A stretch of 64,000 nt of DNA from NCBI GenBank assembly GCA_002189035.1, contig NEEC01000144.1, positions 42,101-106,100 on the forward strand. The letters run 5' to 3'. Shown one piece after another: positions 1 through 64,000 of the stretch. Positions within the stretch are counted from its first letter, which is position 1. Every line of letters begins with the position of its first letter. The notes under the pieces are model-generated. The model was not told the origin of the DNA. It searched no databases and saw nothing but the letters and a program-made list of their open reading frames with translations. The DNA comes from Utricularia gibba (Eukaryota; Streptophyta; Magnoliopsida; Lamiales; Lentibulariaceae). Made by a program: the position numbers and the translations under genes.

Positions 1-10
1 GGCAAAAAAA
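1..10 (+). repeat. Left-edge partial monomer (3' tail)
   Basis: The first ten bases are the GGC plus A-run that ends every monomer. The array therefore continues beyond the left edge of the window. Confidence 0.95.
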
Positions 11-320
11 GTGATCCATTTATTAACGTTGGGTTTTCGGCAGCTGCCTACATTGTTTCTGAAGGAAAAGCTTGTCGTTTTTGGGTGGGTGCTTCGTTGG
101 AAGTTCATCCGGACCCAAGGTTCTGTTCGACTCCTGAGCCCAATCGGGTCCTATTCGACGAAAATCGTGATGCATTTTTGAAGTTAGGATGTCATGAGCA
201 CCCCAAATGGTTTTCATCCACAAGCTTTATATTTGAGGAGGCGCTCTCGAGGGGCACTAGGATCGGGCCGGAGTCAGGTCGGGCTCGGGCCCATAGTCAT
301 TTGTAGCCCGGCAAAAAAAA

Positions 321-476
321 GTGATCCATTTATTAACGTTGGGTTTTCGGCAGCTGCCTACATGGTTTCTGAAGGAAAAGCTTGTCGTTTTGGGTGGGTG
401 CTGTTGTTGGGAACTTCGTCCGGACCCAAGGTTCGGTTCGACTCCTGAGCCCAATGGGTCCTATTCGACGAAAATC
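321..476 (+). repeat. Half-unit A (156 bp) of the reference monomer
   Basis: Half A runs from GTGATCCATTT to just before GTGATGCATTT. Its first 23 positions match the start of a half B with a T6 run at about 18 of 23. Later blocks also match in order: ATGGTTT then CT, AAGCTT at offset 57, CCGGA at 99, TCGA at 117 and GCCCA at 128. Half A carries most of the diagnostic variation: CAGCTG/CACCTG, CATGGT/CATTGT, the GGAACTTCGTCC core and its variants, TTCGG/TTCTG, and AATCGGG/AATGGGG. The 25-bp deletion of the short monomers also lies in this half. Confidence 0.85.
435..445 (+). promoter_or_regulatory. tRNA-type Pol III B-box match (recurs in most monomers)
   Basis: GGTTCGACTCC matches the RNA polymerase III internal B-box consensus GGTTCGANTCC at every position. 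A T-run (T5 here, T6 in many copies) follows about 40 bases downstream and could act as a Pol III terminator. Upstream, TGGTTTCTGAAGG resembles an A box only weakly (wrong base at the conserved A). The T-arm pairing around the B box is imperfect. Monomers with TTCTG in place of TTCGG, or with one G lost, break the first positions. It may be chance, a relic of a tRNA-derived element, or a working promoter element; the sequence alone cannot decide. Confidence 0.25.
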
Positions 477-478
477 GT
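468..478. other. Dyad at the A/B half-unit junction
   Basis: ACGA and TCGT flank an AAA spacer, forming a short perfect inverted repeat that spans the junction between half A and half B. It is kept in nearly all monomers. It overlaps a second small dyad, TTCG-A-CGAA. Short dyads of this sort can extrude hairpins or cruciforms; no function is shown here. Confidence 0.5.
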
Positions 479-632
479 GATGCATTTTTGAAGTTAGGAT
501 GTCATGAGCACCCCAAATGGTTTTCTTGTCCACAAGCTTTATATTTGAGGAGGCGCTCTCGAGGGGCACTAGGATCTGGCCGGAGGTCGGGTCGAACTCG
601 GGCCCATAGTCATTTGTAGCCCGGCAAAAAAA
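477..632 (+). repeat. Half-unit B (156 bp) of the reference monomer
   Basis: Half B runs from GTGATGCATTT to the A-run before the next monomer. It is collinear with half A: AAGCTT at the same offset 57, CCGGA at 103, TCGA at 115 and GCCCA at 125, and it also ends in an A-rich stretch. Identity looks moderate (roughly 60% by eye, not scored). Diagnostic variants are TTGTCCACAAGC, CATCCACAAGC, CAACCACAAGC and CAACCACATGC (the last loses the HindIII site), ACTAGG/ACCAGG/ACCGGG, GATCGGGCC/GATCTGGCC, and the endings GTCGAACTCGG, GTCGGGCTCGG, CATATCGATCTCGG and CACGTCGAAC. Confidence 0.85.
599..623. other. Dyad near the monomer-monomer junction
   Basis: CGGGC at 599-603 pairs with GCCCG at 619-623 across a 15-base spacer. 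In monomers ending GTCGGGCTCGG a six-base stem, CGGGCT with AGCCCG, is also possible. The stem lies just before the terminal A-run, so each ~156-bp half ends in a dyad close to an A-rich run. Confidence 0.4.
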
Positions 633-941
633 GTGATCCATTTATTAACGTTGGGTTTTCGGCAGCTGCCTACATTGTTTCTGAAGGAAAAGCTTGTCGT
701 TTTTGGGTGGTGCTTGTTGGAATTCGTCCGGACCCAAGGTTCGGTTCGACTCCTGAGCCCAATCGGGTCCTATTCGACGAAAATCGTGATGCATTTTTGA
801 AGTTAGGATGTCATGAGCACCCCAAATGGTTTTCTCATCCACAAGCTTTATATTTGAGGAGGCGCTCTCGAGGGGCACCAGGATCGGGCCGGAGGTCAGG
901 TCGGGCTCGGGCCCATAGTCATTTGTAGCCCGGCAAAAAAA

Positions 942-3900
942 GTGATCCATTTATTAACGTTGGGTTTTCGGCAGCTGCCTACATGGTTTCTGAAGGAAAA
1001 GCTTGTCGTTTTTGGGTGGGTGCTTTTGTTGGGAACTTCGTCCGGACCCAAGGTTCGGTTCGACTCCTGAGCCCAATGGGTCCTATTCGACGAAAATCGT
1101 GATGCATTTTTTGAAGTTAGGATGTCATGAGCACCCCAAATGGTTTTCTTGTCCACAAGCTTTATATTTGAGGAGGCGCTCTCGAGGGGCACTAGGATCG
1201 GGCCGGAGGTCAGGTCGGCTCGGCCCATAGTCATTTGTAGCCCGGCAAAAAAGTGATCCATTTATTAACGTTGGGTTTTCGGCACCTGCCTACATGGTTT
1301 CTGAAGGAAAAGCTTGTCGTTTTTGGGTGGGTGCTGTTGTTCGGAACTTCGTCCGGACCCAAGTTCGGTTCGACTCCTGAGCCCAATCGGGTCCTATTCG
1401 ACGAAAATCGTGATGCATTTTTTGAAGTTAGGATGTCATGAGCACCCCAAATGGTTTTCTCAACACATGCTTTTTATTTGAGGAGGCGCTCTCGAGGGGC
1501 ACTAGGATCGGGCCGGAGGTCAGTCGCTCGGGCCCATAGTCATTTGTAGCCCGGCAAAAAAAGTGATCCATTATTAACGTTGGGTTTTCGGCAGCTGCCT
1601 ACATGGTTTCTGAAGGAAAAGCTTGTCGTTTTTGGTGGGTGCTTTTCGGAACTTCGTCCGGACCCAAGGTTCGGTTCGACTCCTGAGCCCAATCGGGTCC
1701 TATTCGACGAAAATCGTGATGCATTTTTTGAAGTTAGGATGTCATGAGCACCCCAAATGGTTTCTCAACACAGCTTTTTATTTGAGAGGCGCTCTCGAGG
1801 GGCACTAGGATCTGGCCGGAGGTCGGGTCGAACTCGGGCCCATAGTCATTTGTAGCCGGCAAAAAAAGTGATCCATTTATTAACGTTGGGTTTTCGGCAG
1901 CTGCCTACATGTTTCTGAAGGAAAAGCTTGTCGTTTTTGGGTGGGTGCTTCGTTGGAAGTTCATCCGGACCCAAGGTTCTGTTCGACTCCTGAGCCCAAT
2001 CGGGTCCTATTCGACGAAATCGTGATGCATTTTTTGAAGTTAGGATGTCATGAGCACCCCAAATGGTTTTCTCATCCACAAGCTTTTATTTGAGGAGGCG
2101 CTCTCGAGGGGCACCGGATCGGGCCGGAATCAGGTCGGGCTCGGGCCCATAGTCATTTGTAGCCCGGCAAAAAAAGTGATCCATTTATTAACGTTGGGTT
2201 TTCGGCAGCTGCCTACATGGTTTCTGAAGGAAAAGCTTGTCGTTTTTGGGGGGTGCTTTGTTGGGAACTTCGTCCGGACCCAAGGTTCGGTTCGACTCTT
2301 GAGCCCAATGGGTCCTATTCGACGAAAATCGTGATGCATTTTTTGAAGTTAGGATGTCATGAGCACCCAAATGGTTTCTTGTCCACAAGCTTTATATTTG
2401 AGGAGGCGCTCTCGAGGGGCACTAGGATCTGGCCGGAGGTCGGGTCGAACTCGGCCCATAGTCATTTGTAGCCCGGCAAAAAAAGTGATCCATTTATTAA
2501 CGTTGGGTTTTCGGCAGCTGCCTACATTGTTTCTGAAGGAAAAGCTTGTCGTTTTTTTGGTGGGTGCTTGTTGGAAGTTCATCCGGACCCAAGGTTCTGT
2601 TCGACTCCTGAGCCCAATCGGGTCCTATTCGACGAAAATCGTGATGCATTTTTGAAGTTAGGATGTCATGAGCACCCCAAATGGTTTTCTCATCCACAAG
2701 CTTTATATTTGAGGAGGCGCTCTCGAGGGGCACCAGGATCGGGCCGGAGTCAGGTCGGCTCGGGCCCATAGTCATTTGTAGCCCGGCAAAAAAAGTGATC
2801 CATTTATTAACGTTGGGTTTTCGGCAGCTGCCTACATGGTTTCTGAAGGAAAAGCTTGTCGTTTTTGGGTGGGTGCTGTTGTTGGGAACTTCGTCCGGAC
2901 CCAAGGTTCGGTTCGACTCCTGAGCCCAATGGGTCCTATTCGACGAAAATCGTGATGCATTTTTTGAAGTTAGGATGTCATGGCACCCCAAATGGTTTTC
3001 TTGTCCACAAGCTTTATATTTGAGGAGGCGCTCTCGAGGGCACTAGGATCTGGCCGGAGGTCGGTCGAACTCGGCCCATAGTCATTTGTAGCCCGGCAAA
3101 AAAAGTGATCCATTTATTAACGTTGGGTTTTCGGCAGCTGCCTACATTGTTTCTGAAGGAAAAGCTTGTCGTTTTTGGGTGGTGCTTGTTGGGAAGTTCA
3201 TCCGGACCCAAGGTTCTGTTCGACTCCTGAGCCCAATCGGGTCCTATTCGACGAAAATCGTGATGCATTTGAAGTTAGGATGTCATGAGCACCCCAAATG
3301 GTTTTCTGAACCACAAGCTTTTTTATTTGAGGAGGCGCTCTCGAGGGCACTAGGATCTGGCCGAGGTCATGTCGAACTCGGGCCCATAGTCATTTGTAGC
3401 CCGGCAAAAAAAGTGATCCATTTACTAACGTTGGGTTTTCGGCAGCTGCCTACATGGTTTCTGAAGGAAAAGCTTGTCGTTTTTGGTGGGTGCTGTTGTT
3501 CGGAACTTCGTCCGGACCCAAGGTTCGGTTCGACTCCTGAGCCCAATCGGGTCCTATTCGACGAAAATCGTGATGCATTTTTGAAGTTAGGATGTCATGA
3601 GCACCCCAAATGTTTTCTCAACCACAGCTTTTTATTTGAGAGGCGCTCTCGAGGGGCACTAGGATGGCCGGAGGTCAGTGGCCATCATTTAGCCCGCAAA
3701 AAAAGTGATCCATTTATTAACGTTGGGTTTTCGGCAGCTGCCTACATGGTTTCTGAAGGAAAAGCTTGTCGTTTTTGGGTGGGTGCTGTTGTTCGGAAAT
3801 TCGTCCGGACCCAAGGTTCGGTTCGACTCCTGAGCCCAATCGGGTCCTATTCGACGAAATCGTGATGCATTTTACTAAAGTTAGGATGTCATGAGCACCC

Positions 3901-4016
3901 CAAATGGTTTTCTCATCCACAAGCTTTATATTTGAGGAGGCGCTCTCGAGGGGCACCAGGATCGGGCCGGAGTCGGTCGGCTCGGGCCCATAGTCATTTG
4001 TAGCCCGGCAAAAAAA
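942..4016 (+). repeat. 10-monomer HOR copy 1 (3075 bp)
   Basis: The monomer order by diagnostic variants is: TTGTCC with a GGTCGGCTCGG end; CACCTG with CAACACATGC; CAACACAGC with GATCTGG; CATCC (GGAAGTTCATCC, TTCTG); TTGTCC/GATCTGG; CATCC/TTCTG; TTGTCC/GATCTGG; TTCTG with GAACCACAAGC; TTTACTAACG with CAACCACAGC; and GGAAATTCGTCC with CATCC. The next copy repeats this order. The ninth monomer (3413-3704) carries a private internal deletion. Confidence 0.75.
3413..3704 (+). repeat. Internally deleted monomer (292 bp)
   Basis: The usual sequence between the GATC and AGCCCG landmarks of half B is reduced near 3664-3696, so that GGTCAGTGGCC joins directly to ATCATTTAGCCCGC. The start carries the rarer TTTACTAACG form. 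No other monomer I examined shares this 3' deletion, so it looks private to this copy. Confidence 0.7.
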
Positions 4017-7000
4017 GTGATCCATTTATTAACGTTGGGTTTTCGGCAGCTGCCTACATGGTTTCTGAAGGAAAAGCTTGTCGTTTTTGGAGGGTGCTTT
4101 GTTGGGAACTTCGTCCGGACCCAAGGTTCGGTTCGACTCTGAGCCCAATGGGGTCCTATTCGACGAAAATCGTGATGCATTTTTTGAAGTTAGGATGTCA
4201 TGAGCACCCCAAATGGTTTCTTGTCCACAAGCTTTATATTTGAGGAGGCGCTCTCGAGGGGCACTAGGATCGGGCCGGAGGTCAGGTCGGGCTCGGCCCA
4301 TAGTCATTTGTAGCCCGGCAAAAAAGTGATCCATTTATTAACGTTGGGTTTTCGGCACCTGCCTACATGGTTTCTGAAGGAAAAGCTTGTCGTTTTTGGG
4401 TGGGTGCTTTGTTCGGAACTTCGTCCGGACCCAAGGTTCGGTTCGACTCCTGAGCCCAATCGGGTCCTATTCGACGAAAATCGTGATGCATTTTTTGAAG
4501 TTAGGATGTCATGAGCACCCCAAATTTTTCTCAACACAGCTTTTTATTTGAGGAGGCGCTCTCGAGGGCACTAGGATCGGGCCGGAGGTCATCGGCTCGG
4601 GCCCATAGTCATTTGTAGCCCGGCAAAAAAAGTGATCCATTTATTAACGTTGGGTTTTCGGCAGCTACATGGTTTCTGAAGGAAAAGCTTGTCGTTTTTG
4701 GTGGGTGCTTTGTTGGGAACTTCGTCCGGACCCAAGGTTCGGTTCGACTCCTGAGCCCAATCCGGTCCTATTCGACGAAAATCGTGATGCATTTTTGAAG
4801 TTAGGATGTCATGAGCACCCCAAATGGTTTTCTCAACCACATGCTTTTATTTGAGGAGGCGCTCTCGAGGGGCACTAGGATCTGGCCGGAGGTCGGGTCG
4901 AACTCGGGCCCATAGTCATTTGTAGCCCGGCAAAAAAGTGATCCATTTATTAACGTTGGGTTTTCGGCAGCTGCCTACATGGTTTCTGAAGGAAAAGCTT
5001 GTCGTTTTTGGGTGGGTGCTTGTTGGAATTCGTCCGGACCCAAGGTTCGTTCGACTCCTGAGCCCAATCGGGTCCTATTCGACGAAATCGTGATGCATTT
5101 TTGAAGTTAGGATGTCATGAGCACCCCAAATGGTTTTCTCATCCACAAGCTTTATATTTGAGGAGGCGCTCTCGAGGGGCACCGGATCGGCCGGAGTCAG
5201 GTCGGCTCGGGCCCATAGTCATTTGTAGCCCGGCAAAAAAAGTGATCCATTTATTAACGTTGGGTTTTCGGCAGCTGCCTACATGGTTTCTGAAGGAAAA
5301 GCTTGTCGTTTTTGGGTGGGTGCTGTTGTTGGGAACTTCGTCCGGACCCAAGGTTCGGTTCGACTCCTGAGCCCAATGGGTCCTATTCGACGAAAATCGT
5401 GATGCATTTTTTGAAGTTAGGATGTCATGAGCACCCCAAATGGTTTTCTTGTCCACAAGCTTTATATTTGAGGAGGCGCTCTCGAGGGGCACTAGGATCT
5501 GGCCGGAGGTCGGGTCGAACTCGGGCCCATAGTCATTTGTAGCCCGGCAAAAAAGTGATCCATTTATTAACGTTGGGTTTTCGGCAGCTGCCTACATGGT
5601 TTCTGAAGGAAAAGCTTGTCGTTTTGGTGGGTGCTTGTTGGAATTCGTCCGGACCCAAGGTTCGTTCGACTCCTGAGCCCAATCGGGTCCTATTCGACGA
5701 AAATCGTGATGCATTTTTTGAAGTTAGGATGTCATGAGCACCCCAAATGGTTTTCTCATCCACAAGCTTTATATTTGAGGAGGCGCTCTCGAGGGGCACC
5801 GGATCGGGCCGGAGTCAGGTCGGGCTCGGGCCCATAGTCATTTGTAGCCCGGCAAAAAAAAGTGATCCATTTATTAACGTTGGGTTTTCGGCAGCTGCCT
5901 ACATGGTTTCTGAAGGAAAAGCTTGTCGTTTTTTGGGGGTGCTGTTGTTGGGAACTTCGTCCGGACCCAAGGTTCGGTTCGACTCTGAGCCCAATGGGGT
6001 CCTATTCGACGAAAATCGTGATGCATTTTTTGAAGTTAGGATGTCATGAGCACCCCAAATGGTTTTCTGTCCACAAGCTTTATATTTGAGGAGGCGCTCT
6101 CGAGGGGCACTAGGATCTGGCCGGAGGTCGGGTCGAACTCGGGCCCATAGTCATTTGTAGCCCGGCAAAAAAAGTGATCCATTTATTAACGTTGGGTTTT
6201 CGGCAGCTGCCTACATTGTTTCTGAAGGAAAAGCTTGTCGTTTTTGGGTGGGTGCTTTCGTTGGAATTCGTCCGGACCCAAGGTTCTGTTCGACTCCTGA
6301 GCCCAATCGGGTCCTATTCGACGAAAATCGTGATGCATTTTTGAAGTTAGGATGTCATGAGCACCCCAAATGGTTTTCTGTCCACAAGCTTTTATTTTGA
6401 GAGGCGCTCTCGAGGGCACTAGGATCTGGCCGGAGTCGGGTCGAACTCGGGGCCATAGTCATTTGTAGCCCGGCAAAAAAAGTGATCCATTTATTAACGT
6501 TGGGTTTTCGGCAGCTGCCTACATGGTTTCTGAAGGAAAAGCTTGTCGTTTTTGGGTGGGTGCTGTTGTTCGGAACTTCGTCCGGACCCAAGGTTCGGTT
6601 CGACTCCTGAGCCCAATCGGGTCCTATTCGACGAAAATCGTGATGCATTTTTTGAAGTTAGGATGTCATGAGCACCCCAAATGGTTTTCTCAACCACAAG
6701 CTTTTTATTTGAGGAGGCGCTCTCGAGGGGCACTAGGATCTGGCCGGAGGTCAGGTCGAACTCGGCCCATAGTCATTTGTAGCCCGGCAAAAAAAAGTGA
6801 TCCATTTATTAACGTTGGGTTTTCGGCAGCTGCCTACATGGTTTCTGAAGGAAAAGCTTGTCGTTTTTGGGTGGTGCTGTTGTTCGGAAATTCGTCCGAC
6901 CCAAGGTTCGGTTCGACTCCTGAGCCCAATCGGGTCCTATTCGACGAAAATCGTGATGCATTTTTTGAAGTTAGGATGTCATGAGCACCCCAAATGGTTT

Positions 7001-7108
7001 TCTCATCCACAAGCTTTATATTTGAGGAGGCGCTCTCGAGGGGCACCAGGATCGGGCCGGAGTCGGGTCGGGCTCGGGCCCATAGTCATTTGTAGCCCGG
7101 CAAAAAAA
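4017..7108 (+). repeat. 10-monomer HOR copy 2 (3092 bp)
   Basis: This copy has the same ten positions in the same order as 942-4016, including the CACCTG/CAACACAGC monomer second and the GGAAATTCGTCC/CATCC monomer last. Differences include AATCCGG in the third monomer, EcoRI-type GGAATTCGTCC cores in the CATCC monomers, and loss of TTTACTAACG from the ninth. Confidence 0.75.
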
Positions 7109-9572
7109 GTGATCCATTTATTAACGTTGGGTTTTCGGCAGCTGCCTACATGGTTTCTGAAGGAAAAGCTTGTCGTTTTTGGTGGGTGCTTTTGTTGGGA
7201 ACTTCGTCCGGACCCAAGGTTCGGTTCGACTCCTGAGCCCAATGGGGTCCTATTCGACGAAAATCGTGATGCATTTTTTGAAGTTAGGATGTCATGAGCA
7301 CCCCAAATGGTTTTCTTGTCCACAAGCTTTATATTTGAGGAGGCGCTCTCGAGGGCACTAGGATCGGGCCGAGTCAGGTCGGGCTCGGGCCCATAGTCAT
7401 TTGTAGCCCGGCAAAAAAAGTGATCCATTTATTAACGTTGGGTTTTCGGCAGCTGCCTACATGGTTTCTGAAGGAAAAGCTTGTCGTTTTTGGGTGGGTG
7501 CTGTTGTTCGGAACTTCGTCCGGACCCAAGTTCGGTTCGACTCCTGAGCCCAATCGGGTCCTATTCGACGAAAATCGTGATGCATTTTTTGAAGTTAGGA
7601 TGTCATGAGCACCCCAAATGGTTTTCTCAACACAAGCTTTTTATTTGAGGAGGCGCTCTCGAGGGCACTAGGATCGGGCCGGAGTCAGTCGCTCGGGCCC
7701 ATAGTCATTTGTAGCCCGGCAAAAAAGTGATCCATTTATTAACGTTGGGTTTTCGGCAGCTGCCTACATGGTTTCTGAAGGAAAAGCTTGTCGTTTTTGG
7801 TGGTGCTTTTTTGGAACTTCGTCCGGACCCAAGGTTCGGTTCGACTCCTGAGCCCAATCGGTCCCCGAAAATCGTGATGCATTTTTGAAGTTAGGATGTC
7901 ATGAGCACCCCAAATGGTTTTCTCAACCACAGCTTTTTATTTGAGAGGCGCTCTCGAGGGCACTAGGATCTGGCCGGAGGTCGGGTCGAACTCGGGCCCA
8001 TAGTCATTTGTAGCCCGGCAAAAAAAGTGATCCATTTTATTAACGTTGGGTTTTCGGCAGCTGCCTACATTGTTTCTGAAGGAAAAGCTTGTCGTTTTTG
8101 GTGGGTGCTTGTTGGAAGTTCATCCGGACCCAAGGTTCTGTTCGACTCCTGAGCCAATCGGGTCCTATTCGACGAAAATCGTGATGCATTTTTGAAGTTA
8201 GGATGTCATGAGCACCCCAAATGGTTTTCTCATCCACAAGCTTTATATTTGAGGAGGCGCTCTCGAGGGGCACCAGGATCGGGCCGGAGTCAGGTCGGGC
8301 TCGGGCCCATAGTCATTTGTAGCCCGGCAAAAAAAGTGATCCATTTATTAACGTTGGGTTTTCGGCAGCTGCCTACATGGTTTCTGAAGGAAAAGCTTGT
8401 CGTTTTTGGGGGGTGCTTTGTTGGAACTTCGTCCGGACCCAAGGTTCGGTTCGACTCCTGAGCCCAATGGTCCTATTCGACGAAAATCGTGATGCATTTT
8501 TTGAAGTTAGGATGTCATGAGCACCCCAAATGGTTTTCTTGTCCACAAGCTTTATATTTGAGGAGGCGCTCTCGAGGGGCACTAGGATCTGGCCGGAGGT
8601 CGGGTCGAACTCGGCCCATAGTCATTTGTAGCCCGGCAAAAAAAGTGATCCATTTATTAACGTTGGGTTTTCGGCAGCTGCCTACATGGTTTCTGAAGGA
8701 AAAAGCTTGTTTTTGGGGGTGCTTTGTTGGGAATTCGTCCGGACCAAGGTTCGGTTCGACTCCTGAGCCCAATCGGGTCCTATTCGACGAAAATCGTGAT
8801 GCATTTTTTGAAGTTAGGATGTCATGAGCACCCCAAATGGTTTTCTCAACCACAAGCTTTTTATTTGAGGAGGCGCTCTCGAGGGGCACTAGGATCTGGC
8901 CGGAGGTCGGTCGAACTCGGGCCATAGTCATTTGTAGCCCGGCAAAAAAAGTGATCCATTTACTAACGTTGGGTTTTCGGCAGCTGCCTACATGGTTTCT
9001 GAAGGAAAAGCTTGTCGTTTTTGGGTGGGTGCTGTTGTTCGGAACTTCGTCCGGACCCAAGGTTCGGTTCGACTCCTGAGCCCAATCGGGTCCTATTCGA
9101 CGAAAATCGTGATGCATTTTTTGAAGTTAGGATGTCATGAGCACCCCAAATGGTTTTCTCAACACAGCTTTTTATTTGAGGAAGGCGCTCTCGAGGGCAC
9201 TAGGATCTGGCCGGAGGTCAGTCGAACTCGGCCCATAGTCATTTGTAGCCCGGCAAAAAAAAGTGATCCATTTATTAACGTTGGGTTTTCGGCAGCTGCC
9301 TACATGGTTTCTGAAGGAAAAGCTTGTCGTTTTTGGGTGGGTGCTGTTGTTCGGAAATTCGTCCGGACCCAAGGTTCGGTTCGACTCCTGAGCCCAATCG
9401 GTCCTATTCGACGAAATCGTGATGCATTTTTGAAGTTAGGATGTCATGAGCACCCCAAATGGTTTTCTCTCCACAAGCTTTATATTTGAGGAGGCGCTCT
9501 CGAGGGGCACCAGGATCGGGCCGGAGTCGGGTCGGGCTCGGGCCCATAGTCATTTGTAGCCCGGCAAAAAAA
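7109..9572 (+). repeat. 8-monomer derivative of the 10-monomer HOR (2464 bp)
   Basis: The order of copies 1 and 2 is kept at both ends, including the TTTACTAACG monomer (about 8950) followed by the GGAAATTCGTCC monomer (about 9262). One CATCC/TTGTCC pair is missing from the middle. The simplest reading is loss of one dimer by unequal exchange. Confidence 0.65.
7727..8026 (+). repeat. Monomer with small deletion before the A/B junction
   Basis: In this copy GGTCC is followed directly by CCGAAAATCG near 7860, so the bases that normally read TATTCGA between them are missing. The junction dyad is broken as a result. The core is also shortened (TTTTTTGGAACTTCG). Confidence 0.65.
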
Positions 9573-12036
9573 GTGATCCATTTATTAACGTTGGGTTTTC
9601 GGCAGCTGCCTACATGGTTTCTGAAGGAAAAGCTTGTCGTTTTTGGGTGGGTGCTTTGTTGGGAACTTCGTCCGGACCCAAGGTTCGGTTCGACTCTGAG
9701 CCCAATGGGTCCTATTCGACGAAAATCGTGATTTTTTGAAGTTAGGATGTCATGAGCACCCCAAATGGTTTTCTTGTCCACAAGCTTTATATTTGAGGAG
9801 GCGCTCTCGAGGGCACTAGGATCGGGCCGGAGGTCAGGTCGCTCGGCCCATAGTCATTTGTAGCCCGGCAAAAAATGTGATCCATTTATTAACGTTGGGT
9901 TTTCGGCACCTGCCTACATGGGTGAAGGAAAAGCTTGTCGTTTTTGGGGTGGTGCTGTTGTTCGGAATTCGTCCGGACCCAAGTTCGGTTCGACTCCTGA
10001 GCCCAATCGGTCCTATTCGAAAAATCGTGATGCATTTTTTTGAAGTTAGGATGTCATGAGCACCCCAAATGGTTTTCTCAACACATGCTTTTTATTTGAG
10101 AGGCGCTCTCGAGGGGCACTAGGATCGGCCGGAGGTCTCGACTCGGGCCCATAGTCATTTGTAGCCCGGCAAAAAAAAGTGATCCATTTATTAACGTTGG
10201 GTTTTCGGCAGCTGCCTACATGGTTTCTGAAGGAAAAGCTTGTCGTTTTTGGTGGGTGCTTTGTTGGAACTTCGTCCGGACCCAAGGTTCGGTTCGACTC
10301 CTGAGCCCAATCCGGTCCTATTCGACGAAAATCGTGATGCATTTTTTGAAGTTAGGATGTCATGAGCACCCCAAATGGTTTTCTCAACCACATGCTTTTT
10401 ATTTGAGGAGGCGCTCTCGAGGGGCACTAGGATCGGCCGGAGGTCGGGTCGCTCGGGCCCATAGTCATTTGTAGCCCGGCAAAAAAAGTGATCCATTTAT
10501 TAACGTTGGGTTTTCGGCAGCTGCCTACATTGTTTCTGAAGGAAAAGCTTGTCGTTTTTGTGGGTGCTTGTTTGGAATTCATCCGGACCCAAGGTTCTGT
10601 TCGACTCCTGAGCCCAATCGGGTCCTATTCGACGAAAATCGTGATGCATTTTTGAAGTTAGGATGTCATGAGCACCCCAAATGGTTTTCTCATCCACAAG
10701 CTTTATATTTGAGGAGGCGCTCTCGAGGGGCACCGGATCGGGCCGGAGTCGGTCGGCTCGGGCCCATAGTCATTTGTAGCCCGGCAAAAAAAGTGATCCA
10801 TTTATTAACGTTGGGTTTTCGGCAGCTGCCTACATGGTTTCTGAAGGAAAAGCTTGTCGTTTTTGGGAGGGTGCTGTTGTTGGAACTTCGTCCGGACCCA
10901 AGGTTCGGTTCGACTCTTGAGCCCAATGGGTCCTATTCGACGAAAATCGTGATGCATTTTTTGAAGTTAGGATGTCATGGCACCCCAAATGGTTTTCTTG
11001 TCCACAAGCTTTATATTTGAGGAGGCGCTCTCGAGGGCACTAGGATCTGGCCGGAGGTCGGTCGAACTCGGGCCCATAGTCATTTGTAGCCCGGCAAAAA
11101 AAGTGATCCATTTATTAACGTTGGGTTTTCGGCAGCTGCCTACATGGTTTCTGAAGGAAAAGCTTGTCGTTTTTGGGTGGGTGCTGTTGTTGGAACTTCG
11201 TCCGGACCCAAGGTTCGGTTCGACTCCTGAGCCCAATGGGTCCTATTCGACGAAAATCGTGATGCATTTTTTGAAGTTAGGATGTCATGAGCACCCCAAA
11301 TGGTTTTCTCATCCACAAGCTTTATATTTGAGGAGGCGCTCTCGAGGGCACAGGATCGGGCCGGAGGTCGGGTCGGGCTCGGCCCATAGTCATTTGTAGC
11401 CCGGCAAAAAAAGTGATCCATTTATTAACGTTGGGTTTTCGGCAGCTGCCTACATGGTTTCTGAAGGAAAAAGCTTGTCGTTTTTGGGTGGGTGCTTTCG
11501 TTGGGAATTCGTCCGGACCCAAGGTTCGGTTCGACTCCTGAGCCCAATGGGGTCCTATTCGACGAAAATCGTGATGCATTTTTTGAAGTTAGGATGTCAT
11601 GAGCACCCCAAATGGTTTTCTTGTCCACAAGCTTTATATTTGAGGAGGCGCTCTCGAGGGGCACCAGGATCGGCCGGAGGTCGGGTCGCTCGGCCCATAG
11701 TCATTTGTAGCCCGGCAAAAAAAGTGATCCATTTATTAACGTTGGTTTTCGGCAGCTGCCTACATGGTTTCTGAAGGAAAAGCTTGTCGTTTTTGGGAGG
11801 GTGCTTTTGTTTGGGAACTTCGTCCGGACCCAAGGTTCGGTTCGACTCTGAGCCCAATGGGGTCCTATTCGACGAAAATCGTGATGCATTTTTTGAAGTT
11901 AGGATGTCATGGGCACCCCAAATGGTTTTCTTGTCCACAAGCTTTATATTTGAGGAGGCGCTCTCGAGGGGCACTAGGATCTGGCCGGAGGTCGGTCGAA
12001 CTCGGGCCCATAGTCATTTGTAGCCCGGCAAAAAAA

Positions 12037-12320
12037 GTGATCCATTTATTAACGTTGGGTTTTCGGCAGCTGCCTACATGGTTTCTGAAGGAAAAGCTTG
12101 TCGTTTTTGGTAAGGTGCTTTCATTGGGAACTTCGTTCGGACCAATCGGTCCTATTCGACGAAAATCGTGATGCATTTATTGAAGTTAGGATGTCATGAG
12201 CACCCCAAATGGTTTTCTCATCCACAAGCTTTATATTTGAGGAGGCGCTCTCGAAGGCACCGGGATCGGCCGAGGTCGGGTCGGGCTCGGCCCATAGTCA
12301 TTTGTAGCCCGGCAAAAAAA
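12037..12320 (+). repeat. Short monomer S1 (284 bp, 25-bp CCCAA deletion type)
   Basis: The stretch from the first CCCAA to just before the second CCCAA in half A is missing, leaving TTCGTTCGGACCAATCGG. Linked changes are GGTAAGGTGC, TTCATTGGG, TCCGG changed to TTCGG, and GCATTTATTGAAG. Half B is of the CATCC type. It lies about 9 kb from the next short monomer, outside the regular domain-3 register. Confidence 0.85.
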
Positions 12321-13569
12321 GTGATCCATTTATTAACGTTGGGTTTTCGGCAGCTGCCTACATGGTTTCTGAAGGAAAAGCTTGTCGTTTTTGGGTGGGT
12401 GCTGTTGTTCGGAACTTCGTCCGGACCCAAGGTTCGGTTCGACTCCTGAGCCCAATCGGGTCCTATTCGACGAAAATCGTGATGCATTTTTTTGAAGTTA
12501 GGATGTCATGAGCACCCCAAATGGTTTTCTTGTCCACAAGCTTTATATTTGAGGAGGCGCTCTCGAGGGGCACTAGATCTGGCCGGAGGTCGGGTCGAAC
12601 TCGGCCCATAGTCATTTGTAGCCCCGGCAAAAAAAGTGATCCATTTATTAACGTTGGGTTTTTTCGGCAGCTGCCTACATTGTTTCTGAAGGAAAAGCTT
12701 GTCGTTTTTGGGTGGGTGCTTTGTTGGGAAGTTCATCCGGACCCAAGGTTCTGTTCGACTCCTGAGCCCAATGGGGTCCTATTCGACGAAAATCGTGATG
12801 CATTTTTTGAAGTTAGGATGTCATGAGCACCCCAAATGGTTTTCTTGTCCACAAGCTTTATATTTGAGGAGGCGCTCTCGAGGGCACTAGGATCTGCCGG
12901 AGGTCGGTCGAACTCGGGCCCATAGTCATTTGTAGCCCGGCAAAAAAAGTGATCCATTTATTAACGTTGGGTTTTCGGCAGCTGCCTACATGGTTTCTGA
13001 AGGAAAAGCTTGTCGTTTTTGGGTGGGTGCTTTTGTTGGAACTTCGTCCGGACCCAAGGTTCGGTTCGACTCCTGAGCCCAATGGGTCCTATTCGACGAA
13101 AATCGTGATGCATTTTTTGAAGTTAGGATGTCATGGCACCCCAAATGGTTTTCTTGTCCACAAGCTTTATATTTGAGGAGGCGCTCTCGAGGGGCACCAG
13201 GATCGGGCCGGAGGTCAGGTCGGGCTCGGCCCCATAGTCATTTGTAGCCCGGCAAAAATGTGATCCATTTATTAACGTTGGGTTTTCGGCACCGCCTACA
13301 GTTTGTGAAGGAAAAGCTTGTCGTTTTTGGGTGGGTGCTGTTGTTCGGAACTTCGTCCGGACCCAAGTTCGGTTCGACTCCTGAGCCCAATCGGTCCTAT
13401 TCGACGAAAATCGTGATGCATTTTTTGAAGTTAGGATGTCATGAGCACCCCAAATGGTTTTCTCAACCACATGCTTTTTATTTGAGGAGGCGCTCTCGAG
13501 GGGCACTAGGATCGGGCCGGAGGTCATATCGATCTCGGGCCCATAGTCATTTGTAGCCCGGCAAAAAAA

Positions 13570-13868
13570 GTGATCCATTTATTAACGTTGGGTTTTCGGC
13601 AGCTGTGGTTTCTGAAGGAAAAGCTTGTCGTTTTTGGGTGGGTGCTTTTTGGGAACTTCGTCCGGACCCAAGGTTCGGTTCGACTCCTGAGCCCAATGGG
13701 GTCCTATTCGACGAAAATGTGATGCATTTTTTGAAGTTAGGATGTTGGCACCAAATGGTTTTCTCAACCACATGCTTTTATTTGAGGAGGCGCTCTCGAG
13801 GGGCACTAGGATCTGGCCGGAGGTCGGTCGAACTCGGGCCCATAGTCATTTGTAGCCCGGCAAAAAAA
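13570..13868 (+). repeat. Multiply deleted monomer (299 bp)
   Basis: Several short losses occur in one copy: CAGCTG runs directly into TGGTTTCTG near 13604, the junction reads GAAAATGTGATGC, and ATGTTGGCACCAAATGG replaces the usual ATGTCATGAGCACC stretch near 13743. It is flanked by ordinary monomers. Confidence 0.65.
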
Positions 13869-16800
13869 GTGATCCATTTATTAACGTTGGGTTTTCGGCA
13901 GCTGCCTACATGGTTTCTGAAGGAAAAGCTTGTCGTTTTTGGGTGGGTGCTGTTGTTTCGGAACTTCGTCCGGACCCAAGGTTCGGTTCGACTCCTGAGC
14001 CCAATGGGTCCTATTCGACGAAAATCGTGATGCATTTTTTGAAGTTAGGATGTCATGAGCACCCCAAATGGTTTTCTCAACCACAAGCTTTTATTTGAGG
14101 AGGCGCTCTCGAGGGGCACTAGGATCTGGCCGGAGGTCAGGTCGAACTCGGGCCTAGTCATTTTGTAGCCCGGCAAAAAAGTGATCCATTTATTAACGTT
14201 GGGTTTTCGGCAGCTGCCTACATGGTTTCTGAAGGAAAAGCTTGTCGTTTTTGGGTGGGTGCTGTTGTTCGGAACTTCGTCCGGACCCAAGGTTCGGTTC
14301 GACTCCTGAGCCCAATCGGGTCCTATTCGACGAAATCGTGATGCATTTTTAAAGTTAGGATGTCATGAGCACCCCAAATGGTTTTCTCATCCACAAGCTT
14401 TATTTGAGGAGGCGCTCTCGAGGGGCACTAGGATCGGGCCGGAGGTCGGGTCGGGCTCGGCCATAGTCATTTGTAGCCCGGCAAAAAAAGTGATCCATTT
14501 ATTAACGTTGGGTTTTCGGCAGCTGCCTACATGGTTTCTGAAGGAAAAGCTTGTCGTTTTTGGGTGGGTGCTTTTGTTGGGAACTTCGTCCGGACCCAAG
14601 GTTCGGTTCGACTCTGAGCCCAATGGGGTCCTATTCGACGAAAATCGTGATGCATTTTTTGAAGTTAGGATGTCATGGGCACCCAAATGGTTTTCTTGTC
14701 CACAAGCTTTATATTTGAGGAGGCGCTCTCGAGGGGCACTAGGATCGGGCCGGAGGTCGGGTCGAACTCGGGCCCATAGTCATTTGTAGCCGGCAAAAAA
14801 TGTGATCCATTTATTAACGTTGGGTTTTTCGGCAGCCTACATGGTTTGTGAAGGAAAAGCTTGTCGTTTTTGGGTGGGTGCTGTTGTTGGGAACTTCGTC
14901 CGGACCCAAGGTTCGGTTCGACTCCTGAGCCCAATCGGGTCCTATTCGACGAAAATCGTGATGCATTTTTTGAAGTTAGGATGTCATGAGCACCAAATGG
15001 TTTTCTCCACAAGCTTTTTATTTGAGGAGGCGCTCTCGAGGGGCACTAGGATCGGGCCGGAGGTCATATCGATCTCGGCCCATAGTCATTTGTAGCCCGG
15101 CAAAAAAAGTGATCCATTATTAACGTTGGGTTTTCGGCAGCTGCCATGGTTTCTGAAGGAAAAGCTTGTCGTTTTTGGTTGGGTGCTTTCATTGGGAACT
15201 TCGTCCGGACCCAAGGTTCGGTTCGACTCCTGAGCCCAATGGGTCCTATTCGACGAAATCGTGATGCATTTTGAAGTTAGGATGTCATGAGCACCCCAAA
15301 TGGTTTTCTCAACCACATGCTTTTATTTGAGGAGGCGCTCTCGAGGGGCACTAGGATCTGGCCGGAGGTCGGGTCGAACTCGGCCCATAGTCATTTGTAG
15401 CCCGGCAAAAAAAGTGATCCATTTATTAACGTTGGGTTTTCGGCAGCTGCCTACATGGTTTCTGAAGGAAAAGCTTGTCGTTTTTGGGTGGGTGCTGTTG
15501 TTGGAAATTCGTCCGGACCCAAGGTTTCGTTCGACTCCTGAGCCCAATCGGGTCCTATTCGACGAAAATCGTGATGCATTTTTTGAAGTTAGGATGTCAT
15601 GAGCACCCAAATGGTTTTCTCAACCACAAGCTTTATATTTGAGGAGGCGCTCTCGAGGGGCACTAGGATCGGGCCGGAGGTCATTCGAACTCGGGCCCAT
15701 AGTCATTTGTAGCCCGGCAAAAAAAGTGATCCATTTATTAACGTTGGGTTTTCGGCAGCTGCCTACATGGTTTCTGAAGGAAAAGCTTGTCGTTTTTGGG
15801 TGGGTGCTTTGTTGGGAACTTCGTCCGGACCCAAGGTTCGGTTCGACTCCTGAGCCCAATCGGGTCCTATTCGACGAAAATCGTGATGCATTTTTGAAGT
15901 TAGGATGTCATGAGCACCCCAAATGGTTTTCTCACCACAAGCTTTATATTTGAGGAGGCGCTCTCGAGGGCACTAGGATCGGCCGGAGGTCGGTCGGGCT
16001 CGGGCCCATAGTCATTTGTAGCCCGGCAAAAAAAGTGATCCATTTATTAACGTTGGGTTTTCGGCAGCTGCCTACATGGTTTCTGAAGGAAAAGCTTGTC
16101 GTTTTTGGGTGGGTGCTTTGTTGGAAGTTCGTCCGGACCCAAGGTTCGGTTCGACTCCTGAGCCCAATCGGGTCCTATTCGACGAAAATCGTGATGCATT
16201 TTTGAAGTTAGGATGTCATGAGCACCCCAAATGGTTTTCTCATCCACAAGCTTTATATTTGAGGAGGCGCTCTCGAGGGGCACTAGGATCGGGCCGGAGG
16301 TCAGGTCGGGCTCGGGCCCATAGTCATTTGTAGCCCGGCAAAAAAAGTGATCCATTTATAACGTTGGGTTTTCGGCAGCTGCCTACATGGTTTCTGAAGG
16401 AAAAGCTTGTCGTTTTTGGGTGGGTGCTGTTGTTGGGAACTTCGTCCGGACCCAAGGTTCGGTTCGACTCCTGAGCCCAATGGGGTCCTATTCGACGAAA
16501 ATCGTGATGCATTTTTTGAAGTTAGGATGTCATGAGCACCCCAAATGGTTTTCTTGTCCACAAGCTTTATATTTGAGGAGGCGCTCTCGAGGGGCACTAG
16601 GATCGGCCGGAGGTCGGGTCGATCGGGCCCATAGTCATTTGTAGCCCGGCAAAAAAAGTGATCCATTTATTAACGTTGGGTTTTCGGCAGCTGCCTACAT
16701 GGTTTCTGAAGGAAAAGCTTGTCGTTTTTGGGTGGGTGCTTTGTTGGGAAGTTCATCCGGACCCAAGGTTCGTTCGACTCCTGAGCCCAATCGGGTCCTA

Positions 16801-18212
16801 TTCGACGAAAATCGTGATGCATTTTTGAAGTTAGGATGTCATGAGCACCCCAAATGGTTTTCTCAACCACAAGCTTTTTATTTGAGGAGGCGCTCTCGAG
16901 GGCACTAGGATCGGCCGGAGGTCGGGTCGAACTCGGGCCCATAGTCATTTGTAGCCCGGCAAAAAAAGTGATCCATTTATTAACGTTGGGTTTTCGGCAG
17001 CTGCCTACATGGTTTCTGAAGGAAAAGCTTGTCGTTTTTGGGTGGGTGCTTTGTTGGGAACTTCGTCCGGACCCAAGGTTCGGTTCGACTCCTGAGCCCA
17101 ATGGGGTCCTATTCGACGAAAATCGTGATGCATTTTTTGAAGTTAGGATGTCATGAGCACCCCAAATGGTTTTCTCATCCACAAGCTTTATATTTGAGGA
17201 GGCGCTCTCGAGGGCACCGGGATCGGGCCGGAGGTCGGGTCGGGCTCGGCCCCATAGTCATTTGTAGCCCGGCAAAAAAAGTGATCCATTTATTAACGTT
17301 GGGTTTTCGGCAGCTGCCTACATGGTTTCTGAAGGAAAAGCTTGTCGTTTTTGGGTGGGTGCTTTGTTGGAATTCGTCCGGACCCAAGGTTCGGTTCGAC
17401 TCCTGAGCCCAATCGGGTCCTATTCGACGAAAATCGTGATGCATTTTTTGAAGTTAGGATGTCATGAGCACCCAAATGGTTTTCTCATCCACAAGCTTTA
17501 TATTTGAGGAGGCGCTCTCGAGGGGCACCGGGATCGGGCCGGAGGTCGGGTCGGGCTCGGCCCATAGTCATTTGTAGCCCGGCAAAAAAAGTGATCCATT
17601 TATTAACGTTGGGTTTTCGGCAGCTGCCTACATGGTTTCTGAAGGAAAAGCTTGTCGTTTTTGGGTGGGTGCTGTTTTTTGGAATTCGTCCGGACCCAAG
17701 GTTCGGTTCGACTCCTGAGCCCAATCGGGTCCTATTCGACGAAAATCGTGATGCATTTTTGAAGTTAGGATGTCATGAGCACCCCAAATGGTTTTCTTGT
17801 CCACAAGCTTTATATTTGAGGAGGCGCTCTCGAGGGGCACTAGGATCGGCCGGAGGTCGGGTCGAACTCGGGCCCATAGTCATTTGTAGCCCGGCAAAAA
17901 AAGTGATCCATTTATTAACGTTGGGTTTTCGGCAGCTGCCTACATGTTTCTGAAGGAAAAGCTTGTCGTTTTTGGGTGGGTGCTTTGTTGGGAATTCGTC
18001 CGGACCCAAGGTTCGGTTCGACTCCTGAGCCCAATGGGGTCCTATTCGACGAAAATCGTGATGCATTTTTTGAAGTTAGGATGTCATGAGCACCCCAAAT
18101 GGTTTTCTTGTCCACAAGCTTTATATTTGAGGAGGCGCTCTCGAGGGGCACTAGGATCGGGCCGGAGGTCGGTCGGGCTCGGCCCATAGTCATTTGTAGC
18201 CCGGCAAAAAAA

Positions 18213-19150
18213 GTGATCCATTTATTAACGTTGGGTTTTCGGCACCTGCCTACATGGTTTCTGAAGGAAAAGCTTGTCGTTTTTGGGTGGGTGCTGTTGT
18301 TCGGAAATTCGTCCGGACCCAAGGTTCGGTTCGACTCCTGAGCCCAATCGGGTCCTATTCGACGAAAATCGTGATGCATTTTTTGAAGTTAGGATGTCAT
18401 GAGCACCCCAAATGGTTTTCTCAACCACATGCTTTATTTGAGGAGGCGCTCTCGAGGGGCACTAGGATCGGGCCGGAGGTCATATCGATCTCGGGCCCAT
18501 AGTCATTTGTAGCCCGGCAAAAAAAGTGATCCATTTATTAACGTTGGGTTTTCGGCAGCTGCCTACATGGTTTCTGAAGGAAAAGCTTGTCGTTTTTGGG
18601 TGGGTGCTTTTTTGGGAACTTCGTCCGGACCCAAGGTTCGGTTCGACTCCTGAGCCCAATGGGGTCCTATTCGACGAAAATCGTGATGCATTTTTTGAAG
18701 TTAGGATGTCATGAGCACCCCAAATGGTTTTCTTGTCCACAAGCTTTATATTTGAGGAGGCGCTCTCGAGGGGCACCAGGATCGGGCCGGAGGTCAGGTC
18801 GGGCTCGGCCCCATAGTCATTTGTAGCCCGGCAAAAAAAGTGATCCATTTATTAACGTTGGGTTTTCGGCAGCTGCCTACATGGTTTCTGAAGGAAAAGC
18901 TTGTCGTTTTTGGGTGGGTGCTTTGTTGGAAATTCGTCCGGACCCAAGGTTCGGTTCGACTCCTGAGCCCAATCGGGTCCTATTCGACGAAAATCGTGAT
19001 GCATTTTTGAAGTTAGGATGTCATGAGCACCCCAAATGGTTTTCTCAACCACAAGCTTTATATTTGAGGAGGCGCTCTCGAGGGGCACTAGGATCGGCCG
19101 GAGGTCGGGTCGAACTCGGGCCCATAGTCATTTGTAGCCCGGCAAAAAAA
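18213..19150 (+). repeat. 3-monomer HOR copy 1 (938 bp)
   Basis: Monomers start at 18213 (CACCTG, GGAAATTCG, CACATGC, CATATCGATC end), 18526 (AATGGGG, TTGTCC, CACCAGG, GGCTCGGCCCC end) and 18840 (AATCGGG, CAACCACAAGC, GTCGAACTCGG end). The following 937 bp repeat this order. Confidence 0.7.
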
Positions 19151-20087
19151 GTGATCCATTTATTAACGTTGGGTTTTCGGCAGCTGCCTACATGGTTTCT
19201 GAAGGAAAAGCTTGTCGTTTTTGGGTGGGTGCTGTTGTTCGGAACTTCGTCCGGACCCAAGGTTCGGTTCGACTCCTGAGCCCAATCGGGTCCTATTCGA
19301 CGAAAATCGTGATGCATTTTTTGAAGTTAGGATGTCATGAGCACCCCAAATGGTTTTCTCAACCACAAGCTTTTTATTTGAGGAGGCGCTCTCGAGGGGC
19401 ACTAGGATCGGGCCGGAGGTCATATCGATCTCGGGCCCATAGTCATTTGTAGCCCGGCAAAAAAAGTGATCCATTTATTAACGTTGGGTTTTCGGCAGCT
19501 GCCTACATGGTTTCTGAAGGAAAAGCTTGTCGTTTTTGGGTGGGTGCTTTGTTGGGAACTCGTCCGGACCCAAGGTTCGGTTCGACTCCTGAGCCCAATG
19601 GGGTCCTATTCGACGAAAATCGTGATGCATTTTTTGAAGTTAGGATGTCATGAGCACCCCAAATGGTTTTCTGTCCACAAGCTTTATATTTGAGGAGGCG
19701 CTCTCGAGGGGCACCAGGATCGGGCCGAGGTCAGGTCGGGCTCGGCCCCATAGTCATTTGTAGCCCGGCAAAAAAGTGATCCATTTATTAACGTTGGGTT
19801 TTCGGCACTGCCTACATGGTTTCTGAAGGAAAAGCTTGTCGTTTTTGGGTGGGTGCTTTGTTCGGAAATTCGTCCGGACCAAGGTTTCGGTTCGACTCCT
19901 GAGCCCCAATCGGGTCCTATTCGACGAAAATCGTGATGCATTTTTGAAGTTAGGATGTCATGAGCACCCCAAAATGGTTTTCTCAACACATGCTTTTTAT
20001 TTGAGGAGGCGCTCTCGAGGGGCACTAGGATCGGCCGGAGGTCGGGTCGAACTCGGGCCCATAGTCATTTGTAGCCCGGCAAAAAAA
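19151..20087 (+). repeat. 3-monomer HOR copy 2 (937 bp)
   Basis: Monomers at 19151, 19466 and 19776 repeat the order of copy 1: CATATCGATC end; then AATGGGG with CACCAGG and a GGCTCGGCCCC end; then a GTCGAACTCGG end. The next monomer (20088) starts a third round with the CATATCGATC end, but the register is lost after it. Confidence 0.7.
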
Positions 20088-21331
20088 GTGATCCATTTAT
20101 TAACGTTGGGTTTTCGGCACCTGCCTACATGTTTCTGAAGGAAAAGCTTGTCGTTTTTGGGTGGGTGCTGTTGTTCGGAACTTCGTCCGGACCCAAGGTT
20201 CGGTTCGACTCCTGAGCCCAATCGGGTCCTATTCGACGAAAATCGTGATGCATTTTTTGAAGTTAGGATGTCATGAGCACCCCAAATGGTTTTCTCAACC
20301 ACATGCTTTTTATTTGAGGAGGCGCTCTCGAGGGGCACTAGGATCGGGCCGGAGGTCATATCGATCTCGGGCCCATAGTCATTTGTAGCCCGGCAAAAAA
20401 AGTGATCCATTTATTAACGTTGGGTTTTCGGCAGCTGCCTACATGGTTTCTGAAAAAGCTTGTCGTTTTTGGGAGGGTGCTGTTGTTGGGAACTTCGTCC
20501 GGACCCAAGGTTCGGTTCGACTCCTGAGCCCAATGGGTCCTATTCGACGAAAATCGTGATGCATTTTTTGAAGTTAGGATGTCATGGCACCCCCAAATGG
20601 TTTTCTTGTCCACAAGCTTTATATTTGAGGAGGCGCTCTCGAGGGCACTAGGATCTGGCCGGAGGTCGGGTCGAACTCGGGCCCATAGTCATTTGTAGCC
20701 CGGCAAAAAAAGTGATCCATTTATTAACGTTGGGTTTTCGGCAGCTGCCTACATGTTTCTGAAGGAAAAGCTTGTCGTTTTTGGGTGGGTGCTTTCGTTG
20801 GGAATTCATCCGGACCCAAGGTTCGTTCGACTCCTGAGCCCAATGGGGTCCTATTCGACGAAAATCGTGATGCATTTTTTGAAGTTAGGATGTCATGAGC
20901 ACCCCAAATGGTTTCTTGTCCACAAGCTTTATATTTGAGGAGGCGCTCTCGAGGGCACCAGGATCGGGCCGGAGGTCAGGTCGGGCTCGGCCCCATAGTC
21001 ATTTGTAGCCCGGCAAAAAAAGTGATCCATTTTAACGTTGGGTTTTCGGCAGCTGCCTACATGGTTTCTGAAGGAAAAGCTTGTCGTTTTTGGGTGGGGT
21101 GCTGTTGTTCGGAACTTCGTCCGGACCCAAGGTTCGGTTCGACTCCTGAGCCCAATCGGGTCCTATTCGACGAAAATCGTGATGCATTTTTTGAAGTTAG
21201 GATGTCATGAGCACCCCAAATGGTTTTCTCAACCACATGCTTTTTATTTGAGGAGGCGCTCTCGAGGGGCACTAGGATCGGGCCGGAGGTCGTCGATCTC
21301 GGCCCATAGTCATTTGTAGCCCGGCAAAAAA

Positions 21332-21614
21332 GTGATCCATTTATTAACGTTGGGTTTTCGGCAGCTGCCTACATGGTTTCTGAAGGAAAAGCTTGTCGTT
21401 TTTGGTGGTGCTTTTTGGGAACTTCGTTCGGACCCAATCCGGTCCTATTCGACGAAAATCGTGATGCATTTTTGAAGTTAGGATGTCATGAGCACCCCAA
21501 ATGGTTTTCTCATCCACAAGCTTTATATTTGAGGAGGCGCTCTCGAGGGCACCGGGATCGGCCGGAGGTCGGGTCGGGCTCGGGCCCATAGTCATTTGTA
21601 GCCCGGCAAAAAAA
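21332..21614 (+). repeat. Short monomer S2 (283 bp, 25-bp CCCAA deletion type)
   Basis: The core reads TTCGTTCGGACCCAATCCGG, keeping exactly one CCCAA where full monomers have two. That makes this the clearest copy for placing the deletion endpoints. It lacks the TTCATTGGG and ATTTATTGAAG changes of other short monomers, so it may be an early or partly converted form. Confidence 0.85.
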
Positions 21615-24600
21615 GTGATCCATTTATTAACGTTGGGTTTTCGGCAGCTGCCTACATGGTTTCTGAAGGAAAAGCTTGTCGTTTTTGGGTGGGTGCTGTT
21701 GTTCGGAACTTCGTCCGGACCCAAGGTTCGGTTCGACTCCTGAGCCCAATCGGGTCCTATTCGACGAAAATCGTGATGCATTTTTTGAAGTTAGGATGTC
21801 ATGAGCACCCCAAATGGTTTTCTTGTCCACAAGCTTTATATTTGAGGAGGCGCTCTCGAGGGGCACTAGGATCGGCCGGAGGTCGGGTCGAACTCGGGCC
21901 CATAGTCATTTGTAGCCCGGCAAAAAAAGTGATCCATTTATAACGTTGGGTTTTCGGCAGCTGCCTACATGGTTTCTGAAGGAAAAGCTTGTCGTTTTTG
22001 GGTGGGTGCTTTTGTTGGAATTCATCCGGACCCAAGGTTCGGTTCGACTCCTGAGCCAATGGGTCCTATTCGACGAAAATCGTGATGCATTTTTGAAGTT
22101 AGGATGTCATGAGCACCCCAAATGGTTTTCTTGTCCACAAGCTTTATATTTGAGGAGGCGCTCTCGAGGGCACTAGGATCGGGCCGGAGGTCAGGTCGGG
22201 CTCGGCCCCATAGTCATTTGTAGCCCGGCAAAAAAGTGATCCATTTATTAACGTTGGGTTTTCGGCACTGCCTACATGGTTTCTGAAGGAAAAGCTTGTC
22301 GTTTTTGGGTGGGTGCTGTTGTTCGGAAATTCGTCCGGACCAAGGTTCGGTTCGACTCCTGAGCCCAATCGGGTCCTATTCGACGAAAATCGTGATGCAT
22401 TTTTTGAAGTTAGGATGTCATGAGCACCCCAAATGGTTTTCTCAACCACATGCTTTTTATTTGAGGAGGGCGCTCTCGAGGGGCACTAGGATCGGGCCGG
22501 AGGTCATATCGATCTCGGGCCCATAGTCATTTGTAGCCCGGCAAAAAAAGTGATCCATTTTAACGTTGGGTTTTCGGCAGCTGCCTACATGGTTTCTGAA
22601 GGAAAAGCTTGTCGTTTTTGGGTGGGTGCTTTGTTGGGAACTTCGTCCGGACCCAAGGTTCGGTTCGACTCCTGAGCCCAATCGGTCCTATTCGACGAAA
22701 ATCGTGATGCATTTATTGAAGTTAGGATGTCATGAGCACCCCAAATGGTTTTCTCACCACAAGCTTTATATTTGAGAAGGCGCTCTCGAGGGGCACTAGG
22801 ATCTGGCCGGAGTCGGGTCGAACTCGGGCCCATAGTCATTTGTAGCCCGGCAAAAAAAGTGATCCATTTATTAACGTTGGGTTTTCGGCAGCTGCCTACA
22901 TGTTTCTGAAGGAAAAGCTTGTCGTTTTTGGGTGGGTGCTTTGTTGGAAGTTCCCGGACCCAAGGTTCTGTTCGACTCCTGAGCCAATCGGGTCCTATTC
23001 GACGAAAATCGTGATGCATTTTTAAAGTTAGGATGTCATGAGCACCCCAAATGGTTTTCTCATCCACAAGCTTTATATTTGAGGAGGCGCTCTCGAGGGG
23101 CACCGGGATCGGGCCGGAGGGTCTCGGGCTATAGTCATTTGTAGCCCGGCAAAAAAAGTGATCCATTTATTAACGTTGGGTTTTCGGCAGCTGCCTACAT
23201 GGTTTCTGAAGGAAAAGCTTGTCGTTTTTGGGAGGGTGCTGTTGTTGGGAACTTCGTCCGGACCCAAGGTTCGGTTCGACTCTTGAGCCCAATGGGGTCC
23301 TATTCGACGAAAATCGTGATGCATTTTTTGAAGTTAGGATGTCATGAGCACCCCAAATGGTTTTCTTGTCCACAAGCTTTATATTTGAGGAGGCGCTCTC
23401 GAGGGGCACTAGGATCGGCCGGAGGTCGGGTCGAACTCGGGCCCATAGTCATTTGTAGCCCGGCAAAAAAAGTGATCCATTTATTAACGTTGGGTTTTCG
23501 GCACCTGCCTACATGTTTCTGAAGGAAAAGCTTGTCGTTTTTGGGGGGTGCTTTGTTGGGAAGTTCGTCCGGACCCAAGGTTCGTTCGACTCCTGAGCCC
23601 AATCGGGTCCTATTCGACGAAAATCGTGATGCATTTTTGAAGTTAGGATGTCATGAGCACCCCAAATGGTTTTCTCACACAAGCTTTTTATTTGAGGAGG
23701 CGCTCTCGAGGGGCACTAGGATCGGCCGGAGGTCAGGTCGAACTCGGGCCCATAGTCATTTGTAGCCCGGCAAAAAAAGTGATCCATTTATAACGTTGGG
23801 TTTTCGGCAGCTGCCTACATGGTTTCTGAAGGAAAAGCTTGTCGTTTTTGGGTGGGTGCTGTTGTTCGGAACTTCGTCCGGACCAAGGTTCGGTTCGACT
23901 CCTGAGCCCAATCGGGTCCTATTCGACGAAAATCGTGATGCATTTTTGAAGTTAGGATGTCATGAGCACCCCAAATGGTTTTCTCATCCACAAGCTTTAT
24001 ATTTGAGGAGGCGCTCTCGAGGGGCACCGGGATCGGGCCGGAGGTCGGGTCGGGCTCGGCCCATAGTCATTTGTAGCCCGGCAAAAAAAGTGATCCATTT
24101 ATTAACGTTGGGTTTCGGCAGCTGCCTACATGGTTTCTGAAGGAAAAGCTTGTCGTTTTTGGGTGGGTGCTTTTGTTGGGAATTCATCCGGACCCAAGGT
24201 TCGGTTCGACTCCTGAGCCCAATGGGGTCCTATTCGACGAAAATCGTGATGCATTTTTTTGAAGTTAGGATGTCATGAGCACCCCAAATGGTTTTCTCAA
24301 CCACAAGCTTTTTATTTGAGGAGGCGCTCTCGAGGGGCACTAGGATCTGGCCGGAGGTCGGGTCGAACTCGGGCCCATAGTCATTTGTAGCCCGGCAAAA
24401 AAAGTGATCCATTTATTAACGTTGGGTTTTCGGCAGCTGCCTACATGGTTTCTGAAGGAAAAGCTTGTCGTTTTTGGGTGGGTGCTTTTGTTGGGAATTC
24501 GTCCGGACCCAAGGTTCGGTTCGACTCCTGAGCCCAATCGGGTCCTATTCGACGAAAATCGTGATGCATTTTTAAAGTTAGGATGTCATGAGCACCCCAA

Positions 24601-25019
24601 ATGGTTTTCTCATCCACAAGCTTTATATTTGAGGAGGCGCTCTCGAGGGGCACCGGGATCGGGCCGGAGGGGTCGGGCTCGGGCCCATAGTCATTTGTAG
24701 CCGGCAAAAAAAGTGATCCATTTATAACGTTGGGTTTTCGGCAGCTGCCTACATGGTTTCTGAAGGAAAAGCTTGTCGTTTTTGGGTGGGTGCTTTTTTG
24801 GAAATTCGTCCGGACCCAAGGTTCGGTTCGACTCCTGAGCCAATCGGGTCCTATTCGACGAAAATCGTGATGCATTTTTGAAGTTAGGATGTCATGAGCA
24901 CCCCAAATGGTTTTCTTGTCCACAAGCTTTATATTTGAGGAGGCGCTCTCGAGGGGCACTAGGATCGGCCGGAGGTCGGGTCGAACTCGGCCCATAGTCA
25001 TTTGTAGCCCGGCAAAAAA

Positions 25020-25306
25020 GTGATCCATTTATTAACGTTGGGTTTTCGGCAGCTGCCTACATGGTTTCTTAAGGAAAAGCTTGTCGTTTTTGGTGGTGCT
25101 TTCATTGGGAACTTCGTTCGGACCAATCCGGTCCTATTCGACGAAAATCGTGATGCATTTATTGAAGTTAGGATGTCATGAGCACCCCAAATGGTTTTCT
25201 CTCATCCACAAGCTTTATATTTGAGGAGGCGCTCTCGAGGGCACCGGGATCGGCCGGAGGTCGGGTCGGGCTCGGGCCCATAGTCATTTGTAGCCCGGCA
25301 AAAAAA
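25020..25306 (+). repeat. Short monomer S3 (287 bp, 25-bp CCCAA deletion type)
   Basis: It carries the linked set TTTCTTAAGG, TTCATTGGG, TTCGTTCGGACCAATCCGG and GCATTTATTGAAG, with a CATCC-type half B and an ACCGGG motif. A small CT duplication precedes CATCC. Confidence 0.85.
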
Positions 25307-28300
25307 GTGATCCATTTATTAACGTTGGGTTTTCGGCAGCTGCCTACATGGTTTCTGAAGGAAAAGCTTGTCGTTTTTGGGTGGGTGCTGTTGTTCGGAA
25401 CTTCGTCCGGACCCAAGGTTCGGTTCGACTCCTGAGCCCAATCGGGTCCTATTCGACGAAAATCGTGATGCATTTTTTGAAGTTAGGATGTCATGAGCAC
25501 CCCAAATGGTTTTCTTGTCCACAAGCTTTATATTTGAGGAGGCGCTCTCGAGGGGCACTAGGATCGGCCGGAGGTCGGGTCGAACTCGGGCCCATAGTCA
25601 TTTGTAGCCCGGCAAAAAAAGTGATCCATTTATTAACGTTGGGTTTTCGGCAGCTGCCTACATGTTTCTGAAGGAAAAGCTTGTCGTTTTTGGGTGGGTG
25701 CTTTCGTTGGGAATTCGTCGGACCCAAGGTTCGGTTCGACTCCTGAGCCCAATGGGGTCCTATTCGACGAAAATCGTGATGCATTTTTTGAAGTTAGGAT
25801 GTCATGAGCACCCCAAATGGTTTTCTTGTCCACAAGCTTTATATTTGAGGAGGCGCTCTCGAGGGGCACCAGGATCGGGCCGGAGGTCGGTCGGGCTCGG
25901 CCCCATAGTCATTTGTAGCCCGGCAAAAAAGTGATCCATTTATTAACGTTGGGTTTTTCGGCAGCCTGCCTACATGGTTTTGAAGGAAAAGCTTGTCGTT
26001 TTTGGGTGGGTGCTGTTGTTCGGAAATTCGTCCGGACCCAAGGTTCGGTTCGACTCCTGAGCCCAATCGGGTCCTATTCGACGAAAATCGTGATGCATTT
26101 TTTGAAGTTAGGATGTCATGAGCACCCCAAATGGTTTTCTCAACCACAGCTTTTTATTTGAGGAGGCGCTCTCGAGGGGCACTAGGATCGGGCCGGAGGT
26201 CATATCGATCTCGGGCCCATAGTCATTTGTAGCCCGGCAAAAAAAGTGATCCATTATTAACGTTGGGTTTTCGGCAGCTGCCAACATGGTTTCTGAAGGA
26301 AAAGCTTGTCGTTTTTGGTTGGGTGCTTTTTGGGAACTTCGTCCGGACCCAAGGTTCGGTTCGACTCCTGAGCCCAATGGGGTCCTATTCGACGAAAATC
26401 GTGATGCATTTTTTGAAGTTAGGATGTCATGAGCACCCCAAATGGTTTTCTTGTCCACAAGCTTTATATTTGAGGAGGCGCTCTCGAGGGGCACCAGGAT
26501 CGGGCCGGAGGTCGGTCGGGCTCGGCCCCATAGTCATTTGTAGCCCGGCAAAAAAAGTGATCCATTTATTAACGTTGGGTTTTCGGCAGCTGCCTACATG
26601 GTTTGAAGGAAAAGCTTGTCGTTTTTGGTGGGTGCTGTTGTTGGAAATTCGTCCGGACCCAAGTTTCGGTTCGACTCCTGAGCCCAATCGGGTCCTATTC
26701 GACGAAAATCGTGATGCATTTATTGAAGTTAGGATGTCATGGCACCAAATGGTTTTCTCAACCACAAGCTTTTTATTTGAGGAGGCGCTCTCGAGGGGCA
26801 CTAGGATCTGGCCGGAGGTCGGGTCGAACTCGGGCCCATAGTCATTTGTAGCCCGGCAAAAAAAGTGATCCATTTATAACGTTGGGTTTTCGGCAGCTGC
26901 CTACATGGTTTCTGAAGGAAAAGCTTGTCGTTTTTGGGTGGGTGCTGTTGTTCGGAACTTCGTCCGGACCCAAGGTTCGGTTCGACTCCTGAGCCCAATC
27001 GGGTCCTATTCGACGAAAATCGTGATGCATTTTTTGAAGTTAGGATGTCATGAGCACCCCAAATGGTTTTCTCAACCACAAGCTTTTTATTTGAGGAGGC
27101 GCTCTCGAGGGGCACTAGGATCGGGCCGGAGGTCCGACTCGGGCCCATAGTCATTTGTAGCCCGGCAAAAAAAGTGATCCATTTATTAACGTTGGGTTTT
27201 CGGCAGCTGCCTACATGGTTTCTGAAGGAAAAGCTTGTCGTTTTTGGTGGGTGCTTTTTGGGAATTCGTCCGGACCCAAGGTTCGGTTCGACTCCTGAGC
27301 CCAATGGGGTCCTATTCGACGAAAATCGTGATGCATTTTTTGAAGTTAGGATGTCATGAGCACCCCAAATGGTTTTCTTGTCCACAAGCTTTATATTTGA
27401 GGAGGCGCTCTCGAGGGGGCACCAGGATCGGGCCGGAGGTCAGGTCGGGCTCGGCCCCATAGTCATTTGTAGCCCGGCAAAAAATGTGATCCATTTATTA
27501 ACGTTGGGTTTTCGGCAGCTGCCTACATGGTTTGTGAAGGAAAAGCTTGTCGTTTTTGGGTGGGTGCTGTTGTTCGGAAATTCGTCCGGACCCAAGGTTC
27601 GGTTCGACTCCTGAGCCCAATCGGGTCCTATTCGACGAAAATCGTGATGCATTTTTTGAAGTTAGGATGTCATGAGCACCCCAAATGGTTTTCTCAACCA
27701 CAAGCTTTTTATTTGAGGAGGCGCTCTCGAGGGGCACTAGGATCTGGCCGGAGGTCGGGTCGAACTCGGCCCATAGTCATTTGTAGCCCGGCAAAAAAAG
27801 TGATCCATTTATTAACGTTGGGTTTTCGGCAGCTGCCTACATGGTTTCTGAAGGAAAAGCTTGTCGTTTTTGGGTGGGTGCTGTTGTTCGGAACTTCGTC
27901 CGGACCCAAGGTTCGGTTCGACTCCTGAGCCCAATCGGGTCCTATTCGACGAAAAATCGTGATGCATTTTTTGAAGTTAGGATGTCATGAGCACCCCAAA
28001 TGGTTTTCTCAACCACATGCTTTTTATTTGAGGAGGCGCTCTCGAGGGGCACTAGGATCGGGCCGGAGGTCATATCGATCTCGGGCCCATAGTCATTTGT
28101 AGCCCGGCAAAAAAAGTGATCCATTTATTAACGTTGGGTTTTCGGCAGCTGCCTACATGGTTTCTGAAGGAAAAGCTTGTCGTTTTTGGGTGGGTGCTTT
28201 TGTTGGGAATTCGTCCGGACCCAAGTTTCGGTTCGACTCCTGAGCCCAATCGGTCCTATTCGACGAAAATCGTGATGCATTTTTGAAGTTAGGATGTCAT

Positions 28301-28736
28301 GAGCACCCCAAATGGTTTTCTCAACCACATGCTTTTTATTTGAGAAGGCGCTCTCGAGGGGCACTAGGATCTGGCGGAGGTCGGGTCGAACTCGGCCCAT
28401 AGTCATTTGTAGCCGGCAAAAAAAGTGATCCATTTATTAACGTTGGGTTTTCGGCAGCTGCCTACATGGTTTCTGAAGGAAAAGCTTGTCGTTTTTGGGT
28501 GGGTGCTTCCGTTGGAAGTTCGTCCGGACCCAAGGTTCTGTTCGACTCCTGAGCCCAATCGGGTCCTATTCGACGAAAATCGTGATGCATTTACTAAAGT
28601 TAGGATGTCATGAGCACCCCAAATGGTTTTCTCATCCACAAGCTTATATTTCAGGAGGCGCTCTCGAGGGGCACCGGGATCGGGCCGGATATCGGGTCGG
28701 GCTCGGGCCCATAGTCATTTGTAGCCCGGCAAAAAA

Positions 28737-29047
28737 GTGATCCATTTATTTATTGGTTTTTTCGGCAGCTGCCTACATGGTTTCTGAAGGAAAAGCTTGT
28801 CGTTTTTGGGTGCTTTGTTGTTGGGAACTTCGTCCGGACCCAAGGTTCGGTTCGACTCTTGAGCCCAATGGGGTCCTATTCGACGAAAATCGTGATGCAT
28901 TTTTTGAAGTTAGGATGTCATGGGCACCCCAAATGGTTTTCTTGTCCACAAGCTTTATATTTGAGGAGGCGCTCTCGAGGGGCACTAGGATCTGGCCGGA
29001 GGTCGGGTCGAACTCGGGCCCATAGTCATTTGTAGCCCGGAAAAAAA
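28737..29047 (+). repeat. Monomer with rearranged 5' end
   Basis: After GTGATCCATTTATT the usual AACGTTGGGTTTTCGG is replaced by TATTGGTTTTTTCGG (28741-28768 region), removing the otherwise near-invariant AACGTT. The core is also compressed (TTTTTGGGTGCTTTG). The rest of the monomer is ordinary. Confidence 0.65.
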
Positions 29048-31212
29048 GTGATCCATTTATTAACGTTGGGTTTTCGGCACCTGCCTACATTTTTCTGAAG
29101 GAAAAGCTTGTCGTTTTTGGGTGGGTGCTTTCGTTGGGAAGTTCATCCGGACCCAAGGTTCTGTTCGACTCCTGAGCCCAATGGGGTCCTATTCGACGAA
29201 AATCGTGATGCATTTTTTGAAGTTAGGATGTCATGAGCACCCCAAATGGTTTTCTCCACAAGCTTTATATTTGAGGAGGCGCTCTCGAGGGGCACTAGAA
29301 TCTGGCCGGAGGTCGGGTCGGGCTCGGGCCCATAGTCATTTGTAGCCCGGCAAAAAAAGTGATCCATTTATTAACGTTGGGTTTTCGGCACTGCCTACAT
29401 TGTTTCTGAAGGAAAAGCTTGTCGTTTTTGGGTGGGTGCTTTCGTTGGGAAGTTCATCCGGACCCAAGGTTCTGTTCGACTCCTGAGCCCAATGGGGTCC
29501 TATTCGACGAAAATCGTGATGCATTTTTTGAAGTTAGGATGTCATGAGCACCCCAAATGGTTTTCTTGTCCACAAGCTTTATTTTGAGGAGGCGCTCTCG
29601 AGGGGCACTAGATCGGCCGGAGGTCGGTCGCTCGGGCCCATAGTCATTTGTAGCCCGGCAAAAAAATGATCCATTTATTAACGTTGGGTTTCGGCACCTG
29701 CCTACATGTTTCTGAAGGAAAAGCTTGTCGTTTTTGGGTGGGTGCTTTGTTGGGAACTTCGTCCGGACCCAAGGTTCTGTTCGACTCCTGAGCCCAATGG
29801 GGTCCTATTCGACGAAAATCGTGATGCATTTTTTGAAGTTAGGATGTCATGAGCACCCCAAATGGTTTTCTCAACCACATGCTTTTTATTTGAGAAGCGC
29901 TCTCGAGGGGCACTAGGATCGGCCGGAGGTCGGGTCGAACTCGGGCCCATAGTCATTTGTAGCCCGGCAAAAAAAGTGATCCATTTATAACGTTGGGTTT
30001 TCGGCAGCTGCCTACATGTTTCTGAAGGAAAAGCTTGTCGTTTTTGGGGGTGCTGTTGTTCGGAACTTCGTCCGGACCCAAGGTTCGGTTCGACTCTGAG
30101 CCCAATCGGGTCCTATTCGACGAAAATCGTGATGCATTTTTGAAGTTAGGATGTCATGAGCACCCCAAATGGTTTTCTCAACCACATGCTTTTTATTTGA
30201 GAAGGCGCTCTCGAGGGGCACTAGGATCTGGCCGGAGGTCACGTCGAACTCGGGCCCATAGTCATTTGTAGCCCGGCAAAAAAGTGATCCATTTATTAAC
30301 GTTGGGTTTTCGGCAGCTGCCTACATGGTTTCTGAAGGAAAAGCTTGTCGTTTTTGGTGGGTGCTGTTGTTCGGAAATTCGTCCGGACCCAAGGTTCGGT
30401 TCGACTCCTGAGCCCAATCGGGTCCTATTCGACGAAAATCGTGATGCATTTTAAAGTTAGGATGTCATGAGCACCCCAAATGGTTTTCTCATCCACAAGC
30501 TTTATATTTGAGGAGGCGCTCTCGAGGGGCACCGGGATCGGGCCGGAGATCGGGTCGGGCTCGGGCCCATAGTCATTTGTAGCCCGGCAAAAAAAAGTGA
30601 TCCATTTATTAACGTTGGGTTTTCGGCAGCTGCCTACATGTTTCTGAAGGAAAAGCTTGTCGTTTTTGGGTGGGTGCTGTGTTGGGAACTTCGTCCGGAC
30701 CCAAGTTTCGGTTCGACTCCTGAGCCAAATCGGTCCTATTCGACGAAAATCGTGATGCATTTATTGAAGTTAGGATGTCATGAGCACCCCAAATGGTTTC
30801 TCATCCACAAGCTTTATATTTGAGGAGGGCTCTCGAGCACCAGGATCGGCCGGAGGTCAGGTCGGCTCGGCCCATAGTCATTTGTAGCCCGGCAAAAAAA
30901 GTGATCCATTTATTAACGTTGGGTTTTCGGCAGCTGCCTACATGGTTTTGAAGGAAAAGCTTGTCGTTTTTGGGAGGGTGCTTTTGTTGGGAACTTCGTC
31001 CGGACCCAAGGTTCGGTTCGACTCTTGAGCCCAATGGGTCCTATTCGACGAAAATCGTGATGCATTTTTTGAAGTTAGGATGTCATGGGCACCCAAATGG
31101 TTTTCTTGTCCACAAGCTTTATATTTGAGGAGGCGCTCTCGAGGGGCACTAGGATCTGGCCGGAGGTCGGGTCGAACTCGGGCCCATAGTCATTTGTAGC
31201 CCGGCAAAAAAA
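29048..31212 (+). repeat. 9-monomer HOR, partial copy (7 monomers, 2165 bp)
   Basis: Positions 3 to 9 of the domain-3 register are present in order. They include the CACGTCGAAC monomer (about 29972), the GGAAATTCGTCC/TAAAG monomer (about 30282), the ATTTATTGAAG monomer (about 30597) and the TTGTCC/GATCTGG monomer (about 30901). The short monomer and position 2 are absent. Confidence 0.65.
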
Positions 31213-31497
31213 GTGATCCATTTATTAACGTTGGGTTTTCGGCAGCTGCCTACATGGTTTCTTAAGGAAAAGCTTGTCGTTTTTGGTAAGGTGCTTTCAT
31301 TGGGAACTTCGTTCGGACCAATCGGTCCTATTCGACGAAAATCGTGATGCATTTATTGAAGTTAGGATGTCATGAGCACCCAAATGGTTTTCTCATCCAC
31401 AAGCTTTATATTTGAGGAGGCGCTCTCGAGGGCACTAGGATCGGGCCGGAGGTCGGGTCGGGCTCGGGCCCATAGTCATTTGTAGCCCGGCAAAAAA
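31213..31497 (+). repeat. Short monomer S4 (285 bp, 25-bp CCCAA deletion type)
   Basis: It carries TTTCTTAAGG, GGTAAGGTGC, TTCATTGGG, TTCGTTCGGACCAATCGG and GCATTTATTGAAG. It marks position 1 of a 9-monomer HOR copy. Confidence 0.85.
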
Positions 31498-33981
31498 GTG
31501 ATCCATTTATTAACGTTGGGTTTTCGGCAGCTGCTTACATGGTTTCTTAAGGAAAAACTTGTCGTTTTTGGGTGGGTGCTGTTGTTGGAACTTCGTCCGG
31601 ACCCAAGGTTCGATTCGACTCCTGAGCCCAATCGGGTCCTATTCGACGAAAATCGTGATGCATTTTTTGAAGTTAGGATGTCATGAGCACCCCAAATGGT
31701 TTTCTTGTCCACAAGCTTTATATTTGAGGAGGCGCTCTCGAGGGGCACTAGAATCTGGCCGGAGGTCGGGTCGAACTCGGGCCCATAGTCATTTGTAGCC
31801 CGGCAAAAAAAATGATCCATTTATTAACGTTGGGTTTTCGGCAGCTGCCTACATGTTTCTGAAGGAAAAGCTTGTCGTTTTTGGGTGGGTGCTTTCGTTG
31901 GGAAGTTCATCCGGACCCAAGGTTCGTTCGACTCCTGAGCCCAATGGGGTCCTATTCGACGAAAATCGTGATGCATTTTTTGAAGTTAGGATGTCATGAG
32001 CACCCCAAATGGTTTTCTTGTCCACAAGCTTTATATTTGAGGAGGCGCTCTCGAGGGGCACTAGAATCTGGCCGGAGGTCGGGTCGAACTCGGCCCATAG
32101 TCATTTGTAGCCCGGCAAAAAAACTGATCCATTTATTAACGTTGGGTTTCGGCACCTGCCTACATTGTTTCTGAAGGAAAAGCTTGTCGTTTTTGGGTGG
32201 GTGCTTTCGTTGGGAAGTTCATCCGGACCCAAGGTTCTGTTCGACTCCTGAGCCCAATGGGGTCCTATTCGACGAAAATCGTGATGCATTTTTTGAAGTT
32301 AGGATGTCATGAGCACCCCAAATGGTTTTCTTGTCCACAAGCTTTTATATTGAGGAGGCGCTCTCGAGGGGCACCAGGATCGGGCCGGAGGTCAGGTCGG
32401 GCTCGGCCCCATAGTCATTTGTAGCCGGCAAAAAATGTGATCCATTTATTAACGTTGGGTTTTCGGCACTGCCTACATGGTTTCTGAAGGAAAAGCTTGT
32501 CGTTTTTGGGTGGGTGCTGTTGTTCGGAACTTCGTCCGGACCCAAGGTTCGGTTCGACTCCTGAGCCCAATCGGGTCCTATTCGACGAAAATCGTGATGC
32601 ATTTTTTGAAGTTAGGATGTCATGAGCACCCCAAATGGTTTTCTCAACCACATGCTTTTATTTGAGAAGGCGCTCTCGAGGGGCACTAGGATCTGGCCGG
32701 AGGTCGGGTCGAACTCGGGCCCATAGTCATTTGTAGCCCGGCAAAAAAAGTGATCCATTTATTAACGTTGGGTTTTCGGCAGCTGCCTACATGGTTTCTG
32801 AAGGAAAAGCTTGTCGTTTTTGGGTGGGTGCTTTGTTGGAACTTCGTCACCCCAAGGTTCGGTTCGACTCTTGAGCCCAATCGGGTCCTATTCGACGAAA
32901 ATCGTGATGCATTTTTTGAAGTTAGGATGTCATGAGCACCCCAAATGGTTTTCTCACCACATGCTTTTTATTTGAGAAGGCGCTCTCGAGGGGCACTAGG
33001 ATCTGGCCGGAGGTCACGTCGAACTCGGCCCATAGTCATTTGAAGCCCGGTAAAAAAAAGTGATCCATTTATTAACGTTGGGTTTTCGGCAGCTGCCTAC
33101 ATGGTTTCTGAAGGAAAAGCTTGTCGTTTTTGGTGGGTGCTTTGTTCGGAAATTCGTCCGGACCCAAGGTTCGGTTCGACTCCTGAGCCCAATCGGGTCC
33201 TATTCGACGAAATCGTGATGCATTTTAAAGTTAGGATGTCATGAGCACCCCAAATGGTTTCTTCCACAAGCTTTATATTTGAGGAGGCGCTCTCGAGGGC
33301 ACCGGATCGGGCCGGAGGTCGGGTCGGCTCGGCCCATAGTCATTTGTAGCCCGGCAAAAAAAGTGATCCATTTATTAACGTTGGGTTTTCGGCAGCTGCC
33401 TACATTGTTTCTGAAGGAAAAGCTTGTCGTTTTTGGGTGGGTGCTTTCGTTGGGAATTCGTCCGGACCCAAGGTTCGGTTCGACTCCTGAGCCCAATCGG
33501 TCCTATTCGACGAAAATCGTGATGCATTTATTGAAGTTAGGATGTCATGAGCACCCCAAATGGTTTTCTCATCCACAAGCTTTATTTGAGGAGGCTCTCG
33601 AGGGGCACTAGGATCGGGCCGGAGGTCGGTCGGCTCGGGCCCATAGTCATTTGTAGCCCGGCAAAAAAAGTGATCCATTTATTAACGTTGGGTTTTCGGC
33701 AGCTGCCTACATGGTTTCTGAAGGAAAAGCTTGTCGTTTTTTGGAGGGTGCTTTTGTTGGGAACTTCGTCCGGACCCAAGGTTCGGTTCGACTCCTGAGC
33801 CAATGGGGTCCTATTCGACGAAAATCGTGATGCATTTTTTGAAGTTAGGATGTCATGAGCACCCCAAATGGTTTTCTTGTCCACAAGCTTTATATTTGAG
33901 GAGGCGCTCTCGAGGGGCACTAGGATCTGGCCGGAGGTCGGTCGAACTCGGGCCCATAGTCATTTGTAGCCCGGCAAAAAA
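31213..33981 (+). repeat. 9-monomer HOR copy 1 (2769 bp)
   Basis: It opens with a short monomer (31213) and ends with TTGTCC/GATCTGG (33670). In between are the GCTTACATGG monomer (31498), two GGAAGTTCATCC monomers, CAACCACATGC, CACGTCGAAC, GGAAATTCG with TAAAG, and ATTTATTGAAG. The order matches 35513-38274 position by position. Confidence 0.75.
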
Positions 33982-34268
33982 GTGATCCATTTATTAACGT
34001 TGGGTTTTCGGCAGCTGCCTACATGGTTTCTGAAGGAAAAGCTTGTCGTTTTGGTGGTGCTTTCATTGGGAATTCGTTCGGACCCAATCCGGTCCTATTC
34101 GACGAAAATCGTGATGCATTTATTGAAGTTAGGATGTCATGAGCACCCCAAATGGTTTTCTCATCCACAAGCTTTATATTTGAGGAGGCGCTCTCGAGGG
34201 GCACCGGGATCGGGCCGGAGGTCGGGTCGGGCTCGGGCCCATAGTCATTTGTAGCCCGGCAAAAAAAA
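33982..34268 (+). repeat. Short monomer S5 (287 bp, 25-bp CCCAA deletion type)
   Basis: The core reads GGGAATTCGTTCGGACCCAATCCGG (given here in two parts: GGGAATTCGTTCGG, then ACCCAATCCGG). It keeps one CCCAA and has GCATTTATTGAAG. It heads the reduced HOR copy. Confidence 0.85.
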
Positions 34269-35512
34269 GTGATCCATTTATTAACGTTGGGTTTTCGGCA
34301 GCTGCTTACATGGTTTCTGAAGGAAAAGCTTGTCGTTTTTGGGTGGGTGCTGTTGTTCGGAACTTCGTCCGGACCCAAGGTTCGGTTCGACTCTGAGCCC
34401 AATCGGGTCCTATTCGACGAAAATCGTGATGCATTTTTTGAAGTTAGGATGTCATGAGCACCCCAAATGGTTTTCTTGTCCACAAGCTTTTATTTGAGGA
34501 GGCGCTCTCGAGGGGCACTAGGATCTGGCCGGAGGTCGGTCGAACTCGGGCCCATAGTCATTTGTAGCCCGGCAAAAAATGATCCATTTATTAACGTTGG
34601 GTTTTCGGCAGCTGCCTACATTGTTTCTGAAGGAAAAGCTTGTCGTTTTTGGGTGGGTGCTTTCGTTGGAAGTTCATCCGGACCCAAGGTTCTGTTCGAC
34701 TCCTGAGCCCAATGGGTCCTATTCGACGAAAATCGTGATGCATTTTTTGAAGTAGGATGTCATGAGCACCCCAAATGGTTTTCTCATCCACAAGCTTTAT
34801 ATTTGAGGAGGCGCTCTCGAGGGGCACTAGAATCGGCCGGAGGTCGGGTCGAACTCGGGCCCATAGTCATTTGTAGCCCGGCAAAAAAATGATCCATTTA
34901 TTAACGTTGGGTTTTCGGCAGCTGCCTACATTGTTTCTGAAGGAAAAGCTTGTCGTTTTTGGTGGGTGCTTCGTTGGGAACTTCATCCGGACCCAAGGTT
35001 CGGTTCGACTCCTGAGCCCAATGGGGTCCTATTCGACGAAAATCGTGATGCATTTTTTGAAGTTAGGATGTCATGAGCACCCCAAATGGTTTTCTTGTCC
35101 ACAGCTTTATATTTGAGGAGGGCTCTCGAGGGGCACCAGGATCGGGCCGGAGGTCAGGTCGGGCTCGGGCCCATAGTCATTTGTAGCCCGGCAAAAAAAG
35201 TGATCCATTTATTAACGTTGGGTTTTCGGCACTGCCTACATGGTTTCTGAAGGAAAAGCTTGTCGTTTTTGGGTGGGTGCTGTTGTTGGGAAACTTCGTC
35301 CGGACCCAAGGTTCGGTTCGACTCCTGAGCCCAATCGGGTCCTATTCGACGAAAATCGTGATGCATTTTTTGAAGTTAGGATGTCATGAGCACCCCAAAT
35401 GGTTTTCTCAACCACAAGCTTTTATTTAGAAGGCGCTCTCGAGGGGCACTAGGATCTGGCCGGAGGTCGGGTCGAACTCGGGCCCATAGTCATTTGTAGC
35501 CCGGCAAAAAAA
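33982..35512 (+). repeat. Reduced HOR copy (5 monomers, 1531 bp)
   Basis: Positions 1 to 5 of the register are present, and position 1 of the next copy follows directly. Positions 6 to 9 (CACGTCGAAC, GGAAATTCG/TAAAG, ATTTATTGAAG, TTGTCC/GATCTGG) are cleanly missing. The join falls at a monomer boundary or within homologous sequence, as expected from unequal exchange. Confidence 0.7.
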
Positions 35513-35796
35513 GTGATCCATTTATTAACGTTGGGTTTTCGGCAGCTGCCTACATGGTTTCTGAAGGAAAAGCTTGTCGTTTTTGGTGGTGCTTTCATTG
35601 GGAACTTCGTTCGGACCAATCCGGTCCTATTCGACGAAAATCGTGATGCATTTATTGAAGTTAGGATGTCATGAGCACCCAAATGGTTTTCTCATCCACA
35701 AGCTTTATATTTGAGGAGGCGCTCTCGAGGGCACCGGATCGGGCCGGAGGTCGGGTCGGGCTCGGGCCCATAGTCATTTGTAGCCCGGCAAAAAAA
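35513..35796 (+). repeat. Short monomer S6 (284 bp, 25-bp CCCAA deletion type)
   Basis: It carries GGTGGTGC, TTCATTGGG, TTCGTTCGGACCAATCCGG and GCATTTATTGAAG, and heads HOR copy 2. Confidence 0.85.
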
Positions 35797-38274
35797 GTGA
35801 TCCATTTATTAACGTTGGGTTTTCGGCAGCTGCCTACATGTTTCTGAAGGAAAAGCTTGTCGTTTTTGGGTGGGTGCTGTTGTTCGGAACTTCGTCCGGA
35901 CCCAAGGTTCGGTTCGACTCCTGAGCCCAATCGGGTCCTATTCGACGAAAAATCGTGATGCATTTTTTGAAGTTAGGATGTCATGAGCACCCCAAATGGT
36001 TTTCTGTCCACAAGCTTTATATTTGAGGAGGCGCTCTCGAGGGGCACTAGGATCGGCCGGAGGTCGGGTCGAACTCGGGCCCATAGTCATTTGTAGCCCG
36101 GCAAAAAAAGTGATCCATTTATTAACGTTGGGTTTTCGGCAGCTGCCTACATGTTTCTGAAGGAAAAGCTTGTCGTTTTTGGTGGGTGCTTTTGGGAAGT
36201 TCGTCCGGACCCAAGGTTCGGTTCGACTCCTGAGCCCAATGGGGTCCTATTCGACGAAAATCGTGATGCATTTTTTGAAGTTAGGATGTCATGAGCACCC
36301 CAAATGGTTTTCTGTCCACAAGCTTTATATTTGAGGAGGCGCTCTCGAGGGCACTAGGATCTGGCCGGAGGTCGGGTCGAACTCGGGCCCATAGTCATTT
36401 GTAGCCCGGCAAAAAAAGTGATCCATTTATTAACGTTGGTTTTCGGCAGCTGCCTACATTGTTTCTGAAGGAAAAGCTTGTCGTTTTTGGTGGGTGCTTT
36501 CGTTGGGAAGTTCATCCGGACCCAAGGTTCTGTTCGACTCCTGAGCCCAATGGGGTCCTATTCGACGAAAATCGTGATGCATTTTTTGAAGTTAGGATGT
36601 CATGAGCACCCCAAATGGTTTTCTTGTCCACAAGCTTTATATTTGAGGAGGCGCTCTCGAGGGGCACCAGGATCGGGCCGGAGGTCAGGTCGGGCTCGGC
36701 CCATAGTCATTTGTAGCCCGGCAAAAAAGTGATCCATTTTAACGTTGGGTTTTCGGCACTGCCTACATGGTTTCTGAAGGAAAAGCTTGTCGTTTTTGGG
36801 TGGGTGCTGTTGTTCGGAACTTCGTCCGGACCCAAGGTTCGGTTCGACTCCTGAGCCCAATCGGGTCCTATTCGACGAAAATCGTGATGCATTTTTTGAA
36901 GTTAGGATGTCATGAGCACCCAAATGGTTTTCTCAACCACATGCTTTTTATTGAGAAGGCGCTCTCGAGGGGCACTAGGATCTGGCCGGAGGTCGGGTCG
37001 AACTCGGGCCCATAGTCATTTGTAGCCCGGCAAAAAAAGTGATCCATTTATAACGTTGGGTTTTCGGCTGCCTACATGGTTTCTGAAGGAAAAGCTTGTC
37101 GTTTTTGGGTGGGTGCTGTTGTTCGGAACTTCGTCCGGACCCAAGGTTCGGTTCGACTCTTGAGCCCAATCGGGTCCTATTCGACGAAAATCGTGATGCA
37201 TTTTTTGAAGTTAGGATGTCATGAGCACCCCAAATGGTTTTCTCACCACATGCTTTTATTTGAGAAGGCGCTCTCGAGGGGCACTAGGATCTGGCCGGAG
37301 GTCACGTCGAACTCGGGCCATAGTCATTTGTAGCCCGGCAAAAAAGTGATCCATTTACTAACGTTGGGTTTTCGGCAGCTGCCTACATGGTTTCTGAAGG
37401 AAAAGCTTGTCGTTTTTTGGTGGGTGCTGTTTTCGGAAATTCGTCCGGACCCAAGGTTCGGTTCGACTCCTGAGCCCAATCGGGTCCTATTCGACGAAAT
37501 CGTGATGCATTTACTAAAGTTAGGATGTCATGAGCACCCCAAATGGTTTCTCATCCACAAGCTTTATATTTAAGGAGGCGCTCTCGAGGGGCACCGGGAT
37601 CGGGCCGGAGATCGGGTCGGGCTCGGCCCATAGTCATTTGTAGCCCGGCAAAAAAAAGTGATCCATTTATTAACGTTGGGTTTTCGGCAGCTGCCTACAT
37701 TGTTTCTGAAGGAAAAGCTTGTCTTTTTGGGTGGGTGTCGTTGGGAACTTCGTCCGACCCAAGTTTCGGTTCGACTCCTGAGCCCAATCGGTCTATTTGA
37801 CGAAAATCGTGATGCATTTATTGAAGTTAGGATGTCATGAGCACCCCAAATGGTTTTCTCATCCACAAGCTTTATATTTGAGGAGGGCTCTCGAGGGGCA
37901 CCAGGATCGGGCCGGAGGTCAGGTCGGCTCGGCCCATAGTCATTTGTAGCCCGGCAAAAAAAGTGATCCATTTATTAACGTTGGGTTTTCGGCAGCTGCC
38001 TACATGGTTTCTGAAGGAAAAGCTTGTCGTTTTTGGGGGTGCTTTTGTTGGGAACTTCGTCCGGACCCAAGGTTCGGTCGACTCTTGAGCCCAATGGGGT
38101 CCTATTCGACGAAAATCGTGATGCATTTTTTGAAGTTAGGATGTCATGGGCACCCCAAATGGTTTTCTTGTCCACAAGCTTTATATTTGAGGAGGCGCTC
38201 TCGAGGGGCACTAGGATCTGGCCGGAGGTCGGGTCGAACTCGGGCCCATAGTCATTTGTAGCCCGGCAAAAAAA
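35513..38274 (+). repeat. 9-monomer HOR copy 2 (2762 bp)
   Basis: It matches 31213-33981 in order. Monomers start with a short monomer (35513), then about 35797, 36111, 36419 (TTCTG, CACCAGG), 36728 (CACATGC), 37039 (CACGTCGAAC end), 37348 (TTTACTAACG, GGAAATTCG, ACTAAAG), 37660 (GTCTTTTTGGG, ATTTATTGAAG) and 37970 (TTGTCC, GATCTGG). Confidence 0.75.
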
Positions 38275-38559
38275 GTGATCCATTTATTAACGTTGGGTTT
38301 TCGGCAGCTGCCTACATGGTTTCTGAAGGAAAAGCTTGTCGTTTTTGGTGGGTGCTTTCATTGGGAACTTCGTTCGGACCAATCGGTCCTATTCGACGAA
38401 AATCGTGATGCATTTATTGAAGTTAGGATGTCATGAGCACCCCAAATGGTTTTCTCATCCACAAGCTTTATATTTGAGGAGGCGCTCTCGAGGGCACCGG
38501 GATCGGGCCGGAGGTCGGTCGGGCTCGGGCCCATAGTCATTTGTAGCCCGGCAAAAAAA
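38275..38559 (+). repeat. Short monomer S7 (285 bp, 25-bp CCCAA deletion type)
   Basis: It carries GGTGGGTGC, TTCATTGGG, TTCGTTCGGACCAATCGG and GCATTTATTGAAG, and heads the expanded HOR copy. Confidence 0.85.
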
Positions 38560-41352
38560 GTGATCCATTTATTAACGTTGGGTTTTCGGCAGCTGCTTAC
38601 ATGGTTTCTTAAGGAAAAGCTTGTCGTTTTTGGGTGGTGCTGTTGTTGGAACTTCGTCCGGACCCAAGGTTCGTTCGACTCCTGAGCCCAATCGGGTCCT
38701 ATTCGACGAAAATCGTGATGCATTTTTTGAAGTTAGGATGTCATGAGCACCCCAAATGGTTTCTCATCCACAAGCTTTATATTTGAGGAGGCGCTCTCGA
38801 GGGGCACCGGATCGGGCCGGAGGTCGGTCGGTCGGGCCATAGTCATTTGTAGCCCGGCAAAAAAAGTGATCCATTTATTAACGTTGGGTTTTCGGCAGCT
38901 GCCTACATTGTTTCTGAAGGAAAAGCTTGTCGTTTTTGGTGGGTGCTTTCGTTGGGAATTCATCCGGACCCAAGGTTCTGTTCGACTCCTGAGCCCAATG
39001 GGTCCTATTCGACGAAAATCGTGATGCATTTTTTGAAGTTAGGATGTCATGAGCACCCCAAATGGTTTTCTTGTCCACAAGCTTTATATTTGAGGAGGCG
39101 CTCTCGAGGGGCACTAGGATCTGGCCGGAGGTCGGGTCGGGCTCGGGCCCATAGTCATTTGTAGCCCGGCAAAAAAAGTGATCCATTTATTAACGTTGGG
39201 TTTTCGGCACCTGCCTACATGGTTTCTGAAGGAAAAGCTTGTCGTTTTTGGGTGGGTGCTTTGTTGGGAAGTTCATCCGGACCCAAGGTTCGGTTCGACT
39301 CCTGAGCCCAATGGGGTCCTATTCGACGAAAATCGTGATGCATTTTTTGAAGTTAGGATGTCATGAGCACCCCAAATGGTTTTCTTGTCCACAAGCTTTA
39401 TATTTGAGGAGGCGCTCTCGAGGGGCACTAGGATCTGGCCGGAGGTCGGTCGGCTCGGCCCATAGTCATTTGTAGCCCGGCAAAAAAAGTGATCCATTTA
39501 TTAACGTTGGGTTTTCGGCACCTGCCTACATGGTTTCTGAAGGAAAAGCTTGTCGTTTTTGGGTGGGTGCTTTGTTGGGAAATTCGTCCGGACCCAAGGT
39601 TCGGTTCGACTCCTGAGCCCAATGGGGTCCTATTCGACGAAAATCGTGATGCATTTTTTGAAGTTAGGATGTCATGAGCACCCAAATGGTTTTCAACCAC
39701 AAGCTTTATATTTGAGGAGGCGCTCTCGAGGGGCACTAGGATCGGGCCGGAGGTCAGGTCGGGCTCGGCCCATAGTCATTTGTAGCCGGCAAAAAAAGTG
39801 ATCCATTTATTAACGTTGGGTTTTCGGCAGCTGCCTACATGGTTTCTGAAGGAAAAGCTTGTCGTTTTTGGGTGGGTGCTGTTGTTCGGAACTTCGTCCG
39901 GACCCAAGGTTCGGTTCGACTCCTGAGCCCAATCGGGTCCTATTCGACGAAAATCGTGATGCATTTTTTGAAGTTAGGATGTCATGAGCACCCCAAATGG
40001 TTTTCTCAACCACATGCTTTTTATTTGAGAGGCGCTCTCGAGGGGCACTAGGATCTGGCCGGAGGTCGGGTCGAACTCGGGCCCATAGTCATTTGTAGCC
40101 CGGCAAAAAAAGTGATCCATTTATTAACGTTGGGTTTTCGGCAGCTGCCTACATGGTTTCTGAAGGAAAAGCTTGTCGTTTTTGGGTGGGTGCTGTTGTT
40201 GGGAACTTCGTCCGGACCCAAGGTTCGGTTCGACTCCTGAGCCCAATCGGGTCCTATTCGACGAAAATCGTGATGCATTTTTTGAAGTTAGGATGTCATG
40301 AGCACCCCAAATGGTTTTCTCCCACAAGCTTTATATTTGAGGAGGCGCTCTCGAGGGCACTAGGATCTGGCCGAGGTCAGGTCGAACTCGGCCCATAGTC
40401 ATTTGTAGCCCGGCAAAAAAAGTGATCCATTTATTAACGTTGGGTTTCGGCAGCTGCCTACATGGTTTCTGAAGGAAAAGCTTGTCGTTTTTTGGTGGGT
40501 GCTGTTGTTCGGAAATTCGTCCGGACCCAAGGTTCGGTTCGACTCCTGAGCCCAATCGGGTCCTATTCGACGAAAATCGTGATGCATTTTTTGAAGTTAG
40601 GATGTCATGAGCACCCCAAATGGTTTCTCATCCACAAGCTTTATATTTGAGGAGGCGCTCTCGAGGGGCAGGATCGGGCCGGAGGTCGGGTCGGCTCGGG
40701 CCCATAGTCATTTGTAGCCCGGCAAAAAAAGTGATCCATTTATTAACGTTGGGTTTTCGGCAGCTGCCTACATGGTTTCTGAAGGAAAAGCTTGTCTTTT
40801 TTGGGTGGGTGCTGTCGTTGGGAACTTCGTCCGGACCCAAGTTCGGTTCGACTCCTGAGCCAATCGGGTCCTATTCGACGAAAATCGTGATGCATTTATT
40901 GAAGTTAGGATGTCATGAGCACCCCAAATGGTTTTCTCATCCACAAGCTTTATATTTGAGGAGGCTCTCGAGGGCACCAGGATCGGGCCGGAGGTCAGGT
41001 CGGCTCGGGCCCATAGTCATTTGTAGCCCGGCAAAAAAAGTGATCCATTTATTAACGTTGGGTTTTCGGCAGCTGCCTACATGGTTTCTGAAGGAAAAGC
41101 TTGTCGTTTTGGGTGGGTGCTTTTGTTGGGAACTTCGTCCGGACCCAAGGTTCGGTTCGACTCCTGAGCCCAATGGGTCCTATTCGACGAAAATCGTGAT
41201 GCATTTTTTGAAGTTAGGATGTCATGAGCACCCCAAATGGTTTTCTTGTCCACAAGCTTTATATTTGAGGAGGCGCTCTCGAGGGGCACTAGGATCGGGC
41301 CGGAGGTCGGGTCGAACTCGGGCCCATAGTCATTTGTAGCCCGGCAAAAAAA
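38275..41352 (+). repeat. Expanded HOR copy (10 monomers, 3078 bp)
   Basis: It starts with a short monomer (38275) and contains the GTCTTTTTTGGG monomer (about 40730) followed by a TTGTCC monomer, as at the end of the 9-unit register, but one extra monomer lies in the middle. Two CACCTG monomers with GGAAGTTCATCC or GGAAATTCGTCC cores (39178, 39489) sit where other copies have one, so a single-monomer duplication there is likely. Confidence 0.6.
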
Positions 41353-44148
41353 GTGATCCATTTATTAACGTTGGGTTTTCGGCAGCTGCCTACATGGTTT
41401 CTGAAGGAAAAGCTTGTCGTTTTTGGGGGTGCTTTTGTTGGGAACTTCGTCCGGACCCAAGGTTCGGTTCGACTCTGAGCCCAATGGGTCCTATTCGACG
41501 AAATCGTGTGATGCATTTTTTGAAGTTAGGATGTCATGAGCACCCCAAATGGTTTTCTCCACAAGCTTTATATTTGAGGAGGCGCTCTCGAGGGCACTAG
41601 GATCGGGCCGGAGGTCGGTCGAACTCGGCCCATAGTCATTTGTAGCCCGGCAAAAAAAAGTGATCCATTTATTAACGTTGGGTTTTCGGCAGCTGCCTAC
41701 ATTGTTTCTGAAGGAAAAGCTTGTCGTTTTTGGGTGGGTGCTTTGTTGGGAATTCGTCCGGACCCAAGGTTCGGTTCGACTCCTGAGCCCAATCGGGTCC
41801 TATTCGACGAAAATCGTGATGCATTTTTTGAAGTTAGGATGTCATGAGCACCCCAAATGGTTTTCTTGTCCACAAGCTTTATATTTGAGGAGGCGCTCTC
41901 GAGGGGCACTAGGATCTGGCCGGAGGTCGGGTCGAACTCGGGCCCATAGTCATTTGTAGCCCGGCAAAAAAAATGATCCATTTATTAACGTTGGGTTTTC
42001 GGCAGCTGCCTACATTGTTTCTGAAGGAAAAGCTTGTCGTTTTTGGGTGGGTGCTTTCGTTGGAAGTTCATCCGGACCCAAGGTTCGGTTCGACTCCTGA
42101 GCCCAATGGGGTCCTATTCGACGAAAATCGTGATGCATTTTTTGAAGTTAGGATGTCATGAGCACCCCAAATGGTTTTCTTGTCCACAAGCTTTATATTT
42201 GAGGAGGCGCTCTCGAGGGGCACTAGGATCGGGCCGGAGGTCAGGTCGGCTCGGGCCCATAGTCATTTGTAGCCCGGCAAAAAAGTGATCCATTTATTAA
42301 CGTTGGGTTTTCGGCAGCTGCCTACATGGTTTCTGAAGGAAAAGCTTGTCGTTTTTTGGTGGGTGCTGTTGTTGGGAACTTCGTCCGGACCCAAGGTTCG
42401 GTTCGACTCCTGAGCCCAATCGGGTCCTATTCGACGAAAATCGTGATGCATTTTTTGAAGTTAGGATGTCATGAGCACCCCAAATGGTTTTCTCAACCAC
42501 AAGCTTTATATTTGAGGAGGCGCTCTCGAGGGGCACTAGGATCGGCCGGAGGTCAGGTCGGGCTCGGCCCATAGTCATTTGTAGCCCGGCAAAAAAAGTG
42601 ATCCATTTATTAACGTTGGGTTTTCGGCAGCTGCCTACATGGTTTCTGAAGGAAAAGCTTGTCGTTTTTGGGTGGGTGCTGTTGTTCGGAACTTCGTCCG
42701 GACCCAAGGTTCGGTTCGACTCCTGAGCCCAATCGGGTCCTATTCGACGAAAATCGTGATGCATTTTTTGAAGTTAGGATGTCATGAGCACCCCAAATGG
42801 TTTTCTCAACCACATGCTTTTTATTTGAGAGGCGCTCTCGAGGGGCACTAGGATCTGGCCGGAGGTCGGGTCGAACTCGGGCCCATAGTCATTTGTAGCC
42901 CGGCAAAAAAAGTGATCCATTTACTAACGTTGGGTTTTCGGCAGCTGCCTACATGGTTTCTGAAGGAAAAGCTTGTCGTTTTTGGGTGGGTGCTGTTGTT
43001 CGGAACTTCGTCCGGACCCAAGGTTCGGTTCGACTCTGAGCCCAATCGGGTCCTATTCGACGAAAATCGTGATGCATTTTTTTGAGTTAGGATGTCATGA
43101 GCACCCCAAATGGTTTTCTCAACCACAGCTTTTTATTTGAGAGGCGCTCTCGAGGGCACTAGGATCTGGCCGGAGGTCACGTCGAACTCGGCCCATAGTC
43201 ATTTGTAGCCCGGAAAAAAGTGATCCATTTATTAACGTTGGGTTTTCGGCAGCTGCCTACATGGTTTCTGAAGGAAAAGCTTGTCGTTTTTGGTGGGTGC
43301 TGTTGTTCGGAAATTCGTCCGGACCCAAGGTTCGGTTCGACTCCTGAGCCCAATCGGGTCCTATTCGACGAAATCGTGATGCATTTACTGAAGTTAGGAT
43401 GTCATGAGCACCCCAAATGGTTTTCTCATCCACAAGCTTTATATTTAAGGAGGCGCTCTCGAGGGGCACCGGGATCGGGCCGGAGATCGGGTCGGGCTCG
43501 GGCCCATAGTCATTTGTAGCCCGGCAAAAAAAGTGATCCATTTATTAACGTTGGGTTTTCGGCAGCTGCCTACATTGTTTCTGAAGGAAAAGCTTGTCTT
43601 TTTTGGGTGGTGCTGTCGTTGGGAACTTCGTCCGGACCCAAGTTTCGGTTCGACTCCTGAGCCAATCGGGTCTATTCGACGAAAATCGTGATGCATTTTT
43701 GAAGTTAGGATGTCATGAGCACCCCAAATGGTTTTCTCATCCACAAGCTTTATATTTGAGGAGGGCTCTCGAGGGGCACCAGGATCGGGCCGGAGGTCAG
43801 GTCGGCTCGGCCCATAGTCATTTGTAGCCCGGCAAAAAAAGTGATCCATTTATTAACGTTGGGTTTTCGGCAGCTGCCTACATGGTTTCTGAAGGAAAAG
43901 CTTGTCGTTTTTGGGGGTGCTTTTGTTGGAACTTCGTCCGGACCCAAGGTTCGGTTCGACTCTTGAGCCCAATGGGTCCTATTCGACGAAAATCGTGATG
44001 CATTTTTGAAGTTAGGATGTCATGAGCACCCCAAATGGTTTTCTTGTCCACAAGCTTTATATTTGAGGAGGCTCTCGAGGGGCACTAGGATCTGGCCGGA
44101 GGTCGGGTCGAACTCGGGCCCATAGTCATTTGTAGCCCGGCAAAAAAA
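41353..44148 (+). repeat. 9-monomer HOR copy without a short monomer (2796 bp)
   Basis: Position 1 is a full-length monomer (41353) instead of the 285-bp form. Later positions fit the register: CACATGC (42599), TTTACTAACG with a CACGTCGAAC end (42911), GGAAATTCG with ACTGAAG (43219), GTCTTTTTTGGG (43531) and TTGTCC/GATCTGG (43840). The short monomer was probably replaced here by conversion or exchange. Confidence 0.6.
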
Positions 44149-44436
44149 GTGATCCATTTATTAACGTTGGGTTTTCGGCAGCTGCCTACATGGTTTCTTA
44201 AGGAAAAGCTTGTCGTTTTTGGTAAGGTGCTTTCATTGGGAACTTCGTTCGGACCAATCCGGTCCTATTCGACGAAAATCGTGATGCATTTATTGAAGTT
44301 AGGATGTCATGAGCACCCCAAATGGTTTTCTCATCCACAAGCTTTATATTTGAGGAGGCGCTCTCGAGGTGCACCGGGATCGGGCCGGAGGTCGGGTCGG
44401 CTCGGGCCCATAGTCATTTGTAGCCCGGCAAAAAAA
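44149..44436 (+). repeat. Short monomer S8 (288 bp, 25-bp CCCAA deletion type)
   Basis: It carries TTTCTTAAGG, GGTAAGGTGC, TTCATTGGG, TTCGTTCGGACCAATCCGG and GCATTTATTGAAG, and heads HOR copy 3. Confidence 0.85.
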
Positions 44437-46922
44437 GTGATCCATTTTATTAACGTTGGGTTTTCGGCAGCTGCCTACATGGTTTCTTAAGGAAAAGCTT
44501 GTCGTTTTTGGGTGGTGCTGTTGTTCGGAACTTCGTCCGGACCCAAGGTTCGTTCGACTCCTGAGCCCAATCGGGTCCTATTCGACGAAAATCGTGATGC
44601 ATTTTTTGAAGTTAGGATGTCATGAGCACCCCAAATGGTTTTCTTGTCCACAAGCTTTATATTTGAGGAGGCGCTCTCGAGGGGCACTAGATCTGGCCGG
44701 AGGTCGGGTCGAACTCGGCCCATAGTCATTTGTAGCCCGGCAAAAAAAAGTGATCCATTTATTAACGTTGGGTTTTCGGCAGCTGCCTACATTGTTTCTG
44801 AAGGAAAAGCTTGTCGTTTTTGGGTGGGTGCTTTCGTTGGGAACTTCATCCGGACCCAAGGTTCTGTTCGACTCCTGAGCCCAATGGGTCCTATTCGACG
44901 AAAATCGTGATGCATTTTTTGAAGTTAGGATGTCATGAGCACCCCAAATGGTTTTCTCCACAAGCTTTATATTTGAGGAGGCGCTCTCGAGGGGCACTAG
45001 ATCGGCCGGAGGTCGGGTCGGGCTCGGGCCCATAGTCATTTGTAGCCCGGCAAAAAAAAGTGATCCATTTATTAACGTTGGGTTTTCGGCAGCTGCCTAC
45101 ATTGTTTCTGAAGGAAAAGCTTGTCGTTTTTGGGTGGGTGCTTTCGTTGGAAGTTCATCCGGACCCAAGGTTCTGTTCGACTCCTGAGCCCAATGGGTCC
45201 TATTCGACGAAAATCGTGATGCATTTTTTGAAGTTAGGATGTCATGAGCACCCCAAATGGTTTTCTGTCCACAAGCTTTATATTTGAGGAGGCGCTCTCG
45301 AGGGGCACTAGGATCTGGCCGGAGGTCGGGTCGAACTCGGGCCCATAGTCATTTGTAGCCCGGCAAAAAAAGTGATCCATTTATTAACGTTGGGTTTTCG
45401 GCAGCTGCCTACATTGTTTCTGAAGGAAAAGCTTGTCGTTTTTGGGTGGGTGCTTTCGTTGGGAATTCATCCGGACCCAAGGTTCGGTTCGACTCCTGAG
45501 CCCAATGGGGTCCTATTCGACGAAAATCGTGATGCATTTTTTGAAGTTAGGATGTCATGAGCACCCCAAATGGTTTTCTCAACCACAGCTTTTTATTTGA
45601 GGAGGCGCTCTCGAGGGCACTAGGATCGGGCCCGGAGGTCGGGTCGAACTCGGGCCCATAGTCATTTGTAGCCCGGCAAAAAAGTGATCCATTTATTAAC
45701 GTTGGGTTTTCGGCAGCTGCCTACATGGTTTCTGAAGGAAAAGCTTGTCGTTTTTGGGTGGGTGCTGTTGTTCGGAACTTCGTCCGGACCCAAGGTTCGG
45801 TTCGACTCTGAGCCCAATCGGGTCCTATTCGACGAAAATCGTGATGCATTTTTTGAAGTTAGGATGTCATGAGCACCCCAAATGGTTTTCTCAACCACAG
45901 CTTTTTATTTGAGAAGCGCTCTCGAGGGGCACTAGGATCTGGCCGGAGGTCAGGTCGAACTCGGGCCCATAGTCATTTGTAGCGCAAAAAAGTGATCCAT
46001 TTATTAACGTTGGGTTTTCGGCAGCTGCCTACATGGTTTCTGAAGGAAAAGCTTGTCGTTTTTTGGTGGGTTGTTGTTCGGAAATTCGTCCGGACCCAAG
46101 GTTCGGTTCGACTCCTGAGCCCAATCGGGTCCTATTCGACGAAAATCGTGATGCATTTTTGAAGTTAGGATGTCATGAGCACCCCAAATGGTTTTCTCAT
46201 CCACAAGCTTTATATTTGAGGAGGCGCTCTCGAGGGGCACCGGATCGGGCCGGAGTCGGGTCGGCTCGGGCCCATAGTCATTTGTAGCCCGGCAAAAAAA
46301 GTGATCCATTTATTAACGTTGGGTTTTCGGCAGCTGCCTACATTGTTTCTGAAGGAAAAGCTTGTCTTTTTTGGGTGGGTGCTGTCGTTGGGAACTTCGT
46401 CCGACCCAAGGTTCGGTTCGACTCCTGAGCCAAATCGGTCCTATTCGACGAAAATCGTGATGCATTTATTGAAGTTAGGATGTCATGAGCACCCCAAATG
46501 GTTTTCTCATCCACAAGCTTTATATTTGAGGAGGGCTCTCGAGGGGCACCAGGATCGGGCCGGAGGTCAGGTCGGGCTCGGGCCCATAGTCATTTGTAGC
46601 CCGGCAAAAAAAGTGATCCATTTATTAACGTTGGGTTTTCGGCAGCTGCCTACATGGTTTCTGAAGGAAAAGCTTGTCGTTTTTGGGGGTGCTTTTGTTT
46701 GGAACTTCGTCCGGACCCAAGGTTCGGTTCGACTCTTGAGCCCAATGGGTCCTATTCGACGAAAATCGTGATGCATTTTTTGAAGTTAGGATGTCATGGC
46801 ACCCCAAATGGTTTTCTTGTCCACAAGCTTTATATTTGAGGAGGCGCTCTCGAGGGGCACTAGGATCTGGCCGGAGGTCGGGTCGAACTCGGCCCATAGT
46901 CATTTGTAGCCCGGCAAAAAAA
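44149..46922 (+). repeat. 9-monomer HOR copy 3 (2774 bp)
   Basis: It starts with a short monomer (44149) and is followed by another at 46923, nine monomers on. The GTCTTTTTTGGG/ATTTATTGAAG monomer (about 46300) and the TTGTCC/GATCTGG monomer (about 46611) hold positions 8 and 9 as in the other copies. Position 6 ends CAGGTCGAAC instead of CACGTCGAAC. Confidence 0.75.
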
Positions 46923-47206
46923 GTGATCCATTTTTAACGTTGGGTTTTCGGCAGCTGCCTACATGGTTTCTTAAGGAAAAGCTTGTCGTTTTGGTAAGGT
47001 GCTTTCATTGGGAACTTCGTTCGGACCAATCCGGTCCTATTCGACGAAAATCGTGATGCATTTATTGAAGTTAGGATGTCATGAGCACCCCAAATGGTTT
47101 TCTCATCCACAAGCTTTACATTTGAGGAGGCGCTCTCGAGGGCACCGGGATCGGGCCGGAGGTCGGGTCGGGCTCGGGCCATAGTCATTTGTAGCCCGGC
47201 AAAAAA
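46923..47206 (+). repeat. Short monomer S9 (284 bp, 25-bp CCCAA deletion type)
   Basis: This is the last short monomer in the window and carries the full linked set, including TTTCTTAAGG, GGTAAGGTGC and TTCATTGGG. The register stops after the next monomer (47207, GCTTACATGG with TTCGATTCG), which marks the transition to domain 4. Confidence 0.85.
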
Positions 47207-50200
47207 GTGATCCATTTATTAACGTTGGGTTTTCGGCAGCTGCTTACATGGTTTCTTAAGGAAAACTTGTCGTTTTGGGTGGGTGCTGTTGTTCGGAACT
47301 TCGTCCGGACCCAAGGTTCGATTCGACTCCTGAGCCCAATCGGGTCCTATTCGACGAAAATCGTGATGCATTTTTTGAAGTTAGGATGTCATGAGCACCC
47401 CAAATGGTTTTCTCACCACAAGCTTTTATTTGAGGAGGCGCTCTCGAGGGGCACTAGGATCGGGCCGGAGGTCGGTCGGGCTCGGGCCCATAGTCATTTG
47501 TAGCCCGGCAAAAAAAGTGATCCATTTATTAACGTTGGGTTTTCGGCAGCTGCCTACATGGTTTCTGAAGGAAAAGCTTGTCGTTTTTGGGAGGGTGCTG
47601 TTGTTGGGAACTTCGTCCGGACCCAAGGTTCGGTTCGACTCCTGAGCCCAATGGGGTCCTATTCGACGAAAATCGTGATGCATTTTTGAAGTTAGGATGT
47701 CATGGGCACCCCAAATGGTTTTCTTGTCCACAAGCTTTATATTTGAGGAGGCGCTCTCGAGGGGCACTAGGATCGGGCCGGAGGTCGGGTCGAACTCGGG
47801 CCCATAGTCATTTGTAGCCCGGCAAAAAAAGTGATCCATTTATTAACGTTGGGTTTTCGGGCAGCTGCCTACATTGTTTCTGAAGGAAAAGCTTGTCGTT
47901 TTTGGGTGGGTGCTTTCGTTGGGAAGTTCATCCGGACCCAAGGTTCTGTTCGACTCCTGAGCCAATGGGGTCCTATTCGACGAAAATCGTGATGCATTTT
48001 TTGAAGTTAGGATGTCATGAGCACCCCAAATGGTTTTCTTGTCCACAAGCTTTATATTTGAGGAGGCGCTCTCGAGGGGCACCAGGATCGGGCCGGAGGT
48101 CAGGTCGGGCTCGGCCCCATAGTCATTTGTAGCCCGGCAAAAAAATGTGATCCATTTATTAACGTTGGGTTTTCGGCAGCTGCCTACATGGTTTGTGAAG
48201 GAAAAGCTTGTCGTTTTTGGGTGGGTGCTTTGTTCGGAAATTCGTCCGGACCCAAGGTTCGGTTCGACTCCTGAGCCCAATCGGGTCCTATTCGACGAAA
48301 ATCGTGATGCATTTTTTGAAGTTAGGATGTCATGAGCACCCCAAATGGTTTTCTCAACCACAAGCTTTTTATTTGAGGAGGCGCTCTCGAGGGGCACTAG
48401 GATCGGGCCGGAGGTCATATCGCTCGGGCCCATAGTCATTTGTAGCCCGGCAAAAAAAGTGATCCATTTATTAACGTTGGGTTTTCGGCAGCTGCCTACA
48501 TGGTTTCTGAAGGAAAAGCTTGTCGTTTTTGGTGGGTGCTTTTGTTGGGAATTCATCCGGACCCAAGGTTCGGTTCGACTCCTGAGCCCAATGGGGTCCT
48601 ATTCGACGAAAATCGTGATGCATTTTTTGAAGTTAGGATGTCATGAGCACCCCAAATGGTTTTCTTGTCCACAAGCTTTATATTTGAGGAGGCGCTCTCG
48701 AGGGCACTAGATCGGGCCGGAGGTCAGGTCGGGCTCGGCCCATAGTCATTTGTAGCCCGGCAAAAAAGTGATCCATTTATTAACGTTGGGTTTTCGGCAC
48801 CTGCCTACATGGTTTCTGAAGGAAAAGCTTGTCGTTTTTGGGTGGTGCTTTGTTCGGAAATTCGTCCGGACCCAAGGTTCGGTTCGACTCCTGAGCCCAA
48901 TGGGGTCCTATTCGACGAAAATCGTGATGCATTTTTTGAAGTTAGGATGTCATGAGCACCCCAAATGGTTTTCTTGTCCACAAGCTTTTATATTTGAGGA
49001 GGCGCTCTCGAGGGGCACCGATCGGGCCGGAGGTCGGTCGGGCTCGGCCCATAGTCATTTGTAGCCCGGCAAAAAAAGTGATCCATTTATTAACGTTGGG
49101 TTTTCGGCACCTGCCTACATGGTTTGAAGGAAAAGCTTGTCGTTTTTGGGTGGGTGCTTTCGTTGGGAAGTTCATCCGGACCCAAGGTTCGGTTCGACTC
49201 CTGAGCCCAATCGGGTCCTATTCGACGAAAATCGTGATGCATTTTTTGAAGTTAGGATGTCATGAGCACCCCAAATGGTTTTCTTGTCCACAAGCTTTAT
49301 ATTTGAGGAGGCGCTCTCGAGGGGCACAGGATCGGGCCGGAGGTCGGGTCGGGCTCGGCCCATAGTCATTTGTAGCCCGGCAAAAAAGTGATCCATTTAT
49401 TAACGTTGGGTTTTCGGCAGCTGCCTACATGGTTTCTGAAGGAAAAGCTTGTCGTTTTTGGGTGGGTGCTTTGTTCGGAAATTCGTCCGGACCCAAGGTT
49501 CGGTTCGACTCCTGAGCCCAATCGGGTCCTATTCGACGAAAATCGTGATGCATTTTTTTGAAGTTAGGATGTCATGAGCACCCCAAATGGTTTTCTCAAC
49601 CACAGCTTTTTATTTGAGGAGGCGCTCTCGAGGGGCACTAGGATCGGGCCGGAGGTCAGGTCGGCTCGGGCCCATAGTCATTTGTAGCCCGGCAAAAAAG
49701 TGATCCATTTATTAACGTTGGGTTTTCGGCAGCTGCCTACATGGTTTCTGAAGGAAAAGCTTGTCGTTTTTGGGTGGGTGCTTTTGTTGGGAATTCGTCC
49801 GGACCCAAGGTTCGGTTCGACTCCTGAGCCCAAGGGTCCTATTCGACGAAAATCGTGATGCATTTTTTGAAGTTAGGATGTCATGAGCACCCCAAATGGT
49901 TTTCTTGTCCACAAGCTTTATATTTGAGGAGGCGCTCTCGAGGGCACTAGGATCGGGCCGGAGGTCAGGTCGGGCTCGGCCCATAGTCATTTGTAGCCCG
50001 GCAAAAAAGTGATCCATTTATTAACGTTGGGTTTTCGGCAGCTGCCTACATGGTTTCTGAAGGAAAAGCTTGTCGTTTTTGGGTGGGTGCTTTGTTGGAA
50101 ATTCGTCCGGACCCAAGGTTCGGTTCGACTCCTGAGCCCAATGGGGTCCTATTCGACGAAAATCGTGATGCATTTTTGAAGTTAGGATGTCATGAGCACC

Positions 50201-50625
50201 CAAATGGTTTTCTTGTCCACAAGCTTTATATTTGAGGAGGCGCTCTCGAGGGCACCAGGATCGGGCCGGAGGTCAGGTCGCTCGGCCCATAGTCATTTGT
50301 AGCCCGGCAAAAAAGTGATCCATTTATTAACGTTGGGTTTTCGGCAGCTGCCTACATGGTTTCTGAAGGAAAAGCTTGTCGTTTTTGGGTGGGTGCTTGT
50401 TTGGGAATTCATCCGGACCCAAGGTTCGGTTCGACTCCTGAGCCCAATGGGTCCTATTCGACGAAAATCGTGATGCATTTTTTTGAAGTTAGGATGTCAT
50501 GAGCACCCCAAATGGTTTTCTTGTCCACAAGCTTTATATTTGAGGAGGCGCTCTCGAGGGGCACTAGGATCGGGCCGGAGGTCGGGTCGGGCTCGGCCCA
50601 TAGTCATTTGTAGCCCGGCAAAAAA

Positions 50626-50927
50626 GTGATCCATTTATTAACGTTGGGTTTTCGGCAGCTGCCTACATGTTTCTGAAGGAAAAGCTTGTCGTTTTTGGGT
50701 GGGTGCTGTTGTTGGAAATTCGTCCGGACCCAAGGTTCGGTTCGACTCCTGAGCCCAATCGGGTCCTATTCGACGAAAATCGTGATGCATTTTTTTTATG
50801 TCATGAGCACCCCAAATGGTTTTCTCAACCACAAGCTTTATTTGAGGAGGCGCTCTCGAGGGCACTAGGATCGGGCCGGAGGTCAGGTCGGCTCGGGCCC
50901 ATAGTCATTTGTAGCCCGGCAAAAAAA
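50626..50927 (+). repeat. Monomer with deletion at the start of half B
   Basis: After GTGATGCAT a T-run joins directly to ATGTCATGAGC near 50791-50800, so the GAAGTTAGG block is missing. The rest of the monomer is normal apart from a shortened AAGCTTTATTTG stretch. Confidence 0.7.
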
Positions 50928-53900
50928 GTGATCCATTTATTAACGTTGGGTTTTCGGCAGCTGCCTACATGGTTTCTGAAGGAAAAGCTTGTCGTTTTTG
51001 GGTGGGTGCTTTTGTTGGGAATTCATCCGGACCCAAGGTTCGGTTCGACTCCTGAGCCCAATGGGGTCCTATTCGACGAAAATCGTGATGCATTTTTTGA
51101 AGTTAGGATGTCATGAGCACCCCAAATGGTTTTCTTGTCCACAAGCTTTATATTTGAGGAGGCGCTCTCGAGGGGCACTAGGATCGGGCCGGAGGTCGGT
51201 CGGCTCGGGCCCATAGTCATTTGTAGCCCGGCAAAAAAGTGATCCATTTATTAACGTTGGGTTTTCGGCAGCTGCCTACATGGTTTCTGAAGGAAAAGCT
51301 TGTCGTTTTTGGGTGGGTGCTTTGTTGGATTCATCCGGACCCAAGGTTCGGTTCGACTCCTGAGCCCAATGGGGTCCTATTCGACGAAAATCGTGATGCA
51401 TTTTTTGAAGTTAGGATGTCATGAGCACCCCAAATGGTTTTCTTGTCCACAAGCTTTATATTTGAGGAGGCGCTCTCGAGGGGCACCAGGATCGGGCCGG
51501 AGGTCAGGTCGGGCTCGGGCCCATAGTCATTTGTAGCCCGGCAAAAAAGTGATCCATTTATTAACGTTGGGTTTTCGGCAGCTGCCTACATGGTTTCTGA
51601 AGGAAAAGCTTGTCGTTTTTGGTGGGTGCTTTGTTGGGAATTCTCCGGACCCAAGGTTCGGTTCGACTCCTGAGCCCAATGGGTCCTATTCGACGAAAAT
51701 CGTGATGCATTTTTTGAAGTTAGGATGTCATGAGCACCCCAAATGGTTTTGTCCACAAGCTTTATATTTGAGGAGCGCTCTCGAGGGGCACCAGGATCGG
51801 GCCGGAGGTCGGTCGGGCTCGGCCCATAGTCATTTGTAGCCCGGCAAAAAAGTGATCCATTTATTAACGTTGGGTTTTCGGCAGCTGCCTACATGGTTTC
51901 TGAAGGAAAAGCTTGTCGTTTTTGGTGGGTGCTTTCGTTGGGAATTCATCCGGACCCAAGGTTCGGTTCGACTCCTGAGCCCAATGGGTCCTATTCGACG
52001 AAAATCGTGATGCATTTTTTGAAGTTAGGATGTCATGAGCACCCCAAATGGTTTTCTGTCCACAAGCTTTATTTGAGGAGGCGCTCTCGAGGGGCACTAG
52101 GATCGGGCGGAGTCAGGTCGGGCTCGGCCCATAGTCATTTGTAGCCCGGCAAAAAAAGTGATCCATTTATTAACGTTGGGTTTTCGGCAGCTGCCTACAT
52201 GGTTTCTGAAGGAAAAGCTTGTCGTTTTGGGTGGGTGCTTGTTGGAAATTCGTCCGGACCCAAGGTTCGGTTCGACTCCTGAGCCCAATCGGGTCCTATT
52301 CGACGAAAATCGTGATGCATTTTTTGAAGTTAGGATGTCATGAGCACCCCAAATGGTTTTCTGTCCACAAGCTTTATATTTGAGGAGGCGCTCTCGAGGG
52401 GCACCAGGATCGGGCCGGAGGTCGGGTCGGGCTCGGGCCCATAGTCATTTGTAGCCCGGCAAAAAAAGTGATCCATTTATTAACGTTGGGTTTTCGGCAG
52501 CTGCCTACATGGTTTCTGAAGGAAAAGCTTGTCGTTTTTGGGTGGGTGCTTTGTTGGGAATTCGTCCGGACCCAAGGTTCGGTTCGACTCCTGAGCCCAA
52601 TGGGTCCTATTCGACGAAAATCGTGATGCATTTTTTGAAGTTAGGATGTCATGAGCACCCCAAATGGTTTTCTTGTCCACAAGCTTTATATTTGAGGAGG
52701 CGCTCTCGAGGGGCACTAGGATCGGGCCGGAGGTCAGGTCGGGCTCGGCCCATAGTCATTTGTAGCCCGGCAAAAAAGTGATCCATTTATTAACGTTGGG
52801 TTTTCGGCACCTGCCTACATGGTTTCTGAAGGAAAAGCTTGTCGTTTTTGGGTGGGTGCTTTCGTTGGAATTCATCCGGACCCAAGGTTCGGTTCGACTC
52901 CTGAGCCCAAGGGTCCTATTCGACGAAAATCGTGATGCATTTTTTGAAGTTAGGATGTCATGAGCACCCCAAATGGTTTCTTGTCCACAAGCTTTATATT
53001 TGAGGAGGCGCTCTCGAGGGGCACTAGGATCGGGCCGGAGGTCAGGTCGGGCTCGGCCCATAGTCATTTGTAGCCCGGAAAAAAGTGATCCATTTATTAA
53101 CGTTGGGTTTTCGGCAGCTGCCTACATGTTTCTGAAGGAAAAGCTTGTCGTTTTTGGGTGGGTGCTTTCGTTGGGAAATTCATCCGGACCCAAGGTTCGG
53201 TTCGACTCCTGAGCCCAATGGGTCCTATTCGACGAAAATCGTGATGCATTTTTTGAAGTTAGGATGTCATGAGCACCCCAAATGGTTTTCTTGTCCACAA
53301 GCTTTATATTTGAGGAGGCGCTCTCGAGGGGCACCAGGATCGGGCCGGAGGTCAGGTCGGCTCGGCCCATAGTCATTTGTAGCCCGGCAAAAAATGTGAT
53401 CCATTTATTAACGTTGGGTTTTCGGCAGCTGCCTACATGGTTTCTGAAGGAAAAGCTTGTCGTTTTTGGGTGGTGCTGTTGTTCGGAAATTCGTCCGGAC
53501 CCAAGGTTCGGTTCGACTCCTGAGCCCAATCGGTCCTATTCGACGAAAATCGTGATGCATTTTTGAAGTTAGGATGTCATGAGCACCCCAAATGGTTTTC
53601 TCAACCACAGCTTTTTATTTGAGGAGGCGCTCTCGAGGGGCACTAGGATCGGGCCGGAGGTCATCGCTCGGGCCCATAGTCATTTGTAGCCCGGCAAAAA
53701 AAGTGATCCATTTATTAACGTTGGGTTTTCGGCAGCTGCCTACATGGTTTCTGAAGGAAAAGCTTGTCGTTTTTGGGTGGGTGCTTTTGTTGGAATTCAT
53801 CCGGACCCAAGGTTCGGTTCGACTCCTGAGCCCAATGGGGTCCTATTCGACGAAAATCGTGATGCATTTTTGAAGTTAGGATGTCATGAGCACCCCAAAT

Positions 53901-56900
53901 GGTTTTCTTGTCCACAAGCTTTATATTTGAGGAGGCGCTCTCGAGGGGCACTAGGATCGGGCCGGAGGTCAGGTCGGGCTCGGCCCATAGTCATTTGTAG
54001 CCCGGCAAAAAAAGTGATCCATTTATTAACGTTGGGTTTTCGGCAGCTGCCTACATGGTTTCTGAAGGAAAAGCTTGTCGTTTTTGGGTGGGTGCTTTGT
54101 TGGGAAATTCGTCCGGACCCAAGGTTCGGTTCGACTCCTGAGCCCAATGGGGTCCTATTCGACGAAAATCGTGATGCATTTTTTGAAGTTAGGATGTCAT
54201 GAGCACCCCAAATGGTTTTCTTGTCCACAAGCTTTATATTTGAGGAGGCGCTCTCGAGGGGCACCAGGATCGGGCCGGAGGTCAGGTCGGGCTCGGCCCA
54301 TAGTCATTTGTAGCCCGGCAAAAAAAGTGATCCATTTATTAACGTTGGGTTTTCGGCAGCTGCCTACATGGTTTCTGAAGGAAAAGCTTGTCGTTTTTGG
54401 GTGGGTGCTTTGTTGGGAATTCGTCCGGACCCAAGGTTCGGTTCGACTCCTGAGCCCAATGGGTCCTATTCGACGAAAATCGTGATGCATTTTTTTGAAG
54501 TTAGGATGTCATGAGCACCCCAAATGGTTTTCTTGTCCACAAGCTTTATATTTGAGGAGGCGCTCTCGAGGGGCACCAGGATCGGGCCGGAGGTCGGGTC
54601 GGGCTCGGCCCATAGTCATTTGTAGCCCGGCAAAAAAAGTGATCCATTTATTAACGTTGGGTTTTCGGCAGCTGCCTACATTGTTTCTGAAGGAAAAGCT
54701 TGTCGTTTTTGGGTGGGTGCTTTGTTGGGAATTCATCCGGACCCAAGGTTCGGTTCGACTCCTGAGCCCAATGGGGTCCTATTCGACGAAAATCGTGATG
54801 CATTTTTTGAAGTTAGGATGTCATGAGCACCCCAAATGGTTTTCTTGTCCACAAGCTTTATATTTGAGGAGGCGCTCTCGAGGGGCACCAGGATCGGGCC
54901 GGAGGTCAGGTCGGCTCGGCCCATAGTCATTTGTAGCCCGGCAAAAAAGTGATCCATTTATTAACGTTGGGTTTTCGGCACCTGCCTACATGGTTTCTGA
55001 AGGAAAAGCTTGTCGTTTTTGGTGGGTGCTTTGTTGGGAAATTCGTCCGGACCCAAGGTTCGGTTCGACTCCTGAGCCCAATCGGGTCCTATTCGACGAA
55101 AATCGTGATGCATTTTTGAAGTTAGGATGTCATGAGCACCCCAAATGGTTTCTCTCCACAAGCTTTATATTTGAGGAGGCGCTCTCGAGGGGCACTAGGA
55201 TCGGGCCGGAGGTCGGTCGGGCTCGGGCCCATAGTCATTTGTAGCCCGGCAAAAAAGTGATCCATTTATTAACGTTGGGTTTTCGGCAGCTGCCTACATG
55301 GTTTCTGAAGGAAAAGCTTGTCGTTTTTGGGTGGTGCTTTGTTGGAATTCATCCGGACCCAAGGTTCGGTTCGACTCCTGAGCCCAATGGGGTCCTATTC
55401 GACGAAAATCGTGATGCATTTTTTGAAGTTAGGATGTCATGAGCACCCCAAATGGTTTTCTTGTCCACAAGCTTTATATTTGAGGAGGCGCTCTCGAGGG
55501 GCACCAGGATCGGCCGGAGGTCAGGTCGGGCTCGGCCCATAGTCATTTGTAGCCCGGCAAAAAAGTGATCCATTTATTAACGTTGGGTTTTCGGCACCTG
55601 CCTACATGGTTTCTGAAGGAAAAGCTTGTCGTTTTTGGGTGGGTGCTTTGTTGGGAATTCATCCGGACCCAAGGTTCGGTTCGACTCCTGAGCCCAATCG
55701 GGTCCTATTCGACGAAAATCGTGATGCATTTTTTGAAGTTAGGATGTCATGAGCACCCCAAATGGTTTTTTGTCCACAAGCTTTATATTTGAGGAGGCGC
55801 TCTCGAGGGGCACTAGGATCGGGCCGGAGGTCAGGTCGGGCTCGGCCCATAGTCATTTGTAGCCCGGCAAAAAAAGTGATCCATTTATTAACGTTGGGTT
55901 TTCGGCAGCTGCCTACATTGTTTCTGAAGGAAAAGCTTGTCGTTTTTGGGTGGGTGCTTTCGTTGGGAATTCATCCGGACCCAAGGTTCGGTTCGACTCC
56001 TGAGCCCAATGGGTCCTATTCGACGAAAATCGTGATGCATTTTTTGAAGTTAGGATGTCATGAGCACCCCAAATGGTTTTCTTGTCCACAAGCTTTATTT
56101 GAGGAGCGCTCTCGAGGGGCACCAGGATCGGCCGGAGGTCGGGTCGCTCGGCCCATAGTCATTTGTAGCCCGGCAAAAAAAGTGATCCATTTTAACGTTG
56201 GGTTTTCGGCAGCTGCCTACATGTTTCTGAAGGAAAAGCTTGTCGTTTTTGGTGGTGCTTGTTGTTCGGAAATTCGTCCGGACCCAAGGTTCGGTTCGAC
56301 TCCTGAGCCCAATCGGGTCCTATTCGACGAAAATCGTGATGCATTTTTTGAAGTTAGGATGTCATGAGCACCCCAAATGGTTTTTCAACCACAGCTTTTT
56401 ATTTGAGGAGGCGCTCTCGAGGGCACTAGGATCGGGCCGGAGGTCAGTCGGCTCGGGCCCATAGTCATTTGTAGCCCGGCAAAAAAAAGTGATCCATTTA
56501 TTAACGTTGGTTTTCGGCAGCTGCCTACATGGTTTCTGAAGGAAAAGCTTGTCGTTTTTGGGTGGGTGCTTTTGTTGGAATTCGTCCGGACCCAAGGTTC
56601 GGTTCGACTCCTGAGCCCAATCGGGTCCTATTCGACGAAAATCGTGATGCATTTTTTGAAGTTAGGATGTCATGAGCACCCCAAATGGTTTCTTGTCCAC
56701 AAGCTTTATATTTGAGGAGGCGCTCTCGAGGGGCACCAGGATCGGGCCGGAGGTCAGGTCGGGCTCGGCCCATAGTCATTTGTAGCCCGGCAAAAAAGTG
56801 ATCCATTTATTAACGTTGGGTTTTCGGCACCTGCCTACATGTTTCTGAAGGAAAAGCTTGTCGTTTTTGGGTGGGTGCTTTCGTTGGAAGTTCATCCGGA

Positions 56901-59900
56901 CCCAAGGTTCGGTTCGACTCCTGAGCCCAATGGGTCCTATTCGACGAAAATCGTGATGCATTTTTTGAAGTTAGGATGTCATGAGCACCCCAAATGGTTT
57001 CTTGTCCACAAGCTTTATATTTGAGGAGGCGCTCTCGAGGGGCACCAGGATCGGGCCGGAGGTCAGGTCGGGCTCGGCCCATAGTCATTTGTAGCCCGGC
57101 AAAAAAGTGATCCATTTATTAACGTTGGGTTTTCGGCAGCTGCCTACATTGTTTCTGAAGGAAAAGCTTGTCGTTTTTGGGTGGGTGCTTTCGTTGGGAA
57201 TTCATCCGGACCCAAGGTTCGGTTCGACTCCTGAGCCCAATGGGGTCCTATTCGACGAAAATCGTGATGCATTTTTTTGAAGTTAGGATGTCATGAGCAC
57301 CCCAAATGGTTTTCTTGTCCACAAGCTTTATATTTGAGGAGGCGCTCTCGAGGGGCACCAGGATCGGGCCGGAGGTCAGGTCGGGCTCGGCCCATAGTCA
57401 TTTGTAGCCCGGCAAAAAAGTGATCCATTTATTAACGTTGGGTTTTCGGCAGCTGCCTACATGGTTTCTGAAGGAAAAGCTTGTCGTTTTTGGGTGGTGC
57501 TTTGTTGGGAAATTCGTCCGGACCCAAGGTTCGGTTCGACTCCTGAGCCCAATCGGGTCCTATTCGACGAAAATCGTGATGCATTTTTGAAGTTAGGATG
57601 TCATGAGCACCCCAAATGGTTTTCTCCACAAGCTTTATATTTGAGGAGGCGCTCTCGAGGGGCACCAGGATCGGGCCGGAGTCGGTCGGGCTCGGGCCCA
57701 TAGTCATTTGTAGCCCGGCAAAAAAGTGATCCATTTATTAACGTTGGGTTTTCGGCAGCTGCCTACATGGTTTCTGAAGGAAAAGCTTGTCGTTTTTGGG
57801 TGGGTGCTGTTGGGAAATTCGTCCGGACCCAAGGTTCGGTTCGACTCCTGAGCCCAATGGGTCCTATTCGACGAAAATCGTGATGCATTTTTTGAAGTTA
57901 GGATGTCATGAGCACCCCAAATGGTTTTCTTGTCCACAAGCTTTATATTTGAGGAGGCGCTCTCGAGGGGCACTAGGATCGGGCCGGAGGTCGGGTCGAA
58001 CTCGGGCCCATAGTCATTTGTAGCCCGGCAAAAAAAGTGATCCATTTATTAACGTTGGGTTTTCGGCAGCTGCCTACATTGTTTCTGAAGGAAAAGCTTG
58101 TCGTTTTTGGTGGGTGCTTTCGTTGGAATTCATCCGGACCCAAGGTTCGGTTCGACTCCTGAGCCCAATGGGGTCCTATTCGACGAAAATCGTGATGCAT
58201 TTTTTGAAGTTAGGATGTCATGAGCACCCCAAATGGTTTTCTTGTCCACAAGCTTTATATTTGAGGAGGCGCTCTCGAGGGGCACCAGGATCGGCCGGAG
58301 GTCGGTCGGCTCGGCCCCATAGTCATTTGTAGCCCGGCAAAAAAGTGATCCATTTATTAACGTTGGGTTTTCGGCACCTGCCTACATGGTTTCTGAAGGA
58401 AAAGCTTGTCGTTTTTGGGTGGGTGCTTTGTTGGGAATTCGTCCGGACCCAAGGTTCGGTTCGACTCCTGAGCCCAATCGGTCCTATTCGACGAAAATCG
58501 TGATGCATTTTTGAAGTTAGGATGTCATGAGCACCCCAAATGGTTTTCTCAACCACAAGCTTTATATTTGAGGAGGCGCTCTCGAGGGGCACTAGGATCG
58601 GGCCGGAGGTCTCGCTCGGGCCCATAGTCATTTGTAGCCCGGCAAAAAAAGTGATCCATTTATTAACGTTGGGTTTTCGGCAGCTGCCTACATGGTTTCT
58701 GAAGGAAAAGCTTGTCGTTTTTGGGTGGGTGCTTTTGTTGGAAATTCATCCGGACCCAAGGTTCGGTTCGACTCCTGAGCCCAATGGGTCCTATTCGACG
58801 AAAATCGTGATGCATTTTTTGAAGTTAGGATGTCATGAGCACCCCAAATGGTTTTCTTGTCCACAAGCTTTATATTTGAGGAGGCGCTCTCGAGGGGCAC
58901 TAGGATCGGGCCGGAGGTCGGTCGGGCTCGGCCCATAGTCATTTGTAGCCCGGCAAAAAAAGTGATCCATTTATTAACGTTGGGTTTTCGGCAGCTGCCT
59001 ACATGGTTTCTGAAGGAAAAGCTTGTCGTTTTTGGGTGGGTGCTTTGTTGGGAAATTCGTCCGGACCCAAGGTTCGGTTCGACTCCTGAGCCCAATGGGT
59101 CCTATTCGACGAAAATCGTGATGCATTTTTTGAAGTTAGGATGTCATGAGCACCCCAAATGGTTTTCTTGTCCACAAGCTTTATATTTGAGGAGGCGCTC
59201 TCGAGGGGCACCAGGATCGGGCCGGAGGTCAGGTCGGGCTCGGCCCATAGTCATTTGTAGCCCGGCAAAAAAGTGATCCATTTATTAACGTTGGGTTTTC
59301 GGCAGCTGCCTACATGGTTTCTGAAGGAAAAGCTTGTCGTTTTTGGGTGGGTGCTGTTGTTGGAATTCGTCCGGACCCAAGGTTCGGTTCGACTCCTGAG
59401 CCCAATGGGGTCCTATTCGACGAAAATCGTGATGCATTTTTGAAGTTAGGATGTCATGAGCACCCCAAATGGTTTTCTTGTCCACAAGCTTTATATTTGA
59501 GGAGGCGCTCTCGAGGGGCACTAGGATCGGGCCGGAGGTCGGGTCGGCTCGGGCCCATAGTCATTTGTAGCCCGGCAAAAAAAGTGATCCATTTATTAAC
59601 GTTGGGTTTTCGGCAGCTGCCTACATGGTTTCTGAAGGAAAAGCTTGTCGTTTTTGGGTGGGTGCTGTTGTTGGAAATTCGTCCGGACCCAAGGTTCGGT
59701 TCGACTCCTGAGCCCAATCGGGTCCTATTCGACGAAAATCGTGATGCATTTTTTGAAGTTAGGATGTCATGAGCACCCCAAATGGTTTTCTCATCCACAA
59801 GCTTTATATTTGAGGAGGCGCTCTCGAGGGGCACTAGGATCGGGCCGGAGGTCGGTCGGCTCGGCCCATAGTCATTTGTAGCCCGGCAAAAAAAGTGATC

Positions 59901-61131
59901 CATTTATTAACGTTGGGTTTTCGGCAGCTGCCTACATGGTTTCTGAAGGAAAAGCTTGTCGTTTTTGGGTGGTGCTTTTGTTGGGAATTCATCCGGACCC
60001 AAGGTTCGGTTCGACTCCTGAGCCCAATGGGTCCTATTCGACGAAAATCGTGATGCATTTTTGAAGTTAGGATGTCATGAGCACCCCAAATGGTTTTCTT
60101 CCACAAGCTTTATATTTGAGGAGGCGCTCTCGAGGGGCACCAGGATCGGGCCGGAGGTCAGGTCGGGCTCGGCCCATAGTCATTTGTAGCCCGGCAAAAA
60201 AGTGATCCATTTATTAACGTTGGGTTTTCGGCAGCTGCCTACATGGTTTCTGAAGGAAAAGCTTGTCGTTTTTGGGTGGGTGCTGTTGTTGGGAAATTCG
60301 TCCGGACCCAAGGTTCGGTTCGACTCCTGAGCCCAATGGGGTCCTATTCGACGAAAATCGTGATGCATTTTTTGAAGTTAGGATGTCATGAGCACCCCAA
60401 ATGGTTTTCTTGTCCACAAGCTTTATATTTGAGGAGGCGCTCTCGAGGGGCACAGGATCGGGCCGGAGGTCAGGTCGGGCTCGGCCCATAGTCATTTGTA
60501 GCCCGGCAAAAAAAGTGATCCATTTTATTAACGTTGGGTTTTCGGCAGCTGCCTACATGGTTTGAAGGAAAAGCTTGTCGTTTTTGGTGGGTGCTTTGTT
60601 GGGAATTCGTCCGGACCCAAGGTTCGGTTCGACTCCTGAGCCCAATGGGTCCTATTCGACGAAAATCGTGATGCATTTTTTTGAAGTTAGGATGTCATGA
60701 GCACCCCAAATGGTTTTCTTGTCCACAAGCTTTATATTTGAGGAGGCGCTCTCGAGGGGCACTAGGATCGGGCCGGAGGTCGGTCGGCTCGGCCCATAGT
60801 CATTTGTAGCCCGGCAAAAAAAGTGATCCATTTATTAACGTTGGGTTTTCGGCAGCTGCCTACATGGTTTCTGAAGGAAAAGCTTGTCGTTTTTGGTGGG
60901 TGCTTTTGTTGGGAATTCATCCGGACCCAAGGTTCGGTTCGACTCCTGAGCCCAAGGGTCCTATTCGACGAAAATCGTGATGCATTTTTTGAAGTTAGGA
61001 TGTCATGAGCACCCCAAATGGTTTTCTTGTCCACAAGCTTTATATTTGAGGAGGCGCTCTCGAGGGGCACAGGATCGGGCCGGAGGTCAGGTCGGGCTCG
61101 GCCCCATAGTCATTTGTAGCCCGGCAAAAAA

Positions 61132-61432
61132 GTGATCCATTTATTAACGTTGGGTTTTCGGCAGCTGCCTACATGGTTTCTGAAGGAAAAGCTTGTCGTT
61201 TTTTGGGTGGTGCTTTGTTGGGAAGTTCGTCCGGACCCAAGGTTCGTTCGACTCCTGAGCCCAATGGGTCCTATTCGACGAAAATCGTGATGCATTTTTG
61301 AAGTTAGGATGTCATGAGCACCCCAAATGGTTTTCTTGTCCACAAGCTTTATATTTGGCTCTCGAGGGCACTAGGATCGGGCCGGAGTCAGGTCGGGCTC
61401 GGCCCATAGTCATTTGTAGCCCGGCAAAAAAA
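61132..61432 (+). repeat. Monomer with deletion in mid half B
   Basis: TTATATTTG joins directly to GCTCTCGAGGG near 61351-61365, so the AGGAGGC block is missing. It lies in the otherwise homogeneous domain 4. Confidence 0.7.
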
Positions 61433-63908
61433 GTGATCCATTTATTAACGTTGGGTTTTCGGCAGCTGCCTACATGGTTTCTGAAGGAAAAGCTTGTCGT
61501 TTTGGGTGGGTGCTTTCGTTGGGAAGTTCATCCGGACCCAAGGTTCTGTTCGACTCCTGAGCCCAATGGGGTCCTATTCGACGAAAATCGTGATGCATTT
61601 TTTGAAGTTAGGATGTCATGAGCACCCCAAATGGTTTTCTTGTCCACAAGCTATATTTGAGGAGGCGCTCTCGAGGGGCACCAGGATCGGGCCGGAGGTC
61701 GGTCGGGCTCGGCCCATAGTCATTTGTAGCCCGGCAAAAAATGTGATCCATTTATTAACGTTGGGTTTTCGGCACCTGCCTACATGGTTTCTGAAGGAAA
61801 AGCTTGTCGTTTTTGGGTGGGTGCTTTGTTGGAAATTCGTCCGGACCCAAGGTTCGGTTCGACTCCTGAGCCCAATCGGGTCCTATTCGACGAAAATCGT
61901 GATGCATTTTTTGAAGTTAGGATGTCATGAGCACCCCAAATGGTTTTCTCAACCACAAGCTTTTTTATTTGAGGAGGCGCTCTCGAGGGGCACTAGGATC
62001 GGGCCGGAGGTCAGGTCGCTCGGCCCATAGTCATTTGTAGCCCGGCAAAAAAAGTGATCCATTTATTAACGTTGGGTTTTCGGCAGCTGCCTACATGGTT
62101 TCTGAAGGAAAAGCTTGTCGTTTTTGGGTGGGTGCTTTTTGTTGGAAATTCATCCGGACCCAAGGTTCGGTTCGACTCCTGAGCCCAATGGGGTCCTATT
62201 CGACGAAAATCGTGATGCATTTTTTGAAGTTAGGATGTCATGAGCACCCCAAATGGTTTTCTTGTCCACAAGCTTTATATTTGAGGAGGCGCTCTCGAGG
62301 GGCACCAGGATCGGGCCGGAGGTCGGTCGGGCTCGGCCCATAGTCATTTGTAGCCCGGCAAAAAAGTGATCCATTTATTAACGTTGGGTTTTCGGCAGCT
62401 GCCTACATGGTTTCTGAAGGAAAAGCTTGTCGTTTTTGGGTGGTGCTTTGTTGGGAATTCGTCCGGACCCAAGGTTCGGTTCGACTCCTGAGCCCAATGG
62501 GTCCTATTCGACGAAAATCGTGATGCATTTTTTGAAGTTAGGATGTCATGAGCACCCCAAATGGTTTTCTTGTCCACAAGCTTTATATTTGAGGAGGCGC
62601 TCTCGAGGGCACTAGGATCGGCCGGAGGTCGGTCGGGCTCGGCCCATAGTCATTTGTAGCCCGGCAAAAAAGTGATCCATTTATTAACGTTGGGTTTTCG
62701 GCAGCTGCCTACATTGTTTCTGAAGGAAAAGCTTGTCGTTTTTGGGTGGGTGCTTTGTTGGGAATTCATCCGGACCCAAGGTTCGGTTCGACTCCTGAGC
62801 CCAATCGGGTCCTATTCGACGAAAATCGTGATGCATTTTTGAAGTTAGGATGTCATGAGCACCCCAAATGGTTTTCTTGTCCACAAGCTTTATATTTGAG
62901 GAGGCGCTCTCGAGGGCACCAGGATCGGGCCGGAGGTCAGGTCGGGCTCGGCCCATAGTCATTTGTAGCCCGGCAAAAAAGTGATCCATTTATTAACGTT
63001 GGGTTTTCGGCAGCTGCCTACATGGTTTCTGAAGGAAAAGCTTGTCGTTTTGGGTGGGTGCTTTGTTGGAAATTCGTCCGGACCCAAGGTTCGGTTCGAC
63101 TCCTGAGCCCAATCGGGTCCTATTCGACGAAAATCGTGATGCATTTTTGAAGTTAGGATGTCATGAGCACCCCAAATGGTTTCTCATCCACAAGCTTTAT
63201 ATTTGAGGAGGCGCTCTCGAGGGCACCAGGATCGGGCCGGAGGTCGGGTCGGGCTCGGGCCCATAGTCATTTGTAGCCCGGCAAAAAAGTGATCCATTTA
63301 TTAACGTTGGGTTTTCGGCAGCTGCCTACATGGTTTCTGAAGGAAAAGCTTGTCGTTTTTGGGTGGGTGCTTTCGTTGGAAGTTCATCCGGACCCAAGGT
63401 TCGGTTCGACTCCTGAGCCCAATCGGGTCCTATTCGACGAAAATCGTGATGCATTTTTTGAAGTTAGGATGTCATGAGCACCCCAAATGGTTTTCTTGTC
63501 CACAAGCTTTATATTTGAGGAGGCGCTCTCGAGGGGCACAGGATCGGGCCGGAGGTCGGTCGGCTCGGCCCATAGTCATTTGTAGCCCGGCAAAAAAAGT
63601 GATCCATTTATTAACGTTGGGTTTTCGGCAGCTGCCTACATGTTTCTGAAGGAAAAGCTTGTCGTTTTTGGGTGGGTGCTTTCGTTGGGAAGTTCGTCCG
63701 GACCCAAGGTTCGGTTCGACTCCTGAGCCCAATGGGTCCTATTCGACGAAAATCGTGATGCATTTTTGAAGTTAGGATGTCATGAGCACCCCAAATGGTT
63801 TTCTTTCCACAAGCTTTATATTTGAGGAGGCGCTCTCGAGGGGCACTAGGATCGGGCCGGAGGTCAGGTCGGGCTCGGCCCATAGTCATTTGTAGCCCGG
63901 CAAAAAAA

Positions 63909-64000
63909 GTGATCCATTTATTAACGTTGGGTTTTCGGCACCTGCCTACATTGTTTCTGAAGGAAAAGCTTGTCGTTTTTGGGTGGGTGCTCGTTGGGAA
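63909..64000 (+). repeat. Right-edge partial monomer (5' part of half A)
   Basis: A new monomer starts with GTGATCCATT and is cut off in the variable core after GGGTGGGTGC. It has the CACCTG form in place of CAGCTG and the CATTGT form in place of CATGGT. The array continues beyond the right edge. Confidence 0.95.

What the first reader, a model, noticed from the sequence alone, without database searches (positions are those of the whole stretch)
321..632. The 310-bp satellite monomer is a diverged dimer of a ~156-bp ancestral unit
Splitting the reference monomer at its two GTGAT[C/G]CATTT motifs gives two halves of exactly 156 bp with collinear landmarks: AAGCTT at offset 57 in both, CCGGA at 99/103, TCGA at 117/115 and GCCCA at 128/125. 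The first 23 positions match at about 18 when half B has T6, and ATGGTTT-CT recurs before AAGCTT in both. A ~155-bp base unit is a frequent length for plant centromeric satellites. This suggests a small repeat that became a dimeric unit, with the dimer now the unit of homogenisation.
Basis: seen in the sequence. Interest (0 to 1): 0.7.

Follow-up and report, generated by a model that had tools for sequence, protein, structure and literature searches.

The report
Plant satellite DNA with two-part unit
The 310-letter block repeated over 200 times in this stretch of a plant genome is really two old, diverged copies of a roughly 156-letter unit that now spread together as a pair, a well-known way for satellite DNA to evolve, here in a genome (probably the bladderwort Utricularia gibba) whose assembled centromeres were reported to lack satellites.

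Summary
Confirmed. The window is one unbroken satellite array (207 units, ~310 bp, 96.4% mean identity).

The same genome supplies independent support. Two further subfamilies (about 79-87% identical to each other and to this one) fill other contigs in strict ABABAB order. All A units and all B units fall on opposite sides of one 100%-supported branch, so the split predates the family. A-A and B-B neighbours at ~156 bp are nearly absent (2 and 7 cases): no monomeric array was found. Dimers are combined into larger repeats: two on contig C456, four (1,250 bp) on C47.

Dimeric satellites are well known (New World monkey 343-bp repeat; AB dimers in many species), so this is a new member of a known kind. 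More notable: the family makes up roughly 2-2.5% of an assembly that looks like U. gibba, yet its core words were not listed on the four largest contigs. Centromere function is untested.

The parts
1..64000 (+). Uninterrupted satellite array, 207 head-to-tail AB dimers of ~310 bp; it runs to the end of contig C130 and at least from that contig's start
   Evidence: TRF; unit extraction; upstream stretch and contig start also satellite
321..476 (+). Half A of the reference dimer (156 bp), starts GTGATCCATTTATTAACG
477..632 (+). Half B of the reference dimer (156 bp), starts GTGATGCATTTTTGAAG
378..383 (+). AAGCTT at offset 57 of half A
534..539 (+). AAGCTT at offset 57 of half B

Best explanation
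The array is a dimeric satellite. An ancestral ~156-bp tandem monomer gave rise to two diverged variants, A and B. One AB pair was then amplified by recombination-based copying (unequal exchange, break-induced replication or rolling-circle reinsertion), and from then on homogenisation acted on the pair, so A stays like A and B like B while the two remain only about 70% alike. In some arrays the process has gone further and homogenises blocks of two or four dimers. Shown: A-B homology, a single A/B split older than all subfamilies, strict alternation, larger repeat orders. Inferred: the ancestral monomer array, the copying mechanism and any chromosomal role. The most likely role is structural heterochromatin, possibly centromeric, on chromosomes that the assembly leaves broken.
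For: A-B alignment z 7-8 in the window and 4.1-9.5 in six other A/B pairs; best of 157 rotations; strict ABAB in 355 units on six other contigs; A|B split with 100% support and length 0.54 in a tree of 76 units from seven contigs; A-A and B-B neighbours nearly absent; two-dimer repeat on C456 and four-dimer repeat on C47, lag identity 0.994 and 0.996 against 0.81-0.87.
Against: No monomeric array was found, so the ancestral stage is not seen; the searches used exact words and would miss strongly diverged monomers. No flanking unique DNA was found, so location and role are open.
Confidence: 0.93

Rival explanations
1. A and B come from two already separate but related monomer families that were joined once, rather than from neighbouring variants in a single monomer array. 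Homogenisation then acts on the joined pair just the same.
For: A and B are far apart (branch 0.54 substitutions per site) and no array of A alone or B alone remains.
Against: The halves match along their whole length in one register, as expected of variants in one array; no separate family was seen. The two histories leave much the same trace, so this is hard to exclude.
Confidence: 0.2
2. The dimer is kept by selection: A and B each hold one nucleosome and bind different proteins, so only the pair works, much as alternate human alpha-satellite monomers carry the CENP-B box.
For: Strict alternation across three diverged subfamilies and unit length close to one nucleosome; an A/B dimer with a box in every second monomer is described for alpha-satellite (PMC8997354).
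Against: Alternation follows from copying dimers alone; no binding or nucleosome data here; no protein box was tested.
Confidence: 0.15
3. The similarity of the halves is chance or shared base composition.
For: The strictest local scoring gives only a short match (first 48 bp, p 0.0012).
Against: z 7-8 against dinucleotide and block shuffles, low scores for reverse complement and reversed sequence, repeated in other subfamilies.
Confidence: 0.01
4. The satellite contigs belong to a contaminating organism and not to the plant.
For: Every satellite stretch sampled is pure satellite with no link to other sequence; core words were not listed on C1-C33.
Against: About 2 Mb or more of it in three subfamilies; satellites commonly break contigs, which also explains missing flanks.
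Confidence: 0.12

Closest known systems
New World monkey 343-bp centromere repeat, a dimer of the 171-bp unit (PMC4053949)
   Same: Unit twice a nucleosome-scale base length; the two halves are weakly related; the doubled version is the dominant tandem repeat.
   Different: Different lineage and sequence; there the 171-bp monomeric form survives in relatives, here no monomeric form was found; centromere location not tested here.
AB dimer higher-order repeats of plants and animals, e.g. Sorghum bicolor (PMC4053949)
   Same: A units cluster with A and B with B; dimers are more alike than neighbouring monomers.
   Different: Here A and B are far more diverged (about 70% identity over aligned columns), so repeat finders see only the dimer.
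Human alpha-satellite SF1/SF2 dimers and their chromosome-specific higher-order repeats (PMC8997354)
   Same: A/B dimer as building block of longer repeats of 2, 3 or 4 dimers; monomers within a repeat 50-70% alike, repeat copies nearly identical.
   Different: Plant, unrelated sequence, ~156-bp unit; no CENP-B box tested; no disordered monomeric edges seen.
Genlisea nigrocaulis centromere-associated 161-bp repeat Gn7c161 (PMC4542322)
   Same: Same plant family if the genome is Utricularia; similar base unit length.

Membership tests
Satellite DNA | Long head-to-tail array of near-identical non-coding units | tested here: met
   207 units, 96.4% mean identity over 64 kb
Dimeric (AB) higher-order repeat | Halves homologous to each other beyond chance | tested here: met
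   z 7-8 against two kinds of shuffle
Dimeric (AB) higher-order repeat | Identity between dimers much higher than between the two halves | tested here: met
   96.4% against 69-71%
Dimeric (AB) higher-order repeat | A and B units form separate clades | tested here: met
   A|B split with 100% support, 76 units from seven contigs
Dimeric (AB) higher-order repeat | Monomeric ancestral form known | tested here: not met
   No A-A or B-B arrays found with exact words; not a required feature of an AB dimer
Centromeric satellite | Associated with CENH3 chromatin or primary constriction | not testable with these tools
   No ChIP or FISH data; only unit length and abundance are suggestive
Genlisea Gn7c161 centromere repeat | Sequence similarity | tested here: inconclusive
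   Primer sequences only; not significant after allowing for the number tried

The most novel reading that the evidence does not exclude
If the genome is Utricularia gibba, its published picture of centromeres without satellites (PMC8333044) may be an assembly bias: the chromosomes assembled whole would be those without this dimeric satellite, while chromosomes that carry it are broken, leaving about 2-2.5 Mb of ABAB arrays as loose contigs. The genome would then hold both satellite and satellite-free centromeres, or large non-centromeric satellite blocks.
Probability: 0.3. Interest if true: 0.6.

Novelty: new member of a known kind. Interest (0 to 1): 0.4.

Why it matters
It documents a dimeric satellite in which further steps are visible within one small plant genome (one, two and four dimers as the homogenised block), a compact case for testing how higher-order repeats grow. 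It also flags roughly 2-2.5% of an assembly that a published account of satellite-free centromeres may not have taken into account.

Tried and rejected
A column-sharing test gave 23 against 19 expected, uninformative. A deeper 78- or 52-bp origin of the 156-bp unit: no support. Kinship with the 161-bp Genlisea repeat: primers only, not significant. Flanks of the arrays, to place them on a chromosome: all sampled contig ends and stretches were satellite. A first lag analysis missed dimers and was replaced. Species identity could not be proven, as there is no plant database here; it rests on size (100.09 Mb, 516 contigs), TTTAGGG telomeres and four contigs of 3.8-8.5 Mb listed first, set against papers giving 101 Mb for U. 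gibba (PMC6982007) and four putatively entire chromosomes (PMC8333044).

Full report
What was claimed.

Check of the observation. Both halves are exactly 156 bp in that unit and every quoted landmark offset is right. The window is one uninterrupted array: TRF finds period 310 with 207.3 copies, and 207 extracted units are 96.4% identical on average. A-B global alignment of the unit: 103 of 145 aligned columns identical, z 7.3 against dinucleotide shuffles and 7.0 against shuffles within 20-bp blocks; for the consensus of all units z 8.0 and 7.7. The strictest local scoring finds only the first 48 bp (p 0.0012), so the similarity is spread thinly over the whole length.

Independent evidence from the same genome. 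The window is the end of contig C130 in a 100.09-Mb, 516-contig assembly. A search for GTGATGCATTT at ~156-bp spacing led to contig C47, which carries a related satellite. Three subfamilies can be told apart: I (C130, C117, C164, C272; 94% or more identical to each other per half), II (C47, C456) and III (C37 and, by a shared 50-bp word, C34, C50, C52); identity between subfamilies is about 78-87% per half. In 355 units decomposed from eight stretches of six contigs other than C130, order is strictly ABAB. A tree of 76 units from seven contigs separates all A from all B with 100% bootstrap support and a branch of 0.54 substitutions per site. So the A/B split is older than the subfamilies. B-B and A-A neighbours at ~156 bp occur at 7 and 2 places, many of them in disordered stretches or as A/B hybrids, against 6,093 copies of one 16-bp B word. 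No monomeric array was found, within the limits of exact words.

Higher orders. In C47, dimers four apart are 0.996 identical and closer ones 0.84-0.87: a 1,250-bp repeat of four dimers, eight base units. In C456 the repeat is two dimers (0.994 against 0.81). In the window neighbouring dimers are already 97-98% alike, with a weak excess at lag 9 (z 5.9) and 18 (z 4.2). Homogenisation has thus acted on one, two or four dimers in different arrays.

Mechanism. Shown: homology of the halves, one old split, strict alternation, larger repeat orders. Inferred: a monomeric ancestor, and spread by unequal exchange or break-induced replication (models reviewed in PMC8997354) or by extrachromosomal circles (PMC2543021, abstract only). 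A selective reason for the pair, such as phasing of two nucleosomes, is possible and untested.

Amount and place. A 27-bp A word with up to three mismatches occurs at 8,199 places, about 2.5 Mb at 310 bp each; the exact 16-bp B word at 6,093 places gives about 1.9 Mb. Zero-mismatch listings appear in contig order and begin at C37, C34 and C47 for three core words, so the words appear absent from C1-C33, which include four contigs of 8.5, 6.2, 5.3 and 3.8 Mb. The ordering is inferred from the output, and diverged copies or withheld stretches would escape. Telomere repeats of the TTTAGGG type start C1-C3. All this fits Utricularia gibba, for which PMC8333044 reports four putatively entire chromosomes and, citing the genome paper, no satellite repeats in the putative centromeric regions. 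The species is an inference.

Comparison. PMC4053949 describes the same process: the New World monkey 343-bp repeat as a dimer of the 171-bp unit, and clear higher-order structure in 76 of 171 species, with A and B forming separate clades. The present satellite meets those tests and is a new member of a known kind. No paper describing it was found in the open-licence library; the U. gibba genome paper itself was not held.

Noticed in passing
window units starting near 3410, 12033, 21328, 25016, 31209, 33978, 35509, 38271, 44145, 46920: Ten short units of 283-291 bp; those read by eye in a neighbouring stretch (L009, 2161-2460 and 4910-5180) lack about 25 bp near GGACC...CAATC in half A, suggesting one deletion variant that spread.
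   Followed up: partly
window 1-64000: Weak periodicity of nine dimers (~2.8 kb): identity excess at lag 9 (z 5.9) and lag 18 (z 4.2).
   Followed up: partly
G000 contigs C1-C33: None of three satellite core words is listed on these contigs, although they include the four largest seen; published satellite-free centromeres of U. gibba may reflect which chromosomes assembled.
   Followed up: partly
L012 (G000:C103:20001-30000), positions about 4000-9000; also L029, L034, L037: Disordered satellite stretches with broken and inserted pieces; may be poor assembly or real scrambled repeats.
   Followed up: no
L029 and L036: A/B hybrid units that switch from one half to the other near matching positions (ATGGTTT, AAGC), as expected of exchange between homologous halves; assembly error not excluded.
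   Followed up: partly
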